This document shows, piece by piece, positions 1 through 64,000 of a stretch of 64,000 nt of DNA. The translations under genes and the position numbers were made by a program. Source of the DNA: Deltaproteobacteria bacterium (GTDB lineage Bacteria > Myxococcota_A > Polyangia > HGW-17). The notes under the pieces are model-generated. The model ran no database searches. It was given only the letters and a program-made list of their open reading frames with translations, and had not been told where the DNA came from. The first letter of the stretch is position 1; the number at the start of each line of letters is the position of its first letter. The stretch is from NCBI GenBank assembly GCA_016937155.1, contig JAFGWM010000031.1:1-64000 (forward strand), written 5' to 3'.

Positions 1-445
1 TGGAAGTGGAAATCATATCAGGGGCAAGGCCAGGGAAGTTGGAATGCTTGCTTCAATGGGGCCACTTCTCTTTGGAAGTGGAAATTACTTAAATTCTCCG
101 AGTACCAGTCGAGATGCTATGCTTCAATGGGGCCACTTCTCTTTGGAAGTGGAAATACTGTTTACGTTTAATACCTGTGGATACTGCTTTTTGCTTCAAT
201 GGGGCCACTTCTCTTTGGAAGTGGAAATGTCAACAGATTGCAAGGCCTTTTATATGGGTATATGCTTCAATGGGGCCACTTCTCTTTGGAAGTGGAAATT
301 CCAGGCATCAAGGTTGCCCTTCCATGTATTGTAACTGCTTCAATGGGGCCACTTCTCTTTGGAAGTGGAAATCAAGAATAAAAATGCCTCTCTTTGTTTT
401 GGGGTATATGCTTCAATGGGGCCACTTCTCTTTGGAAGTGGAAAT
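1..445 (-). CRISPR. CRISPR array, 36-bp repeats (type I-G locus), continues off the left edge
   Basis: Six complete copies of a 36-bp repeat lie at 50-85, 121-156, 193-228, 264-299, 337-372 and 410-445 and look identical at every base. The last 13 bases of a seventh lie at 1-13, so the array runs out of the window. Spacers are 35-37 bp (14-49, 86-120, 157-192, 229-263, 300-336, 373-409) and differ from one another. The repeat contains the inverted pair CCACTTC / GAAGTGG around a 6-base loop, enough for the crRNA hairpin. Read on the minus strand it ends in ATTGAAGC, close to the ATTGAAAC-like 5' handle of many type I crRNAs. I therefore infer leftward transcription, in the same direction as the cas genes, from the AT-rich leader at 446-649. 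By eye no spacer matches another part of the window. Confidence 0.98.
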
Positions 446-649
446 AGCACTCGCTTATTTCGCTTTTATAACATATTGTTACCTGGTGTAAAACGATAGA
501 TTCAATTTTTTTGAGAAAAAAGCACAAATTTTTATGATAAAAATTGAAGCTGGCTCTTAAAAAAATTAATATAATCATGTATGACGAGTACCTTCTGATA
601 TTTTTTTATTACTTAACCGCTCGAATCTATTCAATTTTCAATGAGCATA
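446..649 (-). promoter_or_regulatory. CRISPR leader, between cas2 and the first repeat
   Basis: This 204-bp stretch has no gene. It is very AT-rich, with several runs of six or more A or T, as is usual for CRISPR leaders. It lies between the stop of cas2 and the repeat at 410-445, on the side predicted to be upstream if the repeat handle ATTGAAGC is at the RNA 3' end of each repeat. It holds a perfect 9+1+9 inverted repeat (527-545) and one copy of ATTGAAGC on the plus strand (543-550). I could not identify an IHF consensus or a convincing -35/-10 pair. The leader assignment is inference from position, composition and repeat polarity. Confidence 0.75.
527..545. repeat. Perfect palindrome in the CRISPR leader
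   Basis: AATTTTTAT, a central G, then ATAAAAATT: nine pairs with no mismatch. It could be a protein-binding site or bend site in the leader, or a weak hairpin in RNA. Because it is made almost only of A and T, part of it may arise by chance in this AT-rich stretch. Confidence 0.6.
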
Positions 650-940
650 TTAAATAATTACTACTCTGTCTGTTGATACTGCATATTTGATTCCCATGTT
701 TTCAACACACTTTTGTCCACGGCCATTTGCTGGCCCGAGATTTATAACCAGAATTTGATCTTCATTATTGTTTATTAAACATCTAAGTTCAGATTTCATT
801 TTTGCAAGTTTCATATTATTAAGTTCACAATAAAATACTGAGTATTGAATATGATCCCCATACCCAAGCATTTTTTTATATACATACCTGAGTCTTCTTT
901 GGTCACAAATATCATAAGTAACGATGTAACTCTGTCTCAT
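650..940 (-). CDS. cas2: CRISPR-associated endoribonuclease-fold protein Cas2
   Basis: A 96-residue protein, the usual size for Cas2. It opens with the beta strand and conserved acidic position of the family (IVTYDICDQRRLRYVYKKM), in which the Asp of YDI corresponds to the metal-site residue. Cas2 dimers bridge two Cas1 dimers in the complex that inserts new spacers at the leader end of the array. It is the last gene of the cas operon, starting 3 bp after the cas4-cas1 stop, and lies next to the leader. The ferredoxin-like fold is implied by length and by the N-terminal strand. No truncation is visible. Confidence 0.95.
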   Translation of the reverse strand: MRQSYIVTYDICDQRRLRYVYKKMLGYGDHIQYSVFYCELNNMKLAKMKSELRCLINNNEDQILVINLGPANGRGQKCVENMGIKYAVSTDRVVII

Positions 941-943
941 TTT

Positions 944-2602
944 CTATCTCGTTGTAAATTCAGGGAATTGGGTTGCCTGATCTTTTATGTATCTTGAAAG
1001 AAGTTGAGCCTGTACATGAAGTATCCGGCGATATGAAATTCTGTAACCAAAAACCGGGTGTGTGTACAGTTGATCCATTCTTTTCTCATAAGCCTGAATT
1101 GCTGTTTTTCTTGCACCGGGTTTCATTGCAACTGAGTTTCCACGTTTTATAAAATCAGAAATTGATATCATTTTGTTGTTTATTAGTGTAATAACTGTAC
1201 TGTCTACTATAAGTGGTCTGAATTCTTCCATAAAATCAAGTGCAAGAGATGGTCTTCCGAATCTGGGAATATGGTAAAAACCCATATAAGGATCAAAACC
1301 AGCATACATTAATGATAATGAACAGTCCTTTGCAAGTATTGAGTAGAGATACGAAAGTAAAGCGTTTACAGGATCACCAGGGGGTCTTCTGTTTCTTGTC
1401 TCGAATTTAAACTCACAGACACTCTCATTTGATTTGAGCATGCTTGAAAATGCACCAAAATAATATTTTGCTGCCATGCCTTCAATGCCTAGAAGAGATT
1501 TAATATCTTCAACTTCTTCAGTTTTTTTCTTAAGTTCATCAAGAGATCTTAAAATATTATCATCAAGATCTTTGGCATTTCTTCTTAGCATTGTTCTCTG
1601 GTTTGAAATTTTTGCATGGACTATTCTTTTAGAAAAATTAAGCCTGAAAACAGAAGAATCAGATTTCAAATACTGGCTTTTTTTAAGAAATGAATTTTTT
1701 GGACCGTGTGGTATTGATATTCCACAAAACCATCCACCATAACTGAACCAAGCTACCGGTATTGTTCTTAGAAAACATTCTCTAATAAGGGCTGATGAAA
1801 CGGAAGAATTTCCATATATGCATATATGGCTCAAATCCAGAAGTTTTTGAGAGTTAATCAGTTTTCCCTTTTCCTTGACTTCAACAGTTTCTCCTTTTTT
1901 ACTGACACTTAAACCAAATCCTTGGATATACAGAGGAATAGTATCATCACGAGGTGGAGAAAATCGTCTTACTTCAGATGAATCTATTTTTCCTTCAATA
2001 TAATTTATTTCATCTGGCAGACAGATAGGTGCGAGTGAGCATCCAGAACATTTTTTGCTATCTATAAGAGGAGGCGGAATCTCATTTTTTTCAATAACAA
2101 TTTTGAACTCAGATAAAGTTTTTAAAACACTTGAAATTCTTGAGTCTGTTATTTCAATCTCTACTCTTTTACGGTTCTGATGATACCAGACGATACCTCT
2201 ATTCACTGTGTATCCGTTTTCTCTTAGGATAATAGACTGTAGTACTATCTGTACTTCATCCGGGTACCAAATATCAAGATCACCTGATGGTTCATGACCC
2301 CTTTTATATTCAACAGGTATAACCTCGCCACCGGAAATTTCAAGAAGATCTATTTTCGCAATAACCATATATTCTTCAGATGATAGAAGCACCTGTTGAA
2401 CTTTACAATCAGTTGTATTTGAAATTTCTTCAGGGGTTGGGAGCTCTCCCTTTTCATCATCAATTCTGCGATGTACAGAATTTCCATCAACTGTGTATTG
2501 ATTATCCTCAAATTCGCTTTCAGACAGTTCAAGAAACCCCAGTCTCGGGCAGAATGCAAACTGAGTCACCATCCTTGTCTGAATAACTGGATTTTCCATC
2601 AC
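944..2602 (-). CDS. cas4-cas1: Cas4-Cas1 fusion, spacer acquisition integrase
   Basis: A 552-residue fusion. The Cas4 half (about residues 1-200) has the RecB-type core VEYKRG and four cysteines for an Fe-S cluster: one in FAFCPR near the N-terminus and three in KKCSGCSLAPIC near residue 190. The Cas1 half (about 215-552) shows the metal-binding motifs: the Glu in GIEGMAAKYYFGAF, the His in GFYHIPRFGR and the acidic pair in LALDFMEEFRP. Cas1 with Cas2 integrates spacers; Cas4 trims prespacers and helps choose the PAM side. Fusion of the two is typical of type I-G (formerly I-U) loci such as that of Geobacter sulfurreducens. The gene overlaps csb2 upstream by 4 bp, which suggests translational coupling. 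All expected catalytic residues are present, so acquisition is probably functional. Confidence 0.96.
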   Translation of the reverse strand: MMENPVIQTRMVTQFAFCPRLGFLELSESEFEDNQYTVDGNSVHRRIDDEKGELPTPEEISNTTDCKVQQVLLSSEEYMVIAKIDLLEISGGEVIPVEYKRGHEPSGDLDIWYPDEVQIVLQSIILRENGYTVNRGIVWYHQNRKRVEIEITDSRISSVLKTLSEFKIVIEKNEIPPPLIDSKKCSGCSLAPICLPDEINYIEGKIDSSEVRRFSPPRDDTIPLYIQGFGLSVSKKGETVEVKEKGKLINSQKLLDLSHICIYGNSSVSSALIRECFLRTIPVAWFSYGGWFCGISIPHGPKNSFLKKSQYLKSDSSVFRLNFSKRIVHAKISNQRTMLRRNAKDLDDNILRSLDELKKKTEEVEDIKSLLGIEGMAAKYYFGAFSSMLKSNESVCEFKFETRNRRPPGDPVNALLSYLYSILAKDCSLSLMYAGFDPYMGFYHIPRFGRPSLALDFMEEFRPLIVDSTVITLINNKMISISDFIKRGNSVAMKPGARKTAIQAYEKRMDQLYTHPVFGYRISYRRILHVQAQLLSRYIKDQATQFPEFTTR

Positions 2603-4077
2603 ATATCCTCTGGCCAGAAGGTTCCGAGGCCGTAGTGGGCTAGTGCACCAACGGCAAAAGGTCCGGAAATGTCATTTTCGAAAATTATTCTGAAACCATA
2701 TCCTTCAAGTTGATGTGAGCTTTTTAAGCGTTTTCTGTAAAAATCACGCCACGAATATTCATGAGCAGTTTTTGTGTTCCTGATTATCTCAATATTTATT
2801 GGTGAAGGAAGGGAATGATTTTTGAATTCTTTTAAAAGTTCATCTTTTAACCATTCATCTTTTATTCCTCTTCCTTTCCTCCAGTGCCTTCTGGTGACAA
2901 AAGGAGTATGAGAAACAAATATTCTGGATTTGAATGGTAATGAATCTGTGTAAAATTTTACGGGTATAAGATCTATTTCTGGTCTGCCACGTGTAGACCA
3001 TATACCTGAAATTTTATCTAAGGATTTCAAGTCTGACTGTGAAAAATTATCTTTTTTGATTATATAAATATTATCAATAAAACCGTCATGATTTTCGTCA
3101 ACCGGAAGTATATATGCATGATCATGACCTACAACTGGTACTCCATCATTTGATTTTCCGCTGAATGATGGACTAACATCTGATGGCGAGCCCCCATTTA
3201 ATCTTCTGCTTATTCCCATAAGTTTTTTTCGTATAGCCTCAGATATTTTGATTGCATCAGTTATTGGAGGTAATACACGAGAAGATAGTGCAAATTTGAT
3301 AATTCTTGAATTAATATCTATAGTTACTTGGCTTATTTCATGAAAGACTGATGATGATAACACCGGTCTTGCATATAACCTGAAATCAATGCATGGATGA
3401 GAACTCAACCCATATTTCTGTACGTCTGAACTTCCCATACAGAGGGCGTCAAACCAGGTAATTGACTTCATTTTCCTTGTAAGAGGATCTCTAATCTTAA
3501 GACTGTCCTTTATATTGTCTGAAAAATCAGTTTTTGTTGAAGGGAAAGCAAGTTCAACAAGTTCGAATCCCTTAGGTAAAAGACCATCATACGGGAAAGA
3601 ATCCATTTCTGATGAAATGAAATTTTCATCCATTAATGAAATTTCAACCCATGATTCAGATCTTCCAAGGTATGATATGAATTCCAGGATTTCAGTCAGT
3701 AAATTTCTTTTCTCTTCATTCAGAACGGTATCAAAATTAAGGAAAATTGATGAGCCTGTTGGCATGGCTACAAAAGAATCAAAGATTTTCTGTTTTGCAG
3801 TTATTGCTTTTTTGTTCTCTGAAAGATATGCACGAGTATGTGAAAATCCTGCTGGAACCAGTTCATAGTTACAGTCAGCAGTGAAAATTTCCACCAGTTC
3901 CTCAAGAACAGATGGGGTTACTGAAGGGAAATTTCTTTTTGCTGATGCAATAACTGCTCTTGCCAGCCTGAACATGGAAACCGGCCATTCAACGGTTCCT
4001 TCATTTACATGTTTTCCCCATGGGGTTGCATGATATTTTCCAGCAAGAAATTTTATTTTAATGACAACCATGGTCAT
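2599..4077 (-). CDS. csb2: Csb2 (GSU0054 family), Cas5-Cas6-like subunit of the type I-G effector
   Basis: A 492-residue protein of the Csb2/GSU0054 family, a marker of type I-G systems. It begins with the RAMP-like strand and family signature (IKIKFLAGKYHATPWG, then VEWPVSMFRLARAV). The C-terminal half carries FVSHTPFVTRRHWRKGRG and a closing glycine-rich segment near GYGFRIIF. In type I-G, Csb2 is held to combine the Cas5 role (binding the crRNA 5' handle) with a Cas6-like role in crRNA maturation; no separate cas6 gene exists in this locus. It overlaps csb1 upstream and cas4-cas1 downstream by 4 bp each. The start at 4077 is kept because of the ATGA overlap, though a second Met follows two codons later. 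Confidence 0.93.
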   Translation of the reverse strand: MTMVVIKIKFLAGKYHATPWGKHVNEGTVEWPVSMFRLARAVIASAKRNFPSVTPSVLEELVEIFTADCNYELVPAGFSHTRAYLSENKKAITAKQKIFDSFVAMPTGSSIFLNFDTVLNEEKRNLLTEILEFISYLGRSESWVEISLMDENFISSEMDSFPYDGLLPKGFELVELAFPSTKTDFSDNIKDSLKIRDPLTRKMKSITWFDALCMGSSDVQKYGLSSHPCIDFRLYARPVLSSSVFHEISQVTIDINSRIIKFALSSRVLPPITDAIKISEAIRKKLMGISRRLNGGSPSDVSPSFSGKSNDGVPVVGHDHAYILPVDENHDGFIDNIYIIKKDNFSQSDLKSLDKISGIWSTRGRPEIDLIPVKFYTDSLPFKSRIFVSHTPFVTRRHWRKGRGIKDEWLKDELLKEFKNHSLPSPINIEIIRNTKTAHEYSWRDFYRKRLKSSHQLEGYGFRIIFENDISGPFAVGALAHYGLGTFWPEDM

Positions 4078-5048
4078 TTATCCTTTTTTTTAGTTAAGGT
4101 TACCGGGCATTCAAGCTCTGTTACTGCCGGTAATGCAAAACTGTTTTTGCATTCAGATATTAATTCTTTAAGTGAAGAAAGAATTTCCTGCTTTTGTGGA
4201 AGTTCAAACTTTTCAGAATATTTAATATTTTCGGTATGCTGAAGATCGCAGAAGGTTCTTAGTCTTAGCCCTTCATCAAGGAATAACCTGATTTTGTAAA
4301 GTGCGAGATTCAGAAGAAGATCTGTTTCTTTTTCCCCAATATTGAAATTTCTCAACTGTTGTAAATCAATGTTGAAATACGCAGTGATTTTTTCAGCTGT
4401 ATATTCAACCCTGTTATAAGGTACATTGCCGTAGACATCCTTGTTATAATCCTTGGCTCTATAGACGCCTTTTGGATCAAGAGCATTGTTTTTTACTCCT
4501 CCATATGCAGCATCTCTAATACCAGTTGCTTCTATAAAAGAACTAAGTGATCTGGGAAGTTTAACTCGACCATCCCTTACATTAGAAAAGAATACTCCGT
4601 GCAGGAGTGAGTTGATATCATATTTAAAAAGAGTTTTTGCAACACTTTTCCAGTCAATAACATGACCTTCTGAATATTGCATTTCTTCAATTATTGTATT
4701 TTGAAACTTTTTCCCTTCGCTCTCTATTATAAACGGGCTGTTTATCCTATGTGCCTCCACAAGAGATGATGTTTTGCTTGTTATATCTCCAGTAAGGTTT
4801 ACTTTTACATAAGAAAGGCCTTCCAGCTCATCCACAAGGGTACCATCTGATTTTATAATTGTTGCCTCAAGGCGATTCGCCATCGACTGTGAACTTTCAA
4901 CCAGAAGCTTGTCTGTTCCGTCAGGCAATGTATAAGTGGCAGCACCAATATCAGGAAAACCTGTTGGCTGAAATCTTTCTCCCTGTATGGGTTTTAAATT
5001 TACTTCCATCAGTAGTCTTGATTTTTTAAAATCTGAAATTTTAACCAT
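4074..5048 (-). CDS. csb1: Csb1 (GSU0053 family), Cas7-type backbone subunit
   Basis: A 324-residue protein of the Csb1/GSU0053 family, the Cas7-like RAMP that polymerises along the crRNA spacer in type I-G Cascade. Family features include LKPIQGERFQPTGFPDIGAA near residue 17, the motif VVSSSQSMANRLE-like segment (here VESSQSMANRLE) near residue 50, and VFFSNVRDGRVKLPRSLSSF in the middle. The start at 5048 has a strong ribosome site, AAGGAG, eight bases upstream. The start also shares a base with the csx17 stop (TAATG). Length and residues look normal for the family, with no sign of decay. Its position between csx17 and csb2 matches the standard I-G order. Confidence 0.94.
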   Translation of the reverse strand: MVKISDFKKSRLLMEVNLKPIQGERFQPTGFPDIGAATYTLPDGTDKLLVESSQSMANRLEATIIKSDGTLVDELEGLSYVKVNLTGDITSKTSSLVEAHRINSPFIIESEGKKFQNTIIEEMQYSEGHVIDWKSVAKTLFKYDINSLLHGVFFSNVRDGRVKLPRSLSSFIEATGIRDAAYGGVKNNALDPKGVYRAKDYNKDVYGNVPYNRVEYTAEKITAYFNIDLQQLRNFNIGEKETDLLLNLALYKIRLFLDEGLRLRTFCDLQHTENIKYSEKFELPQKQEILSSLKELISECKNSFALPAVTELECPVTLTKKKDK

Positions 5049-7198
5049 TATTTTTTCTCCTTGTTTTTATTGGGTTTTGATATTTTCTGGATAATTTTTT
5101 TATCGTGTTTTACTGGAATTATTAAAGACGCAATAATTCTATCACTGGCAACAGAATTTTCATAATCTACATCAAATACATTTATCTGGGATACCTTCAG
5201 TCTGTGTACGGCAGCCTGCCAGGCTTTTTTATATCTTCCACTGTGGAGAAGTTTTGCAGGTTGAGGGTCAAGTTTAACTGCATGGCCTGTAAGTGATGGT
5301 GTGTAAACAGATTTCATAAGACACCATTCACGCTGATAGAAAAGGTCTGATTGATATTTCAGAAATTCAGAATTAATGGAGTTAATTATTTCTGAATATT
5401 CCTCCCTTTTCCAGTTAATCAGATTGAATGCAAAAATAAGATCATACAAAAGTTCCGTATCTATATCATTCAGCATAAAAGCCATTACATCAGATACTGA
5501 AACTTCTAGTTTAGAATTCAGTGATATGCTTATGTTTTCGAATCTTACTGAGTCCAGAATTCTTCTCATGAAAACTGTGGCTAGGGTATTGTAAATATTA
5601 CTTTTTAAGAGACATTTTTGATTTTTGAATTCTTTTTCTGCCCACTTGCTGTTACTGAAAGGAGATGTTCCAGACAGGTTTGTTCTCATTGTTCCAACTT
5701 TTCCTGAGTTTTGAATGGATGCAATTGCAGCAGCTAATCTAACTTCAAGGATTTGCATACCAGCCTTTTTGATCCATGATGGTGACAGGCCATTTGCAGG
5801 TGAGTAAAACTCAGGTGGTTTTTCTTTATCTCGCGGGGCAATCAACCTTTCCATTTTTCCAAGAGATCTCAAAAGATTAATAAATGCTCCTGGTTTTTCA
5901 GGCCATGCCGCAGTATTAAAAAGATTATCCCCAATTTCTCGAAATGCTCTATTGAAGGAAGCTGGTATTTCATGAAATTTATTAAGAAAGTTCTGGTATT
6001 TAGAAATAATGCTGTCAACTTCATCAAGCAGATTAACATCAGTGTTTATTCGAACAGGGAATGAACCAATATCCTGCGCATTATATGAGTTCCCTCTTCT
6101 TTCAAGGAAGGAGAATCGTGTGAATTCAGTGAAACCTCTATCCACTCCCAGAGTAGAAATTGCTCTCAAAAAATCGGTTCCATCTTCAGATTTTTTTCTT
6201 CCCTTACTTACTCTTCCTTCTGAAAAAATATGACTGAGTTCAGAAAAATAAACCGGGGTTTCCCAGAGTGGCAGCCAGAGTTCTCCTCTGCTTTTCTCTT
6301 CTGCTCTACTGGGATAACCGTGATTAGAAGCAGTTACACCAAATGGTATACTTAAAACATTTCTCTGGTTGTCATATTCGTTTCTTCTCACCACACTTGC
6401 GGTGTGAACAAGTGATCCCTCTATGATGAATATATAATCCCAGGGGTTTATTTTTACAGACTTGGTTTCAATGCCCTGTCCCTGATTATATCCTCCGCAA
6501 GAAAAAGGATCATACTGACCTATACTGCTGCCAACAAGGCTTTGAGTGAAATTTGAGAAAAGACTGTTTTTTAATAGTTTCTGTGATGAATTACCTTTTG
6601 CGTTAAGATCTGGAAGAATATCAGAAATATTGTTCATGAAATTAGTTGAAAATTCCATGTTTCCATCATTTCCTCCGGTACCTAAAAGAATATTAAAAAG
6701 TTTTGAACCGTCAGTACTGAATGCAACACTTGTATTCATCCAGGCTATATAACCATCAGGCATTATCCCACGAAGTGTGGTTATCAACTCAGGCTTAAGT
6801 TTATCAAGATCCTTCTTCAAGGATGATAAATCCTTATAATCATATTTTGTTTTTAGATTTATAAGACAACTGTCAATAATTTTAATTGATTCTGAGTAAT
6901 TTTCGTATCTTGGCAGTTTTGAATTTCTCAATCTATCCAGTCCAGAACCTTTTTTAACAGCAAAAAAGCCACTGCCCCCGTTCCATGGGCTGCAGACAGG
7001 TGATGGTCTATATTCCTCAAGAAAAAAATCAATAATTTCCGATGTATTCAATACTGTGTTTACATGAAATATTCGTTCTTTCCAGTATGCTGTTATATTT
7101 GAATCTTTTTGTTTATGAAGAATTCTAAATACAGCAAGTGCCTTTAGATATGAAGATAATGGACTTGATTTTATTCCATCAAATTTAATTGTATTCAT
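5048..7198 (-). CDS. csx17: Csx17 (Cas8u2), large subunit of the type I-G effector
   Basis: A 716-residue protein of the Csx17 family, the signature large subunit of type I-G (formerly I-U). Recognisable segments are SSPLSSYLKALAVFRIL near the N-terminus, PVCSPWNGGSGFF near residue 70, NPWDYIFIIEGSLV near the middle, and a later VDRGFTEFTRFSFLERRGNS. Large subunits of type I effectors recognise the PAM and recruit Cas3. The gene overlaps the end of cas3 by 4 bp (ATGA) and abuts csb1. C-terminal residues are lysine-rich (KPNKNKEKK). No interruption is visible. Family assignment rests on these motifs and on the gene neighbours; residue-level roles are not known to me. Confidence 0.93.
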   Translation of the reverse strand: MNTIKFDGIKSSPLSSYLKALAVFRILHKQKDSNITAYWKERIFHVNTVLNTSEIIDFFLEEYRPSPVCSPWNGGSGFFAVKKGSGLDRLRNSKLPRYENYSESIKIIDSCLINLKTKYDYKDLSSLKKDLDKLKPELITTLRGIMPDGYIAWMNTSVAFSTDGSKLFNILLGTGGNDGNMEFSTNFMNNISDILPDLNAKGNSSQKLLKNSLFSNFTQSLVGSSIGQYDPFSCGGYNQGQGIETKSVKINPWDYIFIIEGSLVHTASVVRRNEYDNQRNVLSIPFGVTASNHGYPSRAEEKSRGELWLPLWETPVYFSELSHIFSEGRVSKGRKKSEDGTDFLRAISTLGVDRGFTEFTRFSFLERRGNSYNAQDIGSFPVRINTDVNLLDEVDSIISKYQNFLNKFHEIPASFNRAFREIGDNLFNTAAWPEKPGAFINLLRSLGKMERLIAPRDKEKPPEFYSPANGLSPSWIKKAGMQILEVRLAAAIASIQNSGKVGTMRTNLSGTSPFSNSKWAEKEFKNQKCLLKSNIYNTLATVFMRRILDSVRFENISISLNSKLEVSVSDVMAFMLNDIDTELLYDLIFAFNLINWKREEYSEIINSINSEFLKYQSDLFYQREWCLMKSVYTPSLTGHAVKLDPQPAKLLHSGRYKKAWQAAVHRLKVSQINVFDVDYENSVASDRIIASLIIPVKHDKKIIQKISKPNKNKEKK

Positions 7199-9570
7199 CT
7201 GCTAGCCCTCCAGTCGCTGATTCGCAGGAGTGATTCAAGGAAACACAGTTTAAATGGTCCATATTTTTCACGTAGTTTTAGCACTCGTGCCAGCCAACTG
7301 AGACCAGTTACAGGATTTTCGCCAAGCTCAAGATAACTTAAATTAATTTTGACGGGTTCTTCCATTAAACTGGAAGTGAGATTAACCCTGGGAAGCTCAT
7401 CACCCTCAAAAACTCCTCTACTGAATTTTATATTTTCAGGAACTGAAAGGTATTCATCAGGTAAACTTCTTACTGAAAGTCTTACTTTTCCATGATGCGC
7501 CACTGCAAGATATGCTGATAAATCACTTTTTCCTGTATCAAGCATTGCAAAACCGCTTACAAGTTCATGTCTGAATCCCTTTCTCTCATATCTGGAAAAG
7601 TGGTTTCGTGGTGCTTTCGCATACAATATAGATGGTGCTGGCTTATTTTGTATGGCATTTTGAAATACTTTATGACTCTTACCCCAGTCATGATATTTTG
7701 CTGATAAAATAAGGTCATCTACTTCATCAGGAATTGATTGACGAAGATTCAGGCAATCAATTAGTTTACTCAGTTCAGTTAATACCTTTTCAGTATGTTC
7801 TGCAATTGTTTCATATGAACCTTTCTGGCAGGATAAAAAGTCTGAAGAATCGTGATCTATATCCTGTTGGGAATTGGTTGTTATTGCATCACATTTATCC
7901 TTTTTAGTTCCTGTAAAACCTTTTTCTGTTGAATATCCTCCCTCGGAAATATCAAGCATTAAGATCATTCCGGGGAAAAAGTTTTTGCCTTTTATCCATT
8001 TTCCATCCTGTAAATCCCATATATAATAATTTTCTGCTTTTAAATTTTTAAGATCTTCAACAGGAACACTAACCAATTCTTCTCTGGCAGGTTGTTCGTC
8101 AGAAAAGATCTTATTTTTAGTATCCCTGTAAAAAACAGTTAGATTTCTGTCATCATTTTCTCTAATGAATGGTGAAACATCAACGTGCATTCCTGTAAGA
8201 TCTGGTGATGTATCAAATAATTCGATAAGATCAATTTTTCTTAATACAGTATAAATTGATCTCGAATTTTCAGGGGGAGCAATATTTGAAATTGAAAAAA
8301 TACCTGTGGATTTAACACTTGCATCAATATTCTCTTTTGATTCGATTATTTCTTCAACATTGTAAGGAAGACACTTTTTTTTGTCACTGGTATCAGGTTC
8401 GATAAAATAAATCCCGGAATCATCATATTCACCATACCTGTTCAGTCTACCTAATCTCTGTATCATTGAAGACCAGGATGAAACATCGCTGACCATATTT
8501 TTTGAGCTTATGTCAATACCTGCTTCAGAAACCTGGGTAGATATACATATTAAATCCGGGTATTTTTCTCTGTTTGTGAGTTTATCAAGAATTTTATTTT
8601 TTTCAGGTGGTCTGAAACGCGAGTGGAGTAAAATAATCTCAGGTTGATTTATAGTTTTATTCTTCTTATACAGTTTAATAATATCTTCATAAAGTATTTG
8701 GGCTCGTTTTACAGTATTGAGTATTACAAGAGTAAGTGTGTTTTTCTCATGAACATCTTCAATAATTTTGGTTGGCAGGGTTTCCATTTTGTAATCTGAA
8801 CAGAAACCATTATTTATTTTTTTTGCATTTATTCTTTTGCTGATTTTTTCGTTTGTTGAGTCATCTTCAGAAAGATTTAAAACATTTTTGGAGGATTTAT
8901 TATCTATTGTATCGATTGAATGGTTTATTGTTGCACTCATCCATATTGATTTGGAAGGTATAATAGTTTTAAAAGTATAATTTCTAAAACCTTCAAGCTG
9001 GGATGAAGTCTGTAGACCTGAGCCCATAAGCTGGATCTCATCAAAAATCCATAGAGAATCGTTATTCAAAAGTCCCATATGAATTGGCCACCTGTATGGT
9101 GACATGCTATAACCTCTGTTCAATGCTCTTGACAGAAGCATATCCTGTGTTCCTACAATAATTGAGTCAAATTCAGGCCATGAATCCCAATCATTATCTA
9201 TTTCGCCACCCATCGAAGTGTATACAGCAACTTTATTAATATCTTCTCTGTTATGTATATTACATTCATTCAAATTTATTTTAAAAAGTATTTCCTGGGC
9301 TATTTTCACTGTCTGTTCAACTAGAACTCTCATTGGAAGGCAATAAATCAATCTGCGTGGAGTTTTTATTCTGGTTTCAAAGTCAGAAAAATTTCTTTTG
9401 TATATCCAAGATGTTATAACGGCTGCGGTTTTTCCAAGGCCGGTGGGAATGTTTATGATATCAGGAAATCCATCGTAGTCTCCAAGATTTTTCTGCCAGG
9501 GAAAGGGATCCTTTCCGGTTACTTCTTTAAAAAAATCACTGTAATCATTGAATTCATAAATTTCAGGCAT
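7195..9570 (-). CDS. cas3: Cas3 helicase-nuclease with C-terminal HD domain
   Basis: A 791-residue Cas3 with the domain order helicase then HD nuclease, as in type I-G. Helicase motifs: Walker A in NIPTGLGKTAAV, DEIQ box in WIFDEIQLMGSG, SAT motif in IWMSATINHS, and motif VI in MIQRLGRLNRYGE. The HD part (from about residue 620) shows the metal ligands in AEHTEK, LSAKYHDWGKSHKVF and VAHHGK. Cas3 unwinds and degrades DNA once Cascade has bound its target. The frame stays open to 9636, but I place the start at the ATG at 9570 (protein MPEIYEF...), because GGAG stands eight bases upstream and the helicase homology starts soon after. The longer form would add a hydrophobic tail untypical of Cas3. 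It is the first gene of the operon. Confidence 0.95.
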   Translation of the reverse strand: MPEIYEFNDYSDFFKEVTGKDPFPWQKNLGDYDGFPDIINIPTGLGKTAAVITSWIYKRNFSDFETRIKTPRRLIYCLPMRVLVEQTVKIAQEILFKINLNECNIHNREDINKVAVYTSMGGEIDNDWDSWPEFDSIIVGTQDMLLSRALNRGYSMSPYRWPIHMGLLNNDSLWIFDEIQLMGSGLQTSSQLEGFRNYTFKTIIPSKSIWMSATINHSIDTIDNKSSKNVLNLSEDDSTNEKISKRINAKKINNGFCSDYKMETLPTKIIEDVHEKNTLTLVILNTVKRAQILYEDIIKLYKKNKTINQPEIILLHSRFRPPEKNKILDKLTNREKYPDLICISTQVSEAGIDISSKNMVSDVSSWSSMIQRLGRLNRYGEYDDSGIYFIEPDTSDKKKCLPYNVEEIIESKENIDASVKSTGIFSISNIAPPENSRSIYTVLRKIDLIELFDTSPDLTGMHVDVSPFIRENDDRNLTVFYRDTKNKIFSDEQPAREELVSVPVEDLKNLKAENYYIWDLQDGKWIKGKNFFPGMILMLDISEGGYSTEKGFTGTKKDKCDAITTNSQQDIDHDSSDFLSCQKGSYETIAEHTEKVLTELSKLIDCLNLRQSIPDEVDDLILSAKYHDWGKSHKVFQNAIQNKPAPSILYAKAPRNHFSRYERKGFRHELVSGFAMLDTGKSDLSAYLAVAHHGKVRLSVRSLPDEYLSVPENIKFSRGVFEGDELPRVNLTSSLMEEPVKINLSYLELGENPVTGLSWLARVLKLREKYGPFKLCFLESLLRISDWRASR

Positions 9571-9701
9571 AATTTTCTCCAGGATATTTTTATTAATTTT
9601 CATATAAAGATAAAAGCAAACTGCTAAAAAAAGCAATCGGTTTTTTTAACAGAGCTAATTTTTACCTTGTTAAAATTATTATATAGCAGGGGACACTTCC
9701 A

Positions 9702-9724
9702 TATAGTGCTAGCGACACACTATA
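9702..9724. repeat. Short inverted repeat beside GGGGACACTTCC, upstream of cas3
   Basis: TATAGTG (9702-9708) and CACTATA (9718-9724) form a perfect 7-bp stem around a 9-base loop. It is preceded on the plus strand by the string ggggacacttcc (9689-9700). It lies where the Rpn-like remnant loses its coding match and in the region that should contain the cas operon promoter. It may be the scar of a small mobile or REP-type element, or an operator. Sequence alone does not decide. Confidence 0.4.
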
Positions 9725-10102
9725 AAATAACTTTTTTTCATTTTTTTTTTGAATTCAAAATTCCAGTAACCTTTTTCTGGTTGTTCAAATAACACGTGAG
9801 AGGTGTAATACATGCATCTTTCCAAAAAATTCTTTCTGTTTTATATTCTGAAGTTCTATGATTATTCTCTTCCCGTCTCCAGTGACACAGTACAGATCAA
9901 AAATTGCAATTCTGTCTTGGGGCGTATGAACAAGTTTTTCCTTATCAATATATTCAAGATCCGTTATAGATTCCTCGAAGCCATCAAGTACAGCATTAAG
10001 GAAATCAATAAGGATTTCGCTGAATAGAGGTCCAAATAATTTCTTGAAACCAAAATCTGTAAAAAAGTCTATATATTTTCCCTCAGTTATTAAATCAGTC
10101 AT
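9709..10102 (-). pseudogene. Broken Rpn/PD-(D/E)XK nuclease-family transposase gene
   Basis: The first 105 codons (10102 down to 9785) encode the start of an Rpn-family protein: FFTDFGFKKLFG near residue 13 is the family's N-terminal signature. RIAIFDLYCVTGDGKRIIIE supplies the Asp and Glu of the PD-(D/E)XK nuclease core, followed by LQN. Full members are usually near 280-300 residues. After EFFGKMHV the frame ends early, but the next frame continues the family pattern (MYYTSHVLFEQPEKGYW) to a stop at 9709. This indicates a frameshift near the T-run at about 9827-9832, followed by loss of the C-terminal half. Rpn proteins promote recombination in Escherichia coli and are common in mobile regions. 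I infer a dead remnant at the edge of the CRISPR-Cas locus. Confidence 0.8.
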
Positions 10103-10265
10103 TTTTAATCCTTTTAGTATGAGCTTTTAAAATCCTTAAAAATAATTCTCTGGAGATTTCTGAAAAAGTTGCAGGATTTTTAGAAATTTCTTTCATTTCA
10201 CATAATGTGTGGTAAAAGCTGAGCGCTTATTGAAATGCTTAATTGTATCTGAAAGGAAGAATCCT

Positions 10266-11429
10266 ATGAGAACCATATTAAAAACAGTAGTAATAACATT
10301 GCTTGTAACCGGTTTGTTTTCTGGTTGTGATAATGATGCATCAGAGATTGATGACTGCGGTAATGGAGAAATAGATGGAGTGGAGGAATGTGACACAGAT
10401 GTCTTTGCTCAGGGAAGTCAGTGCAGTGATTACGGTTATACATCAGGTACTCTCTCATGTGCATCAGACTGTAAAGTTGATTTAACACAGTGCTCCGGAT
10501 TAACCTATTGCGGTAATGGAGAAATAGATGAGGGAGAGGAATGTGACACCGATATATTTTCCCAGGGAAGTCAGTGCAGTGATTACGGTTATGCATCAGG
10601 TACTCTCTCATGTGCGTCGGACTGTAAAGTTGACCTTACACAGTGCTTTGGATCACCTGAGTGCGGTAATGGAGAAATAGATGAGGGAGAGGAATGTGAC
10701 AGTGATGTATTTGCCCACGGGGATTTATGTCTTGATTACGGATTTGGGTATAATCCCGGTATGGTGGCATGTACGTCTGACTGTGTGCTTGATCTTTCCC
10801 CTTGTACAGAAACAGGACAGTGCAGCAATGGTGTGAGAGAAGGAAGTGAAGAATGTGATACCGATGATTTTGGTGAATCCTCCTGTCGGATGCTTGGTTT
10901 TAATGGCGGTGCATTGAGCTGTAATGATGACTGTACGGTGGATATTTCAGGATGTGAAGAAACCGGTATGTGTGGTGATGGCAATCTGGACGAAGGATAT
11001 GAGGAGTGCGATGGAGATTATATGGCTGAAACCACATGTATTGATCTGGGTTACGAAAGAGGAGAACTGAGATGTGATGAATACTGCCATTTTGATGTGG
11101 CATTCTGTGAAGCAGCCGGTATTTGCGGTGATGGTATTTATAATGATGGATATGAAGAATGTGATGGAGATGATTTTAACGGTAAAACCTGCGGGGATTA
11201 TGGTTATACCAACCCTTTGGGATATCTTTTCTGCAGTGATGAATGTGTAATGGATACATCAGGTTGTGAATATGGAAGTTTCTGTGGTGATGGTGTCTAT
11301 GATGAGGATTCAGAGGAATGTGACGGTTCTGATTTGGGTGGGAAAAAGTGTGAGGACTATGGCTACAGTGGAGGTTATTTTGTCTGTACAGAATACTGCA
11401 CTCTTGATGAATCAAATTGTATTCAGTAA
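10266..11429 (+). CDS. Lipoprotein with seven cysteine-rich CGNG...EECD repeats
   Basis: A 387-residue secreted lipoprotein. The start at 10266 gives a classic lipoprotein signal (hydrophobic core ITLLVTGLFSGC, lipobox Cys near residue 19), with AGGAAG six bases upstream; the open frame to its left adds only unlikely residues. The mature part consists of seven modules of about 48-53 residues. Each runs CGNG/CGDG, then EECD, a C.DYGY-like centre, LSC..DC and a final cysteine. This resembles the cysteine-rich repeat typical of Myxococcota surface proteins, and the many paired cysteines imply disulfides outside the cytoplasm. Modules 1-3 are much more alike than 4-7, so the gene has grown by recent duplication. 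No enzyme domain is present; a binding or structural surface role is only a guess. It converges on another lipoprotein gene. Confidence 0.9.
   Translation: MRTILKTVVITLLVTGLFSGCDNDASEIDDCGNGEIDGVEECDTDVFAQGSQCSDYGYTSGTLSCASDCKVDLTQCSGLTYCGNGEIDEGEECDTDIFSQGSQCSDYGYASGTLSCASDCKVDLTQCFGSPECGNGEIDEGEECDSDVFAHGDLCLDYGFGYNPGMVACTSDCVLDLSPCTETGQCSNGVREGSEECDTDDFGESSCRMLGFNGGALSCNDDCTVDISGCEETGMCGDGNLDEGYEECDGDYMAETTCIDLGYERGELRCDEYCHFDVAFCEAAGICGDGIYNDGYEECDGDDFNGKTCGDYGYTNPLGYLFCSDECVMDTSGCEYGSFCGDGVYDEDSEECDGSDLGGKKCEDYGYSGGYFVCTEYCTLDESNCIQ
10356..10661 (+). repeat. Two near-identical 153-bp tandem units inside the lipoprotein gene
   Basis: Units 10356-10508 and 10509-10661 each encode one 51-residue cysteine module and differ at few positions, many of them silent. 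A third, more diverged copy starts at 10662 with the same first 40 or so bases. The unit length is a multiple of three, so gain or loss of a copy keeps the frame. Confidence 0.85.
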
Positions 11430-11434
11430 TAAAT

Positions 11435-11455
11435 ACTGTGTGGTACAGTTTTTTT
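11435..11455 (+). terminator. Weak rho-independent terminator between convergent lipoprotein genes
   Basis: ACTGT (11435-11439) pairs with ACAGT (11445-11449) around a 5-base loop and is followed by six T. It begins six bases after the stop of the plus-strand lipoprotein gene. The stem is short and AT-rich, so strength is doubtful. Confidence 0.4.
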
Positions 11456-11476
11456 AATATCTTCTAAATCTATAAT

Positions 11477-14035
11477 TCAGGGGACCAGATTCGTTGGGGG
11501 AGGAATTTCTCCACCTCCAGGGGAAGATATCCCTGTGAGGCCATCTGAGACGGATACATCCTGAAAACTCATTTTAATTCTACCGTCAGCATAAAGCAGC
11601 AGCTGGGCATGCAGAATATTTGCGGAGTTGTTGTATTCTCTGGTGAGAAATGTGATGCCCCAGAAATCACCTTCGTTATCATCGTTACCTGTGAGTATGT
11701 CGAACTGATCACCTGAGGATATACGGTTCAGGTCATCCCAGAACACAGCAATGATGTGATATGTAAACAGCAGAACATCACTTTCAAAGGGAAGGGAGCT
11801 TTCGGGCATTGTAAATGATATGAATCCGTTTGATGATATGTATACTCTACTGTAGTTGAATCCGTAAAAAGTAAATTCAAAGGGCAGATCCAGGGAAATA
11901 ACTTCATCGTCGTAAACCGGAATGCTATCTACAATATCCCTTGAAAGGACAGTGGCATCCTCAGTGACACTGAGTGTATAGTCGAAAAGCCCTGAAGGGG
12001 TGAATGTCAGAGTGTATCCAGTGAGATCCACACTGGTTCCATCTGCTGTAAATATTTCATAGATGCCGTGTTTTTCAACACAGCTCTCATTTAAAATACA
12101 GTCAGGATCATCGCAGTCGGTTAGACCATCAAGATCATTATCCATGAGATCATCACAGTTCAGTTCAGTTTCACAGTTTTCTGTTCCGAAGCAGTCAGAA
12201 TCATCACAGTCAATGAAACCATCGAGATCATTATCCATAAGATCACTGCAAAGAGAGGTTTCTGTGGTGGCGATTTCCATTATTCTGATGTTGAATGAAT
12301 ACGGGTTTTCCTTAACATATGGTGGATTGGACTTTTCAGCTATAATGTAAACCGGTGTTCCTGAAACAAGGTAAAGTTCAGTGGAGATGTCACCGGATGA
12401 CTGCTGTGAAAACAAAACAGATGATGAATTACTGCAGTCACTTGCCACATAAAGGTTTGTTAGAAAACCGGTATTTTCGAGACTTATCTGGAATGTGGCA
12501 TCAGTGGATGGTGTAAAACTGAAGAATGCATCCACATCGCTATCCTCAAATATTCCAGCATCCCAGTCGTCAGTGAGTCCCTGAAAATTAGAGGTGAATA
12601 TACCACTTGGTGTTTCCATGGCTTTTTCACAACTGTTACCTTCAAAGACCCAAGTGCATCTTCTGGATGTGGTGGATGTGTAATCCACAATACAGATGGT
12701 TCCTTCCTCACAGACGCCTTCTCCCGGATTAGCAGTGCATTCGCTGCCCTCGGTGAGATTATCAACAGTGCTTATGTTTATATTATAGGGGCTGGTGTAT
12801 GCACCATCCCAGCTTTCAAAGTATACATACACGGGGTCCATGGAAGGAACGCGGTAGATGATATTATTTGGGGAGGATGCAATACAGTCAGCAGTGCATT
12901 CAGTTTTTATGCTGATGTTCAGTGGATGACTTCCGGTGTTTTCTATCCAGAGGATATCATTTTCATCGGGGATTATTTCCAGCCATAATTCCGAACCGGA
13001 AGTGGGCAAAATGCATCCTTCACTATAGGGTGTTGCATCAGAAGTCAGGTCGTCAGTAAAATCGGCATTGAAATTACTTCCGTAAAGGTGGAATGGAACT
13101 GAACTGACAATCATGGGATCAGAGCATGTATTACCACTTCCTTGTGGAATACATGAAAAGTTCACGGGAGAGCAGGTGAAGTTTTCATCACAGGATTGGT
13201 GCAGCGTCCACTGGTAGCAGTCTGTTACCACTTCAGTACAATTCCATATTTGTGATCCTTCACACTTTAAGGAGATATTTTCAGGATCACAACTGCTTTC
13301 ACATGGAAGATCACAGATGGAATTGGACTCATCAAGTTCAATACACGTATAGTCTCCGCAACTTTCAAAAGTCCAACCAAGACACTCGTTTTCATCATTT
13401 CTGGTGCATACTTTCCTTGATGCCCCGTCATCACTGCAGGATGAGATTCCTTCAATGGTGCATGGATACTGGCATCCGCTCGCACATACAGCGTTGCCAT
13501 AGCCATCATCAATGCATATTGCGCTCTGTAGTGTACAGTCTTCGGATTTTACCCATCCATTGCAGTCGCTACTGGCTGAACAGACTATTATTTTGTTATC
13601 CTGACAGCGTTTTTCACCCAGAAGACATTCGTCGGGACAGTTTCCGTAACAGTTGCTGATATCAAAATTGCACGATGGGAGGCATTTCAGCAGACCTGAC
13701 TGATATCCAAAATCAGTACAGGAAAGCCCCTGAAATTCTGTACCGTCACATTCCTCGTCTTCATCCACAGTGTTATTACCACAAAGAGGGTTTTGGGGAA
13801 GACACTGGGAAAAGTCAATTGTACAGTCGGAATTGCAGGATAGAGAACCGGATGTAAAACCGGCACTTTCACAGTCTGAATACCTGAACTGGTTTCCGTC
13901 ACATTCCTCCCCGGGATCCAGAAATTTGTTACCGCAGTTCAGGACTGTTCCGCTTTTTCCATCACAACTGCTGATGAAAAGTAACACAACTGCTACAAGG
14001 AAATTCAGATTTTTAAAACCTGCAAAACTACTCAT
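11477..14035 (-). CDS. Large cysteine-rich lipoprotein with MopE-type motifs
   Basis: About 852 residues, predicted surface lipoprotein. The signal region LNFLVAVVLLFISSC ends in a lipobox-like cysteine. I place the start at the ATG at 14035 because it gives a signal of usual length; an ATG at 14068 is also open. Domains in order: two CGN...EECDG modules (residues about 30-130) like those of the convergent neighbour, a stretch of cysteine-rich repeats (130-300), then less cysteine-rich beta-type domains. Two MopE-like motifs follow (DLMDNDLDGFIDCDDSDC and a second copy). The C-terminal 180 residues contain YISSNGFISF and VFWDDLNR, resembling nidogen/NIDO-like secreted domains. The Asp-rich loops suggest calcium binding. 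No catalytic domain was recognised. Convergent arrangement and shared modules suggest a common origin with the gene at 10266. Confidence 0.82.
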   Translation of the reverse strand: MSSFAGFKNLNFLVAVVLLFISSCDGKSGTVLNCGNKFLDPGEECDGNQFRYSDCESAGFTSGSLSCNSDCTIDFSQCLPQNPLCGNNTVDEDEECDGTEFQGLSCTDFGYQSGLLKCLPSCNFDISNCYGNCPDECLLGEKRCQDNKIIVCSASSDCNGWVKSEDCTLQSAICIDDGYGNAVCASGCQYPCTIEGISSCSDDGASRKVCTRNDENECLGWTFESCGDYTCIELDESNSICDLPCESSCDPENISLKCEGSQIWNCTEVVTDCYQWTLHQSCDENFTCSPVNFSCIPQGSGNTCSDPMIVSSVPFHLYGSNFNADFTDDLTSDATPYSEGCILPTSGSELWLEIIPDENDILWIENTGSHPLNISIKTECTADCIASSPNNIIYRVPSMDPVYVYFESWDGAYTSPYNINISTVDNLTEGSECTANPGEGVCEEGTICIVDYTSTTSRRCTWVFEGNSCEKAMETPSGIFTSNFQGLTDDWDAGIFEDSDVDAFFSFTPSTDATFQISLENTGFLTNLYVASDCSNSSSVLFSQQSSGDISTELYLVSGTPVYIIAEKSNPPYVKENPYSFNIRIMEIATTETSLCSDLMDNDLDGFIDCDDSDCFGTENCETELNCDDLMDNDLDGLTDCDDPDCILNESCVEKHGIYEIFTADGTSVDLTGYTLTFTPSGLFDYTLSVTEDATVLSRDIVDSIPVYDDEVISLDLPFEFTFYGFNYSRVYISSNGFISFTMPESSLPFESDVLLFTYHIIAVFWDDLNRISSGDQFDILTGNDDNEGDFWGITFLTREYNNSANILHAQLLLYADGRIKMSFQDVSVSDGLTGISSPGGGEIPPPTNLVP

Positions 14036-14251
14036 GAAACAAAATCCCGGGTTTTTAGGAATCCTCATACATTATTAGCACCGCCTCTATGGGGGCATCA
14101 GTTTTATCTTTATCAGTTTTTCAATATCATGCCATAGTATTTTAAATTATTAAGGAAAATTTTAATTTATAAGCCTTATAAAGATAGTTTTTTGAAACAC
14201 TTATGGATTTTGTTCATTGATTAAAATTTATGAACAGGTAGTCTTCCTCAG

Positions 14252-14740
14252 ATGGAAAAGCCGGATAATAATTTCACTGAGATTTTACTGGGACTGGGTT
14301 CAAATATCGAACCCAGAAGGCAGTATCTCGATGACGCCATTGAAAAACTGGGTATTATCCCGGACTGTGAGATTGTCAGAAAAAGCAGTATCCGGGAGAC
14401 TGCTCCACTAGGACCTGGAACACACAATTATCTGAATATGGCTGTACTGATGAACGTTATGAAAATTTCTCCGGAAGAATTTTTAAAATATATTCATAAT
14501 ATTGAAAATTATCTGGGACGTGTGAGGACTGTGAGATGGGGGGACAGGACTGTGGATATTGATATTCTTTTCTGGGGAAATGCTGCTATCAGAAGTGAAA
14601 ATCTCATCATACCTCACCCTCAGCTTCAGTACAGAAAATTTGTTTTGGATCCACTTTATGAAATTGTACCTTATCTGATTCATCCGGTTCTTTTAAAATC
14701 AGTTTCAGAACTGAGAAGTGAGCTTTATAATGAATCTTAA
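14252..14740 (+). CDS. folK: 2-amino-4-hydroxy-6-hydroxymethyldihydropteridine pyrophosphokinase
   Basis: A 162-residue FolK, which transfers pyrophosphate from ATP to 6-hydroxymethyl-dihydropterin in folate synthesis in the cytoplasm. Family motifs are all visible: LLGLGSNIEPR at the N-terminus, SSIRETAPLG near residue 47, and the catalytic loop with GDRTVDIDILFWG near 105, where the two Asp bind magnesium. IIPHPQLQYRKFVLDPL follows. Length is normal. It is the first gene of a plus-strand run; its end overlaps the next gene, nadE, by 11 bp, so the two are probably translated from one message. The 216-bp gap upstream (14036-14251) separates it from the divergently read lipoprotein gene and should hold promoters for both, but I see no clear -35/-10 pair there. 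Confidence 0.96.
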   Translation: MEKPDNNFTEILLGLGSNIEPRRQYLDDAIEKLGIIPDCEIVRKSSIRETAPLGPGTHNYLNMAVLMNVMKISPEEFLKYIHNIENYLGRVRTVRWGDRTVDIDILFWGNAAIRSENLIIPHPQLQYRKFVLDPLYEIVPYLIHPVLLKSVSELRSELYNES

Positions 14741-16490
14741 AATTGCTATGAATTCATTTGATCCCTGGCCCGGTGAAATTGAAAAAAACAGGGATGCAAT
14801 TATTTCTGAAATACTTGTTCAGAAGAAAAAAAACACTGATTTGCTGATATTTCCCGAAATGGCTCTTGGGGGTTACTGCCTGGGGGATCTTCACAAGGAT
14901 GAATCATTTATTGAGAGGCAAAAAAAGGCCCTTGGTGAAATAGTTGCCGCAAGCAGCGGGATCACCATAGTGCTTGGTCTTACTGTTCAGGGCATGGATT
15001 CACAGAGAATGTCAGATGGCAGTCCTGCGAGATATAATGGATATGCTGTTATTTCAGATGGTGAAGTTATCGCTATGGGAAAGAAAACCCTCCTTGTGGA
15101 TGAGGGTGTTTTAGAGGACTCCAGATATTTTCTTCTGGGAGATGAAAAGGAAATCAATACTGTTGAAATAACCGTCAGAGGAGAAAAAATAAAAGCCGGT
15201 GTTTTAGTATGTCAGGATATGTGGGATGATTTTTCCCGTGTTCATGTAGCTGAAACTCTTAAGAAAAAGGGTGCCTCCTTCCTTATTGTCATCAACAGCA
15301 GTCCGTTTTACGTGGGTAAGCTTTCCAGAAGAATCGACACTGCTTTAAGGAGAGTTTCCGAAACAGGTCTTCAGTTGGTTTATGTTAATGCATCGGGTAT
15401 TCAGGATATAGGCAAGAATATTGTTATCTTTGATGGTAGAAGTTTCGCAGTTACTCCACAAAGTGTGATCATTCAGCGGGGTTTTACAGATGAATCTCTG
15501 GAATTTGAAATGTCTACCAGTGCTTTTGTTGAAAAACTTCCTTCATATACGGTTAAGGAGGATATAGCTGTATTAAGTGATGCTCTGATTTACACTCTCA
15601 GAGAGTTTTTCAGAAGAAGCAAGGTGTTTTCAGGTGCAGTAATCGGACTCAGCGGGGGAATAGACAGTGCGCTTGATGCACTTCTCCTCAGCCGCGCACT
15701 GGGATCAGACAAACTTCTGTGTGTGAATATGCCCGGAAAGTATAACAGCACCACCACCAGAAGTATTGCCTCGAGGATTGCCATGGCTCTTGAATGCACC
15801 TATATGATTCATCCCATTCAGGAAATTGTGGATTTGAAAAAAAGGCTGCTGATTGAATCTTTAGGTAGTGTGAAGGATATCACCATGGAAAATCTCCAGG
15901 CTAGAATTCGTGGCAGTATTTTAATGGAGTATAGCCAGGAAACAAATTACATGGTGATTGGAAATGGTAATAAAACCGAATTTCAAAGGGGATATGCAAC
16001 CCTTTACGGTGATATTCTCGGGGCGGTTATGCCTCTTGGTGATGTTCCTAAACTGAAAGTTTTTGAGCTGGCCCGCCATCTGGATCCGGATTATGAAATT
16101 CTTCCAGAGGAAATTTTTTCAATAAAACCAAGTGCAGAACTCAGTGTAAACCATAATGTGGATGAAAATCAGGGTGATCCCTTTGATTATTATGTTGAAA
16201 GTCCTCTTGGAGTGGAACTGATTGAACGCAATGCTGATGAAATTGAACTGGTGGAAAAATTCAGAAAGAAAACTCTGAGCAGTGACATATGGGTTAGTGA
16301 TCCCCAAGGCAAAACAGTGTATGATAAATTCACCCCCGATGAATTTAGTGGATATATTCGTGGCCTTATAAGTGCCATCAGGGGTTCATACTTTAAAAGA
16401 GTCCAGGCACCGCCTATTCCAGTGGTGAGTCCAAGGGCATTTGGTCTGGATTTCAGAGAAAGTCTGTTTATTCCTCCAGGAGTAAAGTAA
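14730..16490 (+). CDS. nadE: Glutamine-dependent NAD+ synthetase
   Basis: A 586-residue two-domain enzyme making NAD+ from deamido-NAD+, ATP and glutamine. The N-terminal nitrilase-fold amidase (about 1-260) has its Glu-Lys-Cys triad in LLIFPEMALGGY, GKKTLLVDEG and GVLVCQDMWDD. The C-terminal synthetase (about 280-586) has the P-loop SGGIDSALDALL and the downstream GNGNKTE segment. Ammonia made in the first domain would travel to the second. I choose the ATG at 14730 over a GTG at 14718 because the product then begins MNLKIAMNS, as homologues do, and GTGAG lies upstream. It overlaps folK by 11 bp. The sensor kinase gene follows after 21 bp. Confidence 0.95.
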   Translation: MNLKIAMNSFDPWPGEIEKNRDAIISEILVQKKKNTDLLIFPEMALGGYCLGDLHKDESFIERQKKALGEIVAASSGITIVLGLTVQGMDSQRMSDGSPARYNGYAVISDGEVIAMGKKTLLVDEGVLEDSRYFLLGDEKEINTVEITVRGEKIKAGVLVCQDMWDDFSRVHVAETLKKKGASFLIVINSSPFYVGKLSRRIDTALRRVSETGLQLVYVNASGIQDIGKNIVIFDGRSFAVTPQSVIIQRGFTDESLEFEMSTSAFVEKLPSYTVKEDIAVLSDALIYTLREFFRRSKVFSGAVIGLSGGIDSALDALLLSRALGSDKLLCVNMPGKYNSTTTRSIASRIAMALECTYMIHPIQEIVDLKKRLLIESLGSVKDITMENLQARIRGSILMEYSQETNYMVIGNGNKTEFQRGYATLYGDILGAVMPLGDVPKLKVFELARHLDPDYEILPEEIFSIKPSAELSVNHNVDENQGDPFDYYVESPLGVELIERNADEIELVEKFRKKTLSSDIWVSDPQGKTVYDKFTPDEFSGYIRGLISAIRGSYFKRVQAPPIPVVSPRAFGLDFRESLFIPPGVK

Positions 16491-16511
16491 TTCCGGAGAG
16501 ATGGAAGCACC

Positions 16512-19500
16512 ATGAGTGATCTATTCTTGTATCAGCAGTATGATTATATAATTTTCCTCGCGGGAAGTTTTTTCCTGATTACATCATTTCTGCTTCGTTC
16601 AATGGTTGCAAATTCACAGGAATACCGGATATGGGCTGTGCTTTCCTATACCCTTATGGTTAGGGGTTTCTTTCATATTTTCAAGATGCTTGGGGTAAGT
16701 ACAGGTGAGGTTTTTTTCACCACCATCGGGCTGCTTTTTCAGTATGCTTCATGGGTGCTTTTACTGGAATTCACTCTGCGTTACGGATTGAAGGATAATC
16801 CAAATGAACGCTGGAGGAAAATTCTGTATCCACTGACACTGATACCGTTTATCGGTGTTTTTCACAGCTTTGTGATGATGGAGACTCTTATTATCCTCCT
16901 GGGTGTTTTACTGCTTTTCTTCAGCATGTTGGTGATTATAAGAACCAGGAATTTCAGAATTTTAACACGTTCAGGTCTGGCGATACTCATAACAGCATTT
17001 GTTTTCGCTATTATTTCATCAATTTCTTCGCTTCCGGAAGCCGGTTATTATCCAAATCAGATAATTAATATATCAAAAGTCTGGAAAATTCTTCATTTTC
17101 CACCGGTCACTCTGGAAGCTGTGGGTGGAGCCCTCACGGTATATCTGGGTTTTTTCCTGAGGGTTTATTTCAAGAAAAGAAGATACGGAAAAATTCATAT
17201 TTCCAATTCAACCACATGGGATGTGGCAGTGATGTTTATTCTAGCTGTTTCAATGACCTCAGGGTGGTATGCAGCTGTTGTTATAACGGGAAAAACTGAC
17301 CTGCGGCTGAGACAGGATCTGGCGGTAAGGGCACAGACTGCTGCGGCATCAATCAATAATCTGAGACTTGGTGCTTTGACTGGAAAAAAATCCAGTGAAA
17401 ATAATCCTGATTTTAAAAGAATTAAACATCAACTTGCATCCATCAGGAAAGTGAATACTGATTCCAGGTTTATTTATCTCTGCGGTCTGAAAAACGGTCA
17501 GGTTATTTTCCTTCTGGACAGTGAAAACTCCCGGAGCAGTGATTACTCACCACCAGGGCAGGTTTATACAGAAGCCACCCCTGTCTTGAAGAAGACCTTC
17601 AAGGGTGATACGGTTTACGTTGAAGGTCCTATAGTGGATCGGTGGGGCAGCTGGGTGAGTGCATTTGTTCCTGTGATGGATTCGAAGGGGAAAACAACTG
17701 CTGTTTTAGGGATGGATGTGAGTGCAAATCACTGGGCCGGTGTACTGGCAGAAAGCAGGCTGACAGTCATACTACTGGTTATGCTGGTTAATGTACTGGT
17801 GATGTTTTTTTATTTTGCCTATCAGAAAAGAATTGAAAAAAGCTACGATGAGATAGGTAGAGTGCAGAGAGTGGAAAAATTCAATGAAACTCTTGTAAAA
17901 CTTAATACTGAGGTTTTTTCTGACTTCGAACAGGGTCTGAAAAAATTTATGAATAAAGTGAGTGATGTTATTAATGTCAGGAGAATTTCCTTCTGGAATA
18001 TTTCTAAAAATAATCTCACCAATTTATTTACCTTTCCCTCTGAGGAAGAATCCGAAATCAGGATAAACAGGATTCTGGAACTTTTAAACAGATCATCTGA
18101 TTCTGATTTAATATTCCACGGAAATATAAAAACAGATGATGAAATGAAAGAGCTGTTAAATAAAGATGTTTTTCCTGAGAAAACTCTTGAAGTCTTTATT
18201 TCAGGTATGAAGGTTGACGGGGAAATAAGGACGCTTTTTGTAGTGGAAAATGATGACGGGAATAAAGCCCTTGGAAAAGAGGAAATTGCATTTTTGAAGA
18301 CCGTTCAGGAATCTCTTACTCTTTTGTATGAAAGAATCAGCAGAATAAATACTCAGGGTATGCTTGAAAAAAGCGAAAATCTTCTGAATGCAATCATTGA
18401 GAGTATTCCAAACCCAGTGTTTTTCAAAGACAGTGAAGGAGTTTATCTCAAATGTAATCAGGAATTCGTTGAATATATGGGTGTTCCCAAAGAGGAAATC
18501 ATAGGGAAAACAGTTTTTGATCTTCATCCTGCTGAATATGCCGAAATCTATCAGAAACGTGATATGGAAACCATAAAAAGAGGTGGTACGGATATCTACG
18601 AAATGAGAGTTCTCAAGAAGAAGACAATACCCTGCGATGTCATATTCTATAAACGTGCTGTGGATCTGGGTAATGGAGTAATAAGAGGTCTCGTGTGTGT
18701 TGTAGTTGATATTTCTGAGCGCAAGAAAATTGAAAATGCTCTTATGGAAAGTGAAGCTAAATACCGAACTCTGGTGGAAAACAGTTCTGATATTGTTTAT
18801 TCAATGACTGCTGATGCTCAACTCACATATATTTCAACCGGAATCGAGAGACTTGGCTTTAATGCATCTGATATCGTAGGAAAATCAATGCTGGAATTCA
18901 TCTGGCATGAGGATCAGAAGGAAGTTCTTAAGAAATTTGAAGCTGCAAAGATAAATGGTGTTACAGGAACAGTTGTTTTCAGGGTTATGAACCGTAATGG
19001 TGGTATTTTTTACCTCGAGGAAGCAGGGACTTTTGTTTTGGATGAACAGGGTAATATCGAACAGGTTGTTGGTGTTTTAAGGGATATTACCCAAAGGATT
19101 GAGAGTGAAAAAGCTCTGATGACGGAGAAGGAGAAAACAGAGCATATCAATCAGGAACTTGAAAAATCAATTGAAATATCAAGAGAACTTGCGGCTAAAG
19201 CCAGAGAAGCAAATATGGCAAAGAGTGCATTTCTGGCTAACATGAGCCATGAAATAAGAACACCCATGAATGGTATATTGGGTATGATCAGACTTTTACT
19301 GGGGACAGAGCTTGATAATCAGCAGATTGAATACACTGATATGGTTCGTACCAGTGCTGAAGCTCTTTTAACTATTATTAATGATATTCTGGACTTTTCA
19401 AAAATAGAAGCCGGGAAAATAGTACTGGATAGGGTTGAATTCAATCTGGAAACTGTTATTGATGAACTTTTGGAACTTCTTTCCATTAGGGCTTATGAAA

Positions 19501-21053
19501 AAAATCTTGAAATAACAGCATTTATTGATCCCGATATAAAATATAATCTAAAAGGTGATCCCGGAAGACTGAGGCAGATAATTACAAATCTTGTGGGTAA
19601 TGCCATTAAGTTCACCCATCATGGTGAAGTCAGTGTGAAAGTTCAGCAGCAGAAAATACAGAATAACAAGGTTGTTTTATTATTCTCAATTTCCGATACC
19701 GGAATTGGAATTGAAAAATCTAAAATACATCATCTTTTCCAGCCGTTCACACAGGTTGATTCATCCACAACCAGAAAGTATGGAGGAACTGGTCTTGGAC
19801 TTTCTATTTCCAGACATCTAGTGGAAATGATGAACGGACGGATATGGATTGAATCCGAAGAAGGAAGTGGTTCAACTTTCTTTTTCACATCGGAGTTTGA
19901 AATATGTGAATCAGAAGTAAGTTGGGGAATTCATAAGGGAAATGTTCTTGTTATCGACAGGAATCTTCCATCACTAAAAATGATTTCTGAAAAACTTGCG
20001 GCACTGGGCTTTGATGTTGAAACGGTACTGCTGGATCTCTATGATTCAAATCATCCCGATGATCTTAAGATAACAAATAAATTCAGAAGAATATTTATTG
20101 ATTCGGAAATTCTCGAAAATATTTCCGATGAGATTTTTCCCGAGGGAATCAGGCCGGTAAATGTTATTCCTGTCTGTTATCCGGGGGATGAACTGGGGAA
20201 AAAGGTTCTCAATTATCACCACAGAATATGGAGACCGGTTAAAACAGCTGATCTTGTAAAAATATTTGAAGAAAGCGTAAGATTATTACCATCGGGCCCC
20301 CCAAGGGAGAATGTTTCCGAATCCAGTTTTACAGGAAAAGTTCTGGTAGCTGAAGATAATGCCATTAACCAGAAAGTCGCTGTGAAATTCCTGGAAAAAG
20401 CTGGATGCATTGTGGATGTTGCATCAAATGGACTGGATGCTGTGCTAGCTGTGAACACCGGTGAGTATGATATTGTTTTTATGGATGTTCAGATGCCTAA
20501 AATGGATGGATTTGAAGCAACCAGGATGATAAGGGAAAGTTCTATACGTTCGATGAATAATTCCATACCCATTATTGCAATGACCGCACATGCTCTACCT
20601 AGTGACCGTGAAAGATGTATCAGGGCAGGTATGGATGATTATATTTCAAAGCCTCTTAATCCCAAAGCACTTGAGAAACTTTTACAAAAGTGGATGGGAA
20701 AAGAAATCAGAAAAAAAGCCAGAAAAACATATATTTCAAGAGCCATTGATACCAAAAATATAAAACCGGAAGAAATTGAGTACCTCAGGAAAAACTGCAG
20801 TGAATTTTCTGATAACATGCTGGAAAAACTGAAACATCTCGAAATTGCATTGAAAACAGAAAACAGTCAGGAAATCAGAAAAATTCTGTCTGACATGAGG
20901 GATTTATGTAGCATTATGAGAGCAGTTCAACTCACAGCCATAATTGATGATTTCATGGAACTGCCTGTATTTTCAGATCGAAGGGGTGAACTTGATCTGG
21001 AGACTCTCAAAGCCGCCCTTTCCAGCTATGTTACAACCTGTGAGAGACTTTGA
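16512..21053 (+). CDS. Hybrid sensor histidine kinase: membrane sensor, GAF, two PAS, kinase core, two receivers
   Basis: A 1513-residue membrane protein. Residues 1-220 hold about seven hydrophobic segments. Another segment near 240 and one near 420 flank an extracytoplasmic domain that looks like a double-Cache sensor ([20 protein letters not shown]). A GAF-like domain (440-610) and two PAS domains (from about 622 and 749) follow. HisKA has its phospho-acceptor His in [14 protein letters not shown] near 912. The ATPase domain shows the N box (LVGNAIKF), DTGIGIE and [11 protein letters not shown] first receiver (about 1141-1255) is degenerate. A second (1273-1395) is intact, with [16 protein letters not shown] and a KP switch lysine (ISKPLNP). 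The last 100 residues resemble an Hpt helix bundle, but where Hpt domains have the histidine this protein reads [10 protein letters not shown]. The output partner is not encoded nearby. Confidence 0.92.
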
Positions 21054-21072
21054 ATTCAGTGGAGGTGTTTTC

Positions 21073-22743
21073 TCAGTTGGATACAAGTTTCAGATTTTTT
21101 CCATCGTAATAGTATGTTCTGCAGCTTGAAATTATTTTTCCTGATGGATCATAATAATTTCCAAGTCCCGGTCCTGCACTGATGGATTTCAGTCCGTTGA
21201 TAACGCTCTCATGGGTGAATTTCCCCTGTTTCAGCATAAAATGAATATTCTGAAGGAAATTAAATGTTTCAATAGCAATTGAAAGTATATTTTTTACTCC
21301 CAGAGCAGTCATTTCTTCTGTGAACACGGTATCCATATTGTTTATTGCCGCACTTGAAAACACCGGTGAAAACAATCCTCCAGTGAGATATCGTCCGCTT
21401 CTGTCAAATACACCCTGATCCAGAGCTTCTGCAGTTGCCAGTATGAGCATTCCCTTTGAATTTTTAAGTGGTCCGGGAAAATGGCCGCTGGCTGCCAGAA
21501 CTTTAGCAATAGTTTCAACTCTTGTGGCTTTATCAGGAATAAATATGGCATCCACATCTGGAATTTTCAGTTTTGATGGTATTGAAGAAATGCTGTATTT
21601 CTTTGAAAATAGCTGTTTCAGTTTTTTCTTTCTGAGTGACTCTTCAAATTCCTTCGCGAATTCCTTTCCGAAGCTGTTATCGGGATGAAGAACCCCAAAA
21701 GTTTTTGCACCTCTGAACCGGGCTGCACTGATAAGATTTTCCACTCTGGTGCTTTTTTCAGGTTCACCGTAAAAAACAGTTTTTCCCGTTTGAAGTTTTG
21801 TATCGAATGAACTGAGGGGATAAAAAAATGATAATCCTGATACATTTTCCTTCATCAGCGCAGTGAAGGTATCTTTCCTCGGAGGAGCTATCACCATGAA
21901 GCTTCGATCTGATATCATCACTTTTTCCTTAAAAATCCTGAGAGTTTTTGAAGGAGATGAGGCAGTGTCATGAACAATAATTTCCAGAGCAGGGAAGAGT
22001 TTTTTTGCGATAAGGATGGAATACATTATCTGTTTTCCGAGAATACTCCACGGGCCACTCAGGGGAATCATAGCTGAAATTCTCCATGGATATGGATTTT
22101 CAGTTAATAAATCCCTGCAGCAACTGTTGTTTGAAAGATTTTTCATTTCCAGTTCATCTGCAGCAAGCCATTTGGTTTTTCCCATTACAGAATCGAATCG
22201 CTTATGTAAAAGCATCAGAGCTTTGACAATCCCCTTGAATTTGTGGTTTTTATCAATCACTGTGATATGAGTGTTAATCCACTCCCGGATATACTTTCCG
22301 GTAGGATTTTTCATCTCAGCTGGATATAAGTTTTCGAGAAATCTGACAAATGCATTAGGTGCACATTTTTTTGTATCCCGGATATCCAGTACATTTTTTA
22401 AATTCGAACTGAATACGTCCTTTTCCATAGTTGTGTTGTAAAAAACCGAAGAATAAACCTTTAATAATGTTACAGGATTAATTCCTTTGATATTAAGCAT
22501 TTTTGATGCATCAGAAAAATCAGGGTTACTGCACATTTTATGGAAAAGTGTATATGCTGTCGCGTTTGAAACTTCCCGGGGTGTTCCACCCATTGCTTCC
22601 TTGAGATATTCATCTCCGGATTTTTCTTCATCGAGTGCATAACTGTATGATGCCTTGAGAATTTTAATCCAGGATGGAGAAAGTGATTTTACTTCCACCT
22701 TTGATGGAGTGGAAAAAAGCAAAAGGAAAATTGTGAAAAGCAT
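21073..22743 (-). CDS. Periplasmic-binding-protein-like (type I fold) protein with N-terminal extension
   Basis: 556 residues beginning with a short hydrophobic signal (LFTIFLLLF). Residues about 200-556 follow the type I periplasmic-binding pattern of LivK/LpoA-like proteins. RISAMIPLSGPWSILGKQI opens the first lobe, and FGVLHPDNSFGKEFAKEFEE marks the hinge region. DVDAIFIPDKATRVETIA comes next, and the protein ends with GPGLGNYYDPSGKI and a FYDG-like turn. The first 190 residues are helical and unassigned, recalling the two-part build of LpoA/penicillin-binding-protein activators, but I see no direct proof of that role. No transporter genes are beside it. It follows tyrS by 24 bp on the same strand and converges on the hybrid kinase gene, which also carries an extracytoplasmic sensor. 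The start codon has only a weak ribosome site. Confidence 0.8.
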   Translation of the reverse strand: MLFTIFLLLFSTPSKVEVKSLSPSWIKILKASYSYALDEEKSGDEYLKEAMGGTPREVSNATAYTLFHKMCSNPDFSDASKMLNIKGINPVTLLKVYSSVFYNTTMEKDVFSSNLKNVLDIRDTKKCAPNAFVRFLENLYPAEMKNPTGKYIREWINTHITVIDKNHKFKGIVKALMLLHKRFDSVMGKTKWLAADELEMKNLSNNSCCRDLLTENPYPWRISAMIPLSGPWSILGKQIMYSILIAKKLFPALEIIVHDTASSPSKTLRIFKEKVMISDRSFMVIAPPRKDTFTALMKENVSGLSFFYPLSSFDTKLQTGKTVFYGEPEKSTRVENLISAARFRGAKTFGVLHPDNSFGKEFAKEFEESLRKKKLKQLFSKKYSISSIPSKLKIPDVDAIFIPDKATRVETIAKVLAASGHFPGPLKNSKGMLILATAEALDQGVFDRSGRYLTGGLFSPVFSSAAINNMDTVFTEEMTALGVKNILSIAIETFNFLQNIHFMLKQGKFTHESVINGLKSISAGPGLGNYYDPSGKIISSCRTYYYDGKNLKLVSN

Positions 22744-22767
22744 TTAAAACATCCGTTCTTTCAGAGG

Positions 22768-24042
22768 TCAGATTATTTTAACAAGGTGATATCTTTTTTT
22801 GCCACTGCGTAAAACCAGGAATTTCCCTCCGAGAAAATCATCAGTGCTGATAGTGTAGTTCTCATCACTGAGGCGGTTGTTGTTAAGGTAAATTCCACCA
22901 CCTTTTATAAGCCTTCTTGCTTCGCCCTTGCTTTTACACAAAGTAACAGCCATGAGGTCAACCACGGCCATGGAGTTGATTTCTGAAGAATTCATCTGAG
23001 TTGAATCTATATCAGAAAATACTGCTTCAAGTTCGGCGATTGTAAGTCCTGTGAGATCCCCTCCAAAAAATGCCTGCGTTGCTCTGACGGCACTTTCAAC
23101 ACCCTCGGTTCCATGAACAAGTTGAGTCATCTCTTCAGCTAGTTTTTTTGCTGCGATTCTGTGCTGGGGAGCTTCCAGATGCTGTTTTTCCAGATCATTT
23201 ACTTCATCAAGGGAAAGGAAGGTGAATTCCTTAAGATAATTTATTACATCATTGTCCTCAGTCCTGAGCCAGAATTGATAAAAATGATATGGACTGGTTC
23301 GTTCAGGACACAGCCATACAGTACCTGATTCGGTTTTCCCGAATTTTGTCCCTGAGGATGTTGTAACCAGTGGAATAGTAAGACCATGGAGTTGAAGACC
23401 ATTTTTTCTTCTGGCCAGATCTATACCTGCTGTGATGTTTCCCCACTGATCACTTCCCCCGATCTGAAGAGTACAGTTGTGATTCTGGGCAAGATAAAGG
23501 AAATCATATGCCTGAAGCAGTTGATAAGTGAACTCAGTAAATGAAATACCCTGTTCACGGTTTTCCAGTCTCTGTCTGACACTATCCTTGGCAATCATGG
23601 CATTTACACTGAAGTGTTTTCCTGTATCTCTGAGAAATTCAATAAAATTTAATTTGCCGAGCCACTGAGCATTATTCACAACAACAGCACCGTTTTTCGG
23701 ATCGTCAAAATCAAGAAATTTCATTGCCTGAGCTTTAATTCCCTGAACATTTTCCTCAAGGGTTTTTTCATCCAGAAGTTTTCTTTCGGCACTTTTTCCG
23801 GAAGGATCGCCAATCATTCCGGTTCCACCACCAACAACCAGTACAGGACGGTGTCCATGGTTCTGAAGACGTTTCATGGTGATCAACTGAAGGAGTGATC
23901 CCACATGAAGGGATGATGCTGTAGGGTCAAATCCGATATAGAATGTAACGGGTTTATTATCTTCCAGATGTTTTATAAGATTTTCCTCATCAGTCGAGTG
24001 ATGATAAAGATTTCTGGATTTAAGCTCCTGTAAAAGATTCAT
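22768..24042 (-). CDS. tyrS: Tyrosyl-tRNA synthetase
   Basis: A 424-residue class I synthetase that charges tRNA-Tyr. The HIGH-type signature is in DPTASSLHVGSLL near residue 45. The tyrosine-binding region YQLLQAYDFLYL and GGSDQWGNI follow, and the KMSKS-type loop is KFGKTESGT near 230. The C-terminal S4 RNA-binding domain covers the last 65 residues (CKSKGEARRLIKGGGIYLNN). Size and motifs are typical of bacterial TyrRS of the long type. The start has GGAG nine bases upstream. It sits within a same-strand run of five genes with gaps of 15-32 bp, the neighbours being an ATPase/TPR protein upstream and a binding-protein-like gene downstream, an unusual setting for a translation gene. Confidence 0.97.
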   Translation of the reverse strand: MNLLQELKSRNLYHHSTDEENLIKHLEDNKPVTFYIGFDPTASSLHVGSLLQLITMKRLQNHGHRPVLVVGGGTGMIGDPSGKSAERKLLDEKTLEENVQGIKAQAMKFLDFDDPKNGAVVVNNAQWLGKLNFIEFLRDTGKHFSVNAMIAKDSVRQRLENREQGISFTEFTYQLLQAYDFLYLAQNHNCTLQIGGSDQWGNITAGIDLARRKNGLQLHGLTIPLVTTSSGTKFGKTESGTVWLCPERTSPYHFYQFWLRTEDNDVINYLKEFTFLSLDEVNDLEKQHLEAPQHRIAAKKLAEEMTQLVHGTEGVESAVRATQAFFGGDLTGLTIAELEAVFSDIDSTQMNSSEINSMAVVDLMAVTLCKSKGEARRLIKGGGIYLNNNRLSDENYTISTDDFLGGKFLVLRSGKKRYHLVKII

Positions 24043-24074
24043 TTAATTTCTCCACTGAAAATTAAAGGGGATTT

Positions 24075-26906
24075 TTAATTCTCATCTTCCCCTTTGAGAG
24101 TTGCGATAAGATTTTTGACTTCTTCAAGTTCCTTTACACCCAGAGGTCCAAGTATAACTTTCGCCTCCGCCAGAGATTCAAGAGCAGATTTTTCATCTCC
24201 GGCCTCCACGAGGAATTCAGCATATCTTTTGAGGCCTTTTCCTGTTTCACGCTGATGGCCAAGAAGCTTGAAAAGATCAATACCCTGCTGGAAATGACTT
24301 TTAGCTTCCTGAACCTGGGCAGGATCGTCGGAACTGAAAACTGTTCCTGAAAGTACCTCAGCTAAAGTCATTGCTGCTCTGGCTTTGAACTCCAGTATAT
24401 CGAGTTCCTTGGCCAGAGAAAGTGCTTCCTGTGCATAATCAAGAGCTACATCATGTTTACCCATCTTCTGGAAAACGAGACTCAGATTTCGTTTTGCATC
24501 AAAAAGCACCCGTTTTTCATGCATATCTTCAGCTAATTCGATAGCCCTTTCCAGTTTTGCACTTGATTCACTGAACCTTCCCAGTTTAAATAGTGCTTCA
24601 CCCATGTTGTTCTGAAGTTTGGCTTCCATGGGTCCATAACCGATATTCTGTGCAATATTCAGTCCTTTTTTCCACTCTTCAAGGGCTTCTTCTGTGTGTC
24701 CCTGATGGAAATACAATATACCCAGAGAATTAAGTGCCCGGCAGACAGTGCTTTCATCACTTATCTGTCTTGAAATATTCAATCCTTCAAAGAAACATGA
24801 TGCGGCTTCGTTGAAAAGTCCGCGATCCATTTCAATATAACCAATGTTGATAAGTGCAACAGCTACACTTCTATTGTCACCAAGGGAACGACGGATTTCA
24901 AGTGCATGTCCGCAGTACTGCATCGCCTGCTCATTCTCACCCAGAGCGTGGAGAACCTGACCTATGTCATCCTTGGAACCCGCCACACCCCTCATGTCAT
25001 TTGCAGTCTCGAAAAGTTCCAGTCCTTTTTTAAGGTATTCAAGGGAAAGGGAAAGTTGCCCCTGCTGTCTGTACAGTCTTCCCATTTTGTTGAAAGCAAC
25101 GCCACCCTTTGAACGACTTGCATTTATCCAACTGAGACGAAGCATTTTCTCATAGCAGGCAAGAGATTTTTCAAACAGACCCTTTATCTCGTAAATATTT
25201 CCAAGATCGTGCCACATAAGTATTCGCTGGGCGGTGTTTGAAGTTTCCTGAACAGCAATGGCCTTTATGTAAAGTCTTATTGCTCTGTCATTGTTAAAAT
25301 GCGCTCTGCTTATTTCAGCTGCCTCACGATATTTTTCACCGGCTTTTTCACTGGAACCGGCCAGCTCAAGATGTCGGGCCACTTCTTCTGAAAGTTCGCT
25401 GGTGGGATCGTGCAAATGGAGTTCCAGCCATTCAGCTGCCTGAAAATGGAACAGTCTTCTCTGTGCCAGTGGCATTGCCTCATAAACGATGTTCCAAATG
25501 GGGGGATACTTGAATCTGTACTGTTTTTCACCCGGTAGAATACTTGATTTCAATGGCTCGATGAATCCTCTGACTCTATGTCTTTCGAGGCCGGAAATAA
25601 CCAGATTATTGGTAAAATCCGCACTGTTTGTAATTGATTCAAGGGACGGTCCATCGGGGTCCTCTTTTATATCATCACTGAAAAGAGCCCTTCTTACCTG
25701 AGCAATAACTCCATCCTGCCAGAAATTCTCCCCGAATATTGCGGCTCTGTTGAGCAGATCTCTGTCTCCATGGGGAAGCAGATAAATTCTGGATTTAAGG
25801 ATTCCCTCAAGAGATCTTGGTATTTCAGTTGTGGAGAGCTTTGACAGAAGTACTCTCCACGGTGATTTTTTCATATCTATTATTCCACTTTCAACCAGAA
25901 ATCTTGCAAATTCCTCTATCGTTCTCGGTGAACGGTCAATATGTTCTTCAAGATGTCCCTGAATACTTTTGGGTACCTTATCAAGTTGCGGTACAAGGTT
26001 GGAGAACAGTTTCTCTGCATCAAGGGGTTCCAGAGGAGGAAGTTTAAGTCGAAGTGTGGCATATTCACCGTTGGCCCAGTGAGGATATCTGGTGAACATG
26101 GTATCTCTGCCGGCGGTGAGGATCATAACCTGCTGCCTGATAAGACCAGCAGCAAGGTAATGTATCAGATTAACGGTTTCCGGTTCAGCTCTGTCAATGG
26201 CATCTATTATAAGAACAAGTGTTTTGTTTTCTGAGATACCGCTGAGAAGCCGTCTTACAGCAATGAACATTCTCAGTTCCATCTGTGATGGATTTCTAAG
26301 GAGAGGTTCGATAACCTGAGATTCTATTTCAAAACCCAGAAACTGTGCAAGAAGATGAGATGTTTCATTTAGCTGGGATGAACTGATGAAATCCTTTATT
26401 TTTTCTTCAATTTTCTCTATTACATCGGTTTGACTGTACATAGAGGTTGAGCCAAATATGAAGCTGTAAACAGCCTGACCCAGAGCACCAAAAGGAATAG
26501 TGGCGCTGGTGCGTCCCTCTCCCTTCAGTATGATGATATCATCTGACATGTGTCTTTGGTGAAATTCGTTTATCACCCGGCTCTTTCCTATACCAACAGG
26601 ACCATATACAGTTACAAAAGCAAGTCTCTGATTGAGTTTTACTCTCGAAAGCTCCTCTTCAATACGGGAGAGATCATCGGTGCGACCGACAAATTCTATC
26701 GAGGGTGAAATTTCAAATAACCCGTCATCTTCACCATCATCAAAAGGAGAAGCCGGTGAATCCTCTGATGGAGTGGAAAATGGTGAGTCCACATTTTCCC
26801 CTGAGAGAATTACCGTATGCGTTGTCCCGGTCAACTGGAATCCGCACACTGAGCAGGCATCATCCTTGGTATCAAGAATTGGTACTCCACACCTTGGGCA
26901 TTTCAT
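24075..26906 (-). CDS. Zinc-ribbon / AAA-type ATPase / TPR protein
   Basis: A 943-residue cytoplasmic protein. The N-terminus is a zinc ribbon (CPRC...CSVC, residues 3-22), followed by a Ser/Asp-rich linker. An AAA_16-like ATPase begins near residue 70: FVGRTDDLSRIEE, Walker A in YGPVGIGKSR, Walker B in LVLIIDAIDRAE. After a helical region (to about 510) come roughly ten tetratricopeptide repeats, with motifs such as AFNKMGRLYRQQGQ, ALINIGYIEMDRG and LNSLGILYFHQGH. Similar ATPase-TPR scaffolds occur in signal-transduction proteins (STAND-like ATPases, guide proteins of some Ser/Thr kinases), but here there is no DNA-binding, kinase or cyclase domain. The TPRs suggest a protein partner. AAGGAG stands before the start. 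The partner and the signal are unknown. Confidence 0.88.
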   Translation of the reverse strand: MKCPRCGVPILDTKDDACSVCGFQLTGTTHTVILSGENVDSPFSTPSEDSPASPFDDGEDDGLFEISPSIEFVGRTDDLSRIEEELSRVKLNQRLAFVTVYGPVGIGKSRVINEFHQRHMSDDIIILKGEGRTSATIPFGALGQAVYSFIFGSTSMYSQTDVIEKIEEKIKDFISSSQLNETSHLLAQFLGFEIESQVIEPLLRNPSQMELRMFIAVRRLLSGISENKTLVLIIDAIDRAEPETVNLIHYLAAGLIRQQVMILTAGRDTMFTRYPHWANGEYATLRLKLPPLEPLDAEKLFSNLVPQLDKVPKSIQGHLEEHIDRSPRTIEEFARFLVESGIIDMKKSPWRVLLSKLSTTEIPRSLEGILKSRIYLLPHGDRDLLNRAAIFGENFWQDGVIAQVRRALFSDDIKEDPDGPSLESITNSADFTNNLVISGLERHRVRGFIEPLKSSILPGEKQYRFKYPPIWNIVYEAMPLAQRRLFHFQAAEWLELHLHDPTSELSEEVARHLELAGSSEKAGEKYREAAEISRAHFNNDRAIRLYIKAIAVQETSNTAQRILMWHDLGNIYEIKGLFEKSLACYEKMLRLSWINASRSKGGVAFNKMGRLYRQQGQLSLSLEYLKKGLELFETANDMRGVAGSKDDIGQVLHALGENEQAMQYCGHALEIRRSLGDNRSVAVALINIGYIEMDRGLFNEAASCFFEGLNISRQISDESTVCRALNSLGILYFHQGHTEEALEEWKKGLNIAQNIGYGPMEAKLQNNMGEALFKLGRFSESSAKLERAIELAEDMHEKRVLFDAKRNLSLVFQKMGKHDVALDYAQEALSLAKELDILEFKARAAMTLAEVLSGTVFSSDDPAQVQEAKSHFQQGIDLFKLLGHQRETGKGLKRYAEFLVEAGDEKSALESLAEAKVILGPLGVKELEEVKNLIATLKGEDEN

Positions 26907-26921
26907 ATTATTAACTCCTTA

Positions 26922-27713
26922 TTAAAGGTTCCTGCACCATTTTAATGCGTTTTTTCGTTTTTCAAGGCCATCTTTAATCTGCTGTAAAGTTGGTTCACTG
27001 TTTCTTTCTGATGGATAGAAATGTTCAATGGAACCGAATTCGATAACAGGATCTCCTCTTTCAATATTCTCACAGTTGAGGAGTTTAATGCTTCGGACTA
27101 TCCGGGGAATGCTTTCAATTGACCAACTGTTGGTGTCATGCATCAATACAATTCCACCACCGAATCTGAAAATATCACCTATAACGTATCTCCAGTTTTT
27201 GCTTACATGTCTTTTGAAGGGATCTTCACTGTCAAGATTCCACATCACCACAAGATATCCATTTTCTCTGAGTACAGATCTCGAATACGATGTCATCTGT
27301 CCGAAAGGTGGTCTGTAGAGAAAGGAATTTGTTCCTGTATAACGTTTTATATATTTATGGGTATTGAGAATCTGGCGTTTTTGTTTGTCAGTGGAGATTT
27401 TAGACATCATGGGGTGATTCCATGTGTGATTTCCCAGATAGTGTCCTCTTTTTACAATTTCACGGATAACCACACGATTTTTAACCGCAGTGGGATTTTT
27501 CCCGGCAAATCGTATTCCATTTACAAAAAAGGCTCCCTTTATTCCATATTCATCGAGATAATCAAGAAGCAGAGGAGTTGTTCTGAAGTCAGGGCCGTCA
27601 TCGAAGGTGAAAAGCACCTGCCTGCCTTCGGATTCAGATCCGCTGATGGAAACTCCCGGTTTATAGGATAGATTCTGTGAAGTAAGTATCAAGGAAACAA
27701 TAAAAAAAAACAT
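26922..27713 (-). CDS. Polysaccharide deacetylase (NodB-type), secreted
   Basis: A 263-residue carbohydrate esterase family 4 protein with an N-terminal hydrophobic signal. The NodB fold motifs are present. LFTFDDGPDFRTT holds the catalytic Asp and metal Asp, and LGNHTWNHPMMS carries the two metal-binding His. The segment FLYRPPFGQMT and a late LMHDTNSWS supply the remaining active-site residues. Such enzymes remove acetyl groups from peptidoglycan or other cell-surface polymers; the exact substrate is not visible. Codons 2-4 are a run of nine T, a possible slippage point at the very start. The ribosome site is weak, but the gene starts 19 bp after the cheX stop and ends 15 bp before the next start, so it likely depends on coupling within the operon. 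Confidence 0.92.
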   Translation of the reverse strand: MFFFIVSLILTSQNLSYKPGVSISGSESEGRQVLFTFDDGPDFRTTPLLLDYLDEYGIKGAFFVNGIRFAGKNPTAVKNRVVIREIVKRGHYLGNHTWNHPMMSKISTDKQKRQILNTHKYIKRYTGTNSFLYRPPFGQMTSYSRSVLRENGYLVVMWNLDSEDPFKRHVSKNWRYVIGDIFRFGGGIVLMHDTNSWSIESIPRIVRSIKLLNCENIERGDPVIEFGSIEHFYPSERNSEPTLQQIKDGLEKRKNALKWCRNL

Positions 27714-27732
27714 TTGAACAAATATCCGTGGT

Positions 27733-28254
27733 TTACATGTACACCATTACACTGAAGGCAACGCCCTCCCCGAAACCTCTGAAGGGGATAACAACTCCAT
27801 TGCTTTGTACACTGAGGGAAGTGTCTTCATCGGAGTGATCTTCCTCAGTTACAGCTCCCTTGGGAGTAAGTTTTCCACTCATGATAAGGGGAAGCCCAAG
27901 ATCCACTTTCCCATAGTGCTGATGGTATTTACTTTTTATACTACCTGCAATTATGTTGATTAACTCTCCAATTGAATCCCGCATCAGATCCTCATCGGGA
28001 TTTTCCGTCATGGAAAGTTCCTCTGTAATGAGTTTTGCTGTATTCGAGTCCAGTGAGAGAATCATATAACCTACTCTTGAACCGGCAATACCCACAATAC
28101 CAACAATGTCCGCATCAACCGGTTCGATGGATTTTTTAACTTTCCCTGCGAATACCTCCATGTTCATATATGCCCGGAAGGTATTTTGGGTTGACTCTAT
28201 AACAGTAAACATTATTTCTTCAAATGAAAGTTTATCGGAACTGTTTTCGCTCAT
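27733..28254 (-). CDS. cheX: CheX-like phosphatase-family protein
   Basis: A 173-residue protein of the CheC/CheX family, which dephosphorylates the response regulator CheY. The key helix with the family E-x-x-N signature is seen in DSIGELINIIAGSIKSKY near residue 95. The surrounding strands (VGIVGIAGSRVGYMILSLD; GVAFSVMVYM at the end) fit the CheX fold. No cheY, cheA or flagellar gene is close, so it may act on a receiver domain elsewhere. It is first in a five-gene minus-strand run. AAGG lies about nine bases before the start. Direct repeats and a TTGACA promoter lie immediately upstream. Confidence is good for the fold, moderate for actual phosphatase activity. Confidence 0.85.
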   Translation of the reverse strand: MSENSSDKLSFEEIMFTVIESTQNTFRAYMNMEVFAGKVKKSIEPVDADIVGIVGIAGSRVGYMILSLDSNTAKLITEELSMTENPDEDLMRDSIGELINIIAGSIKSKYHQHYGKVDLGLPLIMSGKLTPKGAVTEEDHSDEDTSLSVQSNGVVIPFRGFGEGVAFSVMVYM

Positions 28255-28270
28255 GGTCTTACCTTATAGT

Positions 28271-28311
28271 TAAATGTGGTATACATAACTACATTAGTAC
28301 TTAAGTGTGGT
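28271..28311. repeat. Pair of 10-bp direct repeats around the cheX promoter
   Basis: TAAATGTGGT (28271-28280) and TAAGTGTGGT (28302-28311) differ at one base and are 31 bp apart, close to three helical turns. One copy lies between the -35 and -10 boxes, the other just past the expected RNA start. This arrangement fits a dimeric or cooperative repressor site, by inference only. Confidence 0.5.
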
Positions 28312-28320
28312 CTCTTGTCA
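28293..28320 (-). promoter_or_regulatory. Sigma-70-type promoter for the cheX-tyrS run
   Basis: On the minus strand a perfect TTGACA (28315-28320) is followed after 16 bases by ACTAAT (28293-28298). The predicted RNA start is about 30 bases before the cheX ATG. The -10 is only a partial match to consensus. Confidence 0.55.
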
Positions 28321-28474
28321 AATTAAAACACCCTGTCCGGGTATATTTTCCAAAAATATAGTTGAATTTTACACAAATTTATACAATTTTCTATCACTGT
28401 CTATGGTTGTTTTCTGTAGTTTTCTCCAAAATTTACCTTATTGTGGTTAATTTATTTGAACAGGTTTTAAAATA

Positions 28475-29095
28475 ATGAACTTTATTCTTCTTTTCAGAGT
28501 ACTCACTGCATTGGGAATACTTCTTTTTTTGAGGCAGCATGTTGCAGTTATTTTACAGTTTTTATTTCCAACTCTGGTGAAGCATACCAACAGGGATGTC
28601 GAACTCAGAGAGGAATATAAGGAGTATGTGAAAAAGGGCTATAAATTTCTTGGTATACGGAAAGAGGGAATACGACTGATTTTTTCCCGAAAATATGCTG
28701 TTTTTTCAAAAGAAGGAACATTCATGGATATTCCGGTCAACTACGGAAAAAGTTTTTATTTTATAACATTTATCAAGGACAATATTTTTCTGTTTACCCG
28801 CAGTTCCGGTTCAGGAAGTATGGACAAAGGATTTTATCATTCCAGAAAGTTTTCCGGAGATTTCAGTGAAATAGAGAATCATCACAATAAAGAACTGGAA
28901 AAACTGTCCCTTGGCGAAAATCCCAGTGAAAAAACCGGTATGAAGGAAAGACTTGAAGTTGCCAGGATATGGTACAAGTCATTTGCCAGAATGGAATTGT
29001 GGAAATTTGCAATTCTAAGTTTTATTATAACGCTGACTGGAATTTTATTCATACTGAGGATACTGTTTTTTATAAAAGGTTTTGGAGTGGGCTAA
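28475..29095 (+). CDS. Hypothetical membrane protein with terminal transmembrane segments
   Basis: A 206-residue protein of no family I recognise. It has a hydrophobic N-terminal segment (about residues 3-30, FRVLTALGILLFLRQH and onward). A mostly polar, lysine- and phenylalanine-rich middle of about 140 residues follows, then a C-terminal membrane helix (about 178-200, FAILSFIITLTGILFILRIL). The middle domain should lie on one side of the membrane. The gene ends 3 bp before the PqqD-like gene, so the two are surely cotranscribed and may work together. The 220-bp gap upstream (28255-28474) separates it from cheX and must hold divergent promoters. I could assign only the cheX one. Confidence 0.75.
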   Translation: MNFILLFRVLTALGILLFLRQHVAVILQFLFPTLVKHTNRDVELREEYKEYVKKGYKFLGIRKEGIRLIFSRKYAVFSKEGTFMDIPVNYGKSFYFITFIKDNIFLFTRSSGSGSMDKGFYHSRKFSGDFSEIENHHNKELEKLSLGENPSEKTGMKERLEVARIWYKSFARMELWKFAILSFIITLTGILFILRILFFIKGFGVG

Positions 29096-29098
29096 ACA

Positions 29099-29410
29099 GT
29101 GTTTGATAAATCTGCAGTATTCAAAATAAAATCAGATTTTTCTGTTGATGCTGATGGTGATGTTCTTATTAAATACCGCACAATAAGAAAATCATTTTTT
29201 GACAGAATAATGACTCCCCCTGAAAGAAAAATTCAGTTGGATGAAATAGGAAGTGCCACCTGGAAATTGATACAGGAGGGGAAAAACTGGGATGAAATAT
29301 CCAGAGAACTGATTTCAGAATTTCCCAAAGAACAGAATATGATCAATAGAACCCGGTTGTTTTTGGAGAAACTGTGTTCAATGGGTATTTTAGTAATTTC
29401 AAAATCATAA
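29099..29410 (+). CDS. PqqD-like (RRE-fold) small protein
   Basis: A 103-residue protein of the PqqD-like family, a winged-helix fold that in several peptide-modification systems binds a leader peptide. The pattern is clear in IQLDEIGSATWKLIQEGKNW near residue 45, then DEISRELISEF and a C-terminal FLEKLCSMGILV. It starts with GTG at 29099, with GGAGTGGG 10-17 bases upstream, overlapping the end of the previous gene. The neighbour is a small membrane protein. I found no peptide precursor or modifying enzyme adjacent; the nearest radical SAM gene is about 31 kb away. The fold call is good; a role in peptide modification is unproven, as many PqqD-like proteins have unknown jobs. Confidence 0.8.
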   Translation: MFDKSAVFKIKSDFSVDADGDVLIKYRTIRKSFFDRIMTPPERKIQLDEIGSATWKLIQEGKNWDEISRELISEFPKEQNMINRTRLFLEKLCSMGILVISKS

Positions 29411-29416
29411 GCCAGT

Positions 29417-29456
29417 CAGATGGACTCCATTCAAAATAAATGAATATACTCATCTG
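29417..29456. terminator. Candidate bidirectional stem-loop between convergent genes
   Basis: CAGATG (29417-29422) pairs with CATCTG (29451-29456), and inside it ATTCA pairs with TGAAT around a 7-base loop, separated by an internal bulge. It lies between the PqqD-like gene and the Xer recombinase, which converge. There is no strong T-run, so it may be only an RNA 3'-end hairpin. Confidence 0.35.
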
Positions 29457-29496
29457 CATATGAAAAAATCTAACTAAATAACTGGAGGCAGCAGTA

Positions 29497-30387
29497 TTAA
29501 CCTCTTGGGTGATGTGTTTTGTGTGCAGTTTTCAGATCGTCTGTTACAAGATGTGTGTAAATCTGTGTTGTACTCAAATCCTGATGACCAAGCATTGACT
29601 GGACACTTCTTATATCACCACCTCGCTCCAGAATATGTGTAGCAAAGCTGTGTCTTATTTTATGGGGGCTTAATCCGTCATCAATACCTGAAAGTCGTGC
29701 ATATTCAGAAAGCAGTTTCCAGAATCCCTGTCTTGTAAGTGGTTTACCGCTTCTACCGGGAAAAAGCCATGGAGATGCAGTATTCTTTTTTGAAAGTTGA
29801 ATTCGGCCGTGTTTAATATATTCTTCCACTGAAAGTCTAGCTGAACGTCCAAAAGGCACGTATCTCATTTTTTCCCCTTTACCTATGCAGTAAAGAATAT
29901 TCTGATTGAAATCCAGATCAGCTAATTTAAGTGAAACCAGTTCAGAAACCCTCAGGCCGGTTGCATAAAGAAGTTCCACCATAGCTTTGTCCCGAAGTCC
30001 TCTTGGTGTGGATGTATCAATTACATTTATAACACGATCTATTTCCTCAAGAGAAAATACTCTGGGAAGAGGTTTCCCGAATCCAGGGGTTTTTATGGTA
30101 TTAAAGGGGTTTTCTTCCACAATTTTCATTAACTGGAGATATCTGTAAAAACCTCTCACAGCACTGAGAACTCTGGCTATTGATCGTTTTGATAATTTAT
30201 CACCAAGAAAAATTGTAAATTCAGTGGCTTCAAGTGTTCTTAAAGAAGTAAAATCATATTCTCCAGTTTCAATAAAATTCACAAAAAAACTTAGATCGTG
30301 CCCGTATCCTTCAAGGGTTTTCAGCGCACGACCTTTTTCTATCTGAAGATGTATTAAATAGTTATCAATTGATTCAGTAAGCATCAT
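29497..30387 (-). CDS. xerD: XerC/XerD-type tyrosine recombinase
   Basis: A 296-residue site-specific recombinase of the kind that resolves chromosome dimers. The N-terminal SAM-like core-binding domain covers about 1-90. The catalytic domain shows all conserved residues: Arg in YATGLRVSELV, Lys in CIGKGEKMRYVPF, His/Arg in LSPHKIRHSFATHIL, then LGHQDLSTTQIYTHL with the second His and the nucleophilic Tyr. The ending HKTHHPRG is typical of XerC/XerD. Which of the two it is cannot be told from one gene. The start may be ATG at 30387 or the adjacent ATG at 30384. Both lie at or beside the arm of a perfect hairpin (30385-30407), and a run of nine C (minus strand) lies just upstream. Confidence 0.94.
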   Translation of the reverse strand: MMLTESIDNYLIHLQIEKGRALKTLEGYGHDLSFFVNFIETGEYDFTSLRTLEATEFTIFLGDKLSKRSIARVLSAVRGFYRYLQLMKIVEENPFNTIKTPGFGKPLPRVFSLEEIDRVINVIDTSTPRGLRDKAMVELLYATGLRVSELVSLKLADLDFNQNILYCIGKGEKMRYVPFGRSARLSVEEYIKHGRIQLSKKNTASPWLFPGRSGKPLTRQGFWKLLSEYARLSGIDDGLSPHKIRHSFATHILERGGDIRSVQSMLGHQDLSTTQIYTHLVTDDLKTAHKTHHPRG

Positions 30388-30407
30388 GGGGAGAATTTAT
30401 CCCCATG
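30385..30407. repeat. Perfect hairpin covering the recombinase start, followed by a G9 run
   Basis: CATGGGGA (30385-30392) and TCCCCATG (30400-30407) form an 8-bp stem with a 7-base loop. On the minus strand the 3' arm ends in the start codon of the Xer gene and the 5' arm holds the only SD-like purines (GGGGA). The next bases on the plus strand (30407-30415) are nine G. The stem has no T-tail, so it is a poor terminator for the glycosidase gene upstream. Confidence 0.7.
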
Positions 30408-30418
30408 GGGGGGGGTGG

Positions 30419-32704
30419 TCAAATTTTGCGGTAATAATTTCTTGTGAATAAAGCAAGACCAATAATAATAAAGAGAAAATAAAAGCTGGATTCAGAGTTT
30501 GTGCTTTGACAGCTGCACCCGCCACCTCCCGATGGAGATATTTCAGATGTGGTGGAATCAGGATCTGTGGAGGCATCAGTACCTTCGGTAAGCTCAGGTT
30601 CTATCACTGCAGGATCTTCATCAGTGGGTGTGGCACAAAGGGTTTCTGAAACAGGGTTATTGCGTTTATCGAGAGCAAGAATAAAAGAACCCGGTCCGAA
30701 GCCTATCATTGGTACACTTCCGCGATAATCCCCTCTCTGTGGGCAGTTTTCAGTTCCACGGCAGTAGAGTTCACCCATAAGATTATTATTGGCTTCACTC
30801 TGACTTACAACCCATTCAAGGAGAGCATCTCTTCTTGCTGTAAGATTATTGACTGAAAGAGCAACACTCATCCGAAGATCGATGAAACTCCACTCCTGAT
30901 AATCATACCAGTCACCGTCATCATTACGGTAGTAGCCACCATGACTGTTTTCTACACCATCAAAGAAAACATCATGATATTTTTGAAGTGAAGCCGTTGT
31001 AACGGGATCAGATGGTGGAAAAATCCCGAAATTAAATGCCTCAATAGCACTGAGATCAAGATAGTTTTCTCCACTGAAAAGTTCTTCCATACTTCCTGCA
31101 AGAACATTCTGGGTATCCACGAGATTAAGTCTGATACCCTTAAGGAGTCTGGAAACATTCTCCCGGTATTTCTCAACATCGCTGTCCTGAGTTATATCCT
31201 CAAGATCAGATATACTGCAAAGTCCCTTGACTGCCATAACAGTTGAGTATGTAAAACGCTTTTCATTGCCATTCCAGTGTCTTTCCCATATGGAGGAATC
31301 AGGTGCTATGAGAAAAGTGTGTTTTTCGGTGAGATTTACAAGGACATCTGCTGTGAGTTCCTTTATTTCATCCCAGTACTGGGTCCACCAGTCATTATCA
31401 GGATCAGCTTTCACAGTTTCCGAGAAAGCCCAGAGGAACAGTCCGAAATCATCGAACTCAATATTTGGTCCCTGATGGTTATAATCTGTTTCTTCTCTTC
31501 CACTTCCATAGTGTCTGCAGATACTTATATTGTAAGGATAACCCACGGCCTGTGAATATTCACCGGAATCAGCTTCAAGCATAAACTTCAGAGCATTTCT
31601 GGCTTCTTCGAGATAACCGGTTTTTGCCAGAGCAACGATACCGTATGATGCATCTCTGACCCATGCAACATTCCAGATACCTTCACCATCCGCTGGTCTT
31701 GCCTTGGGGAGAGCTGCGAGAATCTGACCGTAAGGGTTGCCATCTTCCGTATTTGGTTCTCTGACCTGTGCAAATCTCAATACTGCGAGCCCCTGTCTTG
31801 CAAGAGCTTCTTCACGAGTTGAAATGCCCGCAGGGAGAGTTCCTCTGGCCTGAAAATCATTCCAGTTCTGCTGTTCAACTGACAGAAGATCCTCACATGT
31901 TCTTGCAGCCACATATGATTCCACTTTTTCAATAAGTTGAGTCACATTACCATCCCGGGTGCTGGCGGTGATAATTCCCACCCATGTACTTTCACCTGAG
32001 GATACGCCACCTGGCACATTGAACTGCAGACCCAGAGCAAGATCATTTCCGGAAACAAGTGTGCTGGTCTGATCGAAATCTGTTCCGTTTTGCATAACTG
32101 ACCATGGACTGTTGTCACCTGATGCCGCAGCAAGATAACCGTCAACAGCACTTACCGGTCTGTAGTAAACCACATAACCGTTTTCACCGTATTCGATAAA
32201 ACCATTATCTGTCTTTTCAATGTTTTCATTCTCTGTACCGTCACCTCCACCCATACGTAGATTGTGCAACGAGAATGCAGCCAGAGGGGGAGCTTCGCCT
32301 TTTATTTCCAGCAGCATAACATAGGCTGCCGCATCAAGTTCAAAGGGAGAAAAAATCCAGTTTGTAACACTGATATTTTCAGTTCCGGAGTAGTCCTGAT
32401 CAACTTTTATGATTCCTGTACCGCTTATGTAACTCACATCTGATTCGGCAACAGTATTCAGCCATACAGAATCAGAAAATCTTAACCCGAAATAGGAATC
32501 GAACATGAGATTGGGTGTTTCTGAAGTCCATGCATCATACTGTTTGTATATATGTGGATAAAAACCAGCTATCTTGTGGTCTCCATCATAAAAACTGTAA
32601 TGAACACTACCAAAACCGTTGGAGGAAGGTATTTCAAAAAAACTCTGATGAGGAGTCTGTGCAGTCAGAGAACCTGATAAAATGAATAGTACTGTAAATA
32701 ACAT
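30419..32704 (-). CDS. GH15-like glycoside hydrolase with MYXO-CTERM-like C-terminus
   Basis: A 761-residue exported protein with a cleavable signal (LFTVLFILSGSLTAQ). The middle and C-terminal part resembles the glucoamylase-type alpha/alpha barrel of family GH15. Segments include GIWNVAWVRDASYGIVALAK near residue 345, a region around NIEFDDFGLFLWAFSE, and LSAIEAFNFGIFPP and YDYQEWSFIDLRM further on, as in bacterial glucan hydrolases. The N-terminal 280 residues are beta-rich, as in GH15 super-domains. The end is a Ser/Thr/Asp-rich linker, GGGGCSCQ, a hydrophobic helix (FYFLFIIIGLALFTR) and basic residues, the layout of MYXO-CTERM sorting signals. The enzyme is thus probably anchored at the surface. 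It starts 12 bp after the FG-GAP lipoprotein stop, suggesting cotranscription. The substrate is not known. Confidence 0.85.
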   Translation of the reverse strand: MLFTVLFILSGSLTAQTPHQSFFEIPSSNGFGSVHYSFYDGDHKIAGFYPHIYKQYDAWTSETPNLMFDSYFGLRFSDSVWLNTVAESDVSYISGTGIIKVDQDYSGTENISVTNWIFSPFELDAAAYVMLLEIKGEAPPLAAFSLHNLRMGGGDGTENENIEKTDNGFIEYGENGYVVYYRPVSAVDGYLAAASGDNSPWSVMQNGTDFDQTSTLVSGNDLALGLQFNVPGGVSSGESTWVGIITASTRDGNVTQLIEKVESYVAARTCEDLLSVEQQNWNDFQARGTLPAGISTREEALARQGLAVLRFAQVREPNTEDGNPYGQILAALPKARPADGEGIWNVAWVRDASYGIVALAKTGYLEEARNALKFMLEADSGEYSQAVGYPYNISICRHYGSGREETDYNHQGPNIEFDDFGLFLWAFSETVKADPDNDWWTQYWDEIKELTADVLVNLTEKHTFLIAPDSSIWERHWNGNEKRFTYSTVMAVKGLCSISDLEDITQDSDVEKYRENVSRLLKGIRLNLVDTQNVLAGSMEELFSGENYLDLSAIEAFNFGIFPPSDPVTTASLQKYHDVFFDGVENSHGGYYRNDDGDWYDYQEWSFIDLRMSVALSVNNLTARRDALLEWVVSQSEANNNLMGELYCRGTENCPQRGDYRGSVPMIGFGPGSFILALDKRNNPVSETLCATPTDEDPAVIEPELTEGTDASTDPDSTTSEISPSGGGGCSCQSTNSESSFYFLFIIIGLALFTRNYYRKI

Positions 32705-32716
32705 GATTTATACCGC

Positions 32717-35551
32717 TTATGGGGTTGTAATAAGAGAGGAAAGTTTCTGGTTACTGTGGAAACAGATGATATCACTGACTGTGTCACTGTCCAGAATTCC
32801 TGAAGAACACACAGATGAACCATAAATGGTGGATCTTATTTTTCCGTTCGTGACAATATCTCCTGAAGTATCACTATGGACAAGTTTTAACTGATAACCA
32901 TCCTGACAAAGTGCAATAGCATCAAGTAGTCCATCATTGTCATGATCTGTCTGGAAAATATCAATGGGGATACATCCAAAGGATGAAGTGCTGTACAGAA
33001 AGACAGATTCCATAAGTGTATCGAATTCCCATACTTCAAGATTCTGGGTGGATGAATTGAAAACAGCAAGGGCAGGTCTGGGAGAATCACTGGTACCTGC
33101 ATAAACACCGGCAATGGAACTTGACCCTGTGGCAGAGGTAGTCCCGATTGATGTACTGATGAAATTTCCTGAGTTATGAACAGCTGCAAAGATGCTTCCA
33201 TCACTATTGAGAATGAACAGCTCTGTTGTGCCATCATTGTTCAGATCAAGTCCGGTAATGGAAATAGGGGACGAACCTGCACTTACAGTATGGGTCTGAT
33301 GAGTAACGCCACCTGTTACGATTACGATATTTCCGTTGCTTAAGGCAAAAGCAGCATCTTCATACAGGTCGCCATTGAAATCCGCCCCCGTAACTGCACC
33401 AATGACAGTTTCCCCTGATATATCAATGATTCCGGCGGTGGAAAAAATATTTGAATCATTACTGAGAATATCGATTCCAGTTGGCGATACAGCAAAAATA
33501 TCGGCATGAGCGTCATCGTAAAGATCTGCGCTATAAACACTGGATATATTTTCATAGTTAATTGTCTGGTTGACACTGAATCCACCGGTACCATTGCCGG
33601 AAAGAAGAATTATCCGTCCATCTGCAGTGGTGAAAGCAGTATCTCCATTGTTATCTCCATCAAAATCGTTCACCGTTGCAGTTGTGGCGTTTGTTTCTAT
33701 GGAAACAGTCTGCGGAAGTGGAAGGGAAACGGGATCATCAGTGGTAATAAAACCTGAAGGAACTCCACCGCTTGTGACTAAATCAGCAATAAAATCACCA
33801 TCAAGATCCGCCCAGATGAATTTTCCGGGATTTACAGGCCATACTATCTGGGTGTGGTACGAAAGAGAACCGTTACCGGAATTCTTATAAACCATAAAAC
33901 CAGTGTCAGTTGAAACCACAACATCATTGATGTAATTTCGATCGTAATCACTTACTGCAATCTTTGTTGAACTTGAAGGAAGATTATTAACATTGAAATC
34001 CGGGCTGAAACTGCCATTTGGTTTTGATATGAAAACTGTTATGGAAGGAAGTGCCGGACTCTGATTCTTTTTAAGAACAACAAGATCTATTCTTCCATCG
34101 TTGTTCATATCCTTTGATTTTATATCTATGGGAAAATCAGCTGAGTTCAGATTTATGAGACTGAATGTGTATCCACCATTGTTTTTAAAAAGCTGGATGT
34201 TTCCACTTACAAAACAGGCAACTGCGAAATCATCACTTTCATTTACATCATATCTGTTTGATGAAATTGAAAAGGGTCTCTGGCACGTTGTTACAGATGA
34301 TACTGCACTAAAAGTGCCTGATGCAGCTGACATGAAAACTACCTTGTCGGAATATGGAATGATTACTGCAAGATCTATTACGCCGTCGTCGTTGAAATCA
34401 CCTGCAACACTGGCGTCGGGTGTTGATGCATCAATGGTGTATCTCACAGGTGTTGAAAATGAAAACGGCAGACCATCAACTCCCTTGAAGAAAACAAGTT
34501 TTTTGGTTGTTGGTTCAACAGCAGTGAGATCCATGGTGCCGTCATTATCAAAATCGCCTAAAACAGGAGAAATAGGAGTAGTGAGTCCACTTCTTGACCA
34601 GGTGAGTATATATCCTTCAGAAGAACCCCTGTAGAAAAATGCACTTGTGGAGGTGAGAAGTATGAGATCAGTGAAACCATCACCATCCACATCTCCGTAG
34701 GTTAAACTGTGGGGAGTTCCTGAAACGCTTAGAATGCCGGGAGTTGCCAGACAAAACCCGTCATCATCCCAGATATTGTCACCACAATGTGCATGGCGGC
34801 AGTCAGTTCTGCACGCTCCAGGCAGCTCATCAGAATTAAGAGCACCATCATCACATTTTTCACCACGGTATACATCTAAAATACCATCACCGCAACCGGC
34901 GCTGCAGTCACTGCTGCATAAAATATCGTCAAAATTGTTTCCATCATCACAGACTTCAACACCGGCGAGGATTATGCCATCACCGCAGTGAGCATCGGTA
35001 CAACTGTTGGTACACATATCAGTATCAATATCATTTGCATCATCGCATTCTTCATCCGGATCAATAATACCATCACCGCAACCGGGAATGATACAGTTGG
35101 TTCTGCAGACAGCACCTGGTGCATCACTGTTCAGTGCTCCCTCATCGCATTCTTCATCCGGATCAAGGATATCATCACCGCATCCGCCATTTGTACAGTC
35201 TGTACGACAAATTGCACCCGGTTCGTTACTGTTTTCGTCACCCTCATCACATTCTTCAGTGAGTGGGTCAGTAATGCCATCACCACAGTGAGCCAGAATA
35301 CAGTTGGTTCTGCAGCTGGCACCACCTTCATCACTGTTGTATATCCCGTTATCACATTCCTCATTAAGTTCTTCTTCAAGAATTCCGTTACCGCAACCCT
35401 CCTCAATCACATCACTATCCACATCAGAATCAGAGGATGCATCATTTCCTGCATCGGGAAGGTAGGATGGATCAAAGTCGGATCTACCGCAGCTCAGGGT
35501 GAAAAACGCACTTATGATTACCAGAAAAGAAAAAAATAACTTTGACTTCAT
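32717..35551 (-). CDS. Lipoprotein with cysteine-rich repeats and FG-GAP/VCBS propeller
   Basis: A 944-residue surface lipoprotein. The start at 35551 has GGGAG nine bases upstream and gives a classic signal (FFSFLVIISAFFTLSC) with lipobox Cys; the frame open to 35599 is less likely. After an Asp/Ser linker, residues about 50-270 hold seven cysteine modules of the CGNG/CGDG...EECD type, close to the Myxococcus cysteine-rich repeat. From about 280 onward come ten or more FG-GAP/VCBS repeats, with calcium-loop cores such as DVDGDGFTDLI, DFDNDGTMDLT and DFNDDGVIDLA, predicted to form beta-propellers. Such proteins commonly bind sugars or other surface ligands; that is inference. It is cotranscribed with the GH15-like enzyme downstream (12 bp), so the pair could bind and cut one polymer. 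Confidence 0.88.
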   Translation of the reverse strand: MKSKLFFSFLVIISAFFTLSCGRSDFDPSYLPDAGNDASSDSDVDSDVIEEGCGNGILEEELNEECDNGIYNSDEGGASCRTNCILAHCGDGITDPLTEECDEGDENSNEPGAICRTDCTNGGCGDDILDPDEECDEGALNSDAPGAVCRTNCIIPGCGDGIIDPDEECDDANDIDTDMCTNSCTDAHCGDGIILAGVEVCDDGNNFDDILCSSDCSAGCGDGILDVYRGEKCDDGALNSDELPGACRTDCRHAHCGDNIWDDDGFCLATPGILSVSGTPHSLTYGDVDGDGFTDLILLTSTSAFFYRGSSEGYILTWSRSGLTTPISPVLGDFDNDGTMDLTAVEPTTKKLVFFKGVDGLPFSFSTPVRYTIDASTPDASVAGDFNDDGVIDLAVIIPYSDKVVFMSAASGTFSAVSSVTTCQRPFSISSNRYDVNESDDFAVACFVSGNIQLFKNNGGYTFSLINLNSADFPIDIKSKDMNNDGRIDLVVLKKNQSPALPSITVFISKPNGSFSPDFNVNNLPSSSTKIAVSDYDRNYINDVVVSTDTGFMVYKNSGNGSLSYHTQIVWPVNPGKFIWADLDGDFIADLVTSGGVPSGFITTDDPVSLPLPQTVSIETNATTATVNDFDGDNNGDTAFTTADGRIILLSGNGTGGFSVNQTINYENISSVYSADLYDDAHADIFAVSPTGIDILSNDSNIFSTAGIIDISGETVIGAVTGADFNGDLYEDAAFALSNGNIVIVTGGVTHQTHTVSAGSSPISITGLDLNNDGTTELFILNSDGSIFAAVHNSGNFISTSIGTTSATGSSSIAGVYAGTSDSPRPALAVFNSSTQNLEVWEFDTLMESVFLYSTSSFGCIPIDIFQTDHDNDGLLDAIALCQDGYQLKLVHSDTSGDIVTNGKIRSTIYGSSVCSSGILDSDTVSDIICFHSNQKLSSLITTP

Positions 35552-35641
35552 GGAGCTCTCCCATGGGATTTTAATATTACAACAATAGAAATAGCACATC
35601 TACCGATTAAAACCAATAGATACATTAATATAACGGAGTTG

Positions 35642-36490
35642 TCAGATTATATTATCGGCAGTATTCGGCCAGAATGAAGGAAGTTCACTTGAAAATGTCA
35701 GATGCTCTTTCCCGTAATTCATTGAAAACCTTGTGGAGTGCAGCATCATGGGTGATAAAGTTTCAGGGTTTTCACCATACCAGGGATCCCCGATAACAGG
35801 GAACCCAAGATAACTCAGATGGACCCTTATCTGATGAGTTCTTCCGGTGTGGAGTTTTACACGGATAAGTGAATATTCATCAGTATCTGTTACTGAAAGA
35901 ATTTCAGTGAGTGCCTTTTTCCCATCGGATGAAACTATATAACGCTCTCTCCTCGAAGATGGTCCTATGGGGAGATCTATCATACCAGGTTTCAGATCAC
36001 AGCGGCTGACCAGTGCAGTATAAATTTTTTCTACGGGGGATTTTTCAGCTATTTTCAGGGCGGAAATGGATTTAGCAAAAACGAGTACCCCGGTTGTGTG
36101 AAAATCAAGTCGCTGGAATATATAAAGGTCCTTTATGCGTGTGAAATTTTCCATCACTGATTTTATACAATAACGGTCTCCCCATGGAGTAGGTGCTGTT
36201 GGCCAGTTTCGTGGTTTATCAATCGCCAGAAAATTATGATTATCTCCAAGAATGATTTCTTCAGGGTTGAATTCAACCGGAGGCTGAGGCAGATCCATTG
36301 GAAATGTGATTTCATTTCCAGGCTGGATTTTTTTTGAGGCTATTTTACATCTTCCACCGTTTATGAAGACAGCTCCGTGATCAAGAAGTTTGCGGGCTTT
36401 TCTCCTGCTGACATATTTTGTGAGGATCTGATCAAGTCTGAGGTTTGCATCAGATTTTTCCGTTATTATTTTCTGAAAACCATCCTTCAT
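35642..36490 (-). CDS. RluA-family pseudouridine synthase
   Basis: A 282-residue RNA-modifying enzyme that turns uridine into pseudouridine in rRNA or tRNA. The N-terminal S4 domain (about 12-75) includes NLRLDQILTKYVSRRKARKL. The catalytic domain has the active Asp in FQRLDFHTTGVLVFAK near residue 128 and the family motif HTGRTHQIRVHL near 222, followed by GFPVIGDPWYG. In most RluA enzymes the catalytic motif reads RLDxxTSG; here it is RLDFHTTG, a modest change. The specific target site cannot be told. The start overlaps the stop of the ABC1/UbiB gene by 4 bp, so the two are translationally coupled. Confidence 0.92.
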   Translation of the reverse strand: MKDGFQKIITEKSDANLRLDQILTKYVSRRKARKLLDHGAVFINGGRCKIASKKIQPGNEITFPMDLPQPPVEFNPEEIILGDNHNFLAIDKPRNWPTAPTPWGDRYCIKSVMENFTRIKDLYIFQRLDFHTTGVLVFAKSISALKIAEKSPVEKIYTALVSRCDLKPGMIDLPIGPSSRRERYIVSSDGKKALTEILSVTDTDEYSLIRVKLHTGRTHQIRVHLSYLGFPVIGDPWYGENPETLSPMMLHSTRFSMNYGKEHLTFSSELPSFWPNTADNII

Positions 36491-38145
36491 TTTCTGCCCT
36501 GTCTTAGAGTGATCCAGGCTTTTGAAAATCCTCTGAGGAAAAAGAAACTGCAGATAGAAGCACCTATTTTAAAATAAAAAGCCCTGTCATCGTGCCCCAT
36601 ATCTTCATACCGGAATGCAGATGTTATCATTGAATACCCCATGTATCCGAAGAAAAACTCCTGCACCACATAGTAAAACAAAGTTAAAATCCTGTCAGTT
36701 TCAGCAAAACTGAGCTCCAGTTCACCGTAATTTATTCTGGAAATGAGATTTCTGATTTCAGCTGGAAGTGCGAAAGTATTGATTGCAAGCTGTCTCATTG
36801 ATGAAACCATCAGGGAAGAAGGATCCAGACCATATTTTACACTGAATCGTTTCAGATGAGGCATTATTGAATCCATTACATCAAGATTAGGGCTTATATC
36901 AGTTACTATGCCCATCACACTCAGCATGGCTCTTTCAAGAAGAACCCATTCACGGGGAACATGAAAGGTTCTCGAAAGATCTTTTATTGTTATATTCATT
37001 CGTTTCAGGTCAGAAAGATTGTCTGCGCTGTTATGAAAATTAAGTTTGATATTTCCCAGCCTGAGATTTTCAAGACCTATTTCCTGATGGAACTTATCAT
37101 GGAAGTGGGAAACTACCTTGTCATATATTCTTGGATCAGCTTCAATGGCAATGAAGCCCATTTTCTGCATTGCTTTTATAAGACCCTGACTGTCTTTTCT
37201 TACACCCGCCTGGATAAATTCTACGATAGCTTCTCTGGTGCGTTCGGAAATTACACATGCTGCTCCGAAATCAATGAAAATAAGTTCAGGGCCTGGCAGG
37301 ACCATAACATTTCCAGGATGAGGATCGGCATGATAAAAACCGTATTCAAAAAGCTGGAAAGCATAAGCTTCTATCAGCAGTTCACTTAATGATTCCGGAT
37401 CAATGTCAGCTTCCTTCATTCTTGCAGTATCATTTATTTTAAAACCATCTATAAATTCGGATACAAGAACAGTTTTGGTACTGAGTTCAGAATAAAGATG
37501 GGGAGCTCTTATGCTGATATTATCCTTAAAGTCATCCTGAAAACGCTGCATATTGGCTGCTTCAATCTTGAAATCAATTTCTTCCATCAGAATCAGTTTT
37601 ATTTCCTCGTAGATACGTCCAAGTTCCGCATCAGGGTAAAACCAGGAGAGAATCCTTACGATACCCTTGAATGCCTTCAGGTCAGTTTCAAGGATTTTTT
37701 CTAAACCCGGATACTGAACTTTCACAACCACTTCGCCACCATCCCTGAGAGTGGCTCTGTGAACCTGACCTATGGAAGCTGCAGCGAGGGCGGTTGGCTC
37801 TATGGTGGCAAGAACATCCTCGACTTTTTTACCCCATTCTGTTTCAAGTCTTGGTCTTATATCCTCAAAAGTACGTGGGGGAAGTCTGTCCTGCAGAACA
37901 GTCAGTTCATCCCTGAAAGTTTGGGGTAGTGCAGTTGCCAGTATTGAAATGAGTTGACCCAGTTTAAGGTAAAGACCCTTGAGATTTATAAATGCATCCC
38001 TCAGGATAACGGCATTTTTGCGGTTAATTTTCTCAAAATAACTCTGGGCTTTTTCTCTGGACATAAAGCGGCTTTTCCATGTGGCCCATTTGTAACTGAG
38101 TACAAGGCGGATAACAGTAATGTACGCACGGTACTGTCTGAACAT
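36487..38145 (-). CDS. ABC1/AarF/UbiB atypical kinase-like protein
   Basis: A 552-residue protein of the UbiB/ABC1 family, linked to ubiquinone or other prenyl-lipid synthesis. Family signatures: the KxGQ motif in YLKLGQLISI near residue 60, PTALAAASIGQVHRA with the Ala-rich nucleotide loop near 117, the lysine in VVVKVQYPG, YGFYHADPHPGNVMV as catalytic loop, and IFIDFGAACV as metal-binding DFG. Two weakly hydrophobic helices near the C-terminus (about 490-545) may tether it to the membrane. Homologues act more as ATPases than as protein kinases. It begins 7 bp after the NtrC-type gene, with GGAG before the ATG, and overlaps the pseudouridine synthase by 4 bp. No ubi or men genes are nearby, so the substrate is open. 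Confidence 0.92.
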   Translation of the reverse strand: MFRQYRAYITVIRLVLSYKWATWKSRFMSREKAQSYFEKINRKNAVILRDAFINLKGLYLKLGQLISILATALPQTFRDELTVLQDRLPPRTFEDIRPRLETEWGKKVEDVLATIEPTALAAASIGQVHRATLRDGGEVVVKVQYPGLEKILETDLKAFKGIVRILSWFYPDAELGRIYEEIKLILMEEIDFKIEAANMQRFQDDFKDNISIRAPHLYSELSTKTVLVSEFIDGFKINDTARMKEADIDPESLSELLIEAYAFQLFEYGFYHADPHPGNVMVLPGPELIFIDFGAACVISERTREAIVEFIQAGVRKDSQGLIKAMQKMGFIAIEADPRIYDKVVSHFHDKFHQEIGLENLRLGNIKLNFHNSADNLSDLKRMNITIKDLSRTFHVPREWVLLERAMLSVMGIVTDISPNLDVMDSIMPHLKRFSVKYGLDPSSLMVSSMRQLAINTFALPAEIRNLISRINYGELELSFAETDRILTLFYYVVQEFFFGYMGYSMITSAFRYEDMGHDDRAFYFKIGASICSFFFLRGFSKAWITLRQGRK

Positions 38146-38152
38146 CTGAAGG

Positions 38153-39526
38153 TTACTCCGTTATTTCCAATTCTTCTTCTGAAAGTTTTCGGTAGATTGT
38201 TCTTGTGGTAATACCAAGAAGTCTTGCAGCAGCATGTTTGTTTCCATCAGTAAACTTGAGTGTTTCACGGATAAGTCTGAGCTCAACGTCCTCAAGTGGT
38301 ACACCAATGGGAACTTCAAAAGAGGAACGAAATGGCTGTTCCCTTGTTATCTCAATGGGAAGATCCTGTGGAGTAATCATTTCTCCCTGGGATAAAACAA
38401 CTGCCCGTTCAATTATATTTTCCAATTCTCTGACATTACCGGGCCATTCCCATGATAAAAGCATATCAAGGGCACTGGGATCAATTCCTTTTACTATTTT
38501 TGAATTTTTGATATTGAATTTATTAATAAAATGAGCACAAAGCAATGGAATGTCATCCATTCTGTCCCGAAGGGGTGGAAGTGTGACGCTGATTACATTC
38601 AGTCTGTAATAGAGATCTTCACGGAAGTTTCCCTCTACAACCATGGTTTTCAGATCCCTGTGGGTTGCACATACAAGTCTGAAATCGATCTTATAGCTCC
38701 TGTCACTTCCGAGGGGTTCCACTGTACCTTCCTGAAGTACTCTTAAAAGTTTCACCTGAAGTTGAGGTTTCAGTTCTCCTATTTCATCAAGAAACAGTGT
38801 TCCGTTTTGAGCCTGACGAATTTTTCCAAGCCGATCTTCAGTTGCTCCCGTGAACGCACCCTTTGAATATCCGAACAGTTCGGATTCAATAATTGATTCA
38901 GGAAGTGCTCCGCAATTGAGTACAACGAATTTTCCATTTTTTTGAGTGCTCATCTGGTGTACAGCGTTTGCGGCGAGTTCTTTTCCTGTGCCACTTTCAC
39001 CTAAAAGTAATACAGTTGCTCTGCTTTTTGCCACATTTTCAAGAAGGGACAGCGTTTTCCTGAAGGATTCGGCATTACCCACCATTTTACTGGTGGCGGT
39101 TTCCTCCCTCAGGAGATTTCTCAGCCTGATATTTTCCTTTACAAGAGAGTGTTTTTCAATTGCCTTGGATATTGTTTTAAGAAGTTGAGCTTTTTTAATC
39201 GGCTTGGATATGAAGTCATATGCTCCAAGTTTCATCGCATTGACTGCAGTTTCGATATTTCCGTAAGCGGTCATTATTATGACTTCAGGACTGTTGGGTA
39301 ATTTTCGGATGATTCTGGTGAGTTCTATTCCGTCAATTTCCGGAAGTCTAAGATCCGTAAGAACCAGATCAAGATCTTCTGATGTTACAATTTCAACTGC
39401 TTTTTCAGCATCTGCAGCAGTAAGAACTGAAAAACCCTCTCTGGTTAGTATTTTCTCCAGAGAACCAAGAATTCCAGGTTCATCATCCACCACCAGTATT
39501 TTTGAAGGTTCTAAAGAGTCCAGCAT
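38153..39526 (-). CDS. NtrC-type sigma-54-dependent response regulator
   Basis: A 457-residue activator. The receiver domain (1-120) has VVDDEPG, the phospho-acceptor Asp in LVLTDLRLPEIDG and the switch Lys in FISKPIKK. The AAA+ domain (about 140-375) has Walker A GESGTGKELAA, the sigma-54 contact loop GAFTGA, and Walker B in TLFLDEIGE, followed by the LYYRLNVISVTLPPLRDR region. The C-terminal Fis-type helix-turn-helix includes NKHAAARLLGITTRTIYRKL. All parts needed to drive sigma-54 promoters are intact. I start at the ATG at 39526 rather than a TTG 18 bases upstream. Its partner kinase is not adjacent, so it is an orphan in this window. It heads an operon with the UbiB-like and RluA-type genes. 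Confidence 0.95.
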   Translation of the reverse strand: MLDSLEPSKILVVDDEPGILGSLEKILTREGFSVLTAADAEKAVEIVTSEDLDLVLTDLRLPEIDGIELTRIIRKLPNSPEVIIMTAYGNIETAVNAMKLGAYDFISKPIKKAQLLKTISKAIEKHSLVKENIRLRNLLREETATSKMVGNAESFRKTLSLLENVAKSRATVLLLGESGTGKELAANAVHQMSTQKNGKFVVLNCGALPESIIESELFGYSKGAFTGATEDRLGKIRQAQNGTLFLDEIGELKPQLQVKLLRVLQEGTVEPLGSDRSYKIDFRLVCATHRDLKTMVVEGNFREDLYYRLNVISVTLPPLRDRMDDIPLLCAHFINKFNIKNSKIVKGIDPSALDMLLSWEWPGNVRELENIIERAVVLSQGEMITPQDLPIEITREQPFRSSFEVPIGVPLEDVELRLIRETLKFTDGNKHAAARLLGITTRTIYRKLSEEELEITE

Positions 39527-39584
39527 ATTACTCTGATACAACAATTTACATATAATTGTAAGATTTTTCAGGATTCAGCAGTAA

Positions 39585-39612
39585 AGAAAAAAAAGGGAGC
39601 CCGAAGGCTCCC
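39585..39612 (-). terminator. Rho-independent terminator of the cysteine-rich lipoprotein gene
   Basis: GGGAGCC (39595-39601) and GGCTCCC (39606-39612) form a perfect 7-bp GC-rich stem. On the minus strand the loop is TTCG, an unusually stable tetraloop, and the stem is followed by eight T (39587-39594). It starts 24 bases after the stop of the gene at 39637. It is the clearest terminator in the window. Confidence 0.92.
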
Positions 39613-39636
39613 TGAGAAATTCAATCGGTAAAACGA

Positions 39637-41217
39637 TTATTTAGCTTGAGGTGCGGGGGGAACACAAAGTCCCAGAGCACTTTCGCTTTCTTCGGTATCT
39701 GTGTAGACTGTACCATTTACGGTATAGCTATAACTGTGCTGCTCATGATTTTGGGTGAAAATTCTGGAAGCTGAAACACATTCATATGCAACCGGAGTGG
39801 CATCATCAGTCATAAGGCCACCACAATCTGGTTCTGCTGCACTGGCATCACAAACTTTAACACAAGCCCAGTCAAGTGTACCGGGGTCGCTGTCGTTTAT
39901 GAGTGCATCGTACATATCAAGAGCCATGAAGTTTCTGATGTAGCAGAAACTTCCAGCAGAACATGTTTCTTCATCAGATTCACTGTCACATACTGCATCG
40001 ATAGCATCTGCTTCAGTGGAGGGGGCACATACACCCAGAAGATTTCCAAAACCGTTGAGTTGGCAGGTTTCGCCTTCAGCACATGGGGATGTTCCGTTTT
40101 TAATCTGAAGACCGGTGATGAGGTCACACATAACGATTGGTTCATCAATGATAGCATTGGCTTCAGCAACCATTGGTACGCAGAGTCCCTGATCAGCTTC
40201 TCTGAAAAGAACGTTGGAGTTTTCACTACCATCAATGGTAGGCTCGAGATCAATACTTCCGAGACTCAGGCAGTTCCAATCAGTTGGACAGGTGTCTTCA
40301 CCAGCGAGTGAATCATTGGGATCACAATAATCAAAGCAGTTACCATTTTCGGAAGTCTGATTTCCAGCATCGTCTCTTGGAGTAAGGCAGCGGCCTTGGC
40401 ACTGGCTGTCAGCAGTAATAGTTGTGTCACCATCGATCATAACATCATCATCACTCACACAAGCTGCATTGTTAGCAAGTGTTCCAACTTCCTGACAAAG
40501 ACCGGTATCATCAATCTGTCTCCAGAGAGGTACACAATAACCGGTTCTTCCGTCACCGAGGTCACATGCTGCATTTACATCAGAAGGTGTTCCTATGAAT
40601 CCCGCCATGTCGCCATGACCACAGAACTGATAGAAACATTCCCCTGGCATATAACTGTTATCGATGCACTGGAGGCCCCAGCCGCAGTCTCCGCCTTCGT
40701 CACATGTCTGGAGACACATTTCGTAAAGAGAGTCACATGTTCCAGCGAAACCGTTGGCTCCACAACATTCGGTGGTTCCACCGGCGGTATTGCAGTCTTC
40801 CCACATCTCATTGATGCAGAGTTCAGTACATTCTGTTGTTACCAGCTGGCAGTCAGTTGTACAACCGAGGGTACCACCGCCGAAGCCTTCGTCTTCACAG
40901 GTGTTGCCACCAAAGTCGTCCTGATCACATTCTTCGCCGGCTTCCATGATGCCGTTGCCGCATTCGGGTTCTGTACATGCAGATGTATCAATTGTGCATT
41001 CTGCTGTGCAGGAAACAGTTCCGTCTGTTCCGGAAACGAGAATAGCGCAGGTTGCTGTTTCAGGAATTATGTCGCCGTCACAGTCTTCACCTGGATCCAG
41101 TGTGCCGTTTCCACAGGTTCCGTTGTTGTTGTTACTGCTTGAATCATCATCACATGCGGCACTTATAAGTGCAACACCTGACATAGCTGCAAAAAAGAAT
41201 AAGGTTTTGACTTTCAT
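39637..41217 (-). CDS. Cysteine-rich surface lipoprotein
   Basis: A 526-residue lipoprotein: signal FFFAAMSGVALISAAC with lipobox Cys at about residue 21, then a poly-Asp/Ser/Asn linker. Two CGNG...EECD modules (residues about 34-130) are of the same family as in the other lipoproteins here. The rest is a long cysteine-rich region of different spacing, with about 40 cysteines in all, no catalytic motif, and an ending rich in Pro. The strong own promoter (TTGCAC-17-TATAGG at 41271-41299), AAGGAG ribosome site and stable terminator suggest a single-gene, well-expressed unit. Abundant structural or binding protein of the outer surface is the simplest guess. Confidence 0.88.
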   Translation of the reverse strand: MKVKTLFFFAAMSGVALISAACDDDSSSNNNNGTCGNGTLDPGEDCDGDIIPETATCAILVSGTDGTVSCTAECTIDTSACTEPECGNGIMEAGEECDQDDFGGNTCEDEGFGGGTLGCTTDCQLVTTECTELCINEMWEDCNTAGGTTECCGANGFAGTCDSLYEMCLQTCDEGGDCGWGLQCIDNSYMPGECFYQFCGHGDMAGFIGTPSDVNAACDLGDGRTGYCVPLWRQIDDTGLCQEVGTLANNAACVSDDDVMIDGDTTITADSQCQGRCLTPRDDAGNQTSENGNCFDYCDPNDSLAGEDTCPTDWNCLSLGSIDLEPTIDGSENSNVLFREADQGLCVPMVAEANAIIDEPIVMCDLITGLQIKNGTSPCAEGETCQLNGFGNLLGVCAPSTEADAIDAVCDSESDEETCSAGSFCYIRNFMALDMYDALINDSDPGTLDWACVKVCDASAAEPDCGGLMTDDATPVAYECVSASRIFTQNHEQHSYSYTVNGTVYTDTEESESALGLCVPPAPQAK

Positions 41218-41270
41218 TAGGATTCTCCTTGTTAAAATAAAAGGTTCACGGGTTAACGTAATCGTTTAGG

Positions 41271-41299
41271 CCTATAACAGAGTATGACCAATTGTGCAA
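41271..41299 (-). promoter_or_regulatory. Promoter of the cysteine-rich lipoprotein gene
   Basis: Minus strand: TTGCAC (41294-41299), 17 bases, TATAGG (41271-41276). The RNA would start about 47 bases before the ATG at 41217, whose ribosome site is AAGGAG. Same box forms as the promoter at 46219-46246. Confidence 0.65.
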
Positions 41300-41365
41300 G
41301 TAATTTAGCACAAGAAATTGAACAGTCCAGATTCAGAACCTTTAAAAAAAAAATCTGGTGGATTT

Positions 41366-41393
41366 TTTGCAAAATATTCAAAAGACCTATAAT
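41366..41393 (+). promoter_or_regulatory. Promoter of the FtsB-like/GGDEF pair
   Basis: Plus strand: TTTGCA (41366-41371), 16 bases, perfect -10 TATAAT (41388-41393), about 45 bases before the RNA-coded ATG at 41445. It stands back to back with the lipoprotein promoter at 41271-41299 in a 227-bp divergent gap. Confidence 0.6.
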
Positions 41394-41444
41394 GGGGGAA
41401 CTTCTGAAAGTCGGCAGATGCACAATCAGTAACCGGAGAAAAGC

Positions 41445-41747
41445 ATGAAACTTCATTCATCACATTTGAGAAACAGAAAGCTTAGATGGTTAATGAGAAT
41501 AGTGCTATCAATGGTTCTTGCCACAGTTCTTGGAGCACTTCCGGTATATATAAACAGTGAACTTTCAGAAATCAGAAAGATGAGATCAGAATTGAGGTCC
41601 ATGAAAAAACTCAACCAGCGACTGTTTGTGGATCTTGAAGACTCAAGTGTGAGATTGGACACTCTCCGTACAAAAGCAGGTATGGAAAGACTTATGAGAG
41701 AAAAGGGATTTGCTCCGGAAGATTCACTTGTTTACCAGTTTGAGTAG
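41445..41747 (+). CDS. FtsB/DivIC-like septum protein
   Basis: A 100-residue bitopic protein: short basic cytoplasmic tail (RNRKLRW), one membrane helix (about 17-36, IVLSMVLATVLGALPVYI), then a coiled coil with heptad leucines (about 38-75) and a short tail. ARTKAGMERLMREKGFAPED-like residues near 75-95 (here LRTKAGMERLMREKGF) match the end of FtsB/DivIC, which links FtsL to FtsQ in the divisome. Size fits. Sequence of this family is weakly conserved, so an unrelated coiled-coil membrane protein cannot be excluded. GGAG lies before the start. A GAF-GGDEF gene follows after 36 bp. Confidence 0.7.
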   Translation: MKLHSSHLRNRKLRWLMRIVLSMVLATVLGALPVYINSELSEIRKMRSELRSMKKLNQRLFVDLEDSSVRLDTLRTKAGMERLMREKGFAPEDSLVYQFE

Positions 41748-41783
41748 GACGGTGAGTGAAACCGGAGATTCAGGAGAAATAAT

Positions 41784-43904
41784 ATGACTGCCAGAGTTAT
41801 CAGCAAAGTCAGAAACGGAATTGAACATCGCTGGATACTACTTACTTCACTGGCCAGTGCCGGATTTTTTATTCTGGGACAGTTCAGCCGTACTGATGCT
41901 GTATTGACTGTTTTTCTTCTCACTGCGATTTCCATCAGTATTGTGTATAAAACTCTGAACAAATTTATGGGTGAAAAAGAAAAAAGTACATCCAGAAATT
42001 CCGAGTTTATACAGGATTTGGAGACTGTGCTCCTCATGGTTGTGTCTTCGGGCATCATCATTCAACTGACCGGTGGAAGTTCCAGTGCATTCTATCCCGT
42101 TAACTATGCGATTAGTGCTTTTCTTACAGCATATTTCAGTGCTGGAGTTGCTGTGGCTGGTCTTGCTGCCATGTTTGCCCTGGAGTTTTTCCGTGAGAAT
42201 CTTCAGGGAAAGATTCCCATGGAGACAGTAATTATTCATGGCATGCTTATGTTTGTTTTTGCTGCCCTCGGATATCTTGCATTAAGACTTGAAATATCCA
42301 GACTGAGATTTTCAACTCAGAAAGGACTGGAAAGAGATCTCTCCAGAATAAGGCAGGATGCAAGGGATTTCCGGCTTATAGGGACAAGTATTGCAAATAC
42401 CCCGAGAACACGTGAGGAAGCCCAGTCCCTTCTGAGCAGAGCCAGTGTTGAAAATATTCACAGTAATCTGTATTTTCTCATAAACCTGATTTCCGAGTCA
42501 CTTGATTTAAAAACCTGTGCACTTCTCTGGTTTGATGAAGGCAGGGAAATTCTGAAAATAAAAGAAGCAAGCACCCGCAGCAGAGTTTTTTATTCCGGAG
42601 ATTTTCCCGCCATGAAGGGCCCTGTGGGATACGTGGTAAAAAATTTGGCTGCAATTAATCTTGGAGATTTTTCAAGACGGTTTAGTGATGGAGCAATCCC
42701 CTTCTATAGCGGACATGAAAATATCGGATCATTTGCTGCAGTACCTGTTATCGAGGGTGGACAGCTCAGGGGTATTCTCTGTGCTGACAGAGAAATAAAC
42801 ACACCATTTAGTGAATCAGAAATGAATATACTTTCGGGGAGTTCAGAACAGATTCTAAGGATACTTATCACTGAAAGGGCGTTTCACAGTATTGAGAAAT
42901 CCAAATTTGAACAGGAAAAATTCTTTCAGGCATCAATGATGATGAATGAAGCTCTGGGTGTTGAACAGGTTGTTTCCAATGCTTTTGAAAGTGTGAATTC
43001 AATAACCGGTGTTTCCAATATGGGTATTTTCACAACTGCTGCACATGGATACAAACTGGTGGGTAACGAAGGAAAAATTTTCTCAAAAATGAAGGACAGA
43101 GAGTTTCATCCTGAAAGAAGTATTTTTTCACTGGTGATGGAAAATCGTCATCATCTTCCTGTTAATGGCGAGCTTCGTGACAGAAGACAGATGGTTCTCA
43201 CTCCTGATGTGGATTTTTCAGATATGGCAAGTGTACTGATTCTTCCCCTTATCGTAAGGGACAGAGTTATGGGTGGTTTTGTTCTGGCTGATGAAAAAAC
43301 AGGAATTTTTAATAATGCAAGGATTGAAATGCTCGGAGTTATTGCAAATCAGGTTGCAATTGCTCTTCAGAATGCCCTTATGTACGAAAAACTTGAACAG
43401 ATGGCCACCACTGATGGCCTTACAGGTCTTACAAATCACAGGACTTTTCAGGAAAAATTCAGTGAAATGCTTGCAAGATCTGAAAGAATGGGTACTTCAC
43501 TCAGTGTTATTCTCACCGATATTGATAAATTTAAATCCGTAAATGATACTTATGGCCATCCTGTGGGGGATGTTGTAATCAAAAGAGTCGCATCAATTCT
43601 CAAAAAAACAGTCAGAACAATTGATCTTGCCGCCAGATATGGTGGTGAAGAATTTGCCGTGGTACTGGAATCAACTGATAGTGAAGGAGCTATGGCTTTA
43701 GCCGAAAGAATCAGACAGGAAGTTGAAAATCAGGTTTTCGATTCTGAAAAGGGTGAATTTAAAGCTTCCCTGAGTCTTGGTGTTGCAACTTTCCCGGTGG
43801 AGGGAAACCACAAACAGCAACTCATCGAAAAATCAGACAAGGCACTTTACTACGCCAAGCAGCATGGACGAAATCAGTCTGTATATTTTGGCGATATTAA
43901 ATAA
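41784..43904 (+). CDS. Membrane GAF-GGDEF diguanylate cyclase
   Basis: A 706-residue protein. About five hydrophobic segments occupy residues 15-155, followed by a basic linker helix. Two GAF-like domains follow (about 205-370 and 385-535), the first with GPVGYVVKNLAAINLGDF and IGSFAAVPVIEGG typical of GAF. The GGDEF domain (about 545-700) opens with TTDGLTGLTNHRTFQEKF. It carries the metal and substrate residues in VILTDIDKFKSVNDTYGH and has the active loop GGEEF, which is catalytically competent. It should make cyclic di-GMP in response to a ligand of the GAF domains. I see no EAL domain and no RxxD inhibitory site directly before GGEEF. AGGAG precedes the start. The gene shares a promoter with the FtsB-like gene. 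Confidence 0.94.
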   Translation: MTARVISKVRNGIEHRWILLTSLASAGFFILGQFSRTDAVLTVFLLTAISISIVYKTLNKFMGEKEKSTSRNSEFIQDLETVLLMVVSSGIIIQLTGGSSSAFYPVNYAISAFLTAYFSAGVAVAGLAAMFALEFFRENLQGKIPMETVIIHGMLMFVFAALGYLALRLEISRLRFSTQKGLERDLSRIRQDARDFRLIGTSIANTPRTREEAQSLLSRASVENIHSNLYFLINLISESLDLKTCALLWFDEGREILKIKEASTRSRVFYSGDFPAMKGPVGYVVKNLAAINLGDFSRRFSDGAIPFYSGHENIGSFAAVPVIEGGQLRGILCADREINTPFSESEMNILSGSSEQILRILITERAFHSIEKSKFEQEKFFQASMMMNEALGVEQVVSNAFESVNSITGVSNMGIFTTAAHGYKLVGNEGKIFSKMKDREFHPERSIFSLVMENRHHLPVNGELRDRRQMVLTPDVDFSDMASVLILPLIVRDRVMGGFVLADEKTGIFNNARIEMLGVIANQVAIALQNALMYEKLEQMATTDGLTGLTNHRTFQEKFSEMLARSERMGTSLSVILTDIDKFKSVNDTYGHPVGDVVIKRVASILKKTVRTIDLAARYGGEEFAVVLESTDSEGAMALAERIRQEVENQVFDSEKGEFKASLSLGVATFPVEGNHKQQLIEKSDKALYYAKQHGRNQSVYFGDIK

Positions 43905-43982
43905 AAATCACATAATTTCAAAAAAACACCAGTAAAATCAATAGAAATAAAAGTTAAGAAAAAATTTTCGTTCCCATCCCTT

Positions 43983-44040
43983 GCCCTTTTAGTTTAATGG
44001 TTTATAAGGGCGGTCAGGAGAGTTCGGTGATTTTGCGAAC
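43983..44040 (+). promoter_or_regulatory. Two small hairpins in the leader of the COG2403-type gene
   Basis: GCCCTT (43983-43988) pairs with AAGGGC (44006-44011), and GTTCG (44022-44026) with CGAAC (44036-44040). Both lie 37-94 bases before the ATG at 44077. They could be a cis-acting RNA or an end hairpin of the GGDEF transcript. I match it to no known riboswitch class. Confidence 0.3.
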
Positions 44041-44076
44041 CCTGTTTACTTTTAACCACATGTAACGGAGTATAAC

Positions 44077-45411
44077 ATGACTAGAAAAAAAGTTCTGATT
44101 CTTGGAGCAGCCGGAAGAGATTTCCATAATTTCAACGTTTATTACCGTAACAACAAGGATTATGAAGTTGTGGGTTTTACGGCAACTCAGATTCCTCAGA
44201 TTGATGGAAGAACATACCCCGCCTCTCTGGCCGGAGAACTTTATCCAGAAGGTATTCCAATATACAGCGAAGACGATATGGAGAAACTGATTGCTGATCT
44301 TGCAGTGGAAGAAGTGGTTATTGCCTACAGTGATCTTCCACATAACACAGTTATGAACCTTGGAAGCAGAGCTACAGCAGCCGGTGCAGACTACAGGATT
44401 CTCGGCCCGGCCAATACCATGGTTAAATCCACTAAACCTGTTATTTCCATCTGTGCTGTAAGAACAGGCTGTGGAAAAAGTCAGACCACCAGATATATCA
44501 GTGATATTCTGAAAGACAACGGACTTAAAACAGTCGCCATCAGACATCCTATGCCCTATGGAGATCTGGCCAAACAGGCAGTTCAGAGATTTGAAAATTA
44601 TGCAGATCTCGATGCCCATGAATGCACAATAGAAGAACGCGAAGAATATGAAAGTCACATCGATATGGGCAATATAGTTTATGCCGGTGTTGATTATGAG
44701 GCAATCCTTCGTCAGGCTGAAAAAGAAGCTGATGTGGTTTTATGGGATGGCGGAAACAACGACTGGCCGTTTTATGCCAGCGATCTTGAAATTGTTGTTG
44801 CAGATCCTTTCAGACCAGGTCATGAAAGCCTGTTCTTCCCCGGAGAAACAAACTTCAGAAGAGCTGATATTATTGTTATAAATAAAGCGTCCACTGCAAA
44901 ACCGGAAGATGTTGCAGCAGTTGAGAAAGCTGCCAAAACCATGAATCTTGAAGCCCTTGTTATAAAAGCCGCCAGTGAAGTAACTGTTGATGATCCTTCT
45001 CTGGTTAAGGGTAAAAAGGTTCTGGTTATTGAAGACGGCCCCACACTTACCCATGGTGGTATGAGTATCGGTGCCGGCTTTGTAGCAGCACAAAAATATG
45101 AAGCAGGAACAATTATCGATCCAAGACCTTATGCTAAAGGATCAATGAAAGCTGTTTTTGATAAATTCAATCATCTTGGGAAAGTTCTTCCTGCAATGGG
45201 TTACTATGCTGATCAGATCAGTGATCTTGCAGAAACCATCAACTCAAGTGATGCAGAATCTGTTGTTTCAGGAACTCCCATTGACATCACCAGAGTTCTC
45301 AAAGTTGAAAAACCCATGACCCGCGTAAAATATGAACTCAAGGATATGGGTGATTCAAGACTCAGTGACAGCATTTTAAGCTGGCTTGAAAAACATAACC
45401 TCAGGAAATAA
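44077..45411 (+). CDS. COG2403-type P-loop protein (cyclic 2,3-diphosphoglycerate synthetase-like)
   Basis: A 444-residue cytoplasmic protein. The first 120 residues resemble a Rossmann-type domain (KVLILGAAGRDFHNFNVYYR). A P-loop NTPase follows, with Walker A in CAVRTGCGKSQTTRYI near residue 130. The Walker B/Asp region is VVLWDGGNNDWPFY near 223, and a GTPase-like IIVINKASTAKPEDV lies near 268. This layout matches COG2403, predicted GTPases related to archaeal cyclic 2,3-diphosphoglycerate synthetase, whose bacterial function is not settled. CGGAG stands before the start. The next gene, an UPF0173 metallo-hydrolase, begins after 3 bp, so the two form a unit. Whether it makes cyclic diphosphoglycerate is unproven. 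Confidence 0.85.
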   Translation: MTRKKVLILGAAGRDFHNFNVYYRNNKDYEVVGFTATQIPQIDGRTYPASLAGELYPEGIPIYSEDDMEKLIADLAVEEVVIAYSDLPHNTVMNLGSRATAAGADYRILGPANTMVKSTKPVISICAVRTGCGKSQTTRYISDILKDNGLKTVAIRHPMPYGDLAKQAVQRFENYADLDAHECTIEEREEYESHIDMGNIVYAGVDYEAILRQAEKEADVVLWDGGNNDWPFYASDLEIVVADPFRPGHESLFFPGETNFRRADIIVINKASTAKPEDVAAVEKAAKTMNLEALVIKAASEVTVDDPSLVKGKKVLVIEDGPTLTHGGMSIGAGFVAAQKYEAGTIIDPRPYAKGSMKAVFDKFNHLGKVLPAMGYYADQISDLAETINSSDAESVVSGTPIDITRVLKVEKPMTRVKYELKDMGDSRLSDSILSWLEKHNLRK

Positions 45412-45414
45412 TCA

Positions 45415-46095
45415 GTGACAGTCTCAATCAAGTGGTTTTCACATGCAGCTTTTGCAATTGAAAACGGGGAACATACTGTTTTAGTGGATCCCTTTTTTAC
45501 GGGAAATCCTCTTTGCTCTATAAAACCTGATGAACTTGAACGGGTGGATGCAATAGTTGTCACACACGGTCACAGGGATCATATCGGTGATACTGAATAT
45601 CTTGCAAAAAAACATGATGCTACAGTGATCTCCAGTGTTGAAATCTGTAACTGGCTTGGCAAAAGAGGTGTTAAGAAACTTCATGGTCAGCAGCCCGGTG
45701 GAGGTCACTCACACTTTTTCGGTACTGTTAAATTTACTGCGGCTGTTCATTCAAGCTCTCTTCCGGATGGTTCTTATGGCGGTATTGCAATGGGAGTTAT
45801 ACTGGAAACCGGTGGAAAACGAATTTATCATTCGGGTGACACTGCTCTTTTTTCAGATATGAAAATTATTGGAAAAAATAAACTTGATGCAGCTCTTTTG
45901 TGCATTGGTGGAAATTACACCATGGATGTTTCCGAAGCCCTTGAGGCTGCTTCCATGCTTAAACCAGGGATTCTGATTCCGATGCACTATGACACATGGG
46001 AAGTTATACGTCAGGATGTTGTCAGTTTTAAAAATAAGGCTGCATCTATTTGTGATGTCAGAATACTCGGTATTAATGACACAATTACCATCTAG
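45415..46095 (+). CDS. UPF0173-type metallo-beta-lactamase-fold hydrolase
   Basis: A 226-residue metal-dependent hydrolase of the UPF0173/UlaG-like branch. It starts with GTG at 45415, with AGGA ten bases upstream, 3 bp after the previous stop. Signatures: IKWFSHAAFAIE at the N-terminus (family His), VVTHGHRDHIGDT with the HxHxDH metal motif, a later His in AAVHSSS, the Asp in IYHSGDTALF and the His in LIPMHYDTW. All metal ligands are present. Members hydrolyse phosphoester or lactone bonds, but the substrate of UPF0173 is unknown. The close link with a COG2403-type protein suggests that one makes and the other degrades, or processes, a common phosphorylated compound; that is inference. Confidence 0.92.
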   Translation: MTVSIKWFSHAAFAIENGEHTVLVDPFFTGNPLCSIKPDELERVDAIVVTHGHRDHIGDTEYLAKKHDATVISSVEICNWLGKRGVKKLHGQQPGGGHSHFFGTVKFTAAVHSSSLPDGSYGGIAMGVILETGGKRIYHSGDTALFSDMKIIGKNKLDAALLCIGGNYTMDVSEALEAASMLKPGILIPMHYDTWEVIRQDVVSFKNKAASICDVRILGINDTITI

Positions 46096-46218
46096 CTCAT
46101 TTTTATTTTTTCTGTTTTCATTTTTTAAACTAAAACTTAAATCCTGATTAAAAAAATGCTCATCTCCAATGGTCCGGGTAACAGGCCTAAAATTCATATA
46201 AATAGCGTTTTTCGTATC

Positions 46219-46246
46219 TTGCACTGAGATAGATTTATGCTATAGT
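46219..46246 (+). promoter_or_regulatory. Promoter of the 5'-nucleotidase lipoprotein gene
   Basis: TTGCAC (46219-46224), 16 bases, TATAGT (46241-46246), with the ATG at 46271 and a strong AGGAGG ribosome site between them, so the untranslated leader is only about 18 bases. Confidence 0.65.
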
Positions 46247-46270
46247 TGGAAAACACACAGGAGGATAATC

Positions 46271-48634
46271 ATGAAACGATTGCTACTATTTTTAACTGTA
46301 ATTTCGTTATCTGTTTTCACAATTGGTTGTGATGACGATGATGATACAAACAACACTAATAACACAAACCAGGAAATTTGTGATAATCAGACAGATGACG
46401 ATGGCGATGATCTTATTGACTGCGATGATGATGACTGCGTTGATGCTGAAAATTGCCAGGTTGTTGAAATCTGTGACAATGGTGAGGATGACGATGGCGA
46501 TGATCTCATTGACTGCGATGATGATGACTGTGCCAACACTGTAGAATGTCCCATGATTAAGCACATAACTGTTATCGGTACTTCTGATATTCACTCACAT
46601 CTCATGGGTGTTGGAAGTGCTTATGACTATTCACCTCTCACCACAAATGATGATGATACAAAATCCGGTCTCGCAAGAATCGGAGCCGTTATCAAAAACA
46701 TCAGAGCCACCAAGGATGCTTCTGAAGTTCCTTATGTAACCGTCGACAGTGGTGACTTCCTTATGGGTGATATGGTGGATTTCCTCGGTTCTGAGGCTCC
46801 TCCGGTTCTTCATTTCTTCCAGTTGATGCAGTATGATGCGGTTACACTTGGTAATCACGACTTTGACTGGACTCCCGACGGTGCAGCCCTTATTATAAAT
46901 GCTGGAATCGCAAATGAGGATATCAATTTCAATATTCCCCTTCTCAGTTCGAATATCGTGACTGATGCCACTTCCGACTCTGATAACAGCATTGAAGCAC
47001 TCATCGCTGGTAACGTTATCCGCAGATATGTTATCAAAGCCATTGATGACGATTTCAGTGTAGGTATCTATGGTGTCATGGGCGTTGAAGCTGATTCCAA
47101 TGTTCCTCAGGCAAAACCCCTCACCTGGTGGCATGAATTCTACAAAGATGAAGGTGGTGCAATTGTTTGGGATACAGAGCAGTATCAGGCACTTATCGAT
47201 GAAATGAAGGATGAGGGCGCTCACATGGTTGTTCAGGCAGGACATGCCGGTTCAAACAGTGACACCACCGGTGAAGACCGTGATGTTGCTTCTCACATTG
47301 ATGGTGTTGATGTAATCATGTCAGGTCATCGTCATCAGGTTATCACAAGTGATGATGGAACCTTCAAGGTTGGTGACACAGTTATTATGGCCACAGGTCG
47401 TAATGGTGAATGGGTTTCCCAGCTTGACGTTGCATTCAATGTGACAACAGAGACCGTTGAAGATTCTACCGGTATTTTACATGCTATCGATGATACAGTG
47501 GAAGGTGATCCTGTTCTTGCTGCTATTATGGGCGCTTATATAACAGGCCTTGATACAGTACTTGAACCAATGGGATTCACCTACAGTGCATCTCCTATCG
47601 CCACGACTACTTTTGATGTTGCCACAAGTGAAAATATTTTCTATGCACCTGCAGGAACAACAATCACTCCTTATGATATTGAAAAACCCGCAGGTATGCT
47701 GATAGCTGATGCTCAGAGATCAGTAATGAACACAATTATTGGTATGGCACTTGATGCAGGCCTTGGGGCTGATCCAACATTCGATTCATCTCCAATTGAG
47801 ATAGTTTTCATCGAAACCGGTGCTGTTCGTGATCCAATTTTGAAGGGTCTAACAGGAAATATTGCAGCAGCAGATGCTTTCCGTGCATTCCCTCTGGGTA
47901 TCGGACCTGATCAACTTCCTGGCTATCCAATGCTTACTTTCTATCTGACACCAAAAGAAATCGGTATTATTCTCAACATGGATGTTGAAGCATTCAAGGG
48001 TAATGTTCCCTTTGAATATTATATGGTTCCCTCAGGACTCAGATATGTTTATGATGATGATGGTACTCAGTTCGACAGAGTTCTGAAAGCAAACATCTGT
48101 CCGGTACAGGATCCCTTCACTCTTCAGGACTGTTTTGTGCCCGGAAGTATTCCCGGTGGAACAGGTACTCCTCTTGATTTAACTGATGAAACAACTTTAA
48201 TCCGTGTAAGTGTTGACTATTATGTTGCTCTTTCTCTGCCGGAAGCTCGAAATGCCTTTGGTGAAAACCTTACCATTGATCCAAAATTCAAAAATGGTGA
48301 TACAGTTGATATGACTGACAGTGCACAAGTAGCTTCACTTCGCTTCAATGCAACTCCAGGCAGTGATCTCACTGAGCTTAAAGCATGGTTTGGTCTCCTC
48401 AAATATCTCGAAGGTTTAGAGGATGAATGGAGCACTTATGGTATCGATTATGACGAAGGCGAAGCCGATGGAATGCCAAGTATTCCCCGTCGTGTTTATG
48501 ATGATACTCCGGCTCCTGATGATGTAACTGATGGAATGTGGAATCTTGGTGTATTCAGAAATATGGAAGTAACCATGTTCTGTAGTGTGGCAACATTTGC
48601 TGCTACCAACCCGGATATCTGCCCAACCAAATAA
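46271..48634 (+). CDS. 5'-nucleotidase/2',3'-cyclic phosphodiesterase lipoprotein with Asp-rich N-terminus
   Basis: A 787-residue lipoprotein: signal LLLFLTVISLSVFTIGC with lipobox Cys, then a stretch of more than 50% Asp/Asn. Two MopE-like units (DDDGDDLIDCDDDDC, near residues 41-55 and 72-86) suggest calcium binding. The catalytic calcineurin-like domain begins near 97: VIGTSDIHSHLMG, VDSGDFLMGDMV, VTLGNHDFDWTPD and VIMSGHRHQV supply the two-metal site. The C-terminal 5'-nucleotidase domain (about 470-760) contains DAFRAFPLGI and the aromatic substrate region. The expected role is release of phosphate and nucleosides from extracellular nucleotides at the cell surface. The promoter is TTGCAC-16-TATAGT and the ribosome site AGGAGG. 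No terminator stem was seen after it. Confidence 0.93.
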   Translation: MKRLLLFLTVISLSVFTIGCDDDDDTNNTNNTNQEICDNQTDDDGDDLIDCDDDDCVDAENCQVVEICDNGEDDDGDDLIDCDDDDCANTVECPMIKHITVIGTSDIHSHLMGVGSAYDYSPLTTNDDDTKSGLARIGAVIKNIRATKDASEVPYVTVDSGDFLMGDMVDFLGSEAPPVLHFFQLMQYDAVTLGNHDFDWTPDGAALIINAGIANEDINFNIPLLSSNIVTDATSDSDNSIEALIAGNVIRRYVIKAIDDDFSVGIYGVMGVEADSNVPQAKPLTWWHEFYKDEGGAIVWDTEQYQALIDEMKDEGAHMVVQAGHAGSNSDTTGEDRDVASHIDGVDVIMSGHRHQVITSDDGTFKVGDTVIMATGRNGEWVSQLDVAFNVTTETVEDSTGILHAIDDTVEGDPVLAAIMGAYITGLDTVLEPMGFTYSASPIATTTFDVATSENIFYAPAGTTITPYDIEKPAGMLIADAQRSVMNTIIGMALDAGLGADPTFDSSPIEIVFIETGAVRDPILKGLTGNIAAADAFRAFPLGIGPDQLPGYPMLTFYLTPKEIGIILNMDVEAFKGNVPFEYYMVPSGLRYVYDDDGTQFDRVLKANICPVQDPFTLQDCFVPGSIPGGTGTPLDLTDETTLIRVSVDYYVALSLPEARNAFGENLTIDPKFKNGDTVDMTDSAQVASLRFNATPGSDLTELKAWFGLLKYLEGLEDEWSTYGIDYDEGEADGMPSIPRRVYDDTPAPDDVTDGMWNLGVFRNMEVTMFCSVATFAATNPDICPTK
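46394..46530 (+). repeat. Direct repeat encoding the two MopE-like Asp units
   Basis: Two 44-bp copies (46394-46437 and 46487-46530) starting gatgacgatggcgatgat are identical except for one base and lie 93 bp apart, a multiple of three. They encode the two calcium-loop-like units in the 5'-nucleotidase lipoprotein. Confidence 0.85.
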
Positions 48635-48772
48635 CCTCACCTCTCACTTTTTATACTTTTCCCTTTTCTTATTCTGTAACCACTACATATTGATAATAAT
48701 TTTTAAATTTGTGGAAAAGTAATCAGTAATCCATTAGTTTACATGCTGGTTCAAACCCGAAAGGAGTCCCTC

Positions 48773-49795
48773 ATGAAGGGTATCAGACCTTACAGAATTG
48801 ATGGTAACAGAAAAATTCAGTTACTGGATCAGAGATATCTCCCCCACGAGGAGAAATGGCTTACAATTGAGACCTGGGAAGACATGGCGGATGCAATAAA
48901 GGATATGATAATTCGTGGGGCACCTGCAATAGGTATTGCTGCTGCTTTCGGGTATTATCTGGGCAATCTGCAGATGAAAACCAGGAAGAATAACGACGGC
49001 GGGGTTTTTATGGAAAATGTAAGGAATATTCTGGCTTCAACCAGACCAACTGCAGTCAACCTTTTCTGGGCTCTTGAAAGAATGAGTCTTATTGATCTGC
49101 ATGATACCGATGCTCTGTGGCAGGAAGCAGTTGCTATATCTGAAGAAGATGAAAAAAGCTGCAGGGATATGGGAAAACATGGTTCCGCAGAAATTAAAGG
49201 TAAGAACCTCAGAGTTCTCACCCACTGCAACGCTGGTGCACTGGCAACAGGAGGTTGGGGAACAGCTCTTGGTGTTATCAGGCAGCTTCATACCGAGGGC
49301 AGGCTGCAAATGGTATACAGTGATGAAACCAGACCCCGTCAGCAGGGTTCAAGGCTTACCGTATGGGAACTGGCTCAGGATGGTGTTCCTGTAACAATGA
49401 TTTCTGATACAATGGCGGGTCACATGATGAAAAACAATTTGATAGATCTTGTTATAACAGGTGCTGACAGGATTGCTTCAAATGGCGACAGTGCAAATAA
49501 AATTGGAACTTATCAGATTGCAGTTCTTGCAAAGCGCAACGATATTCCATTTTATATTGCAGCACCTGTTTCGACTGTGGATTTTAGCATAAAAAGTGGA
49601 GAAGAGATCATAATTGAGGAGAGAGATGAATCTGAGGTTCTTTATATTGACGGGAAAATTCAGACAGCGGAAAATGTTCATGCCAGAAATTTTGGTTTTG
49701 ATGTGACTGAGGCAGAGTTAATATCAGGTATAATCACCGAAAAAGGTGTACTGAAGTTCCCCTATGGTGAAAGTATCAGTCGACTGGCAGTTTAA
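48773..49795 (+). CDS. mtnA: Methylthioribose-1-phosphate isomerase
   Basis: A 340-residue enzyme of the methionine salvage pathway, converting methylthioribose-1-phosphate to methylthioribulose-1-phosphate. Motifs: IIRGAPAIGIAAAFGYYLG near residue 45, THCNAGALATGGWGTALG with the active Cys near 150, TDLVI-type LVITGADRIASNGDSANKIG with the active Asp near 233. I place the start at ATG 48773, since AAGGAG lies eight bases upstream; the frame open from 48743 is unlikely. No other mtn gene is in the window. Its last 20 bp overlap the convergent lytic transglycosylase gene. I looked for a SAM riboswitch upstream and saw none. Confidence 0.95.
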   Translation: MKGIRPYRIDGNRKIQLLDQRYLPHEEKWLTIETWEDMADAIKDMIIRGAPAIGIAAAFGYYLGNLQMKTRKNNDGGVFMENVRNILASTRPTAVNLFWALERMSLIDLHDTDALWQEAVAISEEDEKSCRDMGKHGSAEIKGKNLRVLTHCNAGALATGGWGTALGVIRQLHTEGRLQMVYSDETRPRQQGSRLTVWELAQDGVPVTMISDTMAGHMMKNNLIDLVITGADRIASNGDSANKIGTYQIAVLAKRNDIPFYIAAPVSTVDFSIKSGEEIIIEERDESEVLYIDGKIQTAENVHARNFGFDVTEAELISGIITEKGVLKFPYGESISRLAV

Positions 49796-52142
49796 GAAGC
49801 TTTTTGTCTCCATACAGAAGTTTATATGCAAAAGCACTTGCAGTCACTCTTCTTATGTATTTTCTTGTTTCCTCATAATCCATCATTTCGATCTGCATAT
49901 CAGTGGAATAATTTTTGTTTTTTCCTAAAAATCTTTTAATTTTTCCTTCACCGGCATTGTATGCTGCAATTATAAAGGGAGTGTTTCCCTTAAAAAGTTT
50001 ACTAAGTCTTGCCAGATACCATGCTGTCATATTTAGTGAAACATCCGGTTTTTCCAGCATTTTAGCACTTGAGTAACTGATGCCTGTTTTTCTGGCAATA
50101 TATTTTGCAGTGGCAGGCATAATCTGTGTCAGACCTCTGGCATTTGCACTGCTTATGGCTCCGGGATTGAACGCACTTTCCTCCCTTACAAGTCCTGAGA
50201 GAATATACCATGGGATTTTATGCTTAATGCTCCACTGCAGGATCTTTTTACTATAAAGCTCAGGGAAAGACATTTTCCATATCAGTTGATTTTTTCCTGC
50301 TCCCCACATCAGTGTATGATCCTCCAGTACTTTGCCTGAAATAAGAAATGACTCATAAAACATACTGTTTTTTAAAAGAATAAATGAAACAGCTCTAAGA
50401 AAGGATTTATCAGTACCATGGTTTTTAGAAAAAATACTGAATTTCTGCTGCAGAACTCTTAGAGCAATTTCCACAAGGCCGTATCTTGACAGTTCAAGGA
50501 AAACAGGGAATTCCTTCTCATTAAAATGCTTTGATTTTAGAATACTCCAGGGCACAGTGGTGGGAGTTTTATCTGAGATCAGTTTTTCAAGAAGTCTGTT
50601 GCCTGAATCAGGTATCTTAAAATTCATTCTGTTTAGAGCATACAGACTGTAAAATGATCCCGGTGAGAGGATAGCAGTTTTCTGATAATAAAGCTGGGCT
50701 TTTTTTAAATCCCCCTTGAGTTCATTAAATTTTCCCAGCCAGTAGAGAATTTTTCCAGTCTGCTCTGTGTTTACAACTGACGAGGTGCTGTTTCTGATTT
50801 TTTCCAAAAGAGCAATTGCACTGTCAAAGGACTTATTTCTTCCCATTGAAAGAGCACGGTTAAAAAGAGCGTTAAAAGTTTTATCTCCTGAGGGATAGTT
50901 TTTTTCAACCAGATTAAGCAGTTTTTTTGCCCTGGATTTGAAATTCATGGACTTCAGGATTGATATTTCTATATATAGAGCATCATCGGCATATCTGTGA
51001 CCGGGGAATTGTTGGTGGATACGTCTCAGAAATTTAAGTGCAGTTGATTTCTTTCCTGTTGCCAGAGAACTTTTTCCCGCAAGATAAAGGGATTTGATTA
51101 TCAGATCTCTGGGAGCTGTTTTATGATTGCAAAAATATACGGCCTTTTTAAGGGAATTTAGAGATTCAGTACGGTTTTTCCGGTAATAATGGGCTCTTCC
51201 AATATAATAATAATATGCACATTTTTCACTCTGAGAACATCTGATTCCATTAATTTTTATATCCCTGATGATTTTATCAAAGGACATGTTTTTATTCATT
51301 TTTTCGAGGTACTTAATCCGTGTTTTACATGAAGAATTTCTGAGTGGATTTTTTCCTGTAAGTTGAAAAATATTTTTTGAAGCTGATTTTTCTAATTTAT
51401 TATTTTGTGACCACACAAGATAAAGATATGAAAGTGCCTTTTTTTTATCGCCTTTTTTCTTAAGCACTTCAGCCAGTTCCATTGCCAGATGGTAATCATC
51501 CCCGGTGAATTTTTTTATTCCGGACAGATATTTTTCAGAATATTTTATGAATTTTGCAGGATCTTTTTCTTTTAATATCTTCATTTTCATGAAGACGGCC
51601 TGTTTTTTGAAGATAGTTTTCTCCAGTATATCCAGAAGAGTCATTGTTTCTTTTTGGCCTTTTTTGAAGGAAGCTTTGCAGCCCAGATACAGGAGATATT
51701 CTTTCAGGAGGGGATACTTCTTTCGAATACTATAATTTTTTAAAATCAGTTCATCATAACTACCAGAAAGAAAATTTCCTAAAATTCGTAAAAAGTCATG
51801 ATGAAACGATGTTGAATCTTTTTTAAGAACACTCTCAACTTTTTGTGGCTGATTTTCTCTAATATATCGGGAGGCCTTTTGGAGATTAGCATCTGAGTCG
51901 GTATACACGGTATAATTTTGAGGATAAAAACCTGTTGCAGTAAGGACTGGAGAACCTGAAATTTGAATGGATTTTTTCTGCCGGGGTGTTTTAAATGATC
52001 TCCCGGATAAAACCGATGAATGAAAAACTTCAAAGGATTCTTCAGATGATTTTAAGATTCCACCAGTTTTTACCGAATATATTACTGGTAGAATAGGAAT
52101 TGTTATGAGTGTTATAAATATGAAAATTCTAAATTTTTTCAT
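49776..52142 (-). CDS. Lytic transglycosylase (SLT domain) with long helical N-terminus
   Basis: A 788-residue exported protein with a hydrophobic signal (FIFITLITIPILPVIYS). Residues about 90-620 are helical with TPR-like repeats, as in the superhelical part of soluble lytic transglycosylases. The catalytic SLT domain occupies about 640-770: LVREESAFNPGAISSANARG with the active Glu, then LTQIMPATAKYIARKTG and FIIAAYNAGEGKIKRFL. Such enzymes cut the glycan strands of peptidoglycan and leave anhydro-muramic ends. Lysine content is very high. Its 3' end overlaps mtnA by 20 bp. The start has only a distant GGAG, so a downstream start is possible. Confidence 0.92.
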   Translation of the reverse strand: MKKFRIFIFITLITIPILPVIYSVKTGGILKSSEESFEVFHSSVLSGRSFKTPRQKKSIQISGSPVLTATGFYPQNYTVYTDSDANLQKASRYIRENQPQKVESVLKKDSTSFHHDFLRILGNFLSGSYDELILKNYSIRKKYPLLKEYLLYLGCKASFKKGQKETMTLLDILEKTIFKKQAVFMKMKILKEKDPAKFIKYSEKYLSGIKKFTGDDYHLAMELAEVLKKKGDKKKALSYLYLVWSQNNKLEKSASKNIFQLTGKNPLRNSSCKTRIKYLEKMNKNMSFDKIIRDIKINGIRCSQSEKCAYYYYIGRAHYYRKNRTESLNSLKKAVYFCNHKTAPRDLIIKSLYLAGKSSLATGKKSTALKFLRRIHQQFPGHRYADDALYIEISILKSMNFKSRAKKLLNLVEKNYPSGDKTFNALFNRALSMGRNKSFDSAIALLEKIRNSTSSVVNTEQTGKILYWLGKFNELKGDLKKAQLYYQKTAILSPGSFYSLYALNRMNFKIPDSGNRLLEKLISDKTPTTVPWSILKSKHFNEKEFPVFLELSRYGLVEIALRVLQQKFSIFSKNHGTDKSFLRAVSFILLKNSMFYESFLISGKVLEDHTLMWGAGKNQLIWKMSFPELYSKKILQWSIKHKIPWYILSGLVREESAFNPGAISSANARGLTQIMPATAKYIARKTGISYSSAKMLEKPDVSLNMTAWYLARLSKLFKGNTPFIIAAYNAGEGKIKRFLGKNKNYSTDMQIEMMDYEETRKYIRRVTASAFAYKLLYGDKKLLKLPVD

Positions 52143-52246
52143 GAATCAAGCTGTGTCTCCAGAAGAAAAAGTCTACTATGGACGTTGATAAATGCAATTT
52201 TTCTCAGGTATTTATCAATAAAGGGAGTACATAATTAAAGATATAT

Positions 52247-52273
52247 CTGAGTTTCCTTGACAAGGGAACTCAG
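52247..52273. repeat. Long inverted repeat upstream of the degenerate kinase gene
   Basis: CTGAGTTTCCTT (52247-52258) and AAGGGAACTCAG (52262-52273) pair over 12 positions, with one G-T pair, around a 3-base loop. It ends 20 bases before the ATG at 52294 and includes a TTGACA (52257-52262) that with TAAACT (52279-52284) could form a promoter. It may be an operator or a folded RNA leader. It has no T-tail. Confidence 0.7.
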
Positions 52274-52293
52274 GGAATTAAACTGAGGCTGTT

Positions 52294-52932
52294 ATGTCTG
52301 ACACTAATTTTTCATATCCCCAACTGATTGACGTTCTTCCGGGAGTTATCCATGAGATAAACAATCCACTGGGTGCTCTTATAATGAATATTGCAATTTT
52401 AAGGGAGGATACGGAGCTTTCCGCTCTCAATCCCGAAGAAAAGGAATCCCTCATTGAAACCTATGATGACATGGATAATGCCCTTCAGAAAATAAAGGAT
52501 TTTGTTCAGAGTCTCGGTTATCTCAGTGTTCAGAGATTCTATGACGAGCCTACAGGTATTGATCTCAAATACGTGATAAATCACAGTATAAATCTTTTCC
52601 ACAACAAGCTTAAAAGGGTTGTCCGTACTGAGGTTCGTCAGAATTCAAACTCTTATCTTTTTGTAAATATCCGCATAACCAGAGTGATTATAGCGTTTTT
52701 AGAAGTGTTGTCACAACTTGTGGAGTGCGATGGGGAAAAGATAATTTTATTTGACTGCGATTATCTGAAGGAAGATCAAAAGGTATTTTGTGAAATTTCC
52801 AGAAAAAATTGCTCTCTTAGCATGGATTTGGAGAAACTGACCGAACTTTCTTCCATGGGAGATTTTTCTTTTGAAGTCCATCCCGGAAAGGTAATTTTTA
52901 AATTTGCTCCTCATGAGCAGATTTCCATTTGA
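52294..52932 (+). CDS. Histidine-kinase-like protein with H-box but degenerate ATP domain
   Basis: A 212-residue soluble protein. The N-terminus has a HisKA helix with a perfect phospho-acceptor motif (LPGVIHEINNPLGALIMNI; His near residue 20), like NtrB/AtoS-type kinases, followed by the second dimerisation helix (ALQKIKDFVQSLGYLS). The remaining 130 residues align in outline with a kinase ATP-binding domain, but the N box, DxGxG and GxG loops are missing; at the N-box position it reads FLEVLSQL. So it probably cannot phosphorylate itself and may be a phosphotransfer or docking protein. GAGG lies five bases before the ATG. The serine protease gene starts 13 bp after its stop. A 27-bp inverted repeat lies just upstream. 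Confidence 0.82.
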   Translation: MSDTNFSYPQLIDVLPGVIHEINNPLGALIMNIAILREDTELSALNPEEKESLIETYDDMDNALQKIKDFVQSLGYLSVQRFYDEPTGIDLKYVINHSINLFHNKLKRVVRTEVRQNSNSYLFVNIRITRVIIAFLEVLSQLVECDGEKIILFDCDYLKEDQKVFCEISRKNCSLSMDLEKLTELSSMGDFSFEVHPGKVIFKFAPHEQISI

Positions 52933-52945
52933 TTTGAGGAATATG

Positions 52946-54820
52946 ATGCGTAATTCACTAAAGTTACTTATGGCATTTTTATCAGTAATGGTGATGGTTT
53001 CCTGTATTGAGGAGGAATTTTCTCATGAGGAAATCGGGACTTACATCAATGGTGGCTATGATGAGCCCGGACAGCCAGGGGTTGTGTATATTATGCACAA
53101 CTGGGGATACGGATGTACAGGAACACTGATTGCTCCAACAGTTGTACTGACAGCAAAACACTGTGTGAGAGATCTGGACAATGGAATTGATCTTCCTACT
53201 TACGGTTTCAGTGTAAATGTTGGAAGTGATGCATGGTCAATTACAAATACCTACGGTGTATCAAGCATAGTTAAATATCCCGGTGATGAAATTGAAAATG
53301 AGGATGTGGCTCTGATGGTTCTATCCTCATCTGTTCCTGATACAGTTGCTCAGCCTTATAAACTCAGGGTAACCTACGGAGGAGAATTTCCCCTCACTGC
53401 CAATGAATCCCTAGTTTCAATAATAGGTTACGGTGAAAGTGTGTGTGGCGCCAGTGGAAACAGTGGTGTTAAACTCAGGACAGAAGATTTGTACATGGGT
53501 ACAATGACTGCAGGTGATTTCTGGACACAGGGAAGAGGAGCTAACCACGGTGACAGTGGTGGACCAATTTTCGATTCAGAGATGCGTGTACTCGGTGTGA
53601 CTTCACGCGGAAGTGATGAGTGTACCGGAGAGCTTGCGGGTATAACCATTGGTGCAAGTGTTATTTATCATCTGGATTTTATTAATGAAGTCCTGGAGGA
53701 TGAAGGTTACTGTGCAGCTACTCACGAATCTGAAGTGTGTGGGGATGGAAAGGATAATGACTGTAATGGTCTGGTGGATGATTCATGCCTTGATGATGGA
53801 ACTATATGCGAATTTGATTACCAGTGTCTCAATGGAATCTGTTTTGAACAGAGTGGGGAAAAACGATGTCTGGAAAGTTGTGATCCTCTGAGTGGAACCA
53901 ACACATGTGGAAGTGGTAAATACTGCAGGATAACTGAGTGCAATAGAGCAATATGCAGCCCGGGAACAGCCGGAAGCAAGGGCTTTTATGAACTCTGCAA
54001 TGTTGATACCGATTGTGAAAGTTTGTTCTGCAGGAGTGCTTCTGATGGCCTAAACAGATGTCTTTACCCATGTGAACCGGGATATGATCAATGTATGACC
54101 GGCGAAGTCTGTGACACTGTTTTATATGGCTGTGGCGGATGTATTCCTTCAGAAGAATCAGATCGCGATGTTAATTACACCGGTGAACCCTGTGATAAAG
54201 CAACGGACTGTTCCAGTGGTATCTGTATAGAAGTTGGTGATATATCATACTGTTCAGACAGCTGTTCAAATGATCTGGACTGTATTTCCACTTATCACTG
54301 CGACGGAGCTCGTTGTATTAAAGGTGAACGTGGTGTTTTAGGGGATCCATGTCTTGTGGATGGTGACTGTGAAAATGGTATGGAGTGTATTGATGCCGGT
54401 ACTGGAATCGCCCATTGCACAACTGACTGCAGTACTGAAGCATGTCCGGATGCCAATTACACATGTTACGATGTTTCAGGTGGCAGATATTGCCTGAATT
54501 ATCTTGGCGGAGATGCAGGAGATGTTTGCTCTGTAGCCAGTCCGTGTCAACCTGATTTTACATGTAGAGAAATTACCACCGGAGAATTCAGATGTGTTAA
54601 CTACTGTAGCAGACAGACGGCATGGGAATGTCCTTCATATACTTTCTGTGAAGAAATGGGAAGTTATAACTACTGTGTTCCGATGGAGAGAGTAGTAAGT
54701 GAAGGCGGGGGAAGCAGCAGCGGTTGTATGCAGATACCATCAGGAAGGAATTCATCATCTGCTGTTTCTGTTTTCATGCTGCTTTTCAGTATGATACTGA
54801 TACGCCGTTTCAGGAGTTGA
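52946..54820 (+). CDS. Trypsin-like serine protease lipoprotein with cysteine-rich tail and sorting-like C-terminus
   Basis: A 624-residue surface protease. The start at 52946 has GAGG six bases upstream and yields the signal LKLLMAFLSVMVMVSC ending in a lipobox Cys. The chymotrypsin-type domain (about 30-260) has all of the triad: His in VLTAKHCVRD, Asp in ENEDVALMVL, Ser in NHGDSGGPIFD. A MopE-like CGDGKDNDCNGLVDDSC follows. About 300 residues of cysteine-rich repeats then contain CDKATDCSSGIC-like units. The C-terminus is GGGSSSGC, a hydrophobic helix (VSVFMLLFSMILI) and RRFRS, which resembles a MYXO-CTERM signal. Having both an N-terminal lipid site and such a tail is unusual. The target is unknown. 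It is cotranscribed with the preceding kinase-like gene. Confidence 0.9.
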   Translation: MRNSLKLLMAFLSVMVMVSCIEEEFSHEEIGTYINGGYDEPGQPGVVYIMHNWGYGCTGTLIAPTVVLTAKHCVRDLDNGIDLPTYGFSVNVGSDAWSITNTYGVSSIVKYPGDEIENEDVALMVLSSSVPDTVAQPYKLRVTYGGEFPLTANESLVSIIGYGESVCGASGNSGVKLRTEDLYMGTMTAGDFWTQGRGANHGDSGGPIFDSEMRVLGVTSRGSDECTGELAGITIGASVIYHLDFINEVLEDEGYCAATHESEVCGDGKDNDCNGLVDDSCLDDGTICEFDYQCLNGICFEQSGEKRCLESCDPLSGTNTCGSGKYCRITECNRAICSPGTAGSKGFYELCNVDTDCESLFCRSASDGLNRCLYPCEPGYDQCMTGEVCDTVLYGCGGCIPSEESDRDVNYTGEPCDKATDCSSGICIEVGDISYCSDSCSNDLDCISTYHCDGARCIKGERGVLGDPCLVDGDCENGMECIDAGTGIAHCTTDCSTEACPDANYTCYDVSGGRYCLNYLGGDAGDVCSVASPCQPDFTCREITTGEFRCVNYCSRQTAWECPSYTFCEEMGSYNYCVPMERVVSEGGGSSSGCMQIPSGRNSSSAVSVFMLLFSMILIRRFRS

Positions 54821-54921
54821 CAAAACTGAAGTATCAGCTTGACTGATCTGCAGGTTTATATATGATCAGTGGTTTATATGCTTATCTTGTTGGTGTAGCT
54901 TCAGAAAGGAAGTATCGGATA

Positions 54922-55296
54922 ATGACAATTGCTAAGGAAGATCTGGAAGAAATCCGCGCCGGGCTTATTGACAGGCGAAATAAACTTCTCGAAATGGCCA
55001 AAAATCAGTTAAAAAGTGATATCAGTCTTGATCGCAATGAGATGGCTGATGAGAATGACCTTGCTTCCAGTGAGTACCTTCTGTCATTTGAACTGAGAAT
55101 CCGTGACCGCGAGAAATATCTCTTAAGAAAAATAGAGGATGCCCTTGAAAGAATGGATACTGATGAATACGGGGTTTGTGAATCATGCGGCGAAGATATT
55201 TCAGTACCGAGACTTAAGGCTCGGCCTGTAACCACCATGTGTATCAGGTGTAAGGAAGAACAGGAAAGAAAAGAAAAGGAATATCTTGATAACTGA
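54922..55296 (+). CDS. dksA: DksA/TraR-type RNA polymerase-binding protein
   Basis: A 124-residue DksA, which enters the RNA polymerase secondary channel and acts with ppGpp in the stringent response. The coiled-coil tip has the acidic DxxDxA motif (DENDLAS) needed for activity. The C4 zinc finger is CESC...CIRC with 17 residues between. The stretch VPRLKARPVTTMC matches other DksA proteins. I choose the ATG at 54922, with GGA six bases upstream, because it gives the usual N-terminus; the longer frame adds a hydrophobic piece with no family match. Length is slightly short compared with the Escherichia coli protein (151 residues) but all functional parts are there. Confidence 0.93.
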   Translation: MTIAKEDLEEIRAGLIDRRNKLLEMAKNQLKSDISLDRNEMADENDLASSEYLLSFELRIRDREKYLLRKIEDALERMDTDEYGVCESCGEDISVPRLKARPVTTMCIRCKEEQERKEKEYLDN

Positions 55297-55311
55297 TTCC
55301 TGAAGGTTTTC

Positions 55312-56679
55312 CTATCTTGCTATTTCAAATTTATATTTTCCGGGTTTAAGCAGAGGGATTTTGACGATTACGGTTGTTTCCTTATCTGAAATTGATGGGG
55401 ATATTGTTTTTGTCAGGATAATTTTTTGTCTGGAATTTTTAAGAACAAGAGTCAGATGAGGGGGAGGACTCCCTTTATGCTTAAGTTTAACAGTGGTTTC
55501 TGAACCTGATTTGATATGTGAGTCACTTTGAATTTCATATTCGTAAGCTGCTGAAGCATCTGGTTTTCTCACAGTGTTAACCGGAATTATTGCTCCTCCC
55601 AGATCAATCCGGACCCATTTTCGGTTATCATCAATAATTTCCACAAAAGCATGAATTTCATTGAAAACAAGCCTTGTTTTTATTCCGTAAGATGTGGCAA
55701 TGGCCATGAAAAGTAATGATCTGTGTCTGCAGACGCCTCTTTTCTGTTTTATAATATCTTCAAATACACCCAGAGTATTTCCTATTGATTTTAGTGGTTT
55801 AACTGTAAATGCATGAAAATATCTGTAAAGAAAATCCACCAACTGTTTTCTGCTGGTAAAATTTCCTAAATGTTTCTTTACTGAGGATCTTATGATCTGA
55901 TCATTTTTAAAAAAAGGTCCAGTTTTAAGACGTGTTTTTCTCAGATGGTAATTTCCAAAGTAGTACTTGTCCGCTGCAAGTTTAAGAATAATGGGTTTCT
56001 TTGAAAGTTTTTTTAAAGGACCAATATAATATATATCATTACCATCCTTCCAGAACCGTGTGGTTTTTTCAATGTATCCTTTTTCCAGTCCGGTAATAAT
56101 CATACCGGGAGAAACTGAAGGGAGTATATGATATCTGCTTTTGGTTTTTATAGTGTAGGTTCCCCAGAAAAATTTATACAATGAAGGATTTGTTACTGTT
56201 TTAAGTGAAACGGATCTGAGGTTGTTCTGAGTATTATAAGTTCTGAGGCGGTATTTCCCTCCGGGGATTTTTTCAAGAACGACACTGTCATGGACATAAA
56301 TTCTTTCCCAAGGGTAAATATCCGGAGAAAAGATACTTCCCACCGGGTGTCTTGGTGGTGTCCATTTATCTGTTTTATTATCAAGCATCATATCTGAAGT
56401 CTGTTTTTCCAGATTTTTATCTACCTTTGATAATTTACGTGAGAGCATTTTTATTGTGCTGTTAAGTATTCCAAGTTCTGAGGTGCTGGTGTTTGTTCCG
56501 TTTTTTCCGGATGAAGATGTATTACTGTTGTCGAGAGGGGTAAAATTCTGATCTTTTCTTGCTTCGGAAGAATCCTGAGATGTGTTGTTGACTTTATTAA
56601 ATTTTTTTTCATCAAAAGGAATGTGAAGAACAGGATTCTGGGAAAGAATAATTATCCCAAACGATATAATATACGCCAT
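55312..56679 (-). CDS. Transglutaminase-like exported protein
   Basis: A 455-residue protein with an N-terminal hydrophobic segment (YIISFGIIILSQ), so exported or anchored. The transglutaminase-like core lies at about 300-380: the Cys in KRGVCRHRSLLFMAIA, the His in NEIHAFVEIID and the Asp in WVRIDLGGAI make a full Cys-His-Asp triad. The N-terminal 120 residues are Ser/Thr/Asn-rich and disordered-looking; a beta-rich region (120-270) and a C-terminal immunoglobulin-like strand region follow. Such domains act as proteases or as protein cross-linking enzymes; which is unclear. Its first 28 bp overlap the 3' end of trmB, and GAGAG lies before the ATG, so the two genes share a message. Confidence 0.85.
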   Translation of the reverse strand: MAYIISFGIIILSQNPVLHIPFDEKKFNKVNNTSQDSSEARKDQNFTPLDNSNTSSSGKNGTNTSTSELGILNSTIKMLSRKLSKVDKNLEKQTSDMMLDNKTDKWTPPRHPVGSIFSPDIYPWERIYVHDSVVLEKIPGGKYRLRTYNTQNNLRSVSLKTVTNPSLYKFFWGTYTIKTKSRYHILPSVSPGMIITGLEKGYIEKTTRFWKDGNDIYYIGPLKKLSKKPIILKLAADKYYFGNYHLRKTRLKTGPFFKNDQIIRSSVKKHLGNFTSRKQLVDFLYRYFHAFTVKPLKSIGNTLGVFEDIIKQKRGVCRHRSLLFMAIATSYGIKTRLVFNEIHAFVEIIDDNRKWVRIDLGGAIIPVNTVRKPDASAAYEYEIQSDSHIKSGSETTVKLKHKGSPPPHLTLVLKNSRQKIILTKTISPSISDKETTVIVKIPLLKPGKYKFEIAR

Positions 56680-57269
56680 ACTCTCAATCCCTCTTCAGTT
56701 ACGTATTTTTCACGTCTGCTCATTGTCCCGAAAGGATTATTCCTCATGAAGGACCATTCTGATAATACGTTGTAAATACCATATTGAGGTCCAAATTCTT
56801 CGAATACACTCATTGCATCCATGGCCAGATCGAAAATATCACTCTGGAAGAAAATTTCACCATTAGGTTTAAGACTGCTCACAAGCTCTGATAAAAGAGA
56901 AGGACTCACAACTCTTCTTTTATGGTGATCTTTTTTAAACCATGGATCCGGAAAATTAATAAAGAATCTGTCCACGGTTTCTTTTGGGAAAAGTCTAGGG
57001 ATGTGTGTGTTTATATTACAGAAAACTCCTGTTATAGCAGGAAAATTTCCTTTAGCCTTTGAGTTGATATCATCAATCAGACTTCTTCGAATTTCCAGTC
57101 CTATTATACGATGCTCAGGTTTATCATTGGTGCGATCGAAAATAAACTCACCTTCAGCACATCCCAGTTCAACTTCGGTAAAACGATGATCCAGCAGAGG
57201 TTTTTTTACTTCAAAATCGAGATAATTCATCGAAAGTGGATTGACATGATGCCTTATTCTTTTGGACAT
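56652..57269 (-). CDS. trmB: tRNA (guanine-N7-)-methyltransferase
   Basis: A 205-residue SAM-dependent enzyme that methylates guanine 46 of tRNA. Motifs: the SAM loop VELGCAEGEFIF near residue 33, HRIIGLEIRR next, and the signature FINFPDPWFKKDHHKRR near 110, diagnostic for TrmB. The ending (RREKYVTEEGLRVWRILY) matches the family's C-terminal region. GGAGGGG directly before the ATG is a strong ribosome site. Length is typical. The gene overlaps the transglutaminase-like gene downstream by 28 bp; the overlap is long for unrelated genes and suggests coupled expression. Confidence 0.95.
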   Translation of the reverse strand: MSKRIRHHVNPLSMNYLDFEVKKPLLDHRFTEVELGCAEGEFIFDRTNDKPEHRIIGLEIRRSLIDDINSKAKGNFPAITGVFCNINTHIPRLFPKETVDRFFINFPDPWFKKDHHKRRVVSPSLLSELVSSLKPNGEIFFQSDIFDLAMDAMSVFEEFGPQYGIYNVLSEWSFMRNNPFGTMSRREKYVTEEGLRVWRILYRLG

Positions 57270-57348
57270 TCCCCTCCACCGCCTGTTTTATTATGTGGTA
57301 TTGATTTTACTACTGTTTTCATGGGAAAAATTCACATCTAAAAGGGAA

Positions 57349-57507
57349 CTACACTTTTTCAATGAGCTCCTTCAGTTTTGAAAAATCACCTCTGAGATCA
57401 GCGATTTCCTTCTGAAGGATATTCAGTTTAACAGCAGTTCTTTCGAATTGATCCCTGATATGTTCCATATCTTCAACCAGTTGTGTGTTTTGAGTATCGT
57501 TATTCAT
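57349..57507 (-). CDS. Small coiled-coil protein (SlyX-like)
   Basis: A 52-residue acidic protein beginning MNNDTQNTQLVED. Heptad leucines and isoleucines (about residues 14-50, with LNILQKEIADLRGDF) predict a coiled coil along nearly its whole length, which recalls SlyX-type proteins. I place the start at the ATG at 57507; the frame open to 57609 would add an odd 34-residue extension. No clear ribosome site is seen. It lies 79 bp upstream of trmB on the same strand. No function can be given. Confidence 0.5.
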   Translation of the reverse strand: MNNDTQNTQLVEDMEHIRDQFERTAVKLNILQKEIADLRGDFSKLKELIEKV

Positions 57508-57745
57508 GAGTGATATACTGCAACCATGTGTGTTTTCAGTCAAGAAATTACTAATAAAAAAATAATATTTCACAGGGAAAAATTGAGTTTGTCTCAACAA
57601 TCTGTTCACTGAATTGAAAAATTTTGTTTAAATGAAAAAATAATGAAATTATTCTGCAACAGGATTCAATTTCTGGAGATAATATACAGGAAACAGAATA
57701 AAACTGAGATTTATGTGATAATTTAATGTTCAGGTGAAAGTTGCA

Positions 57746-59281
57746 GTGGATTCCTTTTATGATCGTTTTGAACTTATCGAAAAAATAGCATCCGGAGGTA
57801 TGGCAAATATATACCGGGCATGGCTTCATGGAACAGACGGGTTCAGAAAAAATCTTGCTGTTAAAACAATAAGTCCCTCACTTTTAAAGGAACCGGAATT
57901 TGTTGAAATGTTTAAAAAGGAGGCTTCCCTTGCAGCACTGCTGGATCATCCATGTGTTGTTAAAGTGTATGAATTCAATCAGGTTGTTGAGGGTTTTCAT
58001 TACATAGCCATGGAGTATGTTGACGGAGTGGATCTGAGGGAACTGATAAAAAGTGATGGTATAAAACTAACTCCTGAACAGGTATTTTTCATCGGAAAGC
58101 AGATTTTGAGAGCACTTGATTATGCCTGGAATTTCAAGGATGAAACTGGTACACAGCTGGAACTGATACACAGAGATATAAGTCCACATAATATAATGAT
58201 CTCTAAAAATGGTGAAGTTAAACTGGCTGATTTTGGGATTGCTAAATTCAGGGATGCGGTAAGTTATACCAAGTCTAATATGGTCAGAGGAAAGCTTCAT
58301 TATCTTGCCCCTGAGCAGGCAAGAGGTGAAATACTGGATGCAAGAAGTGATATTTTTTCCCTTGGTCTCGTTTTATGGGAAATGCTTACTGGAAGAAAAA
58401 GATATATAAACCGTGGGCAGGATATTTTTACTGAAATTATTTCAGGATATTACATTCCTCCTTCAACGGTAAGGACTGATTTGAATTCCAGTGTTGATGC
58501 TCTGTTGCACTGTTTTCTTGCTCCGGATAGGGATCACAGATTCTCCAGTGCTCGGGAAGCGGTAGCTGAGATAGAAAACCTTTATAATACAGACGAAACG
58601 GCATCTCTTGGAATCTTTTCATCAAACCTTATAGAGCACAGGGAACTAAATAAAGTTTCAGAAAAAATGGTTGAGGATTTTGGAATGATTTATACTGCAA
58701 GTACAGATCTGACCATAAGCCAGATGGAAATGTCCAATTCTTCTGAATTCTATGACGCCACCACTACCATGATTTCCAGCGACAGGGATTCAAAAAGCGT
58801 CGATGGCATGACTGAAACAATAACTGTTATTCATCAAAAAAAACAAGGTGTTAACAGCAGAAAAACAAAACTACTGATTGGTGCGGTATCCGTTTTAATT
58901 ATTGCCATGATAGCGGTAGGGATAAAAATATATTCTGATTCAGATAAGCAAATGATAATGACCGGTTTTTATTCTGGAGATAAGTTTTTCACCGGTAATC
59001 TGAAAATCATAAAAGAAGTAGATAATTCCGATGAGAATCCTGAAAAAAAACCCAGAGAACCTGAAAAAACAGAAAAAGTTAAGATTATATACATAAAACC
59101 GATCGCCAAAGAGTCAGTTAAAGAAAAAAAACCTGTTATCAGGAAAACAATTGTTATGAAGGCAGCTTCAGCTCGAAAGGTAATAATTAGGGGTAATTTA
59201 CCGATTCGCAAAAAAGAAACCAGTAAAGAAAAAAGTAAATTTACTTCTACCGGGCTTAGAAAAATAGAAGGCTGGGATTAG
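57746..59281 (+). CDS. Transmembrane serine/threonine protein kinase
   Basis: A 511-residue Hanks-type kinase. The kinase domain (1-270) shows the glycine loop IASGGMANIYRA, the lysine in LAVKTISPSL, the catalytic loop LIHRDISPHNIMIS, DFG in LADFGIAKFRD, the APE variant APEQARGE and the segment SDIFSLGLVLWEML. A linker rich in Ser/Thr follows, then one membrane helix (about 372-392, AVSVLIIAMIAVGIKI) and a Lys/Glu/Pro-rich tail of about 110 residues outside. I choose the GTG at 57746, since AGGTGA stands eight bases upstream; an in-frame GTG at 57734 has no ribosome site. No PASTA domains are present. It meets the L,D-transpeptidase gene tail to tail with a 4-bp stop-codon overlap. Confidence 0.93.
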   Translation: MDSFYDRFELIEKIASGGMANIYRAWLHGTDGFRKNLAVKTISPSLLKEPEFVEMFKKEASLAALLDHPCVVKVYEFNQVVEGFHYIAMEYVDGVDLRELIKSDGIKLTPEQVFFIGKQILRALDYAWNFKDETGTQLELIHRDISPHNIMISKNGEVKLADFGIAKFRDAVSYTKSNMVRGKLHYLAPEQARGEILDARSDIFSLGLVLWEMLTGRKRYINRGQDIFTEIISGYYIPPSTVRTDLNSSVDALLHCFLAPDRDHRFSSAREAVAEIENLYNTDETASLGIFSSNLIEHRELNKVSEKMVEDFGMIYTASTDLTISQMEMSNSSEFYDATTTMISSDRDSKSVDGMTETITVIHQKKQGVNSRKTKLLIGAVSVLIIAMIAVGIKIYSDSDKQMIMTGFYSGDKFFTGNLKIIKEVDNSDENPEKKPREPEKTEKVKIIYIKPIAKESVKEKKPVIRKTIVMKAASARKVIIRGNLPIRKKETSKEKSKFTSTGLRKIEGWD

Positions 59282-60519
59282 TTTCTGAAAACTTTCCCCT
59301 TAAAAGGAACATTCTGCCCCTGATAATCAACTATTCTTATGAGACTTCCTCTGCTGCTGGAATTCTGGGTTATTTTATAAAAGCCGTTTGGGATGTAGGG
59401 ATGTGTCCAGTGAAACAGAAATCTTGCATCAAACGGAGAAGTTTCAACACATCCGATACTGTGCCGGGATCCATATACGCTGTGCCAGTAACCGGGATGA
59501 ATCGCATTTTCTCCATCAAAATATTGAACCCATGGAACACTTTCAAATCTGTTTGTATAGGTGTTTCCATTTTTTCTGCTGATGTCCTGAAATGCTCTTT
59601 TATAAAAGATTCGAAAGATTCCAGTGGGTGTTTCGCGTCCGTTTATTCCTGTGGAAACAAGAGTCATAAAAACTGGATTTGAGCCCTGATAAGCCACAAG
59701 GGTCTGTTGTGATTTATTGACTTCAATCCATCTTGAATTTTTTACGTAGGATGGGGGTTTTGAAAAAATAATAATTCGAAGATGTTTTTCGTTTATGTAT
59801 ACGTTATCTGAAGTAAGTAAATAACGATGATTGTTTTTTGTGTAAAATTTTCGTGTATTAACATGCACTATTTTGTGATGTTCAAGTTTTTTACCTGAGT
59901 ATTCACCGCTTTTCAACCATACTGGAACACCGTTAGTATTATATGTGTACGCGAAACTGAAATCAACCGGGATCCCGGATTTGATAAATGAACCTCTGAA
60001 TGTACTTACAGTATCATTCTGAACACAATCCCGGGGAATAAGAAGACCCTGGCTGTTTAAAAAGTACCACTTTGATTCAATTTTACTGAAACGATTGTCA
60101 AAAAAGAATCGTGTACCCTTTAAATAGAAATATTTCGGTTTGTTCAGTTTAACATTCTGTTTTCCATTGAAACCCGGACACTTTTTTTCAAGAACTACTT
60201 TTGGTTTAAAATGCAAAGGCTGATTTTCAGGTACAGATACAACTGGAAACTGGATGGGTAAAATGTTTTTTATATTTGAAATCCTTAAGCAAAGGAACCC
60301 GCCAGGTATTTTGACAAATTGTTTTCCTGATCCGCATTTCCCTGAGAGGATTTTTTCGACGGGTAAGTATGAACCGGGAAAAATACTTCCGGTCACTGGT
60401 GATTTAAGATCCGGTTTTTCATGAACTACCATTTTCTGAGGGCAGTATGCACTTGTTCCCGCATATATCCAGGTGAGATGCATCGCTAGCTTTTGCAGGA
60501 GAGTAAAAAGGAAATTCAT
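59278..60519 (-). CDS. L,D-transpeptidase (YkuD domain), exported
   Basis: A 413-residue protein with an N-terminal hydrophobic signal. The YkuD domain lies at about 260-400. It opens with WIEVNKSQQTLVAYQG, continues with GINGRETPTGIFRI, and has the catalytic signature YGSRHSIGCVETSPFDAR with His, Ser-x-Gly-Cys and the nucleophile Cys. Such enzymes make 3-3 crosslinks in peptidoglycan or attach lipoproteins to it. Residues 30-85 (PDLKSPVTGSIFPGSYLPVE) look like an SH3b-type domain. The gene follows a radical SAM/SPASM gene by 23 bp on the same strand, an uncommon pairing. The start has a weak ribosome site. Confidence 0.93.
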   Translation of the reverse strand: MNFLFTLLQKLAMHLTWIYAGTSAYCPQKMVVHEKPDLKSPVTGSIFPGSYLPVEKILSGKCGSGKQFVKIPGGFLCLRISNIKNILPIQFPVVSVPENQPLHFKPKVVLEKKCPGFNGKQNVKLNKPKYFYLKGTRFFFDNRFSKIESKWYFLNSQGLLIPRDCVQNDTVSTFRGSFIKSGIPVDFSFAYTYNTNGVPVWLKSGEYSGKKLEHHKIVHVNTRKFYTKNNHRYLLTSDNVYINEKHLRIIIFSKPPSYVKNSRWIEVNKSQQTLVAYQGSNPVFMTLVSTGINGRETPTGIFRIFYKRAFQDISRKNGNTYTNRFESVPWVQYFDGENAIHPGYWHSVYGSRHSIGCVETSPFDARFLFHWTHPYIPNGFYKITQNSSSRGSLIRIVDYQGQNVPFKGKVFRN

Positions 60520-60542
60520 ATCAGATGGAAAAAACCGGTTAT

Positions 60543-61637
60543 CTATTTTTCCGGTTCTATAATTCCTTTCTCAACGGCGACTTTATAATAACAGAATGGA
60601 TTATCAAATTTTTCTCCACTGTGGCTGTATGATGTCCAGAGGCACCCCCCACGACATATTTCGTTATAGGCGCAATCGGCACAGAAACCACTGAGTCTGT
60701 CAATTGTGAATGAGCGGTTATAACTGAAGTTATCCGGATTACACCAGATGTCGGTGAGTGAAGAGTCACGAATGTTACCTTCACTGAAATAATCAACACC
60801 ATTCATATCACTGGGTAATGAAAGACAGCCTTTAACATTGCCATCGCTTTCAATTCCTATAACCTGTAATCCTGCCCGACATCCAAGCCAGAAATCAATT
60901 TCTTTTCCTGTACCTCTGAGTTGTTCCTCATATGGTCCGAAATAACCAATATTATCACCTATGTATATCGCAGGTTTTTTAAAATCAGTTCTGAGTTCAG
61001 CTAAAAGAGGAACTATCTCCAGCAGATCTTCAGGCTCAATAACCAGATCCGGATGATCCTGCATATTTCCTGCGGGGTTTCCAATCTGAAGCTGCCACGA
61101 ATGTACTCCGGATTCTTCCAGAAAATCTCTCAGTGCCCTGATTTCCCCAAGGTTTTTACGATATATGGTGGTTATCACACTCACCGGAAAATTATTTTCA
61201 ACACAGGTTTTTACTGCGTTGGTGGCTTTTTCAAAGGTTCCAGGTATCCCCCGTATATAATCGTGGCTTTCCCTGAAACCATCAATACTGAATGCGACAC
61301 TGGAAAATCCGGCCTTTTTAGCCCTTTCAACGGAATTCTGATTCCAGTTAATTCCATTGCTGATCATGTTAACCTGACAGCCATTTTTTACCAGTCTTTC
61401 ACCTACGAGATCCCAGTGTGGGTGAACTGTGGGTTCTCCGCCGCTTAAGGTAACTCTTTCAGTTCCAAGTTCTGTCAGTTCATCTGCAATACTAAGGAGC
61501 TCATCAAGGGAGAGTTCATTGTCTCTTTTTATTCCTGCTCTGCTTCCACAGTGAAAACACCTGAGATTGCATCCTAATGTGAGTTCCCATACACAGGTTT
61601 TTGGAAAATAACCGAGTTTATTTATTAATTTAAGCAT
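60543..61637 (-). CDS. Radical SAM protein with SPASM domain
   Basis: A 364-residue enzyme. The radical SAM cluster motif CNLRCFHCG lies near residue 23, and GGEP in VTLSGGEPTVHPHW follows near 65. The C-terminal SPASM region (about 265-345) has cysteines in GCRAGLQVIGIE, KGCLSLPS, SGFCADCAYNEICRGGCL and CYYK, enough for auxiliary Fe-S clusters. Members of this group often modify ribosomally made peptides or act as sulfatase-type maturases. No precursor peptide ORF was found in the 292 bp upstream or beside it. It precedes the L,D-transpeptidase gene by 23 bp. CGGAG lies eight bases before the ATG. The substrate is not known. Confidence 0.92.
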   Translation of the reverse strand: MLKLINKLGYFPKTCVWELTLGCNLRCFHCGSRAGIKRDNELSLDELLSIADELTELGTERVTLSGGEPTVHPHWDLVGERLVKNGCQVNMISNGINWNQNSVERAKKAGFSSVAFSIDGFRESHDYIRGIPGTFEKATNAVKTCVENNFPVSVITTIYRKNLGEIRALRDFLEESGVHSWQLQIGNPAGNMQDHPDLVIEPEDLLEIVPLLAELRTDFKKPAIYIGDNIGYFGPYEEQLRGTGKEIDFWLGCRAGLQVIGIESDGNVKGCLSLPSDMNGVDYFSEGNIRDSSLTDIWCNPDNFSYNRSFTIDRLSGFCADCAYNEICRGGCLWTSYSHSGEKFDNPFCYYKVAVEKGIIEPEK

Positions 61638-61873
61638 AGTTTTCTCCGTCTGATGACGATTTATCGTAAGACTATCGCAAAAAAGATCTAATTACCACTT
61701 ATTAGAAAATATCTCCGGAAACATATGAATTGTACTTACAGAAACAGGTCATGGACCAGCAGGTTATTAATACGATTTACATCAAAAAATTTTATAAAAA
61801 AATCAATATTGATGGAAAGTACTGAAAAAAACCGAAAGATTCAATCAAAGGATATAATTTGATAAAGTAATTC
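61638..61873. other. Divergent intergenic region, no gene seen
   Basis: AT-rich gap between the radical SAM gene (minus) and the membrane protein gene (plus). The longest minus-strand frame starting with ATG next to the radical SAM gene codes for only ten residues, so there is no evidence of a precursor peptide. The right part (61874-61929) holds the promoter and ribosome site of the plus-strand gene. Confidence 0.6.
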
Positions 61874-61903
61874 TTGACTAAAACGCCGGTTCAGGGTTAT
61901 AGA
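61874..61903 (+). promoter_or_regulatory. Promoter of the membrane protein gene at 61930
   Basis: TTGACT (61874-61879), 18 bases, TATAGA (61898-61903), followed by a strong ribosome site GAGGAGG (61915-61921) eight bases before the ATG. The untranslated leader would be about 20 bases. Confidence 0.6.
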
Positions 61904-61929
61904 TTCATAACCTAGAGGAGGTTTTAACC

Positions 61930-63114
61930 ATGAATAATGACAATGGTCTTCCCCCATTGGATCCGAACGTGACCCCAGAAAACTCAGCCCCAGCACCGAT
62001 GGCACCTCCGCCTCCGGCTTATAATCCCTACGATGTGCCAGCAGTTGGTGGTGTTAAGTCCGGTTCCGGGCTTAAGGTAGGAATTGTAATTCTGCTCGGT
62101 TTACTGACTCTCCTTGTTCCTCTTGGGTTATTTAAAATCGGTAGTCCTCACCCGTGTGGTGATGACAGAGCCAAAAAGGGTGAATGTGTTATTGTTCAGA
62201 CTCCTTCTGGTTGTACACCGAGTGTATTCAGTATGGAATCTGAATTTCTGACATGCAAGATGGTTGGTGCTGTTGGAAACGAAGACTTTAAAGCAAAAAA
62301 TCCCAGTAAATGGGAATCATGCAATGCCTTAAATGAGAAAATCAAGGCTCAGAAGGGTTTCAAATGTTATGCACCTGCCGCAGTGTTAAAAGCTAAGGCA
62401 AAGGGTGGTAAACTTCCTGATCCGATGGATATGCCTCCTCTTGAAGTCCAGAAGATGAGTGCTCTCAACAGTGTTTCCTCTTCCACTATCACTTCGGATA
62501 TGGTTTTTACTGTTATCACAATACTCATTATTCTCGGTCTTATGGCTGGCGCAGCCTTTTTCAGTCACAAGAAAAACAGAGAAGGTTTTCTCCATGTCAG
62601 TGGCGTGTTCCTCGTGGGTATATTCGCTGCATTTATCTACAGATATTACGTGGCAGGATTCTACAGTGGAGACATTGTTGTTATGATGATAGCCCTTTTG
62701 GGTGTTGTTCCTATGATTATGATGGCTGTTTCCCGTGAGGGAAAACTTGGAACCGCCATGGGTATTGCTCAGGGTCAGGGTGGCGATTATGCCATTGACA
62801 CCTCCAAAAAGGATGTTGTTCCCCCTAGTGAAGCTCTTTCAGCAGCTGAAGCCACCAAGTTTGAACGTATGGCAATGAAACATACTGCTGCCTGGGAAAT
62901 TGCATTTATTCTCGGGTTTATCACTCTGGTTCTCTCACTGCTGCCAATCGGACTGGTAAGTATGGGTAAAACTTCAAATGCTGATAGTGCAATGAAGAAG
63001 GAAGCAGCGAAGCTCACCAGTCTTGTTAAGAAAAAAGAAAGTGCCACAACAGATGTTAATGTTGATGTAGGAGAAGGTGGTTCCGGTGAAGACGGTGAAG
63101 GTGACGAAGATTAA
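61930..63114 (+). CDS. Hypothetical membrane protein with cysteine-containing loop
   Basis: A 394-residue protein of no family I know. The first 45 residues are Pro/Ala-rich and cytoplasmic in style (PAPMAPPPPAYNPYDVP). One membrane helix follows (about 52-70). Next is a region of about 125 residues with several cysteines (HPCGDDRAKKGECV, CTPS, LTCKM, ESCN, KCYAP), likely outside and disulfide-bonded. Three more helices lie near 193-213, 222-240 and 245-262, and a final one near 318-338. The C-terminus is an acidic glycine tail (GEGGSGEDGEGDED). It has a clear promoter and strong ribosome site and precedes rpmB by 101 bp, which has a promoter of its own. It may belong to lineage-specific surface machinery. 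Confidence 0.8.
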   Translation: MNNDNGLPPLDPNVTPENSAPAPMAPPPPAYNPYDVPAVGGVKSGSGLKVGIVILLGLLTLLVPLGLFKIGSPHPCGDDRAKKGECVIVQTPSGCTPSVFSMESEFLTCKMVGAVGNEDFKAKNPSKWESCNALNEKIKAQKGFKCYAPAAVLKAKAKGGKLPDPMDMPPLEVQKMSALNSVSSSTITSDMVFTVITILIILGLMAGAAFFSHKKNREGFLHVSGVFLVGIFAAFIYRYYVAGFYSGDIVVMMIALLGVVPMIMMAVSREGKLGTAMGIAQGQGGDYAIDTSKKDVVPPSEALSAAEATKFERMAMKHTAAWEIAFILGFITLVLSLLPIGLVSMGKTSNADSAMKKEAAKLTSLVKKKESATTDVNVDVGEGGSGEDGEGDED

Positions 63115-63141
63115 TTTCCTGTCTTTCCTGCAAAAAAACAC

Positions 63142-63170
63142 TTGATCTAAGTTCCCAGTTAAACTACAAA
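63142..63170 (+). promoter_or_regulatory. Possible promoter of rpmB
   Basis: TTGATC (63142-63147), 17 bases, TACAAA (63165-63170), ending 45 bases before the rpmB ATG. The -10 is a poor match; spacing is ideal. Confidence 0.4.
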
Positions 63171-63215
63171 GTCACTAGCTGAAATGATAAACGTTTTCGT
63201 TTAAGGAGTTTTGAA

Positions 63216-63404
63216 ATGTCTCGTCAATGTGAAATATGTTCCAGAGGTACCGTGGTTGCTAACAATGTAAGCCACTCCAATATACATACAAAAAGAGTTC
63301 AGAAGATTAATCTGAAAAGAATCCGTGTTGTTGTTGACGGAAAAACAAAAAGAATGAGAGTTTGCACCAGTTGTTTCAATAAGGTGGAGCGTCCTTCCTT
63401 CTAA
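63216..63404 (+). CDS. rpmB: 50S ribosomal protein L28, zinc-binding form
   Basis: A 62-residue L28. It begins SRQCEICSRGTVVANNVSHS with a CxxC and ends with VCTSCF, so it is the zinc-containing (C+) type rather than the zinc-free paralogue used under zinc starvation. NIHTKRVQKINLKRIRV carries the basic rRNA-binding stretch typical of the family. Ribosome site AAGGAG lies nine bases before the ATG. Length is normal for the short form. No rpmG is beside it, unlike in many genomes. Confidence 0.95.
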   Translation: MSRQCEICSRGTVVANNVSHSNIHTKRVQKINLKRIRVVVDGKTKRMRVCTSCFNKVERPSF

Positions 63405-63429
63405 ATCTTCTTCCGGATAACAATAAAAA

Positions 63430-64000
63430 ATGACATCCGAAATTCAGAAGTTTCTAACTGATGATGAGGTTCCAGAAAAGATAAGGGACAATGTTGCGCT
63501 CTTGATCGATGCGGTTCGCACTGCTGTTTCCTTTGAGATGGATCTGTCTTCAGATACAATCAGTGTACTTGATTACTATGTTTTATCACAGACAGAGCTT
63601 TCTGACTCTCTTCTTGAACTGGTTGCTGTAATGACTGGAAGTTATTACGGAGAGGTTCTGAGAAGAAAATTCGGGGGGCAATGGCATGTGCTTGAAGATT
63701 CCCCACCTCAGGACTGGCAATTGCGTTTTCACAGCTGTCCCCTTGGAGTTAATCCCGTAATAAGTGCTCTTGAAGTAATAACCCGGGATGATGATTATAC
63801 CGGTATATCCGTTTCTCCTGTCAGAGAAGAAGCTCTTCTGGATATGTTGGAGAATGCACCAACTATTTCTGATGATGAATATTATTCCTTTGCTGGAATG
63901 ATGGATGCAATGCATTTATGCATTGATTTTCTCACAGAGATCGAACACCTGATCCACGAAAATGATCCACAATCTGATCCAAGATATGGTTTTGAGGATC
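63430..64000 (+). CDS. Unrecognised gene, cut by the right window edge
   Basis: An open frame from the ATG at 63430 to the window end, 190 codons so far with no stop. The product is acidic, beginning MTSEIQKFLTDDEVPEK, with no signal peptide and no membrane helix. Segments such as YYVLSQTELSDSLLELVAVM, FGGQWHVLED and RFHSCPLGVNP may be conserved core positions. I do not recognise the family. It follows rpmB by 25 bp and may share its message. There is no clear ribosome site. An overlapping minus-strand frame (63586-63915) looks like a shadow. Confidence 0.7.
   Translation, partial: MTSEIQKFLTDDEVPEKIRDNVALLIDAVRTAVSFEMDLSSDTISVLDYYVLSQTELSDSLLELVAVMTGSYYGEVLRRKFGGQWHVLEDSPPQDWQLRFHSCPLGVNPVISALEVITRDDDYTGISVSPVREEALLDMLENAPTISDDEYYSFAGMMDAMHLCIDFLTEIEHLIHENDPQSDPRYGFED

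What the first reader, a model, noticed from the sequence alone, without database searches (positions are those of the whole stretch)
52247..54820. Kinase-like protein without ATP site coupled to a surface protease, behind a 27-bp hairpin
The 212-residue protein keeps a perfect histidine-kinase H-box but lacks all ATP-binding boxes, so it may take phosphate from another kinase or bind one. It shares a message with a trypsin-like lipoprotein, with only 13 bp between them. A 12-pair inverted repeat sits 20 bases before its start. Histidine relay plus exported protease in one unit is unusual and could be a regulated surface-proteolysis system.
Basis: partly seen in the sequence, partly recalled or inferred. 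Interest (0 to 1): 0.5.

Follow-up and report, generated by a model that had tools for sequence, protein, structure and literature searches.

The report
Kinase-derived phosphotransfer protein beside protease gene
A small bacterial protein has kept the phosphate-carrying half of a signalling kinase but seems to have lost the ability to use ATP, so it probably passes on or removes phosphate in a signalling chain; it sits next to a surface-protease gene, but related bacteria show the two genes do not need each other.

Summary
Window 52294-52932 encodes a 212-residue protein with an intact H-box (HEINNPLG) and no recognisable ATP boxes. A trypsin-like lipoprotein gene follows after 10 bases. The protein is more than an H-box: the model (pLDDT 86.9) shows a histidine-phosphotransfer (DHp) hairpin plus a kinase-type CA fold whose N-box asparagines are replaced and which is too short for lid and G2 box. 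That is the plan of ChpT and Spo0B, so my best reading is a cytoplasmic pseudo-histidine-kinase that relays or removes phosphate. I found five orthologues, all in one order (Myxococcota by the titles of relatives); the H-box is invariant in 5 of 5. In four the gene lies directly before the protease; in the fifth it does not. Two relatives keep the neighbourhood (lytic transglycosylase, protease, DksA-like) without the pseudo-kinase. So the genes are linked but separable, and a dedicated 'regulated surface proteolysis' unit is not shown. The inverted repeat is real but occurs once in the genome and does not fold in the nearest relative; what is conserved there looks like a promoter. New lineage of a known kind; moderate interest.

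The parts
52294..52932 (+). Pseudo-histidine kinase, 212 aa: DHp hairpin (residues 8-78, H-box His20) plus degenerate CA-type domain (about 85-208)
   Evidence: ORF; HisKA; model; fold matches; orthologues
52339..52371 (+). H-box (PGVIHEINNPL, residues 16-26); His20 phospho-acceptor candidate, Glu21 and Asn24 also kept
   Evidence: HEINN invariant in 5 of 5 orthologues; same motif in full kinases
52943..54820 (+). Trypsin-like serine protease with lipobox-like N-terminus, Cys-rich middle part, and C-terminal GC-hydrophobic-Arg tail (the last three by eye)
   Evidence: Trypsin 62.7 bits; His and Asp motifs kept in 10 of 10 aligned relatives, Ser motif too but nine rows were picked by it; start
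52257..52284 (+). Promoter-like TTGACA-16-TAAACT; the same boxes and spacing, also 9 bases before the ATG, in the congener
   Evidence: promoter-like sites in the region as a whole are at chance number (10 found, 8.8 expected)
52247..52273 (.). 27-bp imperfect palindrome overlapping the promoter-like first hexamer; unique in the held genome; not a hairpin in the congener
49776..52142 (-). Divergent TPR plus SLT lytic transglycosylase gene, conserved neighbour
54862..55296 (+). DksA-like zinc-finger protein gene, conserved neighbour downstream of the protease (start could lie further in)

Best explanation
The 212-residue protein is a cytoplasmic pseudo-histidine-kinase that works like the dimeric phosphotransferases ChpT and Spo0B. 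Two copies pair through their DHp hairpins into a four-helix bundle. His20 accepts phosphate from a receiver domain (of a hybrid kinase or single-domain regulator) and hands it to another receiver, or Glu21/Asn24 let it strip phosphate from one. It cannot phosphorylate itself, because the CA-type domain has lost ATP-contacting residues and the ATP lid. The CA-type domain probably remains as a docking surface for the partner. It is probably made from the same transcript as the surface trypsin-like protease in this family, which links their amounts but not their mechanisms. Shown here: sequence, predicted fold, replaced N-box columns, invariant H-box, gene order. Inferred: dimer, inability to use ATP, phosphotransfer or phosphatase activity, partner identity, co-transcription.
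For: Five orthologues; HEINN invariant in 5 of 5. First N-box Asn column is A, A, A, V, S in the orthologues against N in 24 of 26 aligned kinase rows; second is V, V, A, G, V against N in 15 of 21. Model pLDDT 86.9, pTM 0.82, from an alignment of 5. Residues 85-208 match the HK853 CA domain (2c2a: Z 15.8, rmsd 2.1, 121 residues; 124 model residues span what takes 158 there) and the whole chain matches 4gcz_A (Z 16.0, rmsd 3.6, 199 residues). Profile-profile match to 59 full kinases: probability 99.6%, 178 columns spanning DHp and CA. ChpT is described the same way: no autophosphorylation, atypical Bergerat fold, no ATP or ADP seen in crystals, lid replaced (PMC3433190, passages). The genome has 94 receiver-domain matches, so partners are plentiful. 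HExxN resembles the HExxT kept by RetS, which has phosphatase activity despite a degenerate ATPase domain (PMC5992135, passages).
Against: No biochemistry. I saw no receiver gene beside an orthologue in the ORF lists, but most neighbours were not scanned for domains. None of 5 members matched a Pfam phosphotransferase family. The G1 Asp column is thinly covered: Arg in 3 orthologues, 2 gapped, D in 4 of only 5 kinase rows. Six of 22 kinase rows put an N one column earlier (137), where G001 also has N, so the N-box alignment could shift by one in that orthologue. An inhibitory partner of another kinase (RetS or DivL style) would leave the same pattern. The model is a monomer built on 5 sequences.
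Confidence: 0.6

Rival explanations
1. It is a modulator that acts by pairing with another histidine kinase (as RetS does with GacS, or DivL with CckA), blocking or steering it, without needing phosphate on its own histidine.
For: DHp helices and CA-type fold both kept; RetS chains are the two best Foldseek rows and a DivL chain is listed at Z 14.1 (4q20), though ordinary kinases score as well; RetS acts by several mechanisms (PMC5992135, passages).
Against: The histidine and the whole HEINN box are invariant over orthologues as little as 24-26% identical to the window protein, more than a purely structural role needs.
Confidence: 0.22
2. A dedicated surface-proteolysis switch: the pseudo-kinase controls expression or export of the protease encoded with it.
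For: Adjacent, same strand, gaps 10, 13, 43 and 58 bases in G000, G001, G004 and G002, in three genera.
Against: In G003 and G005 the transglycosylase-protease-DksA block is kept without the pseudo-kinase; in G009 the pseudo-kinase is followed by a coaBC-type gene and the protease is on another contig; a weak terminator-like site overlaps the end of the first gene (chance level); no hydrophobic N-terminal segment seen by eye in the pseudo-kinase (no predictor run).
Confidence: 0.12
3. A decayed kinase fragment on its way out.
For: ATP boxes not recognisable; gene missing in the two genomes of genus g3.
Against: The same short form is shared by five genomes over two families, with an open frame and an invariant H-box.
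Confidence: 0.06
4. The inverted repeat is an operator or an RNA hairpin that controls the message.
For: Rare for so short an intergenic region, 0.18% of 5000 simulations; it overlaps a promoter-like first hexamer; single-strand fold of the intergenic region z -3.27.
Against: Not folded at the same place in the congener; unique in the held genome; if the conserved boxes are the promoter, transcription would start at or next to the ATG and the repeat would not be in the message.
Confidence: 0.25

Closest known systems
ChpT (Caulobacter crescentus histidine phosphotransferase; PMC3433190, passages read)
   Same: DHp hairpin with H-box plus Bergerat-type C-terminal domain that does not use ATP; a free-standing protein of similar size (size recalled).
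   Different: No Pfam phosphotransferase family matched here; no CckA/CtrA-type partner shown; nearest sequence relatives found are ordinary full-length kinases of its own phylum.
Spo0B (Bacillus subtilis; named in PMC3433190 and PMC5898713, passages)
   Same: Dimeric four-helix phosphotransferase derived from a histidine kinase.
   Different: No sequence match by Pfam.
PhyT of Sphingomonas melonis (PMC5898713, passages; named PhyP in the older passages, which I take to be the same protein)
   Same: Histidine kinase with degenerated ATPase domain that acts as phosphotransferase and is thought to dephosphorylate too.
   Different: Predicted membrane-anchored with a periplasmic sensor and an HRxxN motif; this protein is short, with HEINN and no sensor domain.
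RetS of Pseudomonas aeruginosa (PMC5992135, passages)
   Same: HisKA with H-box and degenerate HATPase lacking G-boxes.
   Different: RetS also has receivers and a ligand-sensing part; this is only the core.

Membership tests
HisKA histidine kinase | H-box / DHp domain | tested here: met
   HisKA 26.0 bits, just under the 26.9 cut-off; listed for 5 of 5 members at E up to 1; HEINN invariant; helical hairpin in model
HisKA histidine kinase | ATP-binding N, G1 and G2 boxes | tested here: not met
   Neither N-box Asn column is N in any of 5 (with the one-column caveat for G001); no HATPase_c listed; 124 residues where the HK853 CA domain takes 158. G1 thinly covered; G2 judged from length only
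Dimeric pseudo-kinase phosphotransferase (ChpT/Spo0B kind) | DHp plus CA-type fold without ATP site, phospho-acceptor His kept | tested here: met
   (predicted monomer structure)
Dimeric pseudo-kinase phosphotransferase (ChpT/Spo0B kind) | Phosphotransfer between receiver domains | not testable with these tools
   Needs biochemistry
ChpT or Spo0B sequence family | Match to a sequence family model | tested here: not met
   HisKA is the only family matched by more than one of the 5 members; no phosphotransferase model among the 7 families listed at E up to 1
Trypsin-like serine protease (second gene) | His/Asp/Ser triad and trypsin domain | tested here: met
   Trypsin 62.7 bits; His and Asp motifs in 10 of 10 aligned; Ser motif 10 of 10, but nine rows were picked by it
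MYXO-CTERM surface protein (second gene) | C-terminal Cys-hydrophobic-Arg tail matched by a curated model | tested here: inconclusive
   Tail looks like it by eye (motif recalled), but no such model was listed in NCBIfam at E up to 1

The most novel reading that the evidence does not exclude
An independently evolved ChpT-like phosphotransferase lineage of one Myxococcota order that feeds a phosphorelay whose output includes the surface protease encoded with it, so that protease level and relay flux are set by one transcript.
Probability: 0.12. Interest if true: 0.55.

Novelty: new variant of a known kind. Interest (0 to 1): 0.32.

Why it matters
ChpT and Spo0B show that kinases can be turned into phosphate shuttles. 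A further lineage in Myxococcota, whose nearest sequence relatives are ordinary full-length kinases of its own phylum, would be another natural case of how this happens, and would mark a hidden relay step in a genome with 94 receiver-domain matches. The linkage to a surface protease offers a testable but unproven output.

Tried and rejected
Hairpin as a repeated element: a pattern search of the own genome with up to 3 mismatches found only this copy. Hairpin conserved in orthologues: none as long and as complete upstream of the other four (the longest is a 14-nt, 79% complementary overlapping palindrome in G002), and the congener region does not fold. Leaderless promoters as a genome-wide habit: TTGACA-15/18-TANNNT-6/10-ATG is not more frequent than its backward control (15 against 24 in G000, 17 against 26 in G001), and promoter-like sites in 51900-55400 are at chance number (10 found, 8.8 expected), so the promoter reading rests only on the two orthologous sites. 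The element AGTTTCCTTGACAA at up to 2 mismatches is not enriched (72 against 117 control in G000, 86 against 84 in G001). Rfam: no match in the window at gathering scores. Terminator between the genes: one weak candidate at 52900-52924 overlaps the end of the first gene (10 pairs, 3 of them G-C), at chance level for the region (3 found, 2.1 expected); it counts slightly against co-transcription.

Wider relatives: in 377 genomes of the phylum only G000, G001 and G002 gave high scores; each other match listed at E up to 1e-9 lay in a frame of 367 or more residues. That sample scored at most 8 candidates a genome and did not include the two known members G004 and G009, so absence elsewhere is not proven. 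The single-sequence scan of genome contigs found none; the profile scan, which used one H-box pattern, found 7 loci, 4 of them the known orthologues and 3 matching only 24-38 query residues. ChpT and Spo0B are not named in the 50 rows shown of either fold search; that shows nothing. By sequence, the solved structures gave one weak row for the single protein (E 0.83, a designed construct) and one for the profile (3a0r, sensor protein, E 0.00047).

Literature: no paper held all of 'histidine kinase', 'trypsin-like', 'lipoprotein', 'operon', 'Myxococcota'; 'pseudo-histidine kinase' gave 5 papers (listing only); the listings showed no title on such a protein in Myxococcota. Passages of PMC8534201 and PMC4558063 were seen and gave nothing used here. 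Most listed papers were not opened.

Full report
WHAT IS THERE. The ORF at 52294-52932 (+) encodes 212 residues. Pfam lists only HisKA, at 26.0 bits and just under its cut-off of 26.9. The following gene starts at ATG 52943 (or 52946), 10 (or 13) bases after the stop, and encodes a trypsin-like protease (62.7 bits). Its His and Asp motifs are kept in all 10 aligned proteins; so is the Ser motif, but nine of the ten were picked by that motif. By eye it has a lipobox-like N-terminus and a C-terminal Cys-hydrophobic-Arg tail like MYXO-CTERM (motif recalled; no NCBIfam match). A divergent TPR/SLT transglycosylase lies upstream and a DksA-like gene downstream.

IT IS A KINASE CORE WITHOUT A RECOGNISABLE ATP SITE. 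With an alignment of five orthologues (A1), AlphaFold2 gave pLDDT 86.9 and pTM 0.82: two long helices (8-42, 47-78) followed by an alpha/beta domain. Foldseek found 202 solved chains at E up to 0.001, the rows shown being mostly histidine kinases. VIA-align gave the HK853 CA domain (2c2a) Z 15.8, rmsd 2.1 over 121 residues for model residues 85-208, and 4gcz_A Z 16.0, rmsd 3.6 over 199 residues for the whole chain. hhalign of A1 against 59 full kinases gave 99.6% probability over 178 columns. At the first N-box Asn column the orthologues have A, A, A, V, S while 24 of 26 aligned kinase rows have N; at the second, V, V, A, G, V while 15 of 21 have N (64 kinase rows in all, most gapped here, some kinases present twice because two searches fetched them). 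Caveat: 6 of 22 kinase rows put an N one column earlier, where orthologue G001 also has N. The G1 Asp column is thinly covered (Arg in 3 orthologues, 2 gapped; D in 4 of 5 kinase rows). The G2 box was judged from length only: 124 residues where the HK853 domain takes 158. His20, Glu21, Ile22, Asn23 and Asn24 are invariant.

HOW FAR IT REACHES. Of 39 relatives, 16 have a match at E up to 0.001, but only five have an orthologue over most of the length in a short frame or with its own start (G000, G001 50%, G004 35%, G009 29%, G002 25%). The profile search of the 13 genomes of the order gave the same five at 260 bits or more, the next match being 42.5 bits in a 547-residue frame. In 377 genomes of the phylum only G000, G001 and G002 scored high; that sample did not include G004 and G009 and scored at most 8 candidates per genome. 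Four orthologues were also found in genome contigs, under titles naming Myxococcota (two), Polyangiaceae and Deltaproteobacteria MAGs; the phylum name for the window is inferred from these.

LINKAGE. The pair is adjacent in G000, G001, G004 and G002, with gaps of 10, 13, 43 and 58 bases; these are three genera. The block without the pseudo-kinase is found in G003 and G005: transglycosylase, protease, DksA-like. These are incomplete genomes (77% and 73%), but the block itself is whole there and neither genome gave an orthologue elsewhere. In G004 the contig ends in the protease and the transglycosylase match shows only TPR repeats before the contig end. In G009 the orthologue is followed by a coaBC-type gene and the protease is on another contig. 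G008 and G011 have protease relatives and no orthologue. The protease tree leaves G002, G004, the G000/G001 pair and the G003/G005 pair unresolved among themselves, so I cannot date the loss; an orthologue in the outlying family of G009 makes loss in genus g3 likelier than gain (inference). So linkage is real in three genera, but the protease does not need the pseudo-kinase.

THE INVERTED REPEAT. The window holds two repeats of this grade, about what chance gives in 64 kb (49 of 100 simulations had one or more), though it is rare for a 151-bp region (0.18% of 5000). It is unique in the held genome and not folded in G001. Aligned in register from the ATG, the last 47 bases of G000 and G001 agree at 29 positions, reached by 1 of 20,000 random window stretches (which may be the site itself), while the next 100 bases upstream agree at 17. 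The matches gather in AGTTTCCTTGACAA and TAAACTG. These make a promoter-like TTGACA-16-TAAACT, 9 bases before the ATG in both. If that is the promoter, the transcript starts at about the ATG and the palindrome is DNA only. Against this: such sites are at chance number in the region, the pattern is not enriched genome-wide, G001 could instead start at a GTG 9 bases upstream, and a GAGG that could serve as a ribosome site in G000 would lie outside the message (it is not kept in G001).

FUNCTION. The plan (DHp with intact H-box, CA-type domain without ATP site, no sensor) is that published for ChpT: no autophosphorylation, atypical Bergerat fold, no ATP in crystals (PMC3433190, passages). PhyT and Spo0B are further cases (PMC5898713, passages; PMC9981736, passages), and RetS shows that such a core can also act as a phosphatase or inhibitor (PMC5992135, passages). 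The genome has 94 receiver-domain matches, among them a hybrid kinase in this window at 16512-21053, so donors and acceptors are available. I commit to phosphotransfer or dephosphorylation (0.6), with kinase-binding modulation as the main rival (0.22). I see no hydrophobic N-terminal segment in the protein (by eye; no predictor run), so it should not meet the exported protease directly.

VERDICT. A real, conserved pseudo-kinase, mis-described only in that its CA-type domain survives. By kind it resembles ChpT and Spo0B; by sequence no Pfam phosphotransferase family matched. Its nearest sequence relatives found are full-length kinases of the same phylum, which suggests an independent origin (inference). 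The 'surface-proteolysis system' and the 'hairpin' are not supported as stated.

Noticed in passing
window 16512-21053 (+): Large hybrid histidine kinase (1513 aa: PAS domains, HisKA, HATPase_c, receiver), a possible phosphate donor for the pseudo-kinase.
   Followed up: partly
window 38153-39544 (-): NtrC-type response regulator (receiver, sigma-54 activator, Fis-type HTH).
   Followed up: no
window 46271-48634 (+): 5'-nucleotidase/phosphoesterase-like protein with an acidic Cys-rich N-terminal region (weak repeat match under its cut-off); by eye a similar gene lies near the orthologous block in G002 (L033 10680-13040).
   Followed up: no
G008 C40 (locus L057 about 5985-9882): Two copies of the trypsin-like lipoprotein gene in tandem; no pseudo-kinase orthologue was found in that genome.
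   Followed up: no
window 39637-41217 (-), 61930-63114 (+) and 28475-29095 (+): Three sizeable ORFs without any Pfam match at E up to 0.001.
   Followed up: no
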